From: a virus
Reading direction: 5' to 3' (one strand)
DNA: 42,934 bases
IMG/VR virus record: IMGVR_UViG_3300048121_000930
Span: 1-42,934 of that record
The notes under the pieces are model-generated. The model was not told the DNA's origin. It saw nothing but the letters and a program-made list of their open reading frames with translations, and did no database searches. Numbering within the stretch: the stretch's first letter is position 1; each line of letters starts with the position of its first letter. The translations under genes were made by a program, and so were the position numbers. Of the stretch, positions 1 through 42,934 are shown in pieces.

Positions 1-7
1 ATCCGAA

Positions 8-27
8 ACTCCCAATCACATGGGAGT
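8..27 (+). promoter_or_regulatory. Perfect 7-bp hairpin before the first gene
   Basis: ACTCCCA (8-14) and TGGGAGT (21-27) are exact reverse complements around a six-base loop. No T-run follows, so this is not an obvious intrinsic terminator by itself. The hairpin buries an ATG at position 20, which makes the ATG at 53 the more likely start of the following gene. It may be the 3' end of a structure begun upstream of the window. Confidence 0.5.
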
Positions 28-52
28 CTATGTCAAACTTAAAACTATTAAA

Positions 53-637
53 ATGGAAGACACAATTATCAAATGCGACTGCTGTGAGTCAGAGATCAAC
101 ACAGACATGGATTTCTTCAGAGAAGGGGAAACTCAGACACTATGCGAAGAGTGTGAGAGTCAAGAATGGGATGGTGCAATGCACATCAACATCTTTGGTC
201 ATTCTAAATTTGATGAAGGGCAGACCTTCTACTACAGTAAGGAATTTGGATTCGCTAATGAATACCTAGAGGAACTGTATGGAGACGATGAACAATCAAT
301 GCCTATCTCTGGAATGGAATACGTCCGTATCGATGGATGGAGAGGATACAATAGCCCCATGATCCGTGACGAGTGGATAACATTCGATGGATGGTCGACA
401 GGCTATGCAGATGGAAGTCTACAGCACAAAAATATCCTACACGACTTACTTTATGACCTAGCAGAAGAACATCACACCTTGTACTGCCCAATTTGGGTAG
501 TGACAGGTAGAACATCAAACGTATTTAGTACAGCTACAGATATAATGGTCAAGAAAAGCGATTTACAGCGTTTTGAGGACTTTTTATTTGACAGCTATGG
601 TGTAACACTAGACATGCTAAAAGAATCACTTAAATAA
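53..637 (+). CDS. Hypothetical protein with N-terminal zinc-ribbon-like cysteines
   Basis: This gene encodes about 194 residues of unknown function. Near the N-terminus are two cysteine pairs, C8/C11 (with an extra C10) and C31-x2-C34, spaced like a small zinc ribbon. The rest is acidic and rich in aromatic residues, with no motif I recognise. I chose the ATG at 53 over the in-frame ATG at 20. The latter lies inside a perfect hairpin, and the run CTATTAAA just before 53 is typical of starts in this phage. It heads a row of small plus-strand genes, probably early accessory genes, and its stop is seven bases before the next ATG. The zinc-binding reading is inference from spacing alone. Confidence 0.75.
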   Translation: MEDTIIKCDCCESEINTDMDFFREGETQTLCEECESQEWDGAMHINIFGHSKFDEGQTFYYSKEFGFANEYLEELYGDDEQSMPISGMEYVRIDGWRGYNSPMIRDEWITFDGWSTGYADGSLQHKNILHDLLYDLAEEHHTLYCPIWVVTGRTSNVFSTATDIMVKKSDLQRFEDFLFDSYGVTLDMLKESLK

Positions 638-643
638 GCTAAT

Positions 644-853
644 ATGAAACAAAAAGAGATAATTCTAAACGATACAGATTATGTATTGTACGACAAAGCA
701 AATGACCAAATAGTTTGTTTTGATGATGGTAAACCTATAATCTATGGAGTAAAACAAGAAGCTTATGAAGATTGTTATGGCAATGAGTATGTGGTTTCTT
801 GCACGGATTTGCCAAAACACCAACAAAAGTTTTTAAAACAATCACTTAAATAA
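644..853 (+). CDS. Small hypothetical protein
   Basis: This gene encodes 69 residues that I do not recognise. The product is acidic in its middle, with a Lys-rich C-terminus ending in KQSLK. The preceding gene also ends in a Ser-Leu-Lys tail (KESLK). The DNA around the two stop/start junctions is nearly identical (625-648 and 841-864), so the ends of these neighbours share a recent common source or a shared signal. It sits six bases after the previous stop and six before the next start, consistent with one co-transcribed early unit. Confidence 0.65.
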   Translation: MKQKEIILNDTDYVLYDKANDQIVCFDDGKPIIYGVKQEAYEDCYGNEYVVSCTDLPKHQQKFLKQSLK

Positions 854-859
854 TCTAAT

Positions 860-1174
860 ATGAACGCAAAAGAGAAATTTATCAGAGACAGTCAATCAGA
901 CTTTCCTCAAATCGAGCAAATGCAAGATTGGATTGACAAAGGTTATGCTTGGTCAATGGAAGGAGCGGTAGGCAGAGAGGCAATGAGAGGATTAGAATTA
1001 GGAATGTATTTCCTGCCTAACCAATCATTCACTAATCCCTATGGACAGCACATCCCTTCAAGGGAAGAAATTAGGATAGGTACAGAAGGTAGCTTGGACA
1101 ACAGCTACGACTTTTATCAAGATGACATGAACCTATGGGAACTAGAACTAGAACAAGAAAACTATGAAGACTAA
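860..1174 (+). CDS. Hypothetical protein
   Basis: This gene encodes 104 residues without a recognised domain. The N-terminal half reads as helical. It is followed by a Gly/Pro-containing stretch and a very acidic C-terminus (ELELEQENYED). The start lies at the end of the second copy of the 24-bp junction repeat. The 3' end overlaps the next gene by 11 bases in another frame, suggesting coupled translation. Confidence 0.65.
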   Translation: MNAKEKFIRDSQSDFPQIEQMQDWIDKGYAWSMEGAVGREAMRGLELGMYFLPNQSFTNPYGQHIPSREEIRIGTEGSLDNSYDFYQDDMNLWELELEQENYED

Positions 1175-1448
1175 ATTTAATTTCAAGAGAGACGTCAAGT
1201 GTGAGGCATTCACATTTCGTCATGGACTGTATCGTTACCTAGGTAATGATAAGCACAGCGAATTCGGTTACACTATAGAATTGAATAACGTAGACAGCAC
1301 AACAACAATCCAATTAGAGGACTTTGATGAAGCTGTAGATACTTGTATGAATCACTACAATAGATTTGACAAAGTAAAAGAATTAGCAGAAGCTAGAATT
1401 AAATACCTATCCTCTGATGAAGGGGCATGGGGTAGAAGTGGAACTTAA
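1164..1448 (+). CDS. Hypothetical protein
   Basis: This gene encodes 94 residues of unknown function. It starts inside the previous gene's last codons, a compact phage-style overlap. The product alternates charged and aromatic residues, compatible with a small alpha/beta fold. The next gene carries a similar phrase (EFGYSI here versus EFGYTI), so the two may be distant duplicates, though the similarity is too short to be sure. Confidence 0.65.
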   Translation: MKTKFNFKRDVKCEAFTFRHGLYRYLGNDKHSEFGYTIELNNVDSTTTIQLEDFDEAVDTCMNHYNRFDKVKELAEARIKYLSSDEGAWGRSGT

Positions 1449-1469
1449 TAAAAACAAAAATTTAATACT

Positions 1470-1721
1470 ATGATACATTCAAAATTTTCATTACATAACG
1501 ACACAAGTAGTCAGACTGTAACTCTTTATGCCAATACTGAATTCGGTTACAGCATACACGAATTTGACATTGACATCGATGATGATCTAAATTACAAAAT
1601 GATGATTACAGACAAGGATAAATTCAAAACATTGTCGGCAGTTTTAAAGACTAAGCCAAAAATACTTGAGGAATATATTACCAATAGCTTCAGAGAAGAT
1701 TATCAATGGCAGAGGGTTTAA
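1470..1721 (+). CDS. Hypothetical protein
   Basis: This gene encodes 83 residues with no recognised family. The N-terminal half looks like beta strands (alternating hydrophobics such as SQTVTLYAN), followed by an acidic run (DIDIDDDL) and a helical C-terminus. It follows the previous stop by 21 A-rich bases. After it come about 90 non-coding bases (1722-1810), which hold a weak CACCA/TGGTG stem and the leader motif TGTCAAACTAAAA. That motif also occurs before the gene starting at 53. Confidence 0.65.
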   Translation: MIHSKFSLHNDTSSQTVTLYANTEFGYSIHEFDIDIDDDLNYKMMITDKDKFKTLSAVLKTKPKILEEYITNSFREDYQWQRV

Positions 1722-1810
1722 TAAGGCAATCTGACGAGACTTCAATAGTCGAAACCACCACTGTCGTGAGATTATGGTGTTCATTGTCAAACTAAAAAAA
1801 TAAAATAGAC

Positions 1811-2206
1811 ATGGACGCAATAATTAACGTAACAGAACTAGCTTGTGATTTAGCAGAGAGATCATTAAAAGAATTCTGTAAAGCAAATGGAGTAGATCCT
1901 AAATCAATGTATGAAACCAAAGAAGATGGAAGTGAAGGGTATGTGGAGGCAGCTCAGGATCAGTTTAACGAAATGAACGATCTCTGGGAGGATATCATCA
2001 TGAAATCAGAAGTTAAAATACCTTCAGCCAGAATAAATTGGTACAAATCAGATATCGAAAGCATAGGATACGAATGCACAGACGAACAAGCTGAAGAGGT
2101 ATTAGAACTTGCCGAGAGTCAACACGATGCCAATGTAGGTGTGAATTGGGAAGTGCTAGAAGAATGGTGCGAGTACGTTGGACTTAAAAAGAACTCAACC
2201 GAATAA
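1811..2206 (+). CDS. Hypothetical acidic protein
   Basis: This gene encodes 131 residues, strongly acidic, with a mostly helical appearance. No catalytic or binding motif was recognised. Two Cys-containing segments (LACDLAERSL near the start, EEWCEYVGL near the end) are not arranged as a metal site. It is the last gene before the terminator at 2245-2275 and so closes the first early gene block. Highly acidic small early phage proteins are often inhibitors or DNA mimics, but nothing here supports a specific target. Confidence 0.7.
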   Translation: MDAIINVTELACDLAERSLKEFCKANGVDPKSMYETKEDGSEGYVEAAQDQFNEMNDLWEDIIMKSEVKIPSARINWYKSDIESIGYECTDEQAEEVLELAESQHDANVGVNWEVLEEWCEYVGLKKNSTE

Positions 2207-2244
2207 GTCAACGGTGGCGGTTTTTTTTTAACACTATATAAGAT

Positions 2245-2275
2245 AGGGATAGCAGAAATGTTATCCCTTTTTTTT
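2245..2275 (+). terminator. Rho-independent terminator
   Basis: AGGGATAGC (2245-2253) and GTTATCCCT (2260-2268) form a nine-base-pair stem with one G-U pair and the six-base loop AGAAAT. A run of eight T (2268-2275) follows. It lies 39 bases after the stop of the 131-residue gene and marks the end of the first plus-strand transcription unit. A T-run also occurs at 2221-2229, before the hairpin. Confidence 0.8.
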
Positions 2276-2298
2276 ATTCATGCATTTTATTGCATAGC

Positions 2299-2343
2299 TG
2301 AGTTAAGTCTGAGTTAGAAATGTTTCTAACTAATTTTGATTTG
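2299..2343 (+). promoter_or_regulatory. Operator-like palindrome next to a promoter-like box
   Basis: The gap 2207-2432 has no gene. After the terminator it contains two direct copies of TGAGTTA (2299-2305 and 2310-2316). It then has a perfect palindrome GTTAGAAA-TG-TTTCTAAC (2313-2330). TAATTTTG (2331-2338) follows directly and fits the Bacteroidetes -7 consensus TAnnTTTG. I see no good TTTG -33 box at normal spacing, so the promoter is tentative. A repressor site abutting a promoter for the 2433 operon is the simplest reading. Confidence 0.45.
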
Positions 2344-2432
2344 GACCAAAAAAAATAGCTTTTTGTTTTACGTTTTTTTGTTTATGTAAATACAATGTAT
2401 TAACTTGCAGTCGAACACTAAAATCTTAATCA

Positions 2433-2654
2433 ATGTCAAACAAAGAAAAAAAAACAGAACCTTTCGATTTTAATGTGGTTCTTGTTAGTAAAGATGGCAA
2501 GTACGCTTTTGAGTACACTTGCCCTACATCAAGTAATACAACCGTAAAGGGAACGTTCTATCCAAACCAATTAGATAACGAAGCTACACGCTTTGTAGAG
2601 GAATGTCGAGAAGCGTATCAAAAAAGCACTATCTTTGGTTTATCAAATCTTTAA
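2433..2654 (+). CDS. Small hypothetical protein, first gene of the replication/recombination operon
   Basis: This gene encodes 73 residues. It has a Lys-rich N-terminus (SNKEKKTE), a beta-rich centre with one Cys, and a helical C-terminus with a second Cys. I do not recognise a family. It is the first gene after the terminator and palindrome region, so it is likely the promoter-proximal gene of the recombination and replication operon. The next start follows the stop by three bases. Confidence 0.65.
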   Translation: MSNKEKKTEPFDFNVVLVSKDGKYAFEYTCPTSSNTTVKGTFYPNQLDNEATRFVEECREAYQKSTIFGLSNL

Positions 2655-2657
2655 GCT

Positions 2658-3023
2658 ATGGAAGGAATTATAGTTTACAAGGTTTTTGAGCAAGAAATTG
2701 CTGAGACGTATGGAATTACAACATCATACAAAGGAATCAAATTACATGCAACATACGATCAACTTGTCAAAGCTTTAGGCGAACCAACATTCCCTTTAGC
2801 TAATTATGATGAGACTGTACAGAAGTCATGGGTATGCAGATGGAACTCTAGCACTTATGAAATCTATGACTTAAACAACTTTGATGAAGAGTATACTATG
2901 AACTTTAATAAAAGATGGTTTATAAATACAGACTCTCAGGGTGATGCACTTGAATTTGCAAATCAGGTTGAGTCTTTAATACACAACAAACAACTAAAAC
3001 CTGAAGAAAATGGGATTAACTAA
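2658..3023 (+). CDS. Hypothetical phage protein
   Basis: This gene encodes 121 residues, Tyr/Trp-rich, with an alternating alpha/beta look. Short proteins with this opening (YKVFEQEIAETYGI) are to my memory common in phage early regions, but I cannot assign a function. The 3' end overlaps the next ORF by 14 bases. It is probably co-transcribed with its neighbours. Confidence 0.65.
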   Translation: MEGIIVYKVFEQEIAETYGITTSYKGIKLHATYDQLVKALGEPTFPLANYDETVQKSWVCRWNSSTYEIYDLNNFDEEYTMNFNKRWFINTDSQGDALEFANQVESLIHNKQLKPEENGIN

Positions 3024-3285
3024 AAAACTTTTAGATGAAGAATGTTACAAAGATAGTCAATACGACTTGGAGTATGACGAGTACCTTTATTACTTACTTA
3101 AAAGGAGTAAAAAGAGAAAAGAGAAAAAAACATTACCAGCACGTATCAAAACGCTTATTCAATTTAAGATTCGAGGTTTTAAGAACTTGCGTACATTTTG
3201 GTATGGGCATAATCGAAAGAAAAGAATTTCTACGAAAAATAGAAATATTAAGTTTACGTCTAGCAAAAAGAGAAACTTACTTTAA
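3010..3285 (+). CDS. Hypothetical basic protein, probably broken by a +1 frame change at an A7 run
   Basis: As written, the frame encodes 91 residues. It has an acidic, Tyr-rich first half and a very basic second half that uses codons unusual for this phage (CGA, CGT, AAG). At the A7 run (3124-3130) the neighbouring frame becomes the more natural one. Dropping one A continues the protein to a stop at 3308-3310, with AGA/GAA/TTA-rich codons and amphipathic helices (for example FLRKIEILSLRLAKRE). Alternatively a separate 35-residue ORF starts at 3203. The true product may therefore be about 100 residues spanning 3010-3310. Function is unknown. Its start overlaps the preceding stop. Confidence 0.5.
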   Translation: MGLTKKLLDEECYKDSQYDLEYDEYLYYLLKRSKKRKEKKTLPARIKTLIQFKIRGFKNLRTFWYGHNRKKRISTKNRNIKFTSSKKRNLL

Positions 3286-3302
3286 CTCTTTAAAAAAATA
3301 CA

Positions 3303-3746
3303 TTGGATAGAAACTCAAAAATTAGAAGGCTGTACAATATTGAAGCAACACAAAACAAAGTGTTTTCTTTTGCTGATGGTACAGACAACATTATACTGCC
3401 TAGAATCAAGGTAGAGAAGAGACAAATAGACACTAAATATTTTTACGAGATGTATAACAACTCCTCTGATATTGGAATGCCTATTGAAGATTGGCTTATT
3501 GAATTTGCACTAGATAATGGACTTGTTACACTGTCTAATGCTATGTGCTATACTTTTGCAGTCAAAAAATTAGAAAAAACTAGAAGACGTAAGCCAAAGA
3601 CTGATCAAGAAGAAGAAAGAAAACAAACTGAGATAGAGAATCTCACTAATAAACTCAAAAAATTGAAATTAAAAAATCCAATCAACTTAAATCAAATAAA
3701 ACATGAGTATATTAAAGAAACTACAAGAGCCACTCCAGGGGAGTGA
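3303..3746 (+). CDS. Hypothetical protein, TTG start, basic coiled-coil C-terminus
   Basis: This gene encodes 147 residues. An in-frame TAA at 3291-3293 limits the upstream extent. The first usable start is TTG at 3303, overlapping the stop of the preceding frame (3308-3310); no ATG is near. The first 90 residues look globular (IEDWLIEFALDNGL is helical). Residues 90-140 are Lys/Glu-rich and probably coiled coil. The 3' end overlaps the annealing protein gene by 44 bases. The position suggests a role linked to recombination or replication, but no family was recognised. Confidence 0.6.
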   Translation: MDRNSKIRRLYNIEATQNKVFSFADGTDNIILPRIKVEKRQIDTKYFYEMYNNSSDIGMPIEDWLIEFALDNGLVTLSNAMCYTFAVKKLEKTRRRKPKTDQEEERKQTEIENLTNKLKKLKLKNPINLNQIKHEYIKETTRATPGE

Positions 3747-4209
3747 TCTTGTTTTAAGAGTAGGTCATCAAATCGGATCATGGTGCACTTTAATGGTGTA
3801 TAAAGACGCTAGGGTAGATATGTCTAGACTAGACGAGGTCGTTGGTGCAGAAAATTGGCAACGAAGACACTATTCGGAAAAGAACACGCTATTTTGTTCT
3901 GTTGGTATTAAAATAGACAACGAATGGACTTGGAAAGATGATGCAGGAGAGCCATCTAACGTACACGAACAAAAAGGAGAGTCATCTGATTCTTTTAAAA
4001 GAGCCTGTGTAAATTGGGGTATAGGAAGAGAACTTTACGATGAACCATATAAAGGTATCAGCTTGACTTTAAAAGCTAGTGATCTAGACAAAAAAGGCAA
4101 ACTAAATCTTTTTGGTTGGCAATTAAAAAACAAGATTGAAGACGGAAAGGTTGTCAAGATAGGTGTTTTTGATAAATCAGGAGAACTAAGATTTCCTAAA
4201 TCGATATGA
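3703..4209 (+). CDS. Rad52/22-family single-strand annealing protein
   Basis: This 168-residue protein most likely anneals complementary single strands during phage recombination. The diagnostic stretch is residues 35-115: KDARVDMSRLDEVVGAENW, then a beta segment (CSVGIKID), then SSDSFKRACVNWGIGRELY. This matches the Rad52/22 (Sak/DdrA-like) core, including the conserved 'RLDEVVG..NW' and 'SDSFKRA...WGIGR.LY' phrases. The length suits phage members, which lack the long C-terminal tail of eukaryotic Rad52. It is followed with a four-base overlap by a PD-(D/E)XK exonuclease, the usual annealase-exonuclease pairing. The Rad52-type assignment is strong; the exact subfamily is uncertain. Confidence 0.88.
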   Translation: MSILKKLQEPLQGSDLVLRVGHQIGSWCTLMVYKDARVDMSRLDEVVGAENWQRRHYSEKNTLFCSVGIKIDNEWTWKDDAGEPSNVHEQKGESSDSFKRACVNWGIGRELYDEPYKGISLTLKASDLDKKGKLNLFGWQLKNKIEDGKVVKIGVFDKSGELRFPKSI

Positions 4210-4952
4210 TACAGACAGACTTTACTCAGTACAAATTTCGCTGTTCATCGTTAGGTATTTTAATGACAGAACCAAGAAATAAAAAAGACAAGTTATCTAA
4301 AACAACTATGTCTGAATTGAAAGAACTACATTCAGAGGCTTTGTTTGGTTACAGACGAGAATTTAGCAACATATACACTAAGAAGGGTAATATGAATGAA
4401 GATGATTCAATAAGACTGTTGTCTGAGATACACGACAGACCGTTCGATTCTCTATATACAAAGAATGAAAAGTCATTCAATAATGAATTTATAAAGGGAA
4501 CTCCTGATATATACATTGAAAACGAATTTTTAGGAGATGTAAAGACAAGTTATTCTGATGAAACTTTTCCGATGTATGAAGATTTTAGTGATTTAAAAAC
4601 ATACAATAAGAATTACTATTGGCAGATGCAAGGGTATATGTGGTTAACAGGCTTAGATAAAAGCATCTTAGCATATTGTTTAGTGGACTCTGATTTAGAG
4701 GTGGTAGAATATGATAAATTTAAAAAAGCTAGAGAACTTAATGTAATAGATTTACCTGAACACATAGAAGAGGGTATACATTTAAATCATTCTCCATCAC
4801 AAAGAATACCATATAACTCAATAAGAGTATCGCAATTCCCTGTTGCATTAAATGAAAACGACATAGAGAAATTAAAGGAAAGGATTTCTGATTGTCGTGA
4901 ATATATGAACCAACTTTCCGAATTTTTAAATAACAAAATACAATTAAAATGA
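4206..4952 (+). CDS. YqaJ-like PD-(D/E)XK recombination exonuclease
   Basis: This 248-residue protein probably degrades DNA ends to expose single strands for the adjacent annealing protein. Visible features are an upstream acidic motif near residues 62-70 (GNMNEDDSI), GTPD at 98-101, and the catalytic D111-V-K113. The YqaJ/lambda-exo style motif WQMQGYMWLTG follows at 139-149. D101, D111 and K113 with the Q140/Q142 helix fit the family's active site. The C-terminal 30 residues form a helical segment. The gene overlaps both neighbours by four bases (ATGA type), indicating translational coupling with the Rad52-like gene. Confidence 0.85.
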   Translation: MIQTDFTQYKFRCSSLGILMTEPRNKKDKLSKTTMSELKELHSEALFGYRREFSNIYTKKGNMNEDDSIRLLSEIHDRPFDSLYTKNEKSFNNEFIKGTPDIYIENEFLGDVKTSYSDETFPMYEDFSDLKTYNKNYYWQMQGYMWLTGLDKSILAYCLVDSDLEVVEYDKFKKARELNVIDLPEHIEEGIHLNHSPSQRIPYNSIRVSQFPVALNENDIEKLKERISDCREYMNQLSEFLNNKIQLK

Positions 4953-5257
4953 GTAATTACGAAAGAAACCCAGGAACAGTAACCGTTTGGCAAGCATCTA
5001 AATCAGAATTAGAACAATCGCCAAAAAGACCTGCTATGACAGGAGAATTAAAAACACCAAATGGAGAAACATTAAGTATATCTCTTTGGTGGGCAACTGA
5101 TAAAGAAAGTGGTAAAAGAAAATCTGACAAGAACAACAACCATTACTTAACAGGAAATATACAGGTTCCTCAGTCAGCTAATACAGGAGCAACCAACAAC
5201 AGTTTTAATAACACAAATAAAAAAGAAGAAACAATTTCATCATGGGAAATCAACTAA
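4949..5257 (+). CDS. Small protein, possible single-stranded DNA-binding protein
   Basis: This gene encodes 102 residues. It has a beta-rich core with several Trp (TVTVWQAS, SISLWWATD), a basic patch, and an Asn/Thr-rich disordered C-terminus ending in SSWEIN. Direct coupling to the annealase and exonuclease genes and the beta-rich, aromatic, basic make-up fit an ssDNA-binding protein. I do not see a clear OB-fold signature, and the tail lacks the classical acidic SSB tip. Treat the role as inference from context. Confidence 0.6.
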   Translation: MSNYERNPGTVTVWQASKSELEQSPKRPAMTGELKTPNGETLSISLWWATDKESGKRKSDKNNNHYLTGNIQVPQSANTGATNNSFNNTNKKEETISSWEIN

Positions 5258-5376
5258 AAGATACTCATGTTTTATTGCGAATCAATCAAAAGCAAAAGAA
5301 CAAGTGGAAATCAAAAGCTGACTTAGAAAAGAAACCACTTAGCGATTGGATACGCAGTAAATGTGAAAGTGAATAA
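5242..5376 (+). CDS. 44-residue ribbon-helix-helix-like protein
   Basis: This short ORF overlaps the end of the previous gene by 16 bases and has a phage-like codon pattern. Its product has the profile of a ribbon-helix-helix DNA-binding unit: a short strand (VLLRINQKQ), a Lys-rich helix (KNKWKSKADLEKK), then the typical second helix PLSDWIRSKC. RHH proteins bind operators as dimers, so it could be a small repressor or mobilisation-type accessory factor. A hairpin with a weak T-run follows it. The assignment rests on pattern only. Confidence 0.5.
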   Translation: MGNQLKDTHVLLRINQKQKNKWKSKADLEKKPLSDWIRSKCESE

Positions 5377-5395
5377 TAGATGTTAATTGTGATTG

Positions 5396-5418
5396 AGGGG
5401 TAGAAATTCTGCCCCTTT
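5396..5418 (+). terminator. Probable intrinsic terminator or attenuator
   Basis: AGGGGTAGA (5396-5404) and TCTGCCCCT (5408-5416) pair over nine positions (one T-G) around an AAT loop. The following T-run is short (TTTATC), so termination may be partial. It lies between the recombination genes and the DnaA-like gene and may tune expression of the replication genes. Confidence 0.55.
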
Positions 5419-5438
5419 ATCATCTTATATAAAATCAA

Positions 5439-5948
5439 ATGCAGAAAAACAAAAAAATAAGAAAGTGTGGTAGGGTCATCAAGAGACCATACATATCTAA
5501 AGATCAAGTCATGATACAATTAAAAAGTACACTTGATATCAGCGTTTTCAATAAAAAAAACTTACACAAGAGATATAGACCTTTGATTGAAGAAAGGTCG
5601 CAATGGTTTTACTTTCTTTACAGATACACTAGACTTAGTTTACAAGATATAGGAGGTATGTTTGGTAAAAACCACGCAACTGTCATCAACGCTATAAACA
5701 ACTATAATCAAACTCTTTTACTTTATCCAGGAGAGGTCACAGACAGACATCATATGCTAACTAATATATTTGAGCCTATTGCCGATAAAAATTACGCATA
5801 CCTTCAAAGAAGAAATTTAGGAAGAGACGATGCTATGGCTGATGACATTATATTGATTAAACAACGTCAAATGATTGGCAAGTTAATGCAAGCAAACCTG
5901 AAACTAATAGAAAGAATTAAACAGCTTGAAAGCGAGGCTCAAAAATGA
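5439..5948 (+). CDS. DnaA domain IV-like DNA-binding protein
   Basis: This 169-residue protein carries the DnaA C-terminal (domain IV) helix-turn-helix signature at residues 64-90: TRLSLQDIGGMFGKNHATV followed by INAINNYN. It matches the host motif 'IG..FG.r.HsTVi.A'. The AAA+ domain is absent. The N-terminus is basic and the C-terminus (about 138-167) looks like a coiled coil. It would be expected to bind DnaA-box-like sites, perhaps to mark the phage origin or compete with host DnaA. It overlaps the winged-helix replication gene by four bases, and the primase-helicase follows. Motif evidence is strong; the role is inference. Confidence 0.82.
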   Translation: MQKNKKIRKCGRVIKRPYISKDQVMIQLKSTLDISVFNKKNLHKRYRPLIEERSQWFYFLYRYTRLSLQDIGGMFGKNHATVINAINNYNQTLLLYPGEVTDRHHMLTNIFEPIADKNYAYLQRRNLGRDDAMADDIILIKQRQMIGKLMQANLKLIERIKQLESEAQK

Positions 5949-6598
5949 ATGGTTTTATAAAGCTAGAAAGAGGGATTTTTGATTGGGAGTGGTACACTGA
6001 ACAAGACACTTCTAGAATGTTTATCCATTTATTACTGAAAGCAAATCACAAGAAAGCAAGGGTCAATGGCAAGCTTATAGAAAGAGGTCAAACACTTACA
6101 TCTATACCAAGGCTTTCAGAACAATTATCTATGTCTTATTTCAAGGTAAGGAAGGCTTTAGCTAATTTAAAGAAGACTGGAGAGATTTCAATCAAGACAA
6201 CAAACAACTATTCCCTTGTAACTATCAGTAAATATAGTGAATACCAGGGATTCTATGACCCTAAGACCGCAGGCGAAAAACAGCCTGACGACAATCAAAA
6301 CACAACAAACAATAAGGATAATAATGTTAAGAATACTATAACAGAACTTAGGGAATGGAAAGAATGGTATTTAAACAATAACAGAATTATTGATTCAGTT
6401 TGTAAAAACAATAAGTTTGAGAGAAGCTTTGTTATATCTAATTTGGATGGCTTTATAAAGTATTCTGAGAACTTAGGCAACATTGAAGAATCTATTTATG
6501 AATACAATTCGCATTTTTTGAACTATCTACGCAAAATCAGAAAATCGATATTGAATGGATATAGAACCAAACAGGATCATAATAAATCAACATTTTAA
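5945..6598 (+). CDS. Phage winged-helix replication initiator/helicase-loader-like protein
   Basis: This gene encodes 217 residues. The first 100 match the winged-helix N-domain common in phage replisome organisers: GFIKLERGIFDWEWY, then FIHLLLKANH, then RGQTLTSIPRLSEQL with a recognition helix (YFKVRKALANLKKTGEI). A polar Asn-rich linker (about 110-130) leads to a helical C-domain, a DnaD-like layout. Such proteins bind origin DNA and help load the helicase. Its place between a DnaA-like gene and the primase-helicase, with overlaps on both sides, supports this. The specific subfamily is not certain. Confidence 0.75.
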   Translation: MNGFIKLERGIFDWEWYTEQDTSRMFIHLLLKANHKKARVNGKLIERGQTLTSIPRLSEQLSMSYFKVRKALANLKKTGEISIKTTNNYSLVTISKYSEYQGFYDPKTAGEKQPDDNQNTTNNKDNNVKNTITELREWKEWYLNNNRIIDSVCKNNKFERSFVISNLDGFIKYSENLGNIEESIYEYNSHFLNYLRKIRKSILNGYRTKQDHNKSTF

Positions 6599-8451
6599 TG
6601 AGAAACATAATTGAGTGGGAAACTATAGAGCAGTTAACACAAGGAAAAAGAGGAAAAGCATTAAAAATAGTATGTCCAAATTGTAAAGACCAACGATCAA
6701 ATAAAAGGGACAAGGCACTTAGTGTAAACTTAGATAAGGGAGTTGCAAAGTGTCACTACTGTGATTCAATATCATATCGTAGAGATAACATTAGCAGTAT
6801 TAAAAAAGAGTATACCTTGCCTGTTCAGACTTGGAAAAACTACACAGACCTGTCAGACAACTTAGTCAAGTACATTGATCAGAATAGAAAGATAAGACAG
6901 TCAACTTTAAAGGAACTTGGGGTCACACAAGAAAAGTACTATCAACCACAATTAGGCAAAGAAACAGAAAACATTGTTTTTAATTACTTTGAACTAAATA
7001 CTGTAGTCAACAAGAAATATAGAGATTCAAAAAAAAACTTTACACAGTCAAAAAACGGTAAAAGCATCTTTTACAACATAAATTCTATTATAGGGCAAGA
7101 TGAGGTTTATATTGTTGAAGGAGAGTTTGATGTCCTTGCCATGCACCAATCAGGTTACAAGAACACAATTAGTTTGCCAAATGGTGCAAACGATAATGAT
7201 GATGTGTGGATTAACTGCAAGGATTATGTATCTGACGTTAAAAAGTTTTATATATGCACAGATAATGATGCCTCTGGAGAAGAAGTTTCAGAGAAGATAG
7301 CACAAAGACTTGGCAGATATAGATGCGTAAGAGTATTATTTGAACACAAAGACGCTAATGGAGAGTTGGTTGAAAGGGGAGAGGAAGGTGTAAGAACGGC
7401 TGTAAACAACGCTAAATTTTACAAAAGTCAAGGCACTTTTACTGTTGATGACTTATATGATAATATAATGGACCTTCATGACCATGGAATACCAAAGACA
7501 TTGTTTCCTAAATCTAATTCTTTTATGGGTCTAGAAGATGCTTTTTCTGTATTGAGAGGACAGCTCGTGGTTGTTACAGGAATACCATCACACGGTAAGA
7601 GTACATTTTTAGAATGGTATGTAATGAACTTAGTCCAGGATTATAAAATGAAAGCATCGTTTTTTTCTCCTGAACACCATCCAATGGAATTGCATCAGAG
7701 TTTATTTATACAGAAGTTTTTTGGAAGAAACTTTTGGTATGACATGAATGGTCTACCAAGAATAACTAAAGAAGAAATAGACATCTACAAACAATGGGCA
7801 AACGAAAAGATATATTTAACCTCAACAAAGGACGGTGTATTTCCTAGGTGGGATTGGCTATTGGATGTTTTCAAAGAACAAGTTTTTGTATACGGCATAG
7901 ATATTTTTGTTATAGATGCTTTTAATAAACTTGAGTTTGATAATGTAAGCATAAATGAATTACAGAATATTAGGTCTACTCTTACTAAACTTACCATGTT
8001 CGCACAAATGAATAATGTTTTGCTGTTTCTAGTTGCTCATCCTAAAAAAATGGTAAAAAATGATAGGGGAATGTATTTAATGCCTGACCTTTATAGTATT
8101 AGTGGTAGTGCAGACTTCAGAAATCAAGCACATTCAGGATTTACAATATACAGGTACTTTGATGATTATGTTTCAAATGATGGAGACAATATTGAGGCAG
8201 GTCAAGTAGAATTCAAAACAAAGAAAATTAAAATGAGTTATCAAGGCGAGATGGGTAAGTCAGTTATTTTTAATTATCACAAACCTAGCGGAAGGTACTA
8301 CACAGGGGAAGAACCTCCTGTATACAGGCTTGACCAAAACAATTTGTCTAGCTTTGATGAGCTCATAGCTAAACAAAGTATCAACAATGTTAAAAACAAA
8401 ACCTTAAAGGATGCCTTTGGGAAAAAAGAAGAAAGCGGTTTACCATTCTAA
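6598..8451 (+). CDS. Bifunctional primase-helicase (T7 gp4-like)
   Basis: This 617-residue protein should unwind phage DNA and make primers at the fork. In order it has a zinc-binding element (C26-P-N-C29 and C52-H-Y-C55), a TOPRIM primase core (E174-G-E176 in VEGEFDVLA, and D222-N-D224 in CTDNDASG), and a DnaB-type RecA helicase domain. The helicase Walker A is GIPSHGKST at 328-336, and the Walker B-like strand IDIFVIDAFNKLE is near residue 430. The length is close to T7 gp4. It starts at the last base of the preceding gene's stop. No separate DnaB, DnaG or DNA polymerase lies in the window. Confidence 0.93.
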   Translation: MRNIIEWETIEQLTQGKRGKALKIVCPNCKDQRSNKRDKALSVNLDKGVAKCHYCDSISYRRDNISSIKKEYTLPVQTWKNYTDLSDNLVKYIDQNRKIRQSTLKELGVTQEKYYQPQLGKETENIVFNYFELNTVVNKKYRDSKKNFTQSKNGKSIFYNINSIIGQDEVYIVEGEFDVLAMHQSGYKNTISLPNGANDNDDVWINCKDYVSDVKKFYICTDNDASGEEVSEKIAQRLGRYRCVRVLFEHKDANGELVERGEEGVRTAVNNAKFYKSQGTFTVDDLYDNIMDLHDHGIPKTLFPKSNSFMGLEDAFSVLRGQLVVVTGIPSHGKSTFLEWYVMNLVQDYKMKASFFSPEHHPMELHQSLFIQKFFGRNFWYDMNGLPRITKEEIDIYKQWANEKIYLTSTKDGVFPRWDWLLDVFKEQVFVYGIDIFVIDAFNKLEFDNVSINELQNIRSTLTKLTMFAQMNNVLLFLVAHPKKMVKNDRGMYLMPDLYSISGSADFRNQAHSGFTIYRYFDDYVSNDGDNIEAGQVEFKTKKIKMSYQGEMGKSVIFNYHKPSGRYYTGEEPPVYRLDQNNLSSFDELIAKQSINNVKNKTLKDAFGKKEESGLPF

Positions 8452-8704
8452 AAACTATAACGTGTATTATGGTCTAAATGCCATGAATTGGTGTTTAAAA
8501 AACAAAATAAAAATTAACCCAATCCCAACAAAGGAAGGGGTTCACATAGAAGCTGTTAAAGGAAATAAAGTACACAGACTTCCAGAGCTATTTAATAACA
8601 AAACGGTATCTGACGCTATATTAATGGGTTACATCAGGCTGTATGAAGCCTATTGTAAAGACCAAAACCCAATGTTGAAAACAAAAATTTTAAAAGACAT
8701 CTAA
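8411..8704 (+). CDS. Small basic hypothetical protein
   Basis: This gene encodes 97 residues, basic at the N-terminus (GKKKKAVYHSKN), with no recognised motif. It overlaps the end of the primase-helicase gene by 41 bases in another frame. Codon use and the lack of alternatives after 8451 make it likely real. The middle reads as beta strands and the C-terminus as a helix ending in KTKILKDI. A link to replication is suggested by position only. Confidence 0.6.
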   Translation: MPLGKKKKAVYHSKNYNVYYGLNAMNWCLKNKIKINPIPTKEGVHIEAVKGNKVHRLPELFNNKTVSDAILMGYIRLYEAYCKDQNPMLKTKILKDI

Positions 8705-8738
8705 ATAAACCTAATTTAATAACTTTATATAAGACTAT

Positions 8739-9035
8739 ATGGAACAAACAGACCACATAACATCGTACTACGAAAGATTACATGCAAGAAAACAGCATGA
8801 GGACTTCAGCGTTCAAGAAGAAATTAATTGGATAATGCTGAATGGTGATACGCAATCAGAAATAATAGATTGGTTATTATGTTTTGATGCTACACTGAAT
8901 ATGGATATCGATAAGGATTCTTCTAAAACTTTTAAAGAAGAGGTAAGGAGACATTCTAGGTCAATATACAGGGCAATAAAAAAGGTAGATCAAAAGCTTG
9001 GGGAAGATTTTCTCAAGGCACAAGACAAGGAGTGA
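8739..9035 (+). CDS. Hypothetical helical protein
   Basis: This gene encodes 98 residues, mostly helical and charged, and not recognised. It is preceded by a 34-base gap containing TTTATATAAGACTAT just before the ATG. A similar CTTATATAAAATC lies just before the DnaA-like gene at 5439. Its TGA stop overlaps a GTG start for a short downstream ORF. Function unknown. Confidence 0.6.
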   Translation: MEQTDHITSYYERLHARKQHEDFSVQEEINWIMLNGDTQSEIIDWLLCFDATLNMDIDKDSSKTFKEEVRRHSRSIYRAIKKVDQKLGEDFLKAQDKE

Positions 9036-9199
9036 CAAAGCGTGATATATATATAAACTATATATGCAATAAGTTGAGGGACACAGTAGATAATTTACAA
9101 GAGTCCTTATACGACAAGGACAAGTCAGCTCCAATTCAAAATGCCAACGAAATAATCTCAATAAGCTATACTATCATGAACCAACTAGAAGAGCAATGA
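9032..9199 (+). CDS. 55-residue hypothetical protein with GTG start
   Basis: This ORF exactly fills the space between its neighbours. GTG at 9032 overlaps the previous TGA, and its own TGA overlaps the next ATG (ATGA). The product is helical (NKLRDTVDNLQESLYDKD, then EIISISYTIMNQLEEQ) and looks like real protein, with in-family codon use. The double overlap is the main argument that it is translated. No function can be given. Confidence 0.55.
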   Translation: MTKRDIYINYICNKLRDTVDNLQESLYDKDKSAPIQNANEIISISYTIMNQLEEQ

Positions 9200-10386
9200 G
9201 ATTAACTCAAGATCAAAAAAAACAACAAGAAGATTACAACAAGGAAGTAAAAGAGGAAGCACTTCACTTGTATAGAGGTGGAATGAGCAACATTTCTAAG
9301 ATTACTAGAACACTTATGATACAGGATTTTAAGATATGGGGGGCAAACACCTTCCCAAATTTTAGGAGAGTTGTAGAGAAAATTATAAGACAGGACAAGA
9401 TAGAGTCAGAACAACCAAGCTTGTACGAAGAGTGTAATACGATAGGAATAGATGCTTCTAGTGTGAAACACGCATGGTATAAAGGGAAACATTGGTCTAT
9501 AAATTTCAAGCCTGATACTACAGGTCCAACTTTCGATCAGATGTACGATGACCATTTAGAGTCACTGTCAAACCATACATATAAGTATGAACCCATTGTT
9601 CGTGAAAAACTCACAGACCCACATCTTTTGGTTATTGATCCTGCTGACGTACACATAGGAAAATATGCTAACAAATTTGGTACAGGAGGTGATTACAATC
9701 AAAATATTGCCGTAAACAGAGTAAAACAAGGTATAGATAAGATATTACAGTACTCTCAGTCTTTCGAGATAGACAAAATATTGTTTGTAGGAGGTAATGA
9801 TATACTTCACACAGATGACACCAGGAGAAGAACTACAAAAGGAACTCCACAAGATACAGATGGTATGTGGTACGACAATTATCTTACAGCAAAGAAATTG
9901 TACGTAGACTGTCTGGAGAAACTTATGAATATTGCCGATGTTCATTACGTATTTAATCCAAGTAATCACGATCACATGGGTGGTTTCTTTTTAAGTGATA
10001 TGATACAGACGTGGTTCAAGGACTGTGAGAACATCACTTTTGATGTTGACATGACAGATAGAAAGTATTTTCTTTATGGTAGTAACTTAATAGGTACAAC
10101 TCACGGTGATGGTGCAAAGCAAAACAACTTAGGCTCTCTTATGACTGTAGAAGCTAAAGATTTGTGGGCAAAAGCGAAACATAATTATTTCTATGTACAC
10201 CATATTCACCACAAAACATCTAAAGACTACATAAATGTGACTGTTGAGTCGTTAAGAAGCCCATCGACCTCTGACTATTGGCATCACAAAATGGGATATA
10301 AAAGCCCAGAAGCGGTTGAAGGGTTCTTACACCACCCTGATAACGGTCAAGTAGCTAGATATTCATGCTTATTTGACAACAAATAA
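9196..10386 (+). CDS. Calcineurin-like metallophosphoesterase
   Basis: This gene encodes 396 residues with the full metal-site series of the metallophosphoesterase fold. The motifs are D151-x-H153 (DPADVHIGK), G199-G-N-D202, N257-H-D259 (NPSNHDH), TTHGDG at 301-306, and H335-H-I-H338. The order and spacing fit the family, which includes SbcD/Mre11 nucleases and many phage enzymes. The first 60 residues contain a helix-turn-helix-like stretch (EEALHLYRGGMSNISKITRTL), suggesting DNA contact. A nuclease or phosphatase acting on DNA during replication or host takeover is likely, but the substrate is unknown. Confidence 0.85.
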   Translation: MRLTQDQKKQQEDYNKEVKEEALHLYRGGMSNISKITRTLMIQDFKIWGANTFPNFRRVVEKIIRQDKIESEQPSLYEECNTIGIDASSVKHAWYKGKHWSINFKPDTTGPTFDQMYDDHLESLSNHTYKYEPIVREKLTDPHLLVIDPADVHIGKYANKFGTGGDYNQNIAVNRVKQGIDKILQYSQSFEIDKILFVGGNDILHTDDTRRRTTKGTPQDTDGMWYDNYLTAKKLYVDCLEKLMNIADVHYVFNPSNHDHMGGFFLSDMIQTWFKDCENITFDVDMTDRKYFLYGSNLIGTTHGDGAKQNNLGSLMTVEAKDLWAKAKHNYFYVHHIHHKTSKDYINVTVESLRSPSTSDYWHHKMGYKSPEAVEGFLHHPDNGQVARYSCLFDNK

Positions 10387-10484
10387 TGGAAATAATATCA
10401 ATATCTTTTTTTATAATGTCGATAGGAGTATTTCTTATTGGTGTAGGCATTATAATAGACGTAACTAAAAATGAAAAAAAATGA
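10386..10484 (+). CDS. 32-residue single-pass membrane peptide
   Basis: This short ORF starts at the last base of the previous stop and overlaps the next ATG (ATGA). It encodes one long hydrophobic segment (SFFIMSIGVFLIGVGIIIDV) followed by a short charged tail (TKNEKK). A single transmembrane helix with its C-terminus in the cytoplasm is predicted. Its role is unknown. Small membrane peptides in phage early regions can modulate lysis, exclusion or host membrane functions. Confidence 0.5.
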   Translation: MEIISISFFIMSIGVFLIGVGIIIDVTKNEKK

Positions 10485-10723
10485 GTCAAGAAAAACAAAG
10501 TCGATTAGACAAGATGGAGAAGGACGTAAAAAATCTAACTCTAGCAGTAAACAACACGCTAAAACACATCCAACATCTAAACAAAGCAATCGGAGGAATG
10601 CAGATGATTATGGAAAATCTTCCTGGAATAGAGGACGCAATAGCGAAAGCAAAAGAGGAAATTACACAGAAAGATTCTGGGAAGAAGACTGAAGAAGAAA
10701 AGCCAGAGCTGACTAATGAGTGA
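10481..10723 (+). CDS. Small coiled-coil protein
   Basis: This gene encodes 80 residues. After a charged start, residues 8-60 form a heptad-like helix (KMEKDVKNLTLAVNNTLKHI), ending in a Lys/Glu-rich tail. The overlapping +1 frame (starting at 10471) is Lys/Ser/Asn-rich low complexity and is the weaker candidate. The gene overlaps the preceding membrane peptide by four bases and the next gene by eight. It may be a small oligomeric or spanin-like accessory, though no signal peptide or lipobox is seen. Confidence 0.6.
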   Translation: MSQEKQSRLDKMEKDVKNLTLAVNNTLKHIQHLNKAIGGMQMIMENLPGIEDAIAKAKEEITQKDSGKKTEEEKPELTNE

Positions 10724-10958
10724 TAGTATAAAGAAATGGCATGAAATGCAAGAGGAAAAAGATAGTCGAGATACTATCGTTGATCCAATTGTAGAAGATG
10801 TTATCTCTAAGATGAGATCCAGGAGTGAGGTTGGTATTAAGAAGTATGGAACTACACTACACAGCAGTCCTGATGGATTTTATGCCTTTCTAAATCATCT
10901 CCAGGAAGAACTCACCGATGCTATTCTATACATAGAAAAACTAAAGAAACAAAAATGA
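10716..10958 (+). CDS. MazG-like nucleotide pyrophosphohydrolase-related protein
   Basis: This gene encodes 80 residues. The C-terminal half (RSEVGIKKYGTTL, then NHLQEELTDAILYIEKL) matches a small phage family with the all-alpha MazG/NTP-PPase style 'EEl.DAi.Y' helix. The usual four-helix enzyme is longer, so this may be a minimal version or a non-catalytic relative. If active, it would hydrolyse nucleoside triphosphates to shape the nucleotide pool. Its stop overlaps the start of the next membrane peptide (ATGATG). Confidence 0.6.
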   Translation: MSDSIKKWHEMQEEKDSRDTIVDPIVEDVISKMRSRSEVGIKKYGTTLHSSPDGFYAFLNHLQEELTDAILYIEKLKKQK

Positions 10959-11053
10959 TGGACTTTATAAACTTCCTAATTTGGCTTTTTTCGTTTGTAT
11001 GTATTATCTATATGGTCCGCATATTATTTTACAATAATCACGATTTGTTTTAA
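10955..11053 (+). CDS. 32-residue single-pass membrane peptide
   Basis: This ORF overlaps the previous stop (ATGATG) and ends in TAATG, which starts the next gene. The product is almost all hydrophobic (FINFLIWLFSFVCIIYMV) with a short polar tail (RILFYNNHDLF), so one transmembrane helix is predicted. It has exactly the length of the peptide at 10386-10484, and the two lie within 600 bases of each other. Overlaps at both ends argue that it is translated. Function unknown. Confidence 0.5.
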   Translation: MMDFINFLIWLFSFVCIIYMVRILFYNNHDLF

Positions 11054-11499
11054 TGAGAACTAAGGCAGGGATATTTAGAAAAGATTCTTACGATCTGAAC
11101 AATGATTCAGCTATATCTAAGGTCCAAAAGTATCTAGAAGATAACGGATTTACTGTAGAGGAAAAGGAAGTTGAAGATTATGATATAGATGTTATAGCTA
11201 ATAAAGATGGTCTTGAATACAGAATAGAGGTAGAGGTAAAGAACACTTACTTCGAAGATGAAGAAACATATCCCTTTGACACTGTGTCTTTTTTAGGAAG
11301 GAAAAAAAAGTATAGTGATCCTGGAATGTTCTACTACTTTTTGCTGTCAACAAAGCACAATAGTTTTTTGTATTGCGAAAGTGATATTATATATAAAGAA
11401 AAACACAAGGAAACTGCAACCGTAAACACTTCACAGAGATATGGTGAAGATTTGTTTTACAGGGTTCCAAAAGAACTTTGTAAATTTAGACAATTTTAA
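11053..11499 (+). CDS. PD-(D/E)XK-type nuclease-like protein
   Basis: This gene encodes 148 residues. An N-terminal helix (ISKVQKYLEDNGF) precedes DYDIDVIANKDGLEYRIEVEVKN at 43-64. That stretch contains the D44/D46, E59/E61 and K63 pattern of a restriction-endonuclease-like active site. The rest is beta-rich. It could be a repair nuclease, a resolvase-like enzyme or a restriction-like enzyme. With the next-but-one gene it makes two such nucleases near the end of the replication block. Fold confidence is moderate; the substrate is unknown. Confidence 0.65.
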   Translation: MRTKAGIFRKDSYDLNNDSAISKVQKYLEDNGFTVEEKEVEDYDIDVIANKDGLEYRIEVEVKNTYFEDEETYPFDTVSFLGRKKKYSDPGMFYYFLLSTKHNSFLYCESDIIYKEKHKETATVNTSQRYGEDLFYRVPKELCKFRQF

Positions 11500-11504
11500 T
11501 ATGT

Positions 11505-11996
11505 ATGCCACTAGATCCAAAACGAGTTGTAGTAAACAGGCTTCCTTTCAACGGAGAATACCCTGTACTGAAAGAGTTAGTAAAAAGTCTTGATGAAAAA
11601 GAGGGATCTGAACTAGGTTACTATTACATAGACTTAGGCAAGAGTAGGGTATCTGGCACAAGACAAATACTCGTAACTAGATTTGCTGAGAACATTATAC
11701 TGTGGCTCTGTGATTTATTTAAGATAACTACAAAACAAGCTATATACCTTGAGGGTGCCTTCTCAGGTTTAATATTTGAATACTACATGACGCTTTATGA
11801 ATTAGGAATAGGAAAATCGTCTAGGTATGTCTGCCTGACTGATGATGACGTTATTAATAACATCGATCCTATGCTATATTCAGAAGTATTTTGTGAAACT
11901 TTAGATCAAGCAGAGTTTTATTTTAGTAAAGTTGCTGGAGTTGATTATATTATAGATGTATACGAAGAAGACGATAGATATGATGAGACGTTTTAA
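11505..11996 (+). CDS. Hypothetical protein
   Basis: This gene encodes 163 residues of unknown function. It opens with a beta-rich part (RVVVNRLPFNGEYPVL), has a hydrophobic helical middle (ENIILWLCDLFKI, AFSGLIFEYYMTLYELG) and a very acidic C-terminus (YEEDDRYDETF). The middle helices are too polar at the flanks to call membrane segments with confidence. It overlaps the next nuclease gene. No motif identifies it. Confidence 0.6.
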   Translation: MPLDPKRVVVNRLPFNGEYPVLKELVKSLDEKEGSELGYYYIDLGKSRVSGTRQILVTRFAENIILWLCDLFKITTKQAIYLEGAFSGLIFEYYMTLYELGIGKSSRYVCLTDDDVINNIDPMLYSEVFCETLDQAEFYFSKVAGVDYIIDVYEEDDRYDETF

Positions 11997-12432
11997 AAAA
12001 GGAAAGCAAAAGACCAGGAGCACAAAGGTCACAATGGATGGAATTCAATTTGCAAGTAAATTAGAGCTCCACATGTATAAAGTACTAAAGAAGATGAAGG
12101 TTCCATTTACATACGAAGGACAAACATATGTGATTGTAGATGGTTTTTTCTCTGAGAATGTATCTTATGAGAAGACAAGGCTACAGAAAGAGCTACACAA
12201 TAGAGGAGAAAAAAAGATTCTTCCTATCAAATATACACCAGACTTTGTAGACAAAGAGTATCCTCCTAGGTTTATTATAGAGTGTAAGGGCAATCCTAAT
12301 GAGGCTTTTCCTATGAGATGGAAGCTATTTAAAAAGTTTTTGCATGATCAAGACATTCAGGCACAGTTATTTATGCCAAGAAACCAAAAAGATTGCGAAA
12401 AAGTTGGTGAATTATTGAAAGAAATTTTGTAG
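11980..12432 (+). CDS. Endonuclease I / DUF1064-like PD-(D/E)XK nuclease
   Basis: Counting from the ATG at 11980 (150 residues; an in-frame ATG at 11956 would add eight), the basic N-terminus leads to GIQFASKLELHMYKVLKK with E29. YTPDFVD (D88) and FIIECKG (E101, K103) follow, then a helix around RWKLFKKF. This E...D...ExK layout matches phage DUF1064-like and T7 endonuclease I-like nucleases, which cut or resolve branched DNA. It is the last plus-strand gene before the convergent terminator. I favour 11980 because it keeps the overlap with the previous gene short. Confidence 0.72.
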   Translation: MMRRFKKGKQKTRSTKVTMDGIQFASKLELHMYKVLKKMKVPFTYEGQTYVIVDGFFSENVSYEKTRLQKELHNRGEKKILPIKYTPDFVDKEYPPRFIIECKGNPNEAFPMRWKLFKKFLHDQDIQAQLFMPRNQKDCEKVGELLKEIL

Positions 12433-12541
12433 ATTTGATAATCAATCTGAAAAGGGAGGTCTGTTATTTTCTTATATTTGTTATTTTCCTCCATTAAGAG
12501 CTTAATCCTTATTCATTGTTTGGATTTTTGTTTGACAGAGA

Positions 12542-12576
12542 AAAGAGGGAGCAATACAAGTTATTGTTCCCTTTTT
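12542..12576. terminator. Bidirectional terminator between converging gene blocks
   Basis: AGGGAGCAATA (12546-12556) pairs with TATTGTTCCCT (12562-12572) over 11 positions with one G-T. Flanking A/T pairs extend the stem, and T5 follows on the plus strand. The minus-strand version is followed by CTCTTTTCTC. The stop codon of the 2306-residue minus gene (12561-12563) lies inside it. The rest of the 128-base gap (12433-12560) holds only short stems such as ATTAAG-AG-CTTAAT (12493-12506) and no gene. Confidence 0.75.
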
Positions 12577-15500
12577 CTAACTCTAGTAATTTTTCCCTTT
12601 TTAGCTTGATCAATTATATATCCAGCTACACCTGCACTCTCTAATTGCTTTCTAATTTCAGAATGTTTCATTCCAAAATACAAACCTCCTCGATACAAGT
12701 TAACTAAATCAGCATAAGCTTCTCTTTTAGCTTCATCACTTTTTTCTAGTGCTATATTATATTCTTCTCTTGTTAACTCATCATTTTTAAGGCGTCTTTT
12801 TAATGAAGTCTTTGATGTGATGTTTCTTGCTCCATCTAATATACTCCTAGCAGTAAAAAACATAGACTTTTTGTAATCAACTTCTATAACCTTATATCCA
12901 GTAGCTTGTCCAATAGTCTCCATTAATTTATTTTCAGCTTGTGAAATTTTGATTGCACTTCTTACGGTTCCAGGTTCAAATGACTTCCATATTACTTGTG
13001 CACCTTTACCTAATTTAGTTCCAAAGCTGTCTTCATCTTTCCATATTGATCCTCCTGTAGGTTTTTCATTTTTAAGTACACTTGCAAGTGATCCATATAA
13101 GATGTCTTTGGCTGTAAAATCACCAAGTGCTTCGTCAAAGAATTCAAACGCAGCTGTACCTGGGTCTTGGTTGTTAGCTATTGCATTGATTGCTCTATCT
13201 ATTTGACCGTGTGGATTAGACGCACTCATATCTATATAGCTAAATTTTCCGTCTCCTGCTTTAACAATAATGTTTTTGCTGTTTTTTGCCCACGTAGGTC
13301 TAACAAGTCTTGCATATTTTTCTGATTCATCATCGTCAGGCGTAGCCCCTATAACATCTCCTACAAAATTAGTCAAAACGTAATGATACAATGATTGAAA
13401 TGCAATCACAGAAATTAATCTTTTAGCTCCTACTGACTTTAGTCCAGGCGTCCTAGATTCTTTTAGCCCAAGCTGAATAGTGTTATATGCCGTTCTATAA
13501 GATTCCATTTGGAATGATATAAACGTTCCAAACAATGGAATAGAACGCATTATTTCTCTTAATTGACCTATTCGACTATAATTAGGTATAATGTTTTTTG
13601 TGTTTTCAGAAGCTAATGATTCAATTTGTTGTTGCTGTTGTTCAGTTAATAATTTGAATGGTTTTTTGAATAATGATTCAGCATATCGTTTCTTTTCCAT
13701 TTCGAAAGAGACTATCTTAAAATAGTCATCCTCTAATTGATATGCCTTTTCAGCTGCTCCACCTACACCTTTATACCAGTTTTTTTTATGGAGGTGCCAG
13801 AAACGCATTTGTTTTCTTTCTAATAGAGAAGTTACGTCAATGTCTTTATCTTTACCAAACATTTCAAGTAATTCTGTCTTTACAACACTCTTATCTATGA
13901 TCCCTAAGTTAATATACTTTTCTAAGCTACTAGACAACTCAACTTCTCCTTTTAACTTAATCTGACCTATAACCTCGTTCCAGGCTTTTTGATAAGCCTT
14001 AGGGTCCATATATCCATTCTGAGCCATAAAGAAAATGTTACCAGTAATGTTTTTACCGTGAGTACCTACAGATAAAATTGTTTTTGAATATTTAACTCCT
14101 GCAACACCCTTAACATAATATCTATACGCTGGACTATTAAATATTTTACCATTCAATAGTGGCTCTCTCTTTATTGCTTCAGCAATCTCTGGTGTAGTTA
14201 TGAGTCCTGATAGTGGTGAGTAGCTGTCTGTAGTGGCTGGAGCAATCTCTGTAGTAAATCCATCAGGAATAGCAGGATCGCTTTTGTCAAAAAGAAACAC
14301 GTTCATACCTCTTTTTCTTATAGTTTCAAGGTACTTACCACTAGCTAAAAGATTAGAGACTCTAAAAATTGTTCTCTGATAGTTTTGCAATGGATCTTCA
14401 TATACGCCCATAAGCCTCATAATTGGCTCAGGTATTTCTTTTCTTCTTTTTAGTGCATTAGTATCTTTAGCACCTTCTCTCGAACTTTTAATAAAAGGGT
14501 TAGCATCACTCTTAGATAAGATTGCATTGACAGATTTATCTACAACTAAGTCTAGTGCTTGGTTGTAATCCATTATGCTGTCTTCTGATAAAGCTTGTGC
14601 CTCTTTTTGAATTTTGTCCGTTGTTCTTAAAAAGTTTTTTGCTTTTTGCACAATCTGTTGACCATCTTTTTTAGCTTGTAATTCAGCATTCCAGTCTTTA
14701 GAGTCAAATATCCTGTAAGATCTAGTAATGTAGTTACCTAATCCTTTCTCTACTGCCTCTCTCTGTCCCTGAGTTTGAAGATAACCACCATCTAACAATT
14801 GTTTTTGCAATACATCTATGTGAGACCTCATGTCTTGAGCAATATCTTTCATCTCTTCAGTAACGTAAACTTTATCTTGTTCATTTAATTTATATTCTTG
14901 TCCAGAAACAATCATATTAATTTGTTGAGACATGATTTTTAACTCTTCTCCTTTCAGTTTAGAATTCTTTACAGAGTTTACTAATTTATTAGAGGTAACC
15001 TGAGCCTGCTTTAATGAGGCTTGTACGGCACCGTCCATTTTCTCTAACTCTTGCTGTTGTGACTTTGCTAAATAACCTCTACTAGAAAGTAAGTTTCTAT
15101 ATATTACATCTAAAGTCTTGCTAAACGTGTTTTGTTTTGGATTAAATAGCCCCTCGTTTTTATATTCTTGTTTTTGATATTCGTTTCTAATTTCAATATA
15201 AGTGTCAACTATTTCTTTAGAATCATAATCTTCTTCAAGAGCTTCTTTAATTGCTTGTTGAGAATATTTTCTTTTTACAAGCTCAAGCATTAAATCTTTT
15301 ATGTTTTGTTTACTAAACTTAATACTACCAACTTCTTTTAATTTCTTTGCGTCTCCTTCAAACATACTCGATATAGCTCCATTAACAAAGTCGTCTAGTG
15401 TAATGTTTTGAAAGTCATCAGAGGACATTTGTGTAAACGCTTTAAACTTGCTTTTAATGTAATTGAACATTCCATTTAGCCAGTTTTTAAATCTAGATCT

Positions 15501-18500
15501 TAATGATGCCTGGACGATAGTCTCACCCTTATTAGAAATCAACTCAGCCATTGCCTCTTCTCTAGCCAGCTGTGTGTCTCCGTTTTCTAGTATAGACTTC
15601 TTAAGAGTATCTGTACCTTCTAACAGATTGTATCCTGATTGTAATAACTCAGGATTGTTTTCTCTAACATAGTCTTGCCATACGTGACTATATTCGTGTA
15701 GAAGCACCTTTGTATTTGCATAGTCTGGATTAATATAAATCTTAGGATTTCCGTTTTCTTCCACCGTCAAGCCATAAACAACATCGCCTTTCTTTACATA
15801 TTTTTTCACTGAAGGGTCTGCGATCTTTGCTGTGAACTCTTGCTCTGTGTCTACAACAGAAACATCAGGAAATGTAAGCTTTAACTGAGACATAAGTGTT
15901 CTCATTTCGCTTATTTTATCTGCGATTTGAATTCCTCTATAACCATAGAAACCTGCAACAGGTCCATTAGCCATGACAGCACTTTGTATTAGTTGATCTA
16001 CTGATTTGTTTGCAAATGTTTCTCTACCACCTTTAAGAGAAATTGCCTTTGCCATCATCTCTGGAAATAAATCCATAGCGTGCACAGGTTTCTTTAAAAT
16101 ACCAATCCTAGTTCCTTTGATTCCGTATGGATAGTTTTTGTGGTCTATCTGTCTTACTTCTGGATTCAATACGTCTACAGCTACAAGAGATATAATATGA
16201 CGTTGTGGTATAGCTGCTGTTGATGGCTCGGCTATTAAGTTTCTTATTGTTCTAGCATGTATTACATTTCTAAGATCAGGATTTAATCCATCTATTAATG
16301 CTTTTGCCACAGGTTTTTGAGCTTTACCTGGAACTGTGTCTTCGTTTATGTTTCCAGTAAACAGTAGACCTCCTATTGCCTTCCTAGTTGTTAAAGGCAA
16401 CTCAGTAATGTTAGCCATCACTTGATCAATAGTTTTGTATTTTTTTACAAATTCATTGACTTTCTTATTGTCCTTAGTTAATCTTAAGAGCTCTTTATAT
16501 GAACGTATTCTGTTTTTCTTAGGAATAGATTTCTCTACTAACTCAGCAGACTTTCTGTAAAGAGCCTCATTATTTAGTAGTCCATCATCACTCATTTTTA
16601 TAACAGCCATAGGTACATGTCCGTAAGGAATCTTACCTTGCTCCCATAACCTTTGAAATAAAGGAATGTTTTCTTGATATGTTTGTACTGCACGCTCTAT
16701 AGACTCATTACCTTTGGACTCTGTAGTGTTTGCCCAAGCTAAATCTTGATATAAAGAATTAAATCCTGATCCACCTTCATATGTTTGACCCTCAAATGTT
16801 CCAGTAGCAAGTTCATCTGAAATAGTAAACGTCATTGGGACGCCATTGTATTCCTTAATGTCTTCTATGATATTGGTATCTGGATACCTTTCTAATATTG
16901 ATTCAGTATTAACCTCAGCCTCTGTAGTTAAGTTAGATGGCTTATCAAATTGCAATACCTCAGCAGGCATTGAATTCATTTCAGATATCATTTGATCTAT
17001 GTCGTATGATATTTCCTGTTCTGTTTGTTCTTTGGAGTATTTAGGAGGTTTTCCTTGAATTTCTCTTATCTCATTAACCTCTATTTGTTCTGGAGTAAGT
17101 TTAACTTCAGCACCAGCCTTACCTGCTAACGCTTGCTCAACTTTGTTACGAAGAATTTGCCCTTCTGAACCTGCTTCGGCTGCACGTTTTCGAACATTTT
17201 GAAGAACTTGTTGTCTTTCCTCTTCTCCAATATATCTTGAATCTGCTGCTTTGATCTCTTTTGTCTCATAATTAACGTTGTTTTGTTCTAATTCATCGAG
17301 TAAACTTTCAAACTTTTGATCTATTTGTTCGTCTCTAAAGTCATGAATGTCAAACAAAGTTAATACATTTTGTTCTTCATTCAAAGTAAAATCAGTAATT
17401 CCTAACTTTTTAAGAGCGTCTAGTGTTGCTTGAGAATCACTAACAGACACCGAATAGATGTCAGCATTGTGCCTTTCACTGTCCCACTGAACCTCTTCAG
17501 ATGCAATGGTAGACTCTTGTATTTCTGGAGTTAACCCACCTAATAAAGATGCAAACTCCTCAACCTGATCTAAACTTTCCGCCTCTACATTCACTACGTT
17601 CGAAACTTCTGTTATTGGCTTACCAAGTTTTTCCATGTAGTAACCACCGATAGCCTGATCTATCCCATCTATCTTTATGCCTGTTACTTTTGCAACATCA
17701 TTTATTGTCTCTAAATAGACTTGATAATCTGAAGCCTGTCTTGCAGCTGAAGCATCATCAATTGATGAGATTTCTCTTTCATAAAAAGGAGCAACAGCTA
17801 CCTGTGCTTTTACTGGTTCAGGTCTTTTTTTTGCTTGGTCTCTTAATGTAGATAATTCTGTTGTTAAATTTCCAATTTTTCTTTGTAATGGACCAATATA
17901 TCTTTTTTTGGTTTGCAGATCTCTGTCTGTGTTTTCAATAATCTTAATGTTATTAGAGATTTTATTTAACTCCTCATAGATTTCCACAGCCCTATCGACT
18001 TCTTTTTCTTCCATTCTTTCGATAACATCTAAATTATCGTTTTGAATGTCACGCATCCTATCAAGCTCTGCTTGCTCAACTGCATCAAGAGATTTTAATT
18101 GTTCTGGGGTTACGTTTGGTCCATTCTTTTCGTTTTCAAGCTCATTTAAATTATCTAAAATTTCTTGTTGCTCACCATACTGTTCTTCTGTACGTAGCAT
18201 TGTAACTAGCTTAGGCAAGTTATTACCTGCATACTTAGCACCTCCAGTAATAATTCTGCCCCCAATAACACTTCCTTTTCCTCCAAGAACTCCGTTCATA
18301 AATGCATTAAACAATCTTCTTTTATTGCCTAATACATTGTCAGCTATCTGTCCTGAATATTCAGAAAAGTTTATATCTTCTCCTGACTCAACTCTTGCCT
18401 GTAGCCTTGCTATTTCTTCATTACTAAGGGATGCAATTTCTTGTCCTAATTCTTGACCAGCATTTTCTCCACCAACTTTTAAAAGATTTGCAAAAAACTG

Positions 18501-19481
18501 CTTAGCACCTGGGGTCATCCTACTTATAGCCTTGCTTATACTTTTTAGCCCATAGCTTTCTAGACTTGCCTGAAGACCTCCAATCAATGCAGGACCCAAT
18601 ATATCTGAATCACCATTTTCAATCAGCTCTTCATAGGTTACCCCCATTTCTTTAGCCTTTTCTGTATTGTAATCAATAATTGAACTAGCAATCATGTCAG
18701 AAGCAATACCTGACACACCACCTATTCTTGATCCAATTCCTGCACCAGCTAACGCACCTGCTGGTCCCCCTGTTACAAATCCTCCAGCTGCACCAATCCC
18801 AGCACCTACTGCTTGACCTACTGCTCTCTCTACAAAGCTTACGCCCAAACCTGTCAAAGCATTTACCGTGGTAGCTGCTACTTTATCAAAGTCAGACAGG
18901 TCAACGCCATCATCAAAACTTTCAAACGCATCGGCTGGCTCAATTACAGGAAGTATTTTTGCACTTAATCTGTTAAGTTCTAAATCTTCAGCTTGCATAT
19001 TTGTGAGGTCACCAGTAGAAGCATAGTATACTTTTTTCATTCTATTGTCCCATCCAGACAATTGAGTCCACATGTTGTTCCAAGAATTTACTCTAGACTG
19101 ACCAGGCGTTAATTCAGGCTCACCATCTAAGGTTTTCTGTACTGCTTCTCTGTTTTTGTCTGCATTTTCTAACTCATCCTCTAATGTCAATGTGCTTTGC
19201 GAACTGCCTGACTGAACACTGTCTACTTTATGAGTCTTCATGTGCTCAGGAAGAGTAAGTAAAAATTTATCTTCAACGTGCTTCTTTAATGGTTTTTCTA
19301 TTCCAAGAAGTGTCTTGAATGATTCGATGTCTTTATCGTATCCATTCTCTTTTGCTAAACCATAAACATCGGTTAAAGCATTTTCATTATCTCTAAGCAA
19401 GTGGTGGAAATCTACTATATTCCCAGTATAACCTGATTCGCTTGATATATTAAACAAGTCGAGAAGTGCGTCATCGTTCAT
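12561..19481 (-). CDS. Giant internal virion/ejection protein with HExxH metallopeptidase motif
   Basis: This 2306-residue protein is likely packed in the virion and ejected with the DNA. Residues 6-60 hold two copies of a 'L..lY.LAkEnGY.kdIe.F..LL' helical repeat common at the start of large phage internal proteins. Residues about 200-275 are a Gly/Ala-rich hydrophobic stretch that could enter a membrane. Long helical and coiled regions follow (about 430-560). A zincin motif HEYSH lies at 1262-1266, with a downstream acidic helix (EEAMAELIS) as in gluzincins. The C-terminal third resembles the helical parts of phage polyvalent proteins. It is the last gene of the virion operon, as for T7 gp16. 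The HExxH site is seen directly; the ejection role is inference. Confidence 0.8.
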   Translation of the reverse strand: MNDDALLDLFNISSESGYTGNIVDFHHLLRDNENALTDVYGLAKENGYDKDIESFKTLLGIEKPLKKHVEDKFLLTLPEHMKTHKVDSVQSGSSQSTLTLEDELENADKNREAVQKTLDGEPELTPGQSRVNSWNNMWTQLSGWDNRMKKVYYASTGDLTNMQAEDLELNRLSAKILPVIEPADAFESFDDGVDLSDFDKVAATTVNALTGLGVSFVERAVGQAVGAGIGAAGGFVTGGPAGALAGAGIGSRIGGVSGIASDMIASSIIDYNTEKAKEMGVTYEELIENGDSDILGPALIGGLQASLESYGLKSISKAISRMTPGAKQFFANLLKVGGENAGQELGQEIASLSNEEIARLQARVESGEDINFSEYSGQIADNVLGNKRRLFNAFMNGVLGGKGSVIGGRIITGGAKYAGNNLPKLVTMLRTEEQYGEQQEILDNLNELENEKNGPNVTPEQLKSLDAVEQAELDRMRDIQNDNLDVIERMEEKEVDRAVEIYEELNKISNNIKIIENTDRDLQTKKRYIGPLQRKIGNLTTELSTLRDQAKKRPEPVKAQVAVAPFYEREISSIDDASAARQASDYQVYLETINDVAKVTGIKIDGIDQAIGGYYMEKLGKPITEVSNVVNVEAESLDQVEEFASLLGGLTPEIQESTIASEEVQWDSERHNADIYSVSVSDSQATLDALKKLGITDFTLNEEQNVLTLFDIHDFRDEQIDQKFESLLDELEQNNVNYETKEIKAADSRYIGEEERQQVLQNVRKRAAEAGSEGQILRNKVEQALAGKAGAEVKLTPEQIEVNEIREIQGKPPKYSKEQTEQEISYDIDQMISEMNSMPAEVLQFDKPSNLTTEAEVNTESILERYPDTNIIEDIKEYNGVPMTFTISDELATGTFEGQTYEGGSGFNSLYQDLAWANTTESKGNESIERAVQTYQENIPLFQRLWEQGKIPYGHVPMAVIKMSDDGLLNNEALYRKSAELVEKSIPKKNRIRSYKELLRLTKDNKKVNEFVKKYKTIDQVMANITELPLTTRKAIGGLLFTGNINEDTVPGKAQKPVAKALIDGLNPDLRNVIHARTIRNLIAEPSTAAIPQRHIISLVAVDVLNPEVRQIDHKNYPYGIKGTRIGILKKPVHAMDLFPEMMAKAISLKGGRETFANKSVDQLIQSAVMANGPVAGFYGYRGIQIADKISEMRTLMSQLKLTFPDVSVVDTEQEFTAKIADPSVKKYVKKGDVVYGLTVEENGNPKIYINPDYANTKVLLHEYSHVWQDYVRENNPELLQSGYNLLEGTDTLKKSILENGDTQLAREEAMAELISNKGETIVQASLRSRFKNWLNGMFNYIKSKFKAFTQMSSDDFQNITLDDFVNGAISSMFEGDAKKLKEVGSIKFSKQNIKDLMLELVKRKYSQQAIKEALEEDYDSKEIVDTYIEIRNEYQKQEYKNEGLFNPKQNTFSKTLDVIYRNLLSSRGYLAKSQQQELEKMDGAVQASLKQAQVTSNKLVNSVKNSKLKGEELKIMSQQINMIVSGQEYKLNEQDKVYVTEEMKDIAQDMRSHIDVLQKQLLDGGYLQTQGQREAVEKGLGNYITRSYRIFDSKDWNAELQAKKDGQQIVQKAKNFLRTTDKIQKEAQALSEDSIMDYNQALDLVVDKSVNAILSKSDANPFIKSSREGAKDTNALKRRKEIPEPIMRLMGVYEDPLQNYQRTIFRVSNLLASGKYLETIRKRGMNVFLFDKSDPAIPDGFTTEIAPATTDSYSPLSGLITTPEIAEAIKREPLLNGKIFNSPAYRYYVKGVAGVKYSKTILSVGTHGKNITGNIFFMAQNGYMDPKAYQKAWNEVIGQIKLKGEVELSSSLEKYINLGIIDKSVVKTELLEMFGKDKDIDVTSLLERKQMRFWHLHKKNWYKGVGGAAEKAYQLEDDYFKIVSFEMEKKRYAESLFKKPFKLLTEQQQQQIESLASENTKNIIPNYSRIGQLREIMRSIPLFGTFISFQMESYRTAYNTIQLGLKESRTPGLKSVGAKRLISVIAFQSLYHYVLTNFVGDVIGATPDDDESEKYARLVRPTWAKNSKNIIVKAGDGKFSYIDMSASNPHGQIDRAINAIANNQDPGTAAFEFFDEALGDFTAKDILYGSLASVLKNEKPTGGSIWKDEDSFGTKLGKGAQVIWKSFEPGTVRSAIKISQAENKLMETIGQATGYKVIEVDYKKSMFFTARSILDGARNITSKTSLKRRLKNDELTREEYNIALEKSDEAKREAYADLVNLYRGGLYFGMKHSEIRKQLESAGVAGYIIDQAKKGKITRVRKREQ

Positions 19482-19494
19482 GCTGACTATTATA

Positions 19495-21069
19495 TTAGTA
19501 TTTACTCATTACATTTTTAGCGGAGTTAGAGCCTCCAGCTTTTGCTGATCTTACTTGATCCCATTGCTTAGAACTTATTGTTCCAAGACCGAAACCTCCT
19601 CTAAATTTGTTTACATCTTCAAGATTGTCATAATCTAACTTAACCACTTTTGTTTCAGTTTTCGTTCCAGCTTCTGGGTCTTCAATATCTATTGGTACTT
19701 CATATTCGTATTGAAATTCTACCTGGAATATACCTTCATCTATGTAATCGTTAGCACCTATGATTTTAGCATTCTTTATGGCGTCTTGACCAGAAACAGT
19801 TACGTCTGGACCTTCTGGCATAACTCTATTTGTAGTAAGAGATATTTCTTTTAGTGCCTCTCTTTGAAACTTATCATCAAACGTAAGTCCTGTAGCCTGC
19901 AAACCTCTTAGATCTGTTGGAACATATTGAATTCTATCTCCCCTACCATCTTTAGCATCTCTACTCAGAACATTTGCTGCACTAACTAATGGCTCTTTTG
20001 TAGCATCTTTTATTCGTGATGCTTTGGCAGCTGGGTCTTCATATGGTTTAGAAGATTCCATTGCACGTAGTTCATTCATTAGTTTGTTATTCAACCCTTG
20101 CTTTAAAGCATCATCAATAGCTTTTACTTTTTCTGGGTTGTCTTCGTATCCTAAAACATCTGCATCTGTAATCCCCATTTCCTCAAAGTCACCGCCTAAT
20201 TTTTTAAGGGCATCTAATTTTTCTGTAGGAGACAATCCCTTTATGGCAACAGACATCAACTCGTCTTGATCTGGACTAAGCTTTCTTCCGCCTTCGCCAT
20301 CAGGTTGAGTATATCTTGTGTATTCACGACTACCAGACCTGTATATATCACCAGCTTTTTCTAGATTTCTAATGCGGTCTGTCATCGTATTAAGATCTGT
20401 ACCTGGCTCATTCTGTAACATACTTGTAAGCTTGCTCATTGGCATTCTAGTAGCTTTACTCATGTCAACTTTACCGTCTTCACCTAAAGCAACTTCACCT
20501 GTTCCTGGCGTTCTAATTTCTACATTACCATTAGCATCCACTCCAAAAGCTACATTTTTTGTCATAGCTTCTAACTGTCTAAGCTTCATATGGTCAGCCT
20601 CAGAGTCTTTACCTGCTTGCACTTTTGAATCAAGTTCTTTTTTAAAAGCGGAGATCTTATCATATACACCAGATTTTAGACTTCCAATCTGTCCTTTCAT
20701 CCTAGTGTTTCTACGTCTCACCTCATTCTCATCAATCTTACCCATTCGGTATAGTTGCTGAGTCATTTCATATTCTGACTTTAATACATTAGCTAACTTC
20801 TGACCAGCTGCATCCACATCTGTAATGCCTGTATCATCAAATTGATCTTCATATGCTAATGCACCATATAAGTCTTGTTGTTCTTTTTGAAAGTCTTCAC
20901 GTGCTTTGGTAAATTCTTTTTGAGCTGTTTGCTCTCTTACCATTTTTCTTTCGGCTGCATCTCCAGCTCGAAAAGCAATGTCCGCAAACCCTGGTGTACT
21001 ACCAGAACCACGTCTACCACCTGTCTGACCTTGTGCTGCATAACCTGCTGCTAATGCTCCTTTTGCCAT
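19495..21069 (-). CDS. Probable internal virion protein
   Basis: This gene encodes 524 residues. It has a Gly/Ala-rich N-terminus (GALAAGYAAQGQTGGRRGSG), long charged helices (about 55-170), then a mixed region and a beta-rich C-terminus containing VDIEDPEAGTKTETKVV-like acidic strands. No enzyme motif is visible. It lies between a gp14-like protein and the giant internal protein, the place of T7 gp15 in the ejection set, which suggests a core or channel component. It is separated from the next gene by 13 bases. I do not recognise a specific family. Confidence 0.65.
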   Translation of the reverse strand: MAKGALAAGYAAQGQTGGRRGSGSTPGFADIAFRAGDAAERKMVREQTAQKEFTKAREDFQKEQQDLYGALAYEDQFDDTGITDVDAAGQKLANVLKSEYEMTQQLYRMGKIDENEVRRRNTRMKGQIGSLKSGVYDKISAFKKELDSKVQAGKDSEADHMKLRQLEAMTKNVAFGVDANGNVEIRTPGTGEVALGEDGKVDMSKATRMPMSKLTSMLQNEPGTDLNTMTDRIRNLEKAGDIYRSGSREYTRYTQPDGEGGRKLSPDQDELMSVAIKGLSPTEKLDALKKLGGDFEEMGITDADVLGYEDNPEKVKAIDDALKQGLNNKLMNELRAMESSKPYEDPAAKASRIKDATKEPLVSAANVLSRDAKDGRGDRIQYVPTDLRGLQATGLTFDDKFQREALKEISLTTNRVMPEGPDVTVSGQDAIKNAKIIGANDYIDEGIFQVEFQYEYEVPIDIEDPEAGTKTETKVVKLDYDNLEDVNKFRGGFGLGTISSKQWDQVRSAKAGGSNSAKNVMSKY

Positions 21070-21076
21070 GTCTTAA

Positions 21077-21853
21077 TTAATTTGATGTAGATGTAAACGG
21101 ATTAGTTTGATTAGAGAATCCTAATCTCTTGTTGTAGGTTGGAGCTTGAAAGTTGTTTGCACTTGTCGAGCCTTGTCCTAAACCAGAAGCTATTGGCTGG
21201 AATCTAGTAGCATTGCCTATTTGTGGCATAAATGAACCTCCTGAAATAGCTTGTGCTTCTGGGCTTAATCCTTGAAAGAATTGTGATCCTGCAGCTTGTT
21301 TTTGTAATGCTTCTGTTCCTGCTCCTTCTATTACAGGTTTTGCATCTGGAATTGCTTGTCCTAATGCCGCTGCTGAGGATGCTACACCTTGTATTCCTGT
21401 CCACATTTGCTCTCTGCCAGCTGCCATCTCTTGACCAAGACCAGCAATCTCAGTTGATTCACGCTTCTCTCTCATCCCTCTAATATTAGCTTCTTCTTGT
21501 GCAACTGCTTGTTGTCTTGCAACCTCTTGTCTATCTAAGTCTGCTGCTATTTGTTGTTGCACCTGTGCTTGTTGAGCTCCTACTTGACCTGCACCACCTA
21601 CAATACCACGAACACCGCCAGACCTTAGAGCCTGTACAGTGCTTTCAGCTTGTCTTGTTGCTGATAAAGTTTGCATTTCTGCACCTAAAGTAGAAACCCT
21701 TAGGTCTTTAGCTACGTTTTGAAGTTCTTGTCTTTGGAAATTTTCTAGGGCTTTCTTCGCCTCTTTAGCCCTCTTCGCACCTTGTACAGCTTGTGCAGCT
21801 CCTGCTGCTGCTGTTACTCCTAGTGCTATTGCTGTTGCTGTTGCTACTGCCAT
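21077..21853 (-). CDS. T7 gp14-like internal virion protein B
   Basis: This gene encodes 258 residues. The N-terminus is a hydrophobic Ala-rich segment (TATAIALGVTAAAGAAQAV), followed by long Gln/Ala-rich helices (about 25-150) and a flexible Gly/Asn/Ser-rich C-terminus. This composition and order are typical of podoviral internal core protein gp14, which forms part of the channel across the outer membrane during ejection. The two following genes encode larger internal proteins, as in T7 (gp15, gp16). Assignment is by composition and position rather than by a diagnostic motif. Confidence 0.65.
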   Translation of the reverse strand: MAVATATAIALGVTAAAGAAQAVQGAKRAKEAKKALENFQRQELQNVAKDLRVSTLGAEMQTLSATRQAESTVQALRSGGVRGIVGGAGQVGAQQAQVQQQIAADLDRQEVARQQAVAQEEANIRGMREKRESTEIAGLGQEMAAGREQMWTGIQGVASSAAALGQAIPDAKPVIEGAGTEALQKQAAGSQFFQGLSPEAQAISGGSFMPQIGNATRFQPIASGLGQGSTSANNFQAPTYNKRLGFSNQTNPFTSTSN

Positions 21854-22254
21854 ACCTTTAACATTTCAGTTACGTTATCATCTGAAACCAAATAACCTGA
21901 TTTCTTATATTTATTTAGTAGGCTCTTGTTCTTTAATATAACATGAGCATACTTGTATCCTTTCTCTTCCGCCAGCATTACTATGCCGTCTATCAATAAC
22001 TGTATTGCATCTGACCTATCCTTTTCTTTGTATTCTTTGTTGGATACAACAAACTCTGTCAATGCAACTTTTGAATTTGTTAGGTAAATAAAACCTGCAC
22101 AAATATCAACATCACCTTTGGATACCATAAGTCCTCCAGTTCCATTTTCTGGGAGAAAATCTTTAGGAATTACTTCCCACCCCCAGGCTTTCCACCAGTC
22201 TACAAGGGTGTTTTCGTAGTCCCCTTCGACTAGTCTTCTTATATTAAATTCCAT
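21844..22254 (-). CDS. GNAT-fold acetyltransferase-like phage protein
   Basis: This gene encodes 136 residues. The pattern IRRLVEGDYENTLVDWWKAWGW, then LPENGTGGLMVSKGDVDICAGFIYLTNS, then ALTEFVVSNKEYK and a helix with DAIQLLIDGIVMLAEEKGYKYA follows the GNAT fold. The family is found beside internal virion genes in many podoviruses. The canonical Q/RxxGxG/A acetyl-CoA loop is not obvious, since the equivalent site reads EKDRSDA, so catalysis is doubtful. It overlaps the gp14-like gene by ten bases. A TATCTTTG box lies five bases upstream of its ATG. Confidence 0.65.
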   Translation of the reverse strand: MEFNIRRLVEGDYENTLVDWWKAWGWEVIPKDFLPENGTGGLMVSKGDVDICAGFIYLTNSKVALTEFVVSNKEYKEKDRSDAIQLLIDGIVMLAEEKGYKYAHVILKNKSLLNKYKKSGYLVSDDNVTEMLKVWQ

Positions 22255-22259
22255 TAATG

Positions 22260-22271
22260 CAAAGATACTAA
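22260..22271 (-). promoter_or_regulatory. Promoter-like element TTAGTATCTTTG (copy B)
   Basis: On the minus strand, TTAGTATCTTTG is followed by CATTA and then the ATG of the GNAT-like gene. TATCTTTG fits the Bacteroidetes -7 consensus TAnnTTTG exactly. With only five bases to the start codon, the transcript would be leaderless. No TTTG -33 box is seen at 19-21 bases. The same 12-mer occurs upstream of the gene starting at 26520. Confidence 0.45.
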
Positions 22272-22272
22272 T

Positions 22273-23274
22273 TTATAGATTACGGTATCTAGAGCGTATT
22301 TCATCAATGATATGAGTGGATATAAGATACTCCTTGTTAGGATCTAATTGATCTATTTGCCATTCAGGGTTTCCACACTTGTCATGCATCCACAAAAAAG
22401 CGGAGTATTTATAGACAGTCATCATAGAAAAGAAGGTGTCTAACGCCTCTTTCTTATCGGTTCTATAGTTTGTCCATTCTGGATTGTCTTTTTCTATAGC
22501 CCAAACATCACATATAGGACCTCCATACCAGCATCTATCCCAGTACGAGGCTACTCCAACGTGACTTTCGTATAAATACAATAAGTTTAAAGTCATATTA
22601 AACTTCAGTCCTATGTCATGTAGGTGTTTCTTTATCACCTCAAGTGTTAGTCTTTGCCAAGAAAATTCATCTCCAATATAAACAGCATCTGTTCTAGAAG
22701 TAAATCTATCATCGTGTAGCATTTCTCTTATCATGTAATGCTCAGGATCAAAGTTAACCCAGCAATCATTCCTTGGGAATATAGGTATGTGGTCATACCC
22801 CCTAACCTCTCTATGCCTTCCTGGAATACAATCCTCTGGTGTTAGTTTATTGTAGTGACACGTATGTGGGTCATATGAAGCACAGAAAGCATTTGACAAT
22901 GTGCTTGTACTAGGCATAGTTCTAAAGCATATGTCGTCTGTATCTATATAGCTACCCCCATATTTATAAATTAGAAGCAGTCTAAATAAGTCTGATCTCT
23001 CTCTTGGTGAGGTTGAGTTATATATGTTTTTAATTTCTTTTATATTCTCCAGGTCTTCTATAGGACTATATATACTATCGTCCCACGTTACTATTTGAAT
23101 CCCATACTTAGGATCAAACATATCTTGATGTAACGAATTTGTTATAAGATATATTGGTCTGTTTTGATTGTGATATCTTGCTGAGTACAATGCATCGTCC
23201 AGTATTTTTTTTCGCTCTGGAGATATTGGACCATCCCAGTAGTAGATTAGATTGTGTTTATTTTTTTGGATCAT
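22273..23274 (-). CDS. Glycosyltransferase, GT32-like (DXD)
   Basis: This gene encodes 333 residues. The opening IPRIIHYxWxG-type strand is represented by NLIYYWDGPISPERK. The sugar-nucleotide signature SDLFRLLLIYKYGGSYIDTD sits at about 93-112. It is the classic GT32 / capsular-polysaccharide 'R.D..R..iLy.yGGiY.D.D' motif, with the metal-binding DTD. A Trp/His-rich C-terminal part follows. It should transfer a sugar from a nucleotide donor in the cytoplasm. It is the last of four glycosyltransferase genes in a tight run; its start overlaps the preceding gene by 17 bases. The acceptor is unknown. Confidence 0.85.
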   Translation of the reverse strand: MIQKNKHNLIYYWDGPISPERKKILDDALYSARYHNQNRPIYLITNSLHQDMFDPKYGIQIVTWDDSIYSPIEDLENIKEIKNIYNSTSPRERSDLFRLLLIYKYGGSYIDTDDICFRTMPSTSTLSNAFCASYDPHTCHYNKLTPEDCIPGRHREVRGYDHIPIFPRNDCWVNFDPEHYMIREMLHDDRFTSRTDAVYIGDEFSWQRLTLEVIKKHLHDIGLKFNMTLNLLYLYESHVGVASYWDRCWYGGPICDVWAIEKDNPEWTNYRTDKKEALDTFFSMMTVYKYSAFLWMHDKCGNPEWQIDQLDPNKEYLISTHIIDEIRSRYRNL

Positions 23275-23911
23275 ATTTAGATTTATATGTTTTTATATCT
23301 TTATCCTGTATTGGTCTGAACTCTGATTTATTAGAAGTAACAGATACCTTGTCCGTGTACAGATAAAGGTTTCTAATGAACCATCCATTTCCTTTCACAT
23401 GGTTTAGTAAGTAATCATCTCCACACGCTATTTTCAAGTCTTCTGGTATATTTACCCAATTTGATTTCTTGATAAAAAACAAACAACCCCATCCCCATCC
23501 ACGTTCTATTCCATCTTGGGGCTGCTTGCCTATCATGTAACTTCCATCGCCTTCTACCTCTGGATAATAGTTTGCTGAGTGCATTCCTATTACACCTTTG
23601 TCTATGTGTTGCTCGGCAAAGTCTAGCACATCAATTGAGTCAAAGAGTATGTCATCATTTGCTACACATATGTTTTCATTCTTTGCAGTATGTACGCCTA
23701 AGTTCCAGGCAGGATTCACATAGATGTTTTCTTTTTGTTCTAGCAATACAATTTTAGGAGAAGAAACTCTCAGTATTCTAGCTTTTGGATTGTTGTCTAT
23801 GATTATAATCTCACTAACACGTTCATCTTCTATCATGCAAGTAAGCATATAGTTTATTCTAGGTGATGCCCATAACGTAGGAACTATAACACTAAAGGGC
23901 TGCTTTGTCAT
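23258..23911 (-). CDS. GT2-family glycosyltransferase
   Basis: This gene encodes 217 residues with the GT-A fold order of family 2. FSVIVPTLW at the N-terminus is followed by IIIIDNNP, a NPAWNLGVHTAKNENICVAN stretch and the metal-binding NDDIL. GWGWGCLFFIKKS and a GDDYLL acceptor/catalytic region come next. It is compact for the family but has the main landmarks. It overlaps both neighbours, so it is translated as part of the glycosyltransferase run. A nucleotide-sugar-dependent transfer in the host cytoplasm is expected. Confidence 0.82.
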   Translation of the reverse strand: MTKQPFSVIVPTLWASPRINYMLTCMIEDERVSEIIIIDNNPKARILRVSSPKIVLLEQKENIYVNPAWNLGVHTAKNENICVANDDILFDSIDVLDFAEQHIDKGVIGMHSANYYPEVEGDGSYMIGKQPQDGIERGWGWGCLFFIKKSNWVNIPEDLKIACGDDYLLNHVKGNGWFIRNLYLYTDKVSVTSNKSEFRPIQDKDIKTYKSKYDPKK

Positions 23912-24590
23912 CTTTTTCTCTTATTTGACCGTAATAGTCTGCTATAAACTTAGGCTTCAAATGGTATATTCCAGACTCTTTCATGTCATTGTCTACTCTC
24001 TGAAACATTTCTTCTTGCTTTACGTCTCCCATACCTGATATATGATAGGTGCTCATGCCCCATCTGTATATCATAGACATCTCAGGATACTCATGTATCT
24101 TAGCGTTATGAAAGAATGTAAGCCAATTGTCTTCACCAAAAGACTGATCAATCCATTCTATTCTCGATATATAATCTTTACTATATATGTTTCCGTTGTT
24201 TATAGAGCTACCTCTGTCTTGATATTCGTTGTTGCTAAAGAAGTAATGACCTTCTGATCTATAAACCTCGAAGTCTGGATTCTCTGTAATCACTTTCTTT
24301 GCATCTCTCAGACTAAACTCTGTTAGCAAATCATCATCGTCTAGTCTAAACATATATTTGTTTTTGGCAAATGAAAATGCAAACTTTAGTTTTGCTAGTA
24401 TAGAAGGAAATCTTTCAGTGTGATTTATAATCTTCACTCTGTCATCTACATCGTCTAGCAAATACTTTACTTCTGGTGCGTCATTTACGATGATCATCTC
24501 AGTATCTTTCTCATTCTGTCTTAAGAAAGATTCTATAGCCTCTTCAAGTATGTGGTGTCTTTTGTAGGTTAGTGTTACTACTGATATCAT
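23892..24590 (-). CDS. GT2-family glycosyltransferase
   Basis: This gene encodes 232 residues. ISVVTLTYKRHHILEEAIES and MIIVNDAPE at the N-terminus, then the strong metal site MFRLDDDDLL, identify a family 2 GT-A enzyme. The C-terminal half has the typical aromatic acceptor region (RIEWIDQSFGEDNWLTFF). It starts four bases before the end of the upstream glycosyltransferase (ATGA-type overlap) and overlaps the next by 20. The donor sugar cannot be read from the sequence. Confidence 0.83.
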   Translation of the reverse strand: MISVVTLTYKRHHILEEAIESFLRQNEKDTEMIIVNDAPEVKYLLDDVDDRVKIINHTERFPSILAKLKFAFSFAKNKYMFRLDDDDLLTEFSLRDAKKVITENPDFEVYRSEGHYFFSNNEYQDRGSSINNGNIYSKDYISRIEWIDQSFGEDNWLTFFHNAKIHEYPEMSMIYRWGMSTYHISGMGDVKQEEMFQRVDNDMKESGIYHLKPKFIADYYGQIREKDDKAAL

Positions 24591-25564
24591 GCTCCTGTTG
24601 TTATGGTTACGTACTCTCCTGTATCAGGATTAAGAACTTGCACAAGATGTTCTTCTTCTTTTTGCAAAGCTTCTTTAACCATCTCATAGTACTTGTGTCC
24701 ACAGGTACTTGTCTCGTAGGTTTTATTTAAAGGGGGAAATTCATTCATGTATAGTGCCTTGAAGAACTGTTTGTCGTTCCCAGCAACTACGCCAGCGTTG
24801 TGATAGATTGCGTTCTTATCCCATTGGTCTATTCCAGATGTGGACCAAGAAAAGTCCAGCTCTGGTATAACCATTGTTTGGTTTCCTCTTTTCCAAAGAT
24901 TCCAAAGTACAGCCCACATATCAGCACACCATATCTGCACCTCGTGGTGACTAGAATCCGCTTCCTTCTTTTCTCCATTAAGCTTAGATATCTCTACATA
25001 TAATCTAGTACAGTCTCTTTCCACATCCCTCCAGTAGAACTTGTCTATGTTCTTAATCATGTATTGAGCTCCTCCTGAATGATGTTGATTTTTTTTAACT
25101 GTCTCTTCATCTATAGCCATGATAGTTAACATCTTCTCCAGAACATCTCTGCCCTTTGAGAGTATGTAGTCGTATCCTATATAAGATATGGTGTCTGATA
25201 AATAACATATCTCATCCCTGGTTAACTTTTCTGTTGGTAAGGGTTTAGTTAATGCAATATCACAGTCGTGATAGAATATGTGATGCTTATATAAGTCTGG
25301 ATATTTGTCGAAGTGTTTTTGTAATATGTGCGGTCTTATGCTAGATATGTATCCACGTTCTGCTCTAGTGTCCTCGTAGAATTCAAAGGTTACGCCAGGA
25401 TATTTTGTAGCCATAAGTTCATAGTGTGGGTCTACATTTCCATGTATAGCACAAACTATATGAACATCTTCTAAGTTTACATTCTGTTTTCTGAAAGAGT
25501 GGAGCATGGTATCTATTTGCCATGCATAGTATTTGGTTGCTGGTTGAGCACAAATGTATTTCAT
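24587..25564 (-). CDS. GT-A glycosyltransferase, possibly peptide O-glycosyltransferase-like
   Basis: This gene encodes 325 residues. The opening YICAQPATKYYAWQIDTMLH, then HHIFYHDCDIALTKPL with the DxD metal site, HHSGGAQYMIKN and DMWAVLWNLWKRGN define a GT-A enzyme. The combination DxD, then GGAQY, then a Met/Trp helix reminds me of plant-type peptidyl-serine galactosyl- and hydroxyproline arabinosyltransferases. That similarity is from memory and weak. It is first in the run of four, two bases after the tail-protein gene. A protein acceptor such as the Thr-rich adhesin encoded upstream is an attractive possibility. Confidence 0.7.
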   Translation of the reverse strand: MKYICAQPATKYYAWQIDTMLHSFRKQNVNLEDVHIVCAIHGNVDPHYELMATKYPGVTFEFYEDTRAERGYISSIRPHILQKHFDKYPDLYKHHIFYHDCDIALTKPLPTEKLTRDEICYLSDTISYIGYDYILSKGRDVLEKMLTIMAIDEETVKKNQHHSGGAQYMIKNIDKFYWRDVERDCTRLYVEISKLNGEKKEADSSHHEVQIWCADMWAVLWNLWKRGNQTMVIPELDFSWSTSGIDQWDKNAIYHNAGVVAGNDKQFFKALYMNEFPPLNKTYETSTCGHKYYEMVKEALQKEEEHLVQVLNPDTGEYVTITTGA

Positions 25565-25566
25565 AA

Positions 25567-26520
25567 TTATGGGTAGCTCTTAGAGATCTCCGAGTTTACG
25601 GCAAAAATCTCTATAGGCTCGGTACTATTGTTAGTTAATTTAATTTCTGCATAGTACCCCTTCAAACCATAACTTTCAGCAATAGGATTCTTAGCGGAGA
25701 ACATAAAGTCTCCTGGATTCACAACAACAGATGACCCACCCAATATGAGTGACTGATCTGTTCTTTCTGATACATTTCCTATAAACTGATATGAACCACC
25801 AACGGCTCTAAATAATGCGTCTCCAACTGATATATTGTTGGGGACAAGATTAAACGTGTAAGTTAAATTATCGAGTAGTACTAAATTTCCAATGCCTTGC
25901 ACAGATAACAACTCAGGTTTAGCTGCATCTGATTCATCACGTCTTATATATGAATAGTATTGACCTTCTTTTTCCTTGAATGATTCTTTGTTTACATGAC
26001 CTCTGTCTAAATCCGTAAGTATAGTTACATCCCAGTTTCCGTTGTCTCCCTCTATTTCTATTGTCTTAAATATCTTAACCTCTGATGGCGATGCGTTAGA
26101 TACAAAGGTAACCTCTGTATTGTACTCTTCACCATAGAAAGTGTTTCTGGAGTCTTCGTTTGCATGATGTTTCCACAGCTGACCATCTTTAAATGTATAG
26201 AAATCACTGTTCATGTTGATCATGTTTTCAGGAAGATACGAATAAAATGTAGTCCATCCTTTATTATATTCAGAGAATGCTAATGTTTTTTCTTCACCAT
26301 CTCCTTTTGTTGGATTTACATACTCATCTAATATGCTGTCTGGCTCAATAGGTAGTGAGTATTCTCCAGGAGGCACAGGGTTAACTGGACACTGATCTGT
26401 AAGATACTTTGGTCTATAGTCTGGATCACCAGGAAGGTTCTCCTTTACCTGATTGGTTGCCTTACCATTAACGTATTTTCTGAGGCGTTTTACCTCCGCA
26501 TAACCTGATCTATACTTCAT
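25567..26520 (-). CDS. Tail/virion structural protein
   Basis: This gene encodes 317 residues. A Pro-rich N-terminal half (residues about 25-75) leads to a central stretch. There, GWTTFYSYLPENMINMNSDF, FKDGQLWKHHAN, NTFYGEEYNTEVTFVSN and KIFKTIEIEGDNGNWDV match a module I recall from large virion proteins of crAss-like and other Bacteroidetes phages. The C-terminal 100 residues are beta-rich, like a receptor-contact or jelly-roll domain. No signal peptide is present. It follows the Asp-box protein and precedes the glycosyltransferases. It is likely a tail-associated protein; the precise place in the virion is unknown. Confidence 0.7.
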   Translation of the reverse strand: MKYRSGYAEVKRLRKYVNGKATNQVKENLPGDPDYRPKYLTDQCPVNPVPPGEYSLPIEPDSILDEYVNPTKGDGEEKTLAFSEYNKGWTTFYSYLPENMINMNSDFYTFKDGQLWKHHANEDSRNTFYGEEYNTEVTFVSNASPSEVKIFKTIEIEGDNGNWDVTILTDLDRGHVNKESFKEKEGQYYSYIRRDESDAAKPELLSVQGIGNLVLLDNLTYTFNLVPNNISVGDALFRAVGGSYQFIGNVSERTDQSLILGGSSVVVNPGDFMFSAKNPIAESYGLKGYYAEIKLTNNSTEPIEIFAVNSEISKSYP

Positions 26521-26524
26521 ACTA

Positions 26525-26536
26525 CAAAGATACTAA
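26525..26536 (-). promoter_or_regulatory. Promoter-like element TTAGTATCTTTG (copy A)
   Basis: On the minus strand, TTAGTATCTTTG is followed by TAGT and the ATG of the gene at 25567-26520. It begins right at the upstream gene's TAA stop. TATCTTTG matches TAnnTTTG. The same 12-mer, in the same stop-to-start setting, precedes the gene at 22254. A leaderless start is implied. No clear -33 TTTG is seen. Confidence 0.45.
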
Positions 26537-26537
26537 A

Positions 26538-29500
26538 TTAACACTTATCGTAATCTGGAAGGTTCTTTGAATTGCCAGTCTCCACAACAAAACCATCTTT
26601 GACAAGCATATAATTGTTGTTTTCTATATCAAACCACATAGGCTCCTCGCCTTCAGAACCAAAGAAATCCACTATGTCCTCTACCATATAATAACCATCT
26701 AAATAAGGTGTGCCATAAACATCAGCATATAGCTTGACTCCTATTGTGTTAATATATTTTGCTCCTCTTGGTGGAAAAAATATTAATTTACCACCGTAAT
26801 CTGGAGGATTGTTTTCCTGTATGTATACGTTATTCCAAGAGTAAGAAGTTGGGATCGGTATAGTATAATCAGTTACATAGGTAGTTAAGTCTTGTATCGT
26901 TTTTTTATTTGCTTTTGCAGGCACATCTGCTCTATCCTGTATGTTATAAAACACGTTTCTTTGTACACTTCTCATCACGGCATGACCATCTTCTGACTGG
27001 TCGTTAGTGAATAAGAACCAAGTTGCCTCAAATCCGTGACTTGCATAGCTAGACTGATTATATGTTTCATCTTGTTTTATTCCTTCAGTTATAGTTTGAT
27101 TTGGAATACTTGGGATAACAACTGGCTCACATATAGAAAAAACAATAATATCAAAAACACCATCAAGCTTTACTAATTCTCCAGTGTACTTAACATAAAC
27201 AATTGTAAATGGGTTTTGCGAATAAAATTCTGCTTTTCTTACATATCCTGGTGCAACATCGTAATTTAGATTAGCACTATCAGTATACGCTGGATAAGAT
27301 ATTTCTATCACAGAACTTCCATCAACAACTGTAGGTGCTTCTGGTTCAGGCAAAACATCTAATCCATATGATCTAGTTATATACAATCTAGGTTGTCCAT
27401 CTGGTTGATCATAGTCCGCATACATGTTAAAGATAGGTAGTCCATAGTATCCGTCTGAAAGATAGTCTGGGTTTGTTGTAGAGTTTACATCTGTATAAGT
27501 GTATTCCTGTTCTACTGACCATGAGTCTATCAGTCTGTCGTATGTTGGAGGAGAGGTTTCTAAAGAATCTGACAAGTTAAATAGTCTTGGCTTGACTGCA
27601 TATCCTTCTCTTATTAAAGCATACCAATTTCCGTTTGCTGCTGGCATTACATTCTGAATTACCAGGTTAGGATTGTTGTCACCATCAACATCAGATGGAT
27701 CATAAGATACTGGTTTCCATGTTATAAAATCATTGGTAAGTAAAAAAGTACTTGAAGTTCCCACTTGGATTTTGAACTCACCAGTATATGGGTTAACATC
27801 TAACCCATAACTCCATGTTTGAAAATCGCTACTAGTATAAGTAACATTATCAGTAGTTGTTAAAGATGTCATTTGAGTCCATGTCTGACCCCTGTCTGTT
27901 GTTGTGTAGTAGTGAAAATCACCGTGCTGTATTATTCCCTTTTGACCATATGCTGCAAGCTGTCTTACAGGGCTTGTGCTCCAAGCTAAAGACGTTTGTG
28001 AAACTTCATAAGTAGCCCAGTTATTAGCGTCTGACAAAACTGTTTGATTAGCAGGGAGTATCCACGACTTTCTACCTGAGCTGTAATTTCTACTCTCCAT
28101 GATCCATAAGTAACCGTCTGTATATTGAAATTTTGGATTGCTACTATAAAATGTATATGCACTTACATTTGACGGAGTGTTCCAGGTTGAACCAGAGTCC
28201 AAGCTATATATAAACTCTGGATTTCTACTTGCTTCAATATGTATAAACGGATCTATTCCGTTTGCCTCGCAATTTATAGTATATATATAAGCAAGACTAT
28301 CTGGATGTGTATATAGTGGCGTAAAATTAGTTCCGCCATCTGTACTTTCAAATAAGACCCAATCCTCATCAACCGCTGATACTGGTCCGTTTTGATCACC
28401 AGATGCAAGTATACGATTTCCGTATGGAGCCATTCTATTTGGTGCTAGACCAGCAGGCGTTTGTGCTGCACTGTTTCCTGTGGCTGTTGTTGTCTGACCT
28501 ACTATATCCCAAGAATACCAGTAATAAGTGCCAAAATTTGGATCTTGACTAAGATCATATCTTACATTATGAAATAGTATATTGTTTCCATAAATAATAG
28601 AATTACCTCCATAGTTAGTGTCAAAAGGTCCTATTATACTACTTGTTAATCCTGAAGGAACGCCAAATTCTGCTTTATCTCCCCAACCCTGAGGGACCAC
28701 ACCAGTAAACCAGCCTTCTTCATTTTTAATTTTCACTTCCATCACACCATTTACCAGTCTGTTGTTTGTCATAACATTGTTCTGATAGTTTGCATTTTCA
28801 TCTGTATGACTTGTTATAACAATGGTTCTCCCATTAAAGTAAAAAGGACTTGGATATTTTTCTGGATATACATAGGTGTCTCCAGTAACTGAATGCACTT
28901 GACTTATTGTAGGTAGATCTGTGTCTGTCCAGTTAAGACCAAAATTCCAAGACACTGCGTATTTATCTTGAGTCGTAAATAAACACATTCCGTTATCGGA
29001 GACAGACAATGGCATATTCTGATAAGGACCGCTACTCATAAAGAGTACATCGTCATAATTAAAGTCTACACCTGCATAAGTAGGAGGATTCCCTTGAATG
29101 AGTTCCCTAGCCAATACTGGTCTTATTTCTCCACCATTACTAGCACCTTGTTCACTTAAGAATCCTCTAAACAAACCCCACTGGGAAAATTGCGTAGTAG
29201 ACGGAGAAACCATTCTAGGCAAATAAACAAATATATAATCTTTGTCCATGTCGACCCAAAGCCTACCTCTGTTAAAGTTGTCTAAGCCAGTGTTATATAA
29301 AGTTTCTATTCTTTGAAAGTCATTGTAAGTGTCTGGACCATCCCACAAGACTTGGTTAAAACTAGCACCATCATCAATAGACTTGTAAATCAAATTGTCG
29401 TTTCTTCCAGGAGCCGTCCAATACACTAAGGCATACCAGACGTGGTTTTCAATACTACTATCATAGCCTGCATATACCACATCACTCCAGTACGTGTTAG

Positions 29501-30614
29501 CGACATAAGAACTGATTCCCCCCATTTCGGTTATCATTTGCCATGTTTCACCTGCATCAAAGGATATTCTGGGTATTGTGTTTGTATTGCTGCTCCCATC
29601 AGCATAATGAATTGATATCCATGTGTTTTCACGAGTAATCAACTGCCCATAAGGTTCAATAGCATTTGTTGTACTACTATTGTTTTGTATTGTTCTTCCT
29701 TGATTTATCTTAGAAAAAGAATATCCATTATTTGTTGACCATAAGTAATTATTACCTTCTTGTGTTTTAAATTGTGGACTGTAATACCCTCTGCTACTCG
29801 CAACAAACTCACAGTCTCCAATTTTAGATAGATAAGTTTTTGTTGTTCCAAAACCGTGTCTTTTAAAAAAATAATTAGGAGCACATGAATCCTGATATCT
29901 AATCCATCCGTTTGTACTTCTAAAACCATCTTGAAATATCATAGTGGCTTTGTCAAAATCTGCTGTGATTGTTATTGCGACATTACCCCAATACATATCT
30001 ATATTTCCTGAATACAAACTGTTATTAACGAAAACACTCTTACTCAAACTACCAGTAACCGTTATGCCTGGATTCTCTGAGTATAACGTAAATGCATCAT
30101 TTTCTTCATCAACATAATAGTCGTATGTTGTTTGATACATTCCAGCATACAAAAAAACTGCACCACTTGCATAGGAGCCTGTATAGTTATTCTGCCCAAC
30201 GTATGTAGTGTAGGGTGTTATTCCGTTTATTCTTGGAGAACCTCCTTGACCTGTAAAAACTAAATATTCAACTGTAGGCAAGCATGAAGCAACAATTTTT
30301 TTTGTAAAAAAGTTTATATAAATTTCATTACTGTTATCATCAGTTGGATCTAGGTCTGGTATATTGTATGATAAAGTTACTGTGACTGTTTCTGTTCCAT
30401 GGACACCAGTGCCATCACCATAAAATTCTGCATAATCATTTCCATAGGTGATTGTCATTGGACCATTGTTAGTGGTATCCCACTCTTCTCCTCTTATTGT
30501 ATATACCTGTGGAGCGTCTGTAAACATATATCCTTCTTGTGGCTTAAAAGAATATACAAATTGACCTGATTGATTTTCTCTTACACAAACTTTATGTATT
30601 GTTGTTTCTGCCAT
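26538..30614 (-). CDS. Tail protein with Asp-box (BNR) beta-propeller repeats
   Basis: This gene encodes 1358 residues, almost all beta and aromatic. At least six Asp-box-like turns (S-x-D-x-G-x-T-W) are visible: SFDAGETW, SIDDGASF, STDGGTNF, SLDSGSTW, TTDRGQTW, and the weaker STNNGYSF and SWNFGLNW. These mark one or more beta-propellers, as in sialidases and other glycan-binding proteins. The first 110 residues look like an Ig-like virion-anchoring domain. The FRIP motif and the Arg triad of true sialidases were not seen, so glycan binding or receptor recognition is more likely than catalysis. Position after the nozzle/adhesin supports a tail spike or fibre. Confidence 0.75.
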   Translation of the reverse strand: MAETTIHKVCVRENQSGQFVYSFKPQEGYMFTDAPQVYTIRGEEWDTTNNGPMTITYGNDYAEFYGDGTGVHGTETVTVTLSYNIPDLDPTDDNSNEIYINFFTKKIVASCLPTVEYLVFTGQGGSPRINGITPYTTYVGQNNYTGSYASGAVFLYAGMYQTTYDYYVDEENDAFTLYSENPGITVTGSLSKSVFVNNSLYSGNIDMYWGNVAITITADFDKATMIFQDGFRSTNGWIRYQDSCAPNYFFKRHGFGTTKTYLSKIGDCEFVASSRGYYSPQFKTQEGNNYLWSTNNGYSFSKINQGRTIQNNSSTTNAIEPYGQLITRENTWISIHYADGSSNTNTIPRISFDAGETWQMITEMGGISSYVANTYWSDVVYAGYDSSIENHVWYALVYWTAPGRNDNLIYKSIDDGASFNQVLWDGPDTYNDFQRIETLYNTGLDNFNRGRLWVDMDKDYIFVYLPRMVSPSTTQFSQWGLFRGFLSEQGASNGGEIRPVLARELIQGNPPTYAGVDFNYDDVLFMSSGPYQNMPLSVSDNGMCLFTTQDKYAVSWNFGLNWTDTDLPTISQVHSVTGDTYVYPEKYPSPFYFNGRTIVITSHTDENANYQNNVMTNNRLVNGVMEVKIKNEEGWFTGVVPQGWGDKAEFGVPSGLTSSIIGPFDTNYGGNSIIYGNNILFHNVRYDLSQDPNFGTYYWYSWDIVGQTTTATGNSAAQTPAGLAPNRMAPYGNRILASGDQNGPVSAVDEDWVLFESTDGGTNFTPLYTHPDSLAYIYTINCEANGIDPFIHIEASRNPEFIYSLDSGSTWNTPSNVSAYTFYSSNPKFQYTDGYLWIMESRNYSSGRKSWILPANQTVLSDANNWATYEVSQTSLAWSTSPVRQLAAYGQKGIIQHGDFHYYTTTDRGQTWTQMTSLTTTDNVTYTSSDFQTWSYGLDVNPYTGEFKIQVGTSSTFLLTNDFITWKPVSYDPSDVDGDNNPNLVIQNVMPAANGNWYALIREGYAVKPRLFNLSDSLETSPPTYDRLIDSWSVEQEYTYTDVNSTTNPDYLSDGYYGLPIFNMYADYDQPDGQPRLYITRSYGLDVLPEPEAPTVVDGSSVIEISYPAYTDSANLNYDVAPGYVRKAEFYSQNPFTIVYVKYTGELVKLDGVFDIIVFSICEPVVIPSIPNQTITEGIKQDETYNQSSYASHGFEATWFLFTNDQSEDGHAVMRSVQRNVFYNIQDRADVPAKANKKTIQDLTTYVTDYTIPIPTSYSWNNVYIQENNPPDYGGKLIFFPPRGAKYINTIGVKLYADVYGTPYLDGYYMVEDIVDFFGSEGEEPMWFDIENNNYMLVKDGFVVETGNSKNLPDYDKC

Positions 30615-30626
30615 TTTATTTTGCTT

Positions 30627-33600
30627 TTAAATCAAAGTTGTTGTTGTTGTGTTTACATAAGATAAATCCCAGTCATTAGTGTAATACAATACACCTTGTT
30701 CGCAATCAAACCTACCAATAACTTTAGCATCTTCATATCTAACAAAAATAATATTCGTTATAATTGTTGGGCTACCATTTGTTTGCATTATAGCAAAGTA
30801 ATTATCTAAATTAAGACCTTGGAAGGAATTAGAACCTCCACTGAAATTATTTGTTCCATAACTTATGCCTGTTCCTGGAAGCGGTCCTGTATAAGTAGCA
30901 TTTGTTCCAAAGTAACCTCCCACTGTGTTATAAAGAAATCCTCCTGAAACACTATTAGCAGAATTACCACAATAAGTTGATACTAAATTTAAAATATCAG
31001 AAGTTGTTGGGTGACTTGAGAAGTTTACTAAATTTGACCAAGAGAATGCAGTGTTTCCTGACTGTAGTGTTTGACTAAACAAATCCATTTCTATATTAGA
31101 GTTTGGAGTTTGATATAGCATTTGTGCTGGATCAATCACGACTTCAAAACATGCGTTTGCATCAAAGTTTGGATCCAATGGATATGCATCTATATTGTCT
31201 GGAGTTCCATCGTTATCATCATCATTGTCTAGATAATCTGGAATTCCATCACCATCAGTGTCTATTGTAGATGTTGTGGTTGTCGGCTGCACAGTGGTTG
31301 AACTCGTAGTCGGTATTGCTGTTGTAGATGAGGTTGTTGTAGGTGCAATTGGGCAATCTACATTTACATACCATGCAGTTCCTGTTAGTGGTGCATACAC
31401 CTCTACATCTAAATATCTATACGATGTATTTTTATACCATCTTATAGATAATGCATCTTGTTTTGCTGTAATAGTTTCTGTTGATAATCCTGCTCCAGTC
31501 AAATAGTTATCAAGCTGTGATTGATAGGTTATGTCTCCTAAATATCCAGTGTCATAAACTACACTACCGAGTCTTTTTACAATAAACTTATCTGGAATAG
31601 CCGATGCTTGTACTGTCATGTTGACCCATCCAAGCCCATATCCTAAATCTATTTTAAGTGCACTAGGGAACGCCTGACCACTAGTGTAATTGAAACTAGC
31701 TGGACAAGATTGTAAATTGTACGTCAAGGTAGTTGTTGGAACTGTTGGGTCCGTAGTGGTTGTATATGTAGATGTGGTAGTTGAACTACAAGATATCTTG
31801 TCTAATACTTGACCATTCTCATCTATCTTCAATAAAAACCTCTCATATTGGTTTGGGCTATTTGGATAAGTAAGATATGCTGTTGCTATAAACCATGAGT
31901 ATGTTGTGCTTTGCTCCAATCCACCATCAAATGTACCATGATTCATTGTTTTAACATAATCACCAACCGAAGGTATTGTGCCAGAACCTGTATGTCTCAT
32001 TTGTTTAATATAGTAACCAGCCTCACATAAACTGCCTAAAGAGTAATTAGTAGATCCTCCATATGTAACTGCACTAACATGTGATTCTAAAGAGTACCAC
32101 ATAAATCCATACGCATCAGCACCAAAATAAAACACATCTAAAGTAGTTGTCGGAGGTTCCGTAGTACTACTAGTGCTGCTAGTAGTTGGAATCAACGTTG
32201 TACTGGTAGTAGGTTCTAACGTAGTTGTAGGTTCTAAAGTAGTTGTAGGTTCTAGAGTAGTCGTTGTAGGTTCAAATGTAGTTGTACTGGTAGGCGGTGA
32301 TAGCGTTGTAGTAGGTAGTAATGTAGTACTTGTAGTTGGAAGTATAGTTGTTGTAGGCTCTATCGTAGTTGTTGGTTCAACGGTAGTTGTTGTCGTTGTT
32401 CCTGGACAAGCAGGACATACGGCAGTAACATATCCATTGTTATCAATTCTAATAGCATCTTCTACATATCCGTATCCAGAATTTGTTCTTACAGCGTAAT
32501 ATAAATTACCTCCATATAGTGGAGATGAATTTGATGCTCCATATATTCTTTCTCCAACACCAGGCAGTCCTACACCATTCCAATATATGCCAAAATTATA
32601 GTGAGTGTATTGATCACATGTTGCATCACAATTAACGAAGAATGTTCCGTTTCCATAATTGTTTTTAGACCCTAAGTACAAATCAGTTCTTTGAGTAGTT
32701 GTACTAGTCGTAGGCTGCTCAGTAGTAGTTGTAGTAGGCTCTAAAGTAGTACTTGTTGTCGGTTCTATAGTCGTACTTGTCGTTGGCTCTAAAGTTGTTG
32801 TCGTAGGCTGAAGAGTCGTACTTGTAGTGGGTGGTGCCGTTGTTGTGGTTGTTGGACATGGAGAACAAATGTCTATTATCTGACCATTGTTATCAATTTT
32901 AACGGCATATTCAATAGGAGCACATCCTCCTGTACCGCCTATTTGGAATGCAACATGAGCTGCACCAGTAGCTGTTGGGCTAGTTAAAGCTGCATTATCA
33001 TAAACATAGTCACCAACTTGCGGTACATTTCCTCCAACCCAATAATAATCTATATTAAAGAATTGAGCTTCATTTCCACAGTAATTTGTGCATGTTACTT
33101 TAGTTGTAGTGCCACATAAGTTTGGACCTAATCTAACTAATTGAGCAGAAACAGTTGTCGTACTTGTCGTTGGCTGAATTGTAGTGGTAGGTAACAAAGT
33201 TGTAGAACTAGTAGTTGGCTCCACTGTAGTTGTACTCGTAGTCGGTAACAACGTGGTTGAGGTAGTTGTGCTTAAACTAGCATCTGTAGTTGTGCTCGTA
33301 GTAGGCAACAATGTAGTTGATGTTGTTGTCGACAATGTGGGGTCTGTAGTGGTACTAGTAGTAGGCTCTAATGTTGTAGACGTAGTAGGCTCTAATGTAG
33401 TACTAGATGTAGATGTAGTAGGTTCTAACGTAGTGCTTGTAGTGGGTAATAATGTAGTAGTAGAAGTATATTGACTACACCAGTGAATAGAAACTATGAT
33501 ACCATCTTCATTTATTCCGTATACAGTGCTACTGTAGACCTCATTACAATTAAGATTTGTAACAATATATTTAACTCCGCCAGCCACTCCATGTGACATA

Positions 33601-34826
33601 GGTTGATTTGTCTTATCTTTTATTAAGTCACCAACCAGAGGGAACACAAAGGATCCTTCCCAATATCCTGTGACTAAACTTGTCTGATCTTCAAAACAAG
33701 CTGTTATATGATCGTTGTAATAAAGAACCTCACCTTGAGCATCCTCGTAGTAACATAATTCCTGTGGTGGCTGTGTAGTTGTACTAGTTGTTGGCTGTTC
33801 TGTGGACGTGGTAGTCGTTGGTGAATCTGTAGTTGTACTAGTTGTTGGAACTAGAGTAGTCGATGTTGTTGTGCTTATTCCAGGAAGTAGAGTTGTACTA
33901 GTTGTAATCTCTAAGGTAGTTGATGTTGTCGCTGGAGGACTAGTAGTAGATGATGTTGTAGTACTAGGTGACTCTGTAGACGTAGTAGTCGTTGGCTCTA
34001 GTGTAGTGCTAGATGTTGTTGTAGAACAAGTGTATGCATCAATTACATATCCACTTTGATCAACTTGTATTGCTCCTGACTGAGAGTTTGCTGTATTTGA
34101 GTTTCCTGCGGCAAACCAACAGTTTCCTCCTTGTAATATAACACCATTTGTTCTCCTGATAATATCTCCTACAACTGGAAGAGTGTTTTCTCCATTATGA
34201 CAAGCCTGAAATAACATTTGTGTAGCTGAAGAACAAGCTCCTAAACCTGAAGAAAAACAGTACGGAGATGTACCGTTACCTGTACCTATATAAAAGTCAT
34301 TACAAATAGGCAGTGTTGTACTAGATGTTGTACTGCTTGTACTAGATGTTGTACTAGATGTTGTACTAGATGTTGTACTAGATGTTGTACTAGATGTTGT
34401 ACTCGTAGTGCTTGTAGTTGAGCTAGTGCTAGTAGTAGTTAATGTAGGGTCAAGCGTTGTGCTTGACGTACTCGTAGTTGGAGTAGATGTTGTGGTGGAT
34501 GTTGTGCTACTTGTACTCGTTGTGCTACTTGTGCTTGACGTAGTTGATGTTGTTGGAGGTACACATGAAGATTTCTCAGTTATTGTACCATCAAATCCAA
34601 CCTTCATTGTAGCTGTTTGACTTCTTGGTGCGGTAGAGTTAGATATTGCGTAGTAGTAATTAAACCCAACGAATACCGTTCCATCCATTTTATATACAGT
34701 GTCTCCTACTTCTGGAAGTTCACCAGTACCATTATGACAAAGCTGTAGTAGAGTGTAATCTGTATTGCCACACGCATCTACATTCGTAGTGTAGTATACT
34801 AGATTTCCATCCGCATCAGTACCCAC
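30627..34826 (-). CDS. Mucin-like Thr-rich adhesin with repeated Cys domains (probably the C-terminal part of the nozzle protein)
   Basis: The ORF has 1399 codons from a GTG, but the frame is open further upstream to the 11-T tract at 34923-34933. Its first domain lacks its opening strand (VCNPFFVGTD) unless read from there. About six copies of a roughly 90-residue domain occur near 1-91, 171-267, 355-447, 559-656, 714-807 and 896-1012. They share a phrase like LPxVGDxxY, a GGxxYYAV-like strand and I-D-x-x-G-x-I...C. They are separated by Thr/Ser/Pro linkers (LEPTTSTT units). A different beta domain follows (about 1032-1158), then a thrombospondin-3-like Ca-binding stretch (about 1187-1218) and a final domain. 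It is a surface adhesin or fibre; no independent start signal is evident. Confidence 0.78.
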   Translation of the reverse strand: MGTDADGNLVYYTTNVDACGNTDYTLLQLCHNGTGELPEVGDTVYKMDGTVFVGFNYYYAISNSTAPRSQTATMKVGFDGTITEKSSCVPPTTSTTSSTSSTTSTSSTTSTTTSTPTTSTSSTTLDPTLTTTSTSSTTSTTSTTSSTTSSTTSSTTSSTTSSTSSTTSSTTLPICNDFYIGTGNGTSPYCFSSGLGACSSATQMLFQACHNGENTLPVVGDIIRRTNGVILQGGNCWFAAGNSNTANSQSGAIQVDQSGYVIDAYTCSTTTSSTTLEPTTTTSTESPSTTTSSTTSPPATTSTTLEITTSTTLLPGISTTTSTTLVPTTSTTTDSPTTTTSTEQPTTSTTTQPPQELCYYEDAQGEVLYYNDHITACFEDQTSLVTGYWEGSFVFPLVGDLIKDKTNQPMSHGVAGGVKYIVTNLNCNEVYSSTVYGINEDGIIVSIHWCSQYTSTTTLLPTTSTTLEPTTSTSSTTLEPTTSTTLEPTTSTTTDPTLSTTTSTTLLPTTSTTTDASLSTTTSTTLLPTTSTTTVEPTTSSTTLLPTTTIQPTTSTTTVSAQLVRLGPNLCGTTTKVTCTNYCGNEAQFFNIDYYWVGGNVPQVGDYVYDNAALTSPTATGAAHVAFQIGGTGGCAPIEYAVKIDNNGQIIDICSPCPTTTTTAPPTTSTTLQPTTTTLEPTTSTTIEPTTSTTLEPTTTTTEQPTTSTTTQRTDLYLGSKNNYGNGTFFVNCDATCDQYTHYNFGIYWNGVGLPGVGERIYGASNSSPLYGGNLYYAVRTNSGYGYVEDAIRIDNNGYVTAVCPACPGTTTTTTVEPTTTIEPTTTILPTTSTTLLPTTTLSPPTSTTTFEPTTTTLEPTTTLEPTTTLEPTTSTTLIPTTSSTSSTTEPPTTTLDVFYFGADAYGFMWYSLESHVSAVTYGGSTNYSLGSLCEAGYYIKQMRHTGSGTIPSVGDYVKTMNHGTFDGGLEQSTTYSWFIATAYLTYPNSPNQYERFLLKIDENGQVLDKISCSSTTTSTYTTTTDPTVPTTTLTYNLQSCPASFNYTSGQAFPSALKIDLGYGLGWVNMTVQASAIPDKFIVKRLGSVVYDTGYLGDITYQSQLDNYLTGAGLSTETITAKQDALSIRWYKNTSYRYLDVEVYAPLTGTAWYVNVDCPIAPTTTSSTTAIPTTSSTTVQPTTTTSTIDTDGDGIPDYLDNDDDNDGTPDNIDAYPLDPNFDANACFEVVIDPAQMLYQTPNSNIEMDLFSQTLQSGNTAFSWSNLVNFSSHPTTSDILNLVSTYCGNSANSVSGGFLYNTVGGYFGTNATYTGPLPGTGISYGTNNFSGGSNSFQGLNLDNYFAIMQTNGSPTIITNIIFVRYEDAKVIGRFDCEQGVLYYTNDWDLSYVNTTTTTLI
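34341..34400. repeat. Five perfect 12-bp tandem repeats in the adhesin linker
   Basis: ACTAGATGTTGT is repeated five times without mismatch. A sixth copy at 34320-34331 is separated by nine bases. On the minus strand it encodes TTSS units of the first Thr/Ser-rich linker. The unit is a multiple of three, so copy-number change would alter linker length without breaking the frame. Perfect identity suggests recent expansion. Confidence 0.9.
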
Positions 34827-34920
34827 AAAGAATGGGTTACATACAAACTGAGTTGTTGTAGATGTAGTAAGATTTGGATTTTCTGTTGTTAGAAGAGGAA
34901 GGGTAGTACTGGTAGTAGTA

Positions 34921-37900
34921 TCAAAAAAAAAAATCCGTAGTCGTACTCGTAGTAGGTTGCTCTGTAGTTGTGCTTGTTGTCGGCTCTAGGGTAGTCGAAC
35001 TAGTGCTTGTAGTACTAGTGGGAGGGGCATCATCATCGTATATTAGCTCGCATTCAACCAAATCAGGTCTCCACTCCGTTAGCGTTTCTTGCAGTGTTAA
35101 AATAAGTTCTCTAGTGTGAGGATCATATCCAGATAATATTCTTTTTGAGCTATCTGATTTCAATCTATCCCTAAACCAGTCGTTCATTCCATAGTCCGAT
35201 ATCTGTTCTATACCATCTCTAGAAAGTCTACATACTGATCCACGTCTTTCGTCTACAAAATATATTCTTGTGCCCCATAATATTACAGAGAACTGATGTC
35301 TAGTAACACCAAACTCTCCTGAGTAAGCTACTACAGCTCCTAATATGTCAGAAGTCGATGTTACGCTTCCAGAACCATCGGCATTATAAAGTACATTCTT
35401 ATTTATAAGAACTCTACTAACTCTGTTTTCCTGGAATACAATAAGGTCTGTGTCTCTAGGTATTATTTTATTTATGTCCCCAAACTTATCGTCTAAATCC
35501 TTGTAATTAAGTTCAGCTAAATTAAAGTCATTTAAGGCGTTGAATTTAGTTGACTGCTCATATGCTCCACTATACGTTAAAGAGGTTGTTCTAAATGATC
35601 TCTTATAGTCTAAGATATTTGTCAGAGGCTTGTTCTCTAACTTATATTTAGGAGAATTAAATAAGTCACGTATCTTGTAACTCTCAACACAGTTACCCCA
35701 TCCCCATGCATTATAAAATGGTACAGTTATGGATGCTGGTGTTGTATTGTCTTGGTTAGTGTTTCCAGAGTGATATCCCTGTGAAGTAATGTCATAAGTG
35801 TAAGGAACTTCATAATACAAAGATGCATTATCTTCTACTGGTTTTGTTTCAAAACAAAGCTCGTCACTTGTGGCTCTAATTACAATTCTCGACTTTAAGT
35901 TTACTTTAACTCTCTTGTCTGCAATACTGTTTTGAACTCCAATAGATCTAATGATCATATTTAAAGGATCAGTAATAGACCTTGTTATTGTAGTCGATTC
36001 TTCTCCGTATGTTCCTCTTTCAAAATATATTCTAGACTCTGTGAACTCAGTATCAAATATAGCTTTTACTCCACTAGCTTCATGATACCATTCTTCAATA
36101 TTCGCATAGTTACCATCGGAAACAAACTGATAAACCCAATTTTGTGTCTCTTCATTATATTCGTCATATTCGATGTTAATGACAGTACCAGTTCTAATTT
36201 CTTGGTTGTCTATTGGTAATCCTGGTATTGTTGGATATGCTATTTTATCACCATCGTAATCAGGATTGCTTGGCTTCAAGTTTATAGTCCACCTGTCATT
36301 AGTATCGTGACCAGTGGCAAGTGCAAAGTTTGCCGTAATTCCATCTACAATAGTCTGTGCAGTACCAGCTGTGATAGCAACGCCAACTCCTGATTGACCA
36401 GCTGTGGCTGCGTCATCTAAATAATCTATAGTCCAAGATATTGTATCAAAAGTGCTGACACCATCTCCTGTTCCGTCTATAGATATAGTAAGTCTTGCGT
36501 ATTCTGAACCACTATAAGTACCATCTATTACTACGTCATTTTGATTTGAAGTAGTGCCATAATAAAACGGATTGAATGTTCCATTTTGATTAGATGATTC
36601 CGCATCAATAGCTGCGTTTGCAGTTCCATATCCGTCTAAAGGATTGTCCAAAGAATTACTACTGTCATCGTAGTCATCACTTTCATATATATCATAATCA
36701 GATATATTCATTCTAAAACCTACAGGTTTTATCACCATATAAGTTCCTGAAATTTGTGCAATTGCAGGATCTCCAGACTCTGGATACTGATCGTTTTCTA
36801 AGAAATTTATTTCTTTTTTTACAACGTCAAGTATTTTAGTCTCTACTAAATTTGTTTTCTTTCCTCCTGTATCTGATTTAACTATGATAAAGTCTCCAGC
36901 TTTTACTTTGTCTATATCAGATGTGTTTAACAACACATATACTTGTCCAGTATTTGCATCATTGTAAAAAACAGAAGGTAATATTGTATGATAGTCTGTC
37001 TTAGTTTGTTTTACGAATATTCTAAAGTGACTAGCAAACTTAGGTGGTAGATGATTAATACTAAGTGTTAACCTGTTCTCTTCGTCTGAAGAGGAGTTAG
37101 GCACATAGACGGTGTTGTTGTCGCTTGTAAGAACAGTAGTTGATCTTCCAAATTCGTCCAAATAGACTAACCCTAATTCATAGTCTCTGTTAGTCTTTAC
37201 GGTGCTGTATGCGTTTCCAATATCTGCATCCGCAACTGATGTCCCTGTATAAGATGCCGTAAAATCTAAATCAACCTTTTCACCGTTACAGTTTACAAGG
37301 TCAAAGTTTTCTGTATAGTTACCATACACAATTCTATTTCCAACAAGATTTTGTGTTCCTGCTGTTATAGGTACATTATCGTAGTATCTTCTTAATTCTC
37401 TAGGATCTAATACACCGTATATCTTATTGTTTTCAAAAGTGATTGACTGATCAGTGTTATCAGTCCAGCTTTTTTTGTTCTTATTATAGGTGTCTATAAT
37501 AAATAGAGTTTCATCTCCAGCAACCTTAAATATAACCTGAACATCTGTTACCTTATTGTCTCCTACATTAAATGTAACATTAGCTTCATTTATTTTGTTA
37601 AGCATAGACTCATTAGAAGCTATACTGTAATCAAAGTTAAAGTTGTAAGGATCAAAGGCAACTTGACTAAAAGGTGACAATGGAGAAAACTCCCCTAATT
37701 TGTACTTATATCTATATGCAAAATATACAAACTTCTCTTTAAGGTTGTTTTCATAAGCCAGAGCGGACGTTTGTAAAGACAATGTAGGTGGGTATACAGG
37801 TGGCTTTACGATTACTGTAACATCAGATAAAACAAAATTATTCTCTCCCCATGTTTTCGCATCGTTTACTTCTATTCTTTTTGGTTGCGTTACGCCATCA

Positions 37901-38676
37901 GTAAAGAACAAAATAATACGATCATTGTCGTTGTCGTATAATACGTTTGACTCAATGTAGTTTGACTTAGAAAAGTTTAAAACATTTTCGCTGCCAACTC
38001 TACTATCTTTTAGCACGATAGAAGAAATGTTATTGTCTTTATCGTATTCAGCAATATAAGATCCGTCATCAGATCTTACAAACCAAAATATTTTATTGAG
38101 AGAATCTTCTGCTACTGAACCTAAAGAAACTGGATTGTCACCAAAGTCTAATACTGTTGCCGTACTACATGTTTCTTTGTACACAAAAGCATTTATTTCT
38201 GTCATTGTATCGTGATACTGACAGTCTATACTAATGGTGTCAAAATTTGATTTTATCTTTAGCACAACTGTGCCTGAGTAAAATGTATCACCATTTACCT
38301 CGTTTGTTGTAGTTGCACTTGTAACCTCATATGAGTCTGCATTACCGTTGTAAAATCTAATAGGATGCCCACTATCTACGTTAAAAGTATAATTACCTAC
38401 TCCTAAATGATAAGGTGCATTGTCATATAAGCTTTCTCCATTAAATAAATATGATCCTCCATTTCCAGTAACCGTGATATTACGGAGCATACAAGTGTCG
38501 GTTCCTACAGTCAAGGATGAGTTTGATAACGCATTCTCCATGGCACCCATACCTGAGCCTGCTGAAGTAAGTACGTTAGCATTTAATGCATCTCTGTATT
38601 CACCCTGCTGGACTAGACGCTCATCAGCGTCTTTATTCATTTTACCAGCCTGAAATATATTTTTAGCTTTTGCCAT
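34921..38676 (-). CDS. Tail nozzle/stabilization protein with cupredoxin-like insertion and Thr-rich tail
   Basis: This gene encodes 1251 residues as written. The N-terminus (NIFQAGKMNKDADERLVQQG at 6-25, then EYRDALNANV) matches the nozzle/muzzle family of crAss-like podoviruses, functionally like P22 gp10/T7 gp12 at the tail tip. Residues about 72-160 are an inserted cupredoxin-like domain with H90, H104 and C152-x2-H155-x2-M158. The long beta-rich body follows, with repeated-strand features such as NKIFWFVRSDDGSYIAEYDK. The C-terminus becomes a Thr/Ser linker (TTLEPTTSTTTEQPTTSTTT) ending DFFF at the 11-T tract. One base fewer continues into the adhesin frame. The next gene upstream ends exactly at its start (38676). 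Confidence 0.82.
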   Translation of the reverse strand: MAKAKNIFQAGKMNKDADERLVQQGEYRDALNANVLTSAGSGMGAMENALSNSSLTVGTDTCMLRNITVTGNGGSYLFNGESLYDNAPYHLGVGNYTFNVDSGHPIRFYNGNADSYEVTSATTTNEVNGDTFYSGTVVLKIKSNFDTISIDCQYHDTMTEINAFVYKETCSTATVLDFGDNPVSLGSVAEDSLNKIFWFVRSDDGSYIAEYDKDNNISSIVLKDSRVGSENVLNFSKSNYIESNVLYDNDNDRIILFFTDGVTQPKRIEVNDAKTWGENNFVLSDVTVIVKPPVYPPTLSLQTSALAYENNLKEKFVYFAYRYKYKLGEFSPLSPFSQVAFDPYNFNFDYSIASNESMLNKINEANVTFNVGDNKVTDVQVIFKVAGDETLFIIDTYNKNKKSWTDNTDQSITFENNKIYGVLDPRELRRYYDNVPITAGTQNLVGNRIVYGNYTENFDLVNCNGEKVDLDFTASYTGTSVADADIGNAYSTVKTNRDYELGLVYLDEFGRSTTVLTSDNNTVYVPNSSSDEENRLTLSINHLPPKFASHFRIFVKQTKTDYHTILPSVFYNDANTGQVYVLLNTSDIDKVKAGDFIIVKSDTGGKKTNLVETKILDVVKKEINFLENDQYPESGDPAIAQISGTYMVIKPVGFRMNISDYDIYESDDYDDSSNSLDNPLDGYGTANAAIDAESSNQNGTFNPFYYGTTSNQNDVVIDGTYSGSEYARLTISIDGTGDGVSTFDTISWTIDYLDDAATAGQSGVGVAITAGTAQTIVDGITANFALATGHDTNDRWTINLKPSNPDYDGDKIAYPTIPGLPIDNQEIRTGTVINIEYDEYNEETQNWVYQFVSDGNYANIEEWYHEASGVKAIFDTEFTESRIYFERGTYGEESTTITRSITDPLNMIIRSIGVQNSIADKRVKVNLKSRIVIRATSDELCFETKPVEDNASLYYEVPYTYDITSQGYHSGNTNQDNTTPASITVPFYNAWGWGNCVESYKIRDLFNSPKYKLENKPLTNILDYKRSFRTTSLTYSGAYEQSTKFNALNDFNLAELNYKDLDDKFGDINKIIPRDTDLIVFQENRVSRVLINKNVLYNADGSGSVTSTSDILGAVVAYSGEFGVTRHQFSVILWGTRIYFVDERRGSVCRLSRDGIEQISDYGMNDWFRDRLKSDSSKRILSGYDPHTRELILTLQETLTEWRPDLVECELIYDDDAPPTSTTSTSSTTLEPTTSTTTEQPTTSTTTDFFF
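34923..34933 (-). other. Eleven-T slippery tract joining nozzle and adhesin frames
   Basis: The minus strand reads GAT TTT TTT TTT TGA here. With 11 T the nozzle stops. With 10 (or 13) the frame runs without a stop through 32 codons into the 1399-codon adhesin ORF. With 12 it ends after a short tail. Tracts of nine or more T/A are known sites of transcriptional slippage and strand-slippage mutation. They are also sites of sequencing error. Confidence 0.75.
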
Positions 38677-39542
38677 TATTTAATCCACTTGTTACGTCCT
38701 TTCATAATCTGAACTAAGTCAAAAGGATGTATATCCATCATACGTACTTTCATGTTTTTCATTGCAGCAAACGCTTCGTTTTTAAATCTTCTCACAATGT
38801 ATTCTTGAACTCCAAACTTGTAGGCGACTATTGAGTGTGCTATGTACTTATATAAATAGTCTTCAGCCAATTTGTTTACCTTTAACTCGTCTTCTGTCAG
38901 ATATGAAGTTCCGTCTGTAATGTATTCGATTATTACAACTTTTCCTTTTACCTCTGAACTAAATCTAATAACACCTAACTTTTTGTCCAAAGTGTACATT
39001 CCGTTTACATTAGCACGTCCTGTGTTCATACCGAATCTACCGCCTATGTACTCATCTGTTAAGTTATCTTGGCTTTCAGCAATATCTCTTGTTGATGCAT
39101 TTCTTTGATTTAACTTTATATCCATAAACGGAGTACCTTCCTGAGCTTCTCCGTCTGTATTAAATAATATGTTATACTCCTCATCTTGCAAATATGCTTT
39201 TGCAATAGTAGTTGTACTATCATACATCAAAGGATGTAAGTTCCCATCCTCGTCAACCCAGCTTAATCTAACTAAACTAATAAAGTCCTTTGGAAGTGTT
39301 AGCTGTAAATCACCAGGCAATTCTAGTTCTAAAGACTTTACTTCCTTCAAAGCATCATAATGCAATTCTTGCAAGCCTCTTTTTGCATGGAAGATAACGT
39401 CATAACGCTTCACGTTAGTAAGTGCCTTATCATCTCCTACATAAAAAGTATAGAAGTTGTTAATTACATCTGTAAGCTTAACGTACTGACTGTCTCCCCA
39501 GTTAGCACTATCCGAATAATATTGTTGATCTGTTAGTGCCAT
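38676..39542 (-). CDS. Head-tail ring/adaptor-like structural protein
   Basis: This gene encodes 288 residues. The beginning (YYSDSANWGDSQYVKLTDV, then NNFYTFYVGDDK) is followed by a helical stretch (IFHAKRGLQELHYDALKEV) and a beta section (LELELPGDLQLTLPKDFISL). This is a combination I recall from the adaptor or ring proteins of crAss-like phages. The C-terminal half is helical (EDYLYKYIAHSIVAYKFG). It lies between another ring-like protein and the nozzle, where tail-assembly connectors belong. Assignment is by family resemblance and order. Confidence 0.7.
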   Translation of the reverse strand: MALTDQQYYSDSANWGDSQYVKLTDVINNFYTFYVGDDKALTNVKRYDVIFHAKRGLQELHYDALKEVKSLELELPGDLQLTLPKDFISLVRLSWVDEDGNLHPLMYDSTTTIAKAYLQDEEYNILFNTDGEAQEGTPFMDIKLNQRNASTRDIAESQDNLTDEYIGGRFGMNTGRANVNGMYTLDKKLGVIRFSSEVKGKVVIIEYITDGTSYLTEDELKVNKLAEDYLYKYIAHSIVAYKFGVQEYIVRRFKNEAFAAMKNMKVRMMDIHPFDLVQIMKGRNKWIK

Positions 39543-39545
39543 TTA

Positions 39546-40244
39546 TTACATATTTTCTTTCTGAGTTTCTTGCTGATCAATTCCTTGAGCAACCTGAGTG
39601 ATTTCTGTTTCACGTATAGTTACACCAGCTAGTTTCAAAATTTCCACAACAAGTTTAGGTTCATCCTCTGGAGCTAATTCAAAATCTTGATAGTCTAAGG
39701 CAGAGGCATTGAATACAGGCTCTTCAGATGTACCAAAGTCTGACGAATATGTCCACTTAGGAGTTCTTAGTTTTCTTATGTATACAATATCTACTTCGCT
39801 TGCTATAGAATCTGGTTTTACAGTAATAAAGTCATCAACGTCTATAAACACTGGAAACGCTTCTGTTGGGGCAGTAAGGTTCGAGTTTAGTAAATAAAGC
39901 TCTTTACTTTTTTCTAGCTCCTCTACTTCTTTATTGTCGTATCTTACAGATAGTAAGTGATACATATCAATAGGCTTAGAATACTTTTCATTCGCTTGAG
40001 CAACTGTAGTTTTCTTAACGAACTTCTCAATAGTCCTCCTAAGCATTGCTTCTTTATCACCATAAGATTCACCTCCACGTCTATTGTTAGTCATACTGAT
40101 AAGTCTGTTATACTCATCAAAATACCTTGAAAACAAAGTCTCTTGTGCATGCTTGGCATACTGATTAAATTGGTCAGGGGTTAAGAAACCTCTGTTCTCC
40201 TTATTCAGCACTGTCAATACGGTTTGTCTTACGTGATTGATCAT
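39546..40244 (-). CDS. Ring/connector-like structural protein
   Basis: This gene encodes 232 residues from the ATG at 40244. The longer ORF (from 40295) would add 17 hydrophobic residues, run back almost to a terminator, and start upstream of the promoter-like box, so I reject it. INHVRQTVLTVLNKENRGFL and TPDQFNQYAKHAQETLFSRYF at the N-terminus are characteristic of a conserved structural protein of crAss-like phages. A beta-rich C-domain ends in an acidic/Gln-rich tail. It precedes the adaptor gene by three bases. The likely site is the head-tail connector stack. Confidence 0.7.
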   Translation of the reverse strand: MINHVRQTVLTVLNKENRGFLTPDQFNQYAKHAQETLFSRYFDEYNRLISMTNNRRGGESYGDKEAMLRRTIEKFVKKTTVAQANEKYSKPIDMYHLLSVRYDNKEVEELEKSKELYLLNSNLTAPTEAFPVFIDVDDFITVKPDSIASEVDIVYIRKLRTPKWTYSSDFGTSEEPVFNASALDYQDFELAPEDEPKLVVEILKLAGVTIRETEITQVAQGIDQQETQKENM

Positions 40245-40259
40245 TTTAAAATCTTTATA

Positions 40260-40267
40260 CAAAAATA
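40260..40267 (-). promoter_or_regulatory. Promoter-like TATTTTTG box after a terminator
   Basis: The minus strand reads TATTTTTG, matching TAnnTTTG, 15 bases before the ATG at 40244 and just after a terminator hairpin (40276-40301). This is the natural place for a promoter restarting the connector and tail operon. I do not see a TTTG at the -33 position, so confidence is limited. Confidence 0.4.
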
Positions 40268-40269
40268 CG

Positions 40270-40303
40270 AAAAAAGGGAAGGCACATTTTAGCACCTCCC
40301 CTT
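40270..40303 (-). terminator. Intrinsic terminator after the capsid-adjacent gene
   Basis: On the minus strand GGGGAGGTGC and GTGCCTTCCC pair (several G-T) around a TAAAAT loop, followed by TTTTTTCG. It lies 24 bases after the stop of the 252-residue gene and separates it from the connector genes. Confidence 0.7.
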
Positions 40304-40326
40304 ATACTCGCAGATATTTAGTATTA

Positions 40327-41085
40327 CTACAGCTTGTTCTGAATGCCCTGTAAGACATCGTTTCCTTCATCTGTTTTAAAGAATGATGCTAATGCTGAGT
40401 AAGCATTTTCACCAAAGGGAACTGTAATAATTTTATCCTTCTCTTTATTGTTCCAGGTAACCGTTCTGTTGTCATCTGAAATTTTTATGATACCAAACTC
40501 TTGAGCCCTAATAGCTAGGTTTCTTAGTTTTAGGTTTTCATCATTTGCTAAAGAAATAAACTGTTGCGGATTGTTTTTAGCAAACATCAACATATCTCTT
40601 CTAATTTCGCTAGATGTCATTGAAGCTACTTTAGATTTAAATACAGATCTCGCTACCGCCTCTAGGTCTGATATATCCATATCTCTAATCATATTGAGTG
40701 CATCAAGTGTTTCGTATTCTTCACTAATATCCTCAGAAGCGTCTTGCTCAGGATCGAATTCAAAATATAATTTTCCATTACCAGGATGGTAAATAGATAA
40801 GAACTGTTGCAGTAATGCGTTTTCTTTTGGCACTTTTAATTTTCCATCAAAGAAAATAATTCTGCCAACAATAACATCTCCAACTTGCTCGTCCATAAAC
40901 AAAGATTGTTGGTTTGTTGCATATCTTAATGGTCGTTGCGTTGTTCCATCAAAGTATTGCAAAGGGTGATTTCTAGAATGTTTTGAATTAATTCTGTGAG
41001 ACACTGGTGTCCCACTTGTCTTTAGGATGTATACTCTATCCTTATATTCCCATTTAGGCTGGGTAGCCGTAGATTTTTTTGCCAT
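40327..41085 (-). CDS. Conserved capsid-proximal structural protein
   Basis: This gene encodes 252 residues. A beta-rich first half has DRVYILKTSGTPVSHRINSK, LQYFDGTTQRPLRYATN and an FDGKLKVPKENALLQQFLS segment. An acidic linker (DPEQDASEDISEEYE) follows, then a helical C-terminal half. Proteins with this opening lie directly after the major capsid gene in related phages; a minor capsid, decoration or head-completion role is plausible. It is framed by terminators on both sides, which would let its level be set separately from the capsid protein. Function is not established. Confidence 0.65.
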   Translation of the reverse strand: MAKKSTATQPKWEYKDRVYILKTSGTPVSHRINSKHSRNHPLQYFDGTTQRPLRYATNQQSLFMDEQVGDVIVGRIIFFDGKLKVPKENALLQQFLSIYHPGNGKLYFEFDPEQDASEDISEEYETLDALNMIRDMDISDLEAVARSVFKSKVASMTSSEIRRDMLMFAKNNPQQFISLANDENLKLRNLAIRAQEFGIIKISDDNRTVTWNNKEKDKIITVPFGENAYSALASFFKTDEGNDVLQGIQNKL

Positions 41086-41107
41086 TTTATTAGAATTTAA
41101 TTAGATT

Positions 41108-41143
41108 AAAAAAAAGGAGGGAAGCTTAAATAAGCCTCCCCCC
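41108..41143 (-). terminator. Strong intrinsic terminator after the capsid gene
   Basis: On the minus strand GGGGGGAGGCTTA pairs with TAAGCTTCCCTCC (two G-T) in a very strong stem with a tiny loop, followed by eight T. It lies nine bases after the stop of the major capsid gene and should end or strongly reduce transcription there. Confidence 0.85.
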
Positions 41144-41152
41144 TATTTAAAA

Positions 41153-42496
41153 CTAGTTCATCAAGATGAAGTTGTTTGCACCGTGTACACATAGAGCACG
41201 CTCTGATAAGAAGTGTACTTCCATAGCGTCTAAATCGCTTGTAGAAGCTCCTCCAGCAGAACCAGTAACCCATGATTTGTACTTACGATCTTCCACCTCA
41301 TTCTTACGATAACGTACATTTAAGAAAGGAAGAGTTGCATTACGTCCCATTACTTGGTCGTAGATAGATGTAGTACCAGCAGGTACAAGTACACCGTCTA
41401 CTGATCCAACTAGACCTCCAGTCACAGGATCATTCAAGTATTTCCAGTCAGTTTTGTAGAAGTCATAACCTAAATTGAATCCTTTAAATCCAAGATTTAA
41501 CGCCATATCTTCTTCGTTGTCAAACAAACCGTAAGATGCAGTAGACTGTCCAGAACTGTTCTGTGCAGCTAATACTGTATCGATTTCAAAAGATTTAGTA
41601 CGATTCACGAAAAGCACGTTTTCTTGAATAGCACCTTCTTTATCTAGAACTTTAATAAGCTCTTCGATATCATCACGAGAATCAATAGAACCAGAAGAAA
41701 TGTTTCCACGGTCTTCAAGCTCATGGAATAAACCTTTTGTTCCTTGGTATCCAGCAGAATCTGCACCTGAACCAGAAGCAGCAGGCTTACCTTCGATCAA
41801 AGATAATTCTAAGTAATCTTCGTAACGTAAACGAGTTTCACTTTCAGACTTCAAATACCATAGGTATCCAGAAGTTTGCTCGTCAGAGTACTCAATCCAT
41901 CCAATCTGAGCCATGTCAGATCCGTTTACTTCATACTTATCTTTAATGATAATTGGAGTAGTAGACAGGATGTCTTTAGGAGCCTCTAAGCTTCCTTTCA
42001 TTCCAGCAGTTCCTTTTTTGAATTCAGAACCAAAAGCAAATACTTTTAATCCAGTAGTGTCCATAGCTGCATCAATAGCAGAGTTTTCATAAGACGCTAC
42101 AGCAAAAGTATCAGCAGTCAAATCACTATCATCAAGGATAATACCTTTTTCTGTAGTACCGTCACCGTCAATAACAATAACAGTTTGTCCAGCACGGAAA
42201 GGGTGTCCTGTAGAAGTAATTACATCAGCAGCACGAGTTGCTCCTGTCACAGCAAGGTGTAAACGTCCTTGTTCTGCCCACTGAATAACATCAGAAGCAA
42301 AAGGCATTTCAGCACCTACTTGGCGTAAGAAAGACGATACAGTACGATTACCGTACTTTTCGAATTCTTTTTCATATAGTTCAGGTAAATATTGAGAAGT
42401 AAACTCAATATTTGAACCTAGATAGTTAGTCGACAATGTCGATTTGGTTGGAGATGGTGTTAATGCACCAGCAACACCAGAAAATGTTAAAGCCAT
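41153..42496 (-). CDS. Major capsid protein (HK97-like)
   Basis: This gene encodes 447 residues. The N-terminus (LGSNIEFTSQYLPELYEKEF) and the core (RTVSSFLRQVGAEMPFASDVIQW) have the look of crAss-like HK97-fold capsid proteins, including a beta-hairpin domain with a TGHPFRAGQTVIVIDGDG insert (residues about 95-115). Arg codons are mostly CGT/CGC here, whereas most other genes prefer AGA, consistent with very high expression. A scaffold-like gene precedes it and a strong terminator follows. The gene order and size fit a shell protein forming hexamers and pentamers. I am confident in the class but not in the exact family. Confidence 0.85.
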   Translation of the reverse strand: MALTFSGVAGALTPSPTKSTLSTNYLGSNIEFTSQYLPELYEKEFEKYGNRTVSSFLRQVGAEMPFASDVIQWAEQGRLHLAVTGATRAADVITSTGHPFRAGQTVIVIDGDGTTEKGIILDDSDLTADTFAVASYENSAIDAAMDTTGLKVFAFGSEFKKGTAGMKGSLEAPKDILSTTPIIIKDKYEVNGSDMAQIGWIEYSDEQTSGYLWYLKSESETRLRYEDYLELSLIEGKPAASGSGADSAGYQGTKGLFHELEDRGNISSGSIDSRDDIEELIKVLDKEGAIQENVLFVNRTKSFEIDTVLAAQNSSGQSTASYGLFDNEEDMALNLGFKGFNLGYDFYKTDWKYLNDPVTGGLVGSVDGVLVPAGTTSIYDQVMGRNATLPFLNVRYRKNEVEDRKYKSWVTGSAGGASTSDLDAMEVHFLSERALCVHGANNFILMN

Positions 42497-42517
42497 TTTA
42501 AATAGTTTTTAAGGTTT

Positions 42518-42934
42518 TTATCTTTTTTTAAATTTGAGACCACCTGAAAAATTATCCTCTCCTGACAGGACCTTGAAATTAGATCCTTTTGTTTGCATGT
42601 CTTTATTGTCTCTTACAGACATATCGATGTTTTTAGTTTCCTTTACAATACCATTAGTGGCATCCGCTAGTCCTTGTTGATATGCTAGTTTAGCAATCAA
42701 GTCTGGATTTTTTAATGCGAATGCTGCTTTATGAAATTTCATACCGTCAGCTAAAGCACCTGTTTCTTTGTCCGTAAAAGTCGATAACATGTCATTGATG
42801 TCAGACTGAGAATTTTTAACAGAATCAACATTTGAGATTTTAAATAACAGCTTCTTATCACCAACATTGAACTCAAAACCTTTGAATTCTTGGTTAAAGA
42901 CCTGATCAGTTTTCTCACGGAAAACTTTAGAGTA
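42518..42934 (-). CDS. Scaffold-like protein, cut by the right edge (C-terminal part)
   Basis: The visible part is 138 residues and remains open to the last base; an internal ATG at 42790 is not the real start. The sequence is helical and polar (ALADGMKFHKAAFALKNPDL, LAYQQGLADATNGIVKETKN), ending in a basic tail LKFKKR. A C-terminal helix with basic end just upstream of the capsid gene is typical of phage scaffolding proteins, which bind the inner capsid surface during assembly and leave later. Position and composition are the only support. Confidence 0.65.
   Translation of the reverse strand, partial: YSKVFREKTDQVFNQEFKGFEFNVGDKKLLFKISNVDSVKNSQSDINDMLSTFTDKETGALADGMKFHKAAFALKNPDLIAKLAYQQGLADATNGIVKETKNIDMSVRDNKDMQTKGSNFKVLSGEDNFSGGLKFKKR

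Follow-up and report, generated by a model that had tools for sequence, protein, structure and literature searches.

A predicted gluzincin-like metallopeptidase domain in a modular, ejection-type polyvalent protein of a short-tailed phage

Polyvalent proteins of phages have a mix-and-match architecture in which the zincin, sorted into 12 clades, is described as the commonest domain, and their injected kind includes N4 vRNAP (PMC5512222, in the sections available to us). An HExxH domain, named C1, is present in N4 vRNAP (PMC12633501, likewise in the available sections); zincin domains in injected polyvalent proteins are known already from these two sources. In 2017, domain architecture led to the prediction that phages inject proteases, and the available sections of that work give no demonstrated substrate (PMC5512222).

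The window analyzed here is the whole 42,934-nucleotide stretch of a 42.9-kb virus record (IMG/VR IMGVR_UViG_3300048121_000930), whose main late genes match PHROG structural families. A single ORF on the minus strand (12561..19481, ATG start, stop codon included) encodes a polyvalent, ejection-type protein of 2306 aa from a short-tailed phage, built of modules. Annotated relatives of this protein (tblastn, 12 records) include Cellulophaga phages phi18:3, phi13:2 and phi19:3 and Pseudoalteromonas phage vB_Pun_Y3, together with a spring-water podovirus, phage 023Pt_psg01, Pelagibacter phage HTVC027P and Tenacibaculum phage Gundel_1. Both phi18:3 and Gundel_1 are assigned to the family Pachyviridae, and the morphology of Gundel_1 is given as podoviral in the accessible part of PMC8776804. 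Among genome contigs, 41 loci hold relatives of the zincin, and most of these are labelled Bacteroidota. Because of the identities of these relatives and the contig labels, the host of the phage is probably a member of the Bacteroidota.

The gene is the largest of three adjacent late genes (2306, 524 and 258 aa), in an order like that of phi18:3, Gundel_1 and N4 (gp50-gp51-gp52). The second gene of this ejection set (524 aa; 19495..21069, minus strand) has homologues in three viral loci (L015, L016 and L018) and is recognized elsewhere by position; phi18:3 gp121, structural by MS/MS, lies in the same position, and BLAST of the 524-aa protein against gp121 gives no match. The third gene (258 aa; 21077..21853, minus strand) is homologous to phi18:3 gp120, also structural by MS/MS, and to Gundel1_72, annotated as structural. 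Near gp120 lies phi18:3 gp123, annotated as structural from MS/MS, which shares the C-terminal module and the three-gene position with the window protein and differs by the absence of the zincin. Since gp123 has no zincin, packaging of the zincin itself is something we infer. In Gundel_1 the zincin occurs within a protein annotated as structural (gp74), which shares the three-gene position and differs in having another C-terminal block and no detectable counterpart of the window's upstream domain (residues 859–1189).

Judging from these homologues, the 2306-aa protein would be packaged, and its gene position makes ejection with the DNA likely. A first-pass annotation had already called it an internal virion protein of the podoviral ejection type. 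The ejection type is upheld by the three-gene order and the homology to phi18:3; the location in the virion gains indirect support, by homology, from synteny and from the C-terminal match with the MS/MS-detected gp123.

Among the described systems, N4 gp50 (vRNAP with domains C1 and C2, accompanied by gp51 and gp52) is alike in being a giant ejected protein in which an HExxH domain is followed by about 1000 mostly helical residues, as far as the accessible part of its description goes. No T7-type RNA polymerase domain is detected in the window protein by Pfam, PHROG or NCBIfam. Homology between the C-terminal module and N4 C2 was considered, and profile comparison gives it no support (profile–profile hhalign E 0.11, probability 0.5%; single-sequence E 0.16). 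The tetrameric ejection proteins T7 gp16 and PhiM1 gp48 are likewise each the largest of three internal proteins. However, T7 gp16 has a transglycosylase, whereas the window protein is a predicted protease in which Pfam, PHROGs and NCBIfam find no transglycosylase domain.

The conserved C-terminal module (residues 1440–2306; 12564..15164, minus strand), defined by sequence comparison and modelling, is predicted to be all-helical and to serve delivery. Its model is almost wholly helical (pLDDT 85.4), and the top two PDB matches are internal phage proteins, followed by assorted helical proteins. The model aligns with the PhiM1 ejectosome (8vb2_A; Z 7.8, rmsd 7.7 over 256) and with the E1004 core (9vvp_L; Z 6.9, rmsd ~8 Å); at an rmsd of about 8 Å, the likeness to T7 gp16 and PhiM1 gp48 is only suggestive. 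Compared with predicted viral structures, it matches a phi19:3 protein (E 2.6e-29) and many large polyvalent protein-associated domain proteins. The module occurs in more than 500 viral contig stretches, behind many different N-terminal cargos (at least 540 of the 600 pattern matches listed).

The two halves of the protein have different relatives. Residues ~790–1420 share 30–43% identity with loci L014, L015–L023 and many others, and residues 1440–2306 match a different, overlapping set comprising phi18:3, vB_Pun_Y3, HTVC027P and hundreds of viral contigs. The zincin is also joined to C-terminal blocks of at least two further types, without BLAST relationship to the window's (68 and 2 sequences, versus 11 with the window's type). 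A common origin of the window's module and the block of the 68 other zincin carriers was considered, and no kinship is detectable (hhalign E 0.0012, probability 20%, 129 columns). Phage vB_Pun_Y3 encodes the C-terminal module in a gene of its own. The length after the motif is 1095–1781 aa in 60 of the 63 distinct ORFs with a complete 3′ end, and the length before it is 649–2943 aa in 58 ORFs. The three exceptions are split genes (L056, L060 and L065), where the ORF stops 204–274 aa past the motif and a large ORF lies downstream, an arrangement that contig errors could also produce.

The C-terminal module is found with other HExxH domains or with none. An HExxH motif lies upstream of it in 33 of 54 proteins (the non-redundant part of 65 complete ones); shuffled sequences give 0.47, with a maximum of 3/54 in 300, and four rearranged motifs, alike in letters and spacing, give 1–3 of 54. 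When only proteins fetched by the C-terminal module are counted, leaving out the window, L002, L009, L016 and L022, the figure is 29/49. Either HExxH or HExxxH is carried by 37/54, and the regions around these motifs fall into nine BLAST clusters; HExxH is lacking in 21/54, and both motifs are lacking in 17/54. A metallopeptidase is thus a frequent cargo, dispensable and not scaffold; by these comparisons, the zincin is exchangeable cargo ahead of the delivery module.

The predicted zinc-binding and catalytic motif of the zincin, HEYSH (residues 1262–1266; 15684..15698, minus strand), is seen in the sequence, in the model and in homologues. It is the sole HExxH of the 2306-aa protein, preceded by hydrophobic NTKVLL and followed by AREEAMAELIS, which includes Glu1308 and Glu1309. 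The first-pass annotation, which gave no strand, had reported this motif in its hydrophobic context and EEAMAELIS about 40 residues on, and the translation of the minus-strand ORF agrees on both points: Glu1309 (15555..15557, minus strand), a candidate third zinc ligand by model and conservation, is 43 residues past the second His. Composition alone predicts 0.016 HExxH motifs in a protein of this kind, and 32 of 2000 shuffles contain one. Taken alone, this rarity is suggestive; conservation among homologues is decisive.

In an alignment of the window with IMG/VR loci, His1262, Glu1263, His1266, Trp1268, Gly1283, Glu1309 and Gly1319 are invariant in 63/63 rows. This alignment (A3) retains 63 of 68 sequences, near-duplicates having been removed by eye. 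Conservation of HExxH in it is partly by construction, as 77 of the 80 source loci match only the fetch pattern that contains HExxH; the same 77 have no match to the Glu fetch pattern, and Glu1309 is still found in 63/63. A zincin-independent set was obtained by fetching loci again, this time by a pattern confined to the upstream domain and lying outside the zincin. It holds 34 ORFs, of which three cut by contig ends were set aside, leaving 31, and four duplicated zincins reduce these to 27 distinct ones. His1262, Glu1263, His1266 and Glu1309 are retained in 28 of 28 distinct homologues, the extra one compared with 27 likely being L251, a contig-end-cut ORF that reaches 231 aa beyond the upstream domain. 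Identity to the window among these relatives is only 29–46% and, unlike the four ligand and catalytic residues, the neighboring positions are mostly variable. Invariance at such identity therefore argues for selection for a working active site.

The surrounding region was modelled with AlphaFold2 (residues 780–1440, from the 63 rows; pLDDT 88.3, pTM 0.81). In the model, a helix, a short strand and a further helix are followed by strands 447–451, 454–461 and 467–471 (model numbering) and by the active-site helix, and the three-stranded sheet with an N-terminal helix, as in polyvalent zincins, is present. HEYSH sits on helix 478–496 (residues 1257–1275), the first C-terminal core helix, and Glu1309 on the next long helix, 524–549 (residues 1303–1328), which is the second. 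VIA-align aligns model residues 412–601 (protein 1191–1380) to zincins with Z 3–6.7, all below the value of 8 under which, as the tool warns, a match may reflect a common arrangement. The best of them are anthrax lethal factor (4xm8, 1j7n; Z 5.9) and a related toxin entry (Z 6.7, 150 residues aligned), with Z 5.7–6.7 overall for this group; IrrE (Z 5.2, 20% identity over 91), ArdC (Z 5.2), ACE2, BlaR1, MATCAP and others follow. Foldseek alone, run with the zincin block against the PDB, returns no E below 0.25, and PDB sequence profile searches with alignments A3, A4 (71 of 79 sequences, near-duplicates removed by eye) and A5 (34 of 63) yield no informative relative.

The zincin fold is assigned because the VIA-align matches share one fold and because the motif and the Glu lie on the expected model helices. 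Residues 1191–1380 (15342..15911, minus strand) are thus supported, by model and sequence comparison, as an intact-looking, gluzincin-like metallopeptidase domain. The first-pass annotation had named gluzincins and suggested structure prediction around the motif, with the lack of a third ligand or of a zincin fold as the outcome that would speak against them; the predicted fold and the invariant Glu1309 bear its proposal out. Polyvalent zincins (PMC5512222, available sections) likewise have the HExxH and the Glu on two successive helices and belong to very large phage proteins of several domains and of the injected kind. Unlike those, the clade described here has no matching Pfam or PHROG profile and comes with a dedicated domain fused upstream, which is also outside Pfam; searches of Pfam, PHROGs and NCBIfam with the window protein give no family for either domain. 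Naming the zincin after a PHROG metallo-protease was considered, and a touch by only 2 of the 63 alignment members (E 0.0004) was judged too thin.

The conserved partner domain of about 330 residues (859–1189; 15915..16907, minus strand), recognized by model and alignment, has no Pfam family above the cut-off in the window. Its invariant or near-invariant residues are Asp889, Gly903–904, Ala-Trp-Ala 915–917, Tyr935, Trp946, Asn971–Glu972, Arg976, His1114, Asn1116 and Tyr1117; Asp889, Trp916, Asn971, His1114, Asn1116 and Tyr1117 are among those conserved in 56 or more of the 63 rows. All 31 loci fetched with the pattern of this domain that reach far enough also carry the zincin. A zincin is likewise present in 101 of 103 ORFs with the domain (overlapping locus sets, so that repeated contigs are included), the remaining two being cut by contig ends. 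By contrast, the zincin occurs without the domain in 69 of 170 ORFs; the domain therefore depends on the protease and not the reverse. Within the loci examined, this coupling is firm. The domain seems to be previously unnamed, and its pairing with this zincin seems new.

By model only, the partner domain resembles YTH/EVE (PUA-like) domains. VIA-align matches several YTH domains with Z up to 6.3, as well as 2p5d (Z 6.1) and 1zce (Z 4.7), which we take to be EVE proteins. YTH/EVE entries make up 17 of the best 27 VIA-align rows, with alignments covering 117–148 residues and Z 4.7–6.3, all below 8. However, the domain differs from YTH/EVE by a large helical insertion and by sequence profile, none of the 10 records searched matching PF04146 or PF01878 with E values as high as 10 allowed. 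The conserved aromatic residues Trp916, Trp946 and Tyr935 lie in this domain. The resemblance is weak and is best treated as a lead. One could speculate that an injected protease is steered by a YTH/EVE-like reader of modified bases in host or phage RNA or DNA, which upon binding would position or activate the zincin, so that a host protein residing on modified nucleic acid, e.g., a defense factor, would be destroyed in the first minutes of infection; we consider this elaboration unlikely.

We hypothesize that the C-terminal 870 residues, together with the two neighboring genes, form the delivery machinery for a cargo, the N-terminal two thirds, that can be exchanged. The 2306-aa protein would be packaged in the head and would leave it together with the DNA or before it. 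Early in infection, the zincin would then cut a single host protein, or a small number of them, within the cell, its substrate picked or positioned by the upstream domain. The motif, fold, invariant ligands, modularity and domain coupling are results of computation; the protease activity and the host-protein target we infer. The reading of the zincin as an injected effector, delivered by the ejection protein and acting on host proteins after entry, is given a tentative probability of about 0.48, and it is favored because of the dedicated neighbor domain, the turnover of cargo and the absence of the zincin from many relatives. Nearly as good an explanation, and a possible one that we hold to be somewhat less probable, is self-processing, in which the polyvalent protein is cut by its own zincin, whether within the capsid, on its way through the channel or once inside the cell, and its modules are freed, as proposed for phage P1 DdrB. 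DdrB is processed to ~76 kDa before packaging, and autoproteolysis by polyvalent zincins has been proposed (Iyer et al. 2017, PMC5512222, available sections); the same work nevertheless describes unprocessed delivery for N4 vRNAP and for TraC1 and ArdC, which are plasmid proteins. Self-processing would explain why the border between the zincin and the C-terminal module, a natural break in the protein, coincides with the end of a gene in vB_Pun_Y3 as well as in L056, L060 and L065 (contig errors being possible in these loci), and it accounts equally well for intact active sites. However, relatives of the delivery module without HExxH (21/54), or without both HExxH and HExxxH (17/54), suggest that processing is not generally required, and a dedicated partner domain fits substrate choice more than general processing.

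An envelope role, with the periplasm or the cell wall as the place where the zincin would work while ejection proceeds, like T7 gp16 with its transglycosylase, was the first option of the first-pass annotation; its other option was action on cytoplasmic proteins after entry, and self-processing did not figure in it. Ejection proteins do traverse the periplasm (PMC11440229, in its accessible part), and the Gly/Ala-rich segment near the N terminus could be membrane-seated. Nothing points to action on the host envelope, however: Pfam, PHROGs and NCBIfam reveal no muralytic domain in the window protein, the fold matches are mixed, including the intracellular IrrE and ArdC, and not specific to wall hydrolases, and many relatives share the delivery module without a metallopeptidase motif. 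We therefore regard the envelope role as improbable. The least probable of the readings is that of a structural or degenerate zincin, its fold serving as a building block or in ejection with no protease activity; the available part of PMC12633501 indeed presents the HExxH domain C1 of N4 vRNAP without an assigned activity, but the invariance of all four catalytic and ligand residues in 28/28 distinct zincin-independent homologues, amid mostly varying neighbors, speaks against such decay.

For the injected-effector reading, the nine sequence-separable kinds of HExxH/HExxxH region found on one delivery module suggest fast turnover of the metallopeptidase slot, which fits the expectation for weapons in phage–host conflict. 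What seems new is the zincin clade, its partner at 859–1189 and their placement in a Pachyviridae-like ejection protein, as judged from Pfam, PHROGs, NCBIfam and the literature. Searches of the open-licence PMC literature brought up no paper that we recognized as dealing with a metallopeptidase in Pachyviridae or with a YTH/EVE domain in a polyvalent phage protein; protease terms were not found in PMC8954989. The zincin and its upstream domain form a compact, expressible two-domain unit of ~580 residues with a high-confidence model, and Gundel_1 is a cultured relative with the zincin, usable for asking the question.

Two further parts lie toward the N terminus. The Gly/Ala-rich hydrophobic segment that the first-pass annotation had placed near residues 200–275 is indeed there (residues 199–275; 18657..18887, minus strand): Gly and Ala make up 40% of it by composition, and 60% of its richest 40-residue window, at residue 222. 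The segment is Gly-zipper-like; the match of the protein to the YMGG Gly-zipper family is weak and under the cut-off (E = 1.1). Residues 1–62 (19296..19481, minus strand) form, by sequence comparison, a tandem module with two copies of a ...GY...F..LL unit. As a whole, this module is 34% identical to residues 7–67 of an ORF in MW202828. It stands at the very start of 45 large ORFs, and the zincin is present in 41 of them.

Metallopeptidase-type motifs with a second spacing occur in relatives that share the C-terminal delivery module (residues 1440–2306) of the 2306-residue ejection protein. These HExxxH motifs (HETIAH, HEVVGH and similar) were found in the fetched loci L125, L127, L132, L135, L143–L145, L148, L149, L157, L161 and L163, and represent a variant spacing already described in 2017 (Iyer et al., PMC5512222). 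The record MW202828.1 encodes a 3865-residue protein with two HExxH sites, at residues 1621 and 2506, the second of which belongs to the same zincin as that of the 2306-residue protein. Its label in that record, "reticulocyte binding/rhoptry protein", is apparently erroneous.

The 2306-residue protein opens with a tandem module (residues 1–62; 19296–19481, minus strand) common to 45 large ORFs whose C-terminal blocks differ; locus L133 carries one additional copy in a separate 782-residue ORF. We consider this module a candidate packaging or ejection signal. A 317-residue protein (25567–26520, minus strand) contains another recurrent element: its final 240 residues reappear a short distance upstream of the ejection genes in the majority of fetched relatives, in some cases embedded in larger proteins, as if forming a conserved attachment or chaperone-like domain.

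Between the tail-region genes and the ejection genes lie four consecutive minus-strand genes (22273–25564), a predicted sugar-transfer cluster within the late operon. Two match glycosyltransferase Pfam families PF04488 and PF00535 above cut-off, a third matches PF00535 slightly under it, and the remaining one matches PHROG 4417, a family of unknown function.

A Pfam search returned zero matches for the 1399-residue protein encoded at 30627–34826 (minus strand, GTG start), in which short repeated domains are separated by long Thr/Ser/Pro runs. On the plus strand, a 169-residue protein (5439–5948) scores above cut-off for PF08299, the helix-turn-helix of the DnaA C-terminus, and its gene is located near that of a primase-helicase (6598–8451).

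Follow-up and report, generated by a model that had tools for sequence, protein, structure and literature searches.

A conserved T10-T11 tract as a putative recoding site between a split crassvirus muzzle gene and a giant adhesin frame

Recoded virion proteins, slippage genes, and the crassvirus muzzle

Several phage virion proteins are known to gain a C-terminal adhesin or Ig-like domain through a programmed frameshift, among them the major tail protein of SPP1 and TpeX of the lactococcal 936 phages, with further extensions in T3, A2, and Listeria phage PSA (PMC5009743; PMC6669499). In Citrobacter rodentium tssM1 and in Shigella mxiE and spa13, two frames meet at a run of 9-11 A or T residues, and a longer form arises by slippage. 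The A11 run of tssM1 slips at ~20%, both of its forms are needed, and slippage in the tens of percent is published for runs of such length (PMC4256274). Conserved A/T runs of at least nine across homologues have been taken as pointing to purposeful slippage (PMC1088944). For Escherichia coli RNA polymerase, poly(T) is the preferred template and deletion slippage climbs with T length (PMC6260861). When polymerase slips on homopolymers, single-base insertion is commoner than deletion (PMC6260861; PMC5574713).

The locus examined here is part of IMG/VR virus record IMGVR_UViG_3300048121_000930, all 42,934 nucleotides of which were analyzed and are referred to as the window. As in the phage systems above, a structural protein would be made either short or with a putative surface-binding C-terminal extension by a change of frame. 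Unlike in those systems, the carrier is a crassvirus muzzle protein, the extension would comprise ~1430 residues, the site is a T10-T11 run, and the added domain is not of a known Ig or CBM family. The locus shares with tssM1 and mxiE/spa13 a long A/T run at a frame junction; those, however, are bacterial secretion genes in which inserted bases restore the frame, whereas slippage here is putative and would have to be by -1 or +2. Searches of open-access literature, with incomplete coverage, turned up no earlier description of programmed transcriptional slippage acting on a phage virion gene.

The genes concerned are all on the minus strand:

34921..38676, minus strand: muzzle (tail-tip) ORF of 1251 codons, encoding the N-terminal portion of a crassvirus muzzle
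30627..34826, minus strand: Thr-rich putative adhesin ORF of 1399 codons, with six Cys/VGD domains (six HMM hits) on Thr/Ser-rich linkers and a C-terminal region
26538..30614, minus strand: 1358-aa downstream protein with its own ATG and a weak BNR/Asp-box signal, at the same location in all five lineages described below
25567..26520, minus strand: 317-aa ORF encoding the C-terminal portion of the muzzle (MUZ_C), conserved

The upstream ORF, labeled a nozzle in the first-pass annotation, matches instead the crassvirus muzzle family (PF25731 crAss_MUZ, 49.4 bits against a cut-off of 27, profile positions 1044-1187; phrog_14478, E 1e-242). At the tail tip of PhicrAss001, the muzzle protein gp44 forms a hexamer (PMC10172136), and a tail-tip location is expected for the protein encoded here, which belongs to the same family by Pfam. 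Unlike gp44, the window gene is split, with MUZ_C (PF25729, 63 bits; PF25731 profile positions 1187-1223, sub-threshold) in a separate ORF past two intervening ORFs, and an adhesin is appended by putative recoding. The split falls near Pfam profile position 1187, with the adhesin and spike genes between the halves, and the same separation is seen in the other four lineages. Related phages carry either a single muzzle chain (L012, L081, and phi38:1) or a comparable split. An alternative split is seen in L144 and L147, where the muzzle ends within the MUZ_C region at an ATGA stop-start overlap. In Maribacter phage Panino (L077, at about 16660), the muzzle gene is broken by a frame change that involves no homopolymer tract and that could be a sequencing error or real.

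The source phage is crAss-like, and a nucleotide search of named phages with the window gave no match. Named relatives of the muzzle, at ~35% identity, are phages of Cellulophaga, Maribacter, Tenacibaculum, and Flavobacterium; the host is therefore probably a member of the Flavobacteriia.

The T tract and its conservation

34923..34933, minus strand: T11 tract, putatively slippery, its final T being base 1 of a TGA stop
34921..34923, minus strand: in-frame TGA immediately 3' of UUU, which would yield the short muzzle; candidate +1 shift site UUU UGA, kept in five of five lineages
34827..34922, minus strand: 32 codons in the +1 frame between tract and adhesin ORF, comprising a Thr-rich linker and the first residues of Cys domain 1 and holding no start codon; the corresponding stretch is open in five of five lineages

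The T11 of the coding strand (A11 on the plus strand) is the longest homopolymer in the window, the runner-up being 9. As the first-pass annotation had described, the muzzle ORF stops at the end of this run, within a Thr-rich linker; its 3' end reads GAT TTT TTT TTT TGA and its product ends in ...TTTDFFF. The same annotation had calculated that deletion of one T would open a path of 32 codons into the 1399-codon ORF. This holds, and addition of two Ts has the same effect: with T10 or T13, the frame continues as FFF-DTTTSTTLPLLTTENPNLTTSTTTQFVCNPFFVGTD... into the adhesin ORF. The joined-frame product in the window would read FFF-DTTTSTTLPLL...TTTQFVCNPFFVGTD before passing through that ORF, for a total of 1251+32+1399 = 2682 residues. 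A single added T (T12) gives, in the window, ~12 hydrophobic residues followed by a stop, such that fusion requires -1 or +2. Decoding of TGA as a sense codon was considered and rejected; frame 0 reaches another stop after ~27 codons, and read-through alone would therefore give no fusion.

By composition alone, ~0.5 runs of at least ten Ts would be expected in 43 kb (an estimate), so the length of the tract is unremarkable and its conservation is the evidence to be weighed. Searches of IMG/VR with the muzzle and with DNA patterns recovered the tract in five distinct lineages, namely the window, L002 (96% muzzle identity to the window), L003/L005 (76%), L010/L155 (63% for L010), and L074/L154 (62%). 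The run is T11 in the window, L002, and L003/L005 and T10 in L010 and L154; GA always follows, and the phase is constant. The preceding codon, by contrast, has changed so as to preserve that phase, with T11 after GGA in the window group (GGAT) and T10 after GACC in the L010 group. All five lineages read TTT TTT TTT TGA, after which the Thr-rich frame proceeds as GAY ACY ACY. The tract is the longest run at every one of these loci, divergence is freer in the surrounding linker, and the +1 frame is uninterrupted over 1397-1568 codons in every case that extends to its end. Muzzle, adhesin, 1358-aa protein, and MUZ_C follow in identical order in all five lineages. In a maximum-likelihood muzzle tree, the tract-bearing clade is monophyletic (100/100), and its sister group consists of muzzles that carry Asp-rich repeats in frame; the five lineages represent one evolutionary origin. 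Motif matches in L075/L076 and L156/L157, where the DNA is apparently non-coding, were rejected as chance, and a wider search of GTDB genomes found no instance of the motif.

The sole other run of at least nine inside a listed gene of the window, an A9 at 7029-7037 in the primase/helicase gene, has decayed in both relatives checked, to A8 in L159 (the L002 genome) and to AAGAAAC in L160 (the L010 genome). Further, other shared Phe columns are all-TTT in only 17 of 47 cases, from which three such columns in a row would arise by chance in ~5%; a chance origin of the TTT purity at the tract thus appears somewhat unlikely.

These patterns also bear on two rival readings. Homopolymers are error-prone, and an over-called T in what is really one continuous frame had been named as the main rival explanation. 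The identical break is nonetheless present in independent assemblies from different metagenomes, three lineages having T11 and two having T10 without loss of phase, and since a change in the preceding codon compensates for the difference in tract length, an assembly error is effectively excluded. The earlier proposal of phase variation, whereby replication slippage would alter the tract between phage generations and toggle the adhesin at the population level, would suit a T11 run, which is long enough for mutation, and a surface-exposed product of the kind typically targeted (PMC3711429). Yet every lineage is in the identical stop phase, the change in tract length is phase-compensated, and a scan of the IMG/VR consensus contigs and muzzle relatives for runs of T9 or longer returned no in-frame T9 or T10 version and hence no mixture of on and off lengths. 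Phase variation is consequently considered quite unlikely.

The adhesin frame and its start

34560..34850, minus strand: Cys domain 1, starting 5' of the GTG (AlphaFold2 mean pLDDT 96.6, from a 42-sequence alignment)
34824..34826, minus strand: GTG, putative adhesin start, judged not to be a start (missing in L003, L010, and L154; residue 9 of the folded domain, strand E5-11)

The architecture of ORF 30627-34826 suggests that its product is an adhesin. Each of its six Cys/VGD copies spans 85-100 residues, and a TSP3-like stretch gives a weak match (E 0.073). The domain had no Pfam or PHROG match at threshold, its predicted fold matched nothing in the PDB, and neither an Ig-like nor a known carbohydrate-binding fold was found for the extension by Pfam, PHROG, or PDB fold comparison. 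It does resemble uncharacterized phage proteins in BFVD, one of them from Cellulophaga phage phi17:1. A search with two adhesin domains returned only an already known contig, and no clear relative of the adhesin was found among named phages.

Many relatives have copies of the domain within or next to their muzzle tails, and in L061, L067, L032, L085, and others these are in frame with the muzzle, which supports the fusion as the functional product. The L061 muzzle carries the same domain family on Thr-rich linkers, the muzzles of L004, L006, L008, and L079 carry Asp-rich TSP3-like repeats in frame, and in more distant relatives, this or a different adhesin domain is joined in frame at the equivalent muzzle position. 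The Cys/VGD domain may represent a new adhesin domain family distributed over related phage tail proteins.

The mechanical ORF list assigns the GTG at 34826 as the start of the second ORF, consistent with two separate proteins, the adhesin being initiated there or at another codon, or not made at all. The GTG is present in the window, where it had been noted as the only apparent start, and it is not conserved, being replaced by ATA in L003, L010, and L154 (three of the five lineages). In the adhesin frame, a start codon is first met at codon 32 for the window and L002 (a GTG), at codon 85 for L003, 67 for L010, and 98 for L154, and the Thr-rich frame 5' of the GTG is kept open and alike. The earlier suggestion that the first Cys domain begins upstream of the GTG agrees with the AlphaFold2 model, in which this codon is residue 9, behind a cysteine and in the first predicted beta strand; initiation there would cut away that strand and the Cys. 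Of 20 other relatives inspected, nearly all have a next gene with an ATG within ~15 nt of the muzzle stop; the overlaps behind those muzzles were rejected as further frameshifts, nearly all being ordinary ATG starts or ATGA overlaps. Independent initiation is accordingly very improbable, and with no conserved start and a frame open in five lineages, the adhesin domain appears reachable only via a change of frame.

Possible agents and consequences of the proposed frame change

The retention of the tract in five lineages in the same phase, with an adjacent TGA and no conserved start, the in-frame fusions of relatives, and the decay of the primase A9 run together make it very likely that the T10-T11 run is a programmed recoding site, with fusion by slippage of either the polymerase or the ribosome. 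The slippage half of the first-pass proposal is thus strongly supported, unlike its phase-variation half. Two tail-tip forms from one gene would follow from recoding.

As to the agent, we infer slippage by RNA polymerase, which is modestly favored because the run has been kept far longer than a ribosome would require (UUU U). The TTT purity of the tract, the lack of a conserved RNA structure, and the literature on purposeful slippage at conserved runs, on slippage rates, and on the poly(T) preference of E. coli polymerase point the same way. A run of at least nine at a frame junction, conserved among homologues, is what marks slippage genes, and T10-T11 is found here in five lineages. Such genes typically, though not by strict definition, rely on single-base insertion, and the bias of polymerases toward insertion counts against polymerase slippage here since -1 or +2 is required.

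A serious rival, if a somewhat doubtful one, is programmed +1 ribosomal frameshifting, in which the P-site tRNA-Phe would slip from UUU to the overlapping UUU with UGA in the A site, giving the same fusion from an unaltered mRNA. The +1 frameshift site of prfB is CUU UGA, and the present locus likewise places a shift-prone codon immediately before UGA; unlike at prfB, no Shine-Dalgarno-like stimulator is seen, and the purpose would be structural extension rather than autoregulation. The slippery UUU and adjacent UGA are retained in all five lineages and the direction matches the shift required. The excess of insertions over deletions by polymerases (PMC6260861; PMC5574713) and the gain of domains by +1 frameshifts in other phage proteins (PMC5009743) also favor the ribosome. 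Codon identity is also raised over the 10 codons 3' of the tract (9/10 and 8/9, compared with ~50% elsewhere), and sequence context could be acting there. On the other side, four Us would suffice where ten or eleven are kept, and no stimulator was found, the alignment holding no Shine-Dalgarno-like element upstream and no conserved RNA structure near the tract (consensus fold without pairs, downstream z -1.24, no Rfam match). Additionally, frameshifting at the native prfB site is reported to be inefficient in Flavobacterium johnsoniae (PMC12421855), which lowers the ribosomal reading but does not remove it, the host of the window phage being only inferred. Both polymerase slippage and a ribosomal shift may act. 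An intrinsic terminator at the T run was rejected, as none was called there and a strong upstream stem is lacking.

Under polymerase slippage, most transcripts or ribosomes would stop at the TGA behind the run, giving a short muzzle with an FFF terminus. A minority of transcripts would, through slippage of RNA polymerase on the run, lack one U or gain two, and their conventional translation would pass through the Thr-rich linker into the six Cys/VGD domains of a 2682-residue muzzle-adhesin. Were both forms incorporated into virions, and were the muzzle hexameric as in PhicrAss001, mixed rings would bear from zero to six long flexible arms. If, for example, slippage ran at 20% and hexamers assembled at random, ~1/4 of virions would be without any adhesin. 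It is tentatively proposed that programmed RNA-polymerase slippage may in this way determine how many giant adhesin arms each tail tip bears in a dsDNA phage lineage, such that virions with identical genomes carry different numbers of adhesins. If so, homopolymer length would control the dosage of receptor binding, and standard gene callers would list the adhesin as an orphan ORF falsely started at a GTG. The crassvirus muzzle also represents a recurrent platform for swappable adhesins, whether in frame or recoded.

Other genes of the window may relate to the virion. The 1358-aa protein downstream of the adhesin is probably a separate tail spike, and a 2306-aa virion protein at 12561-19481 (phrog_22602) is probably internal or ejected. 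Beside the tail genes, 22273-25564 encodes glycosyltransferases (Gly_transf_sug and family 2, with another family-2 match that falls short of the cut-off) along with an unassigned ORF; speculatively, these enzymes might glycosylate the Thr/Ser-rich linkers.
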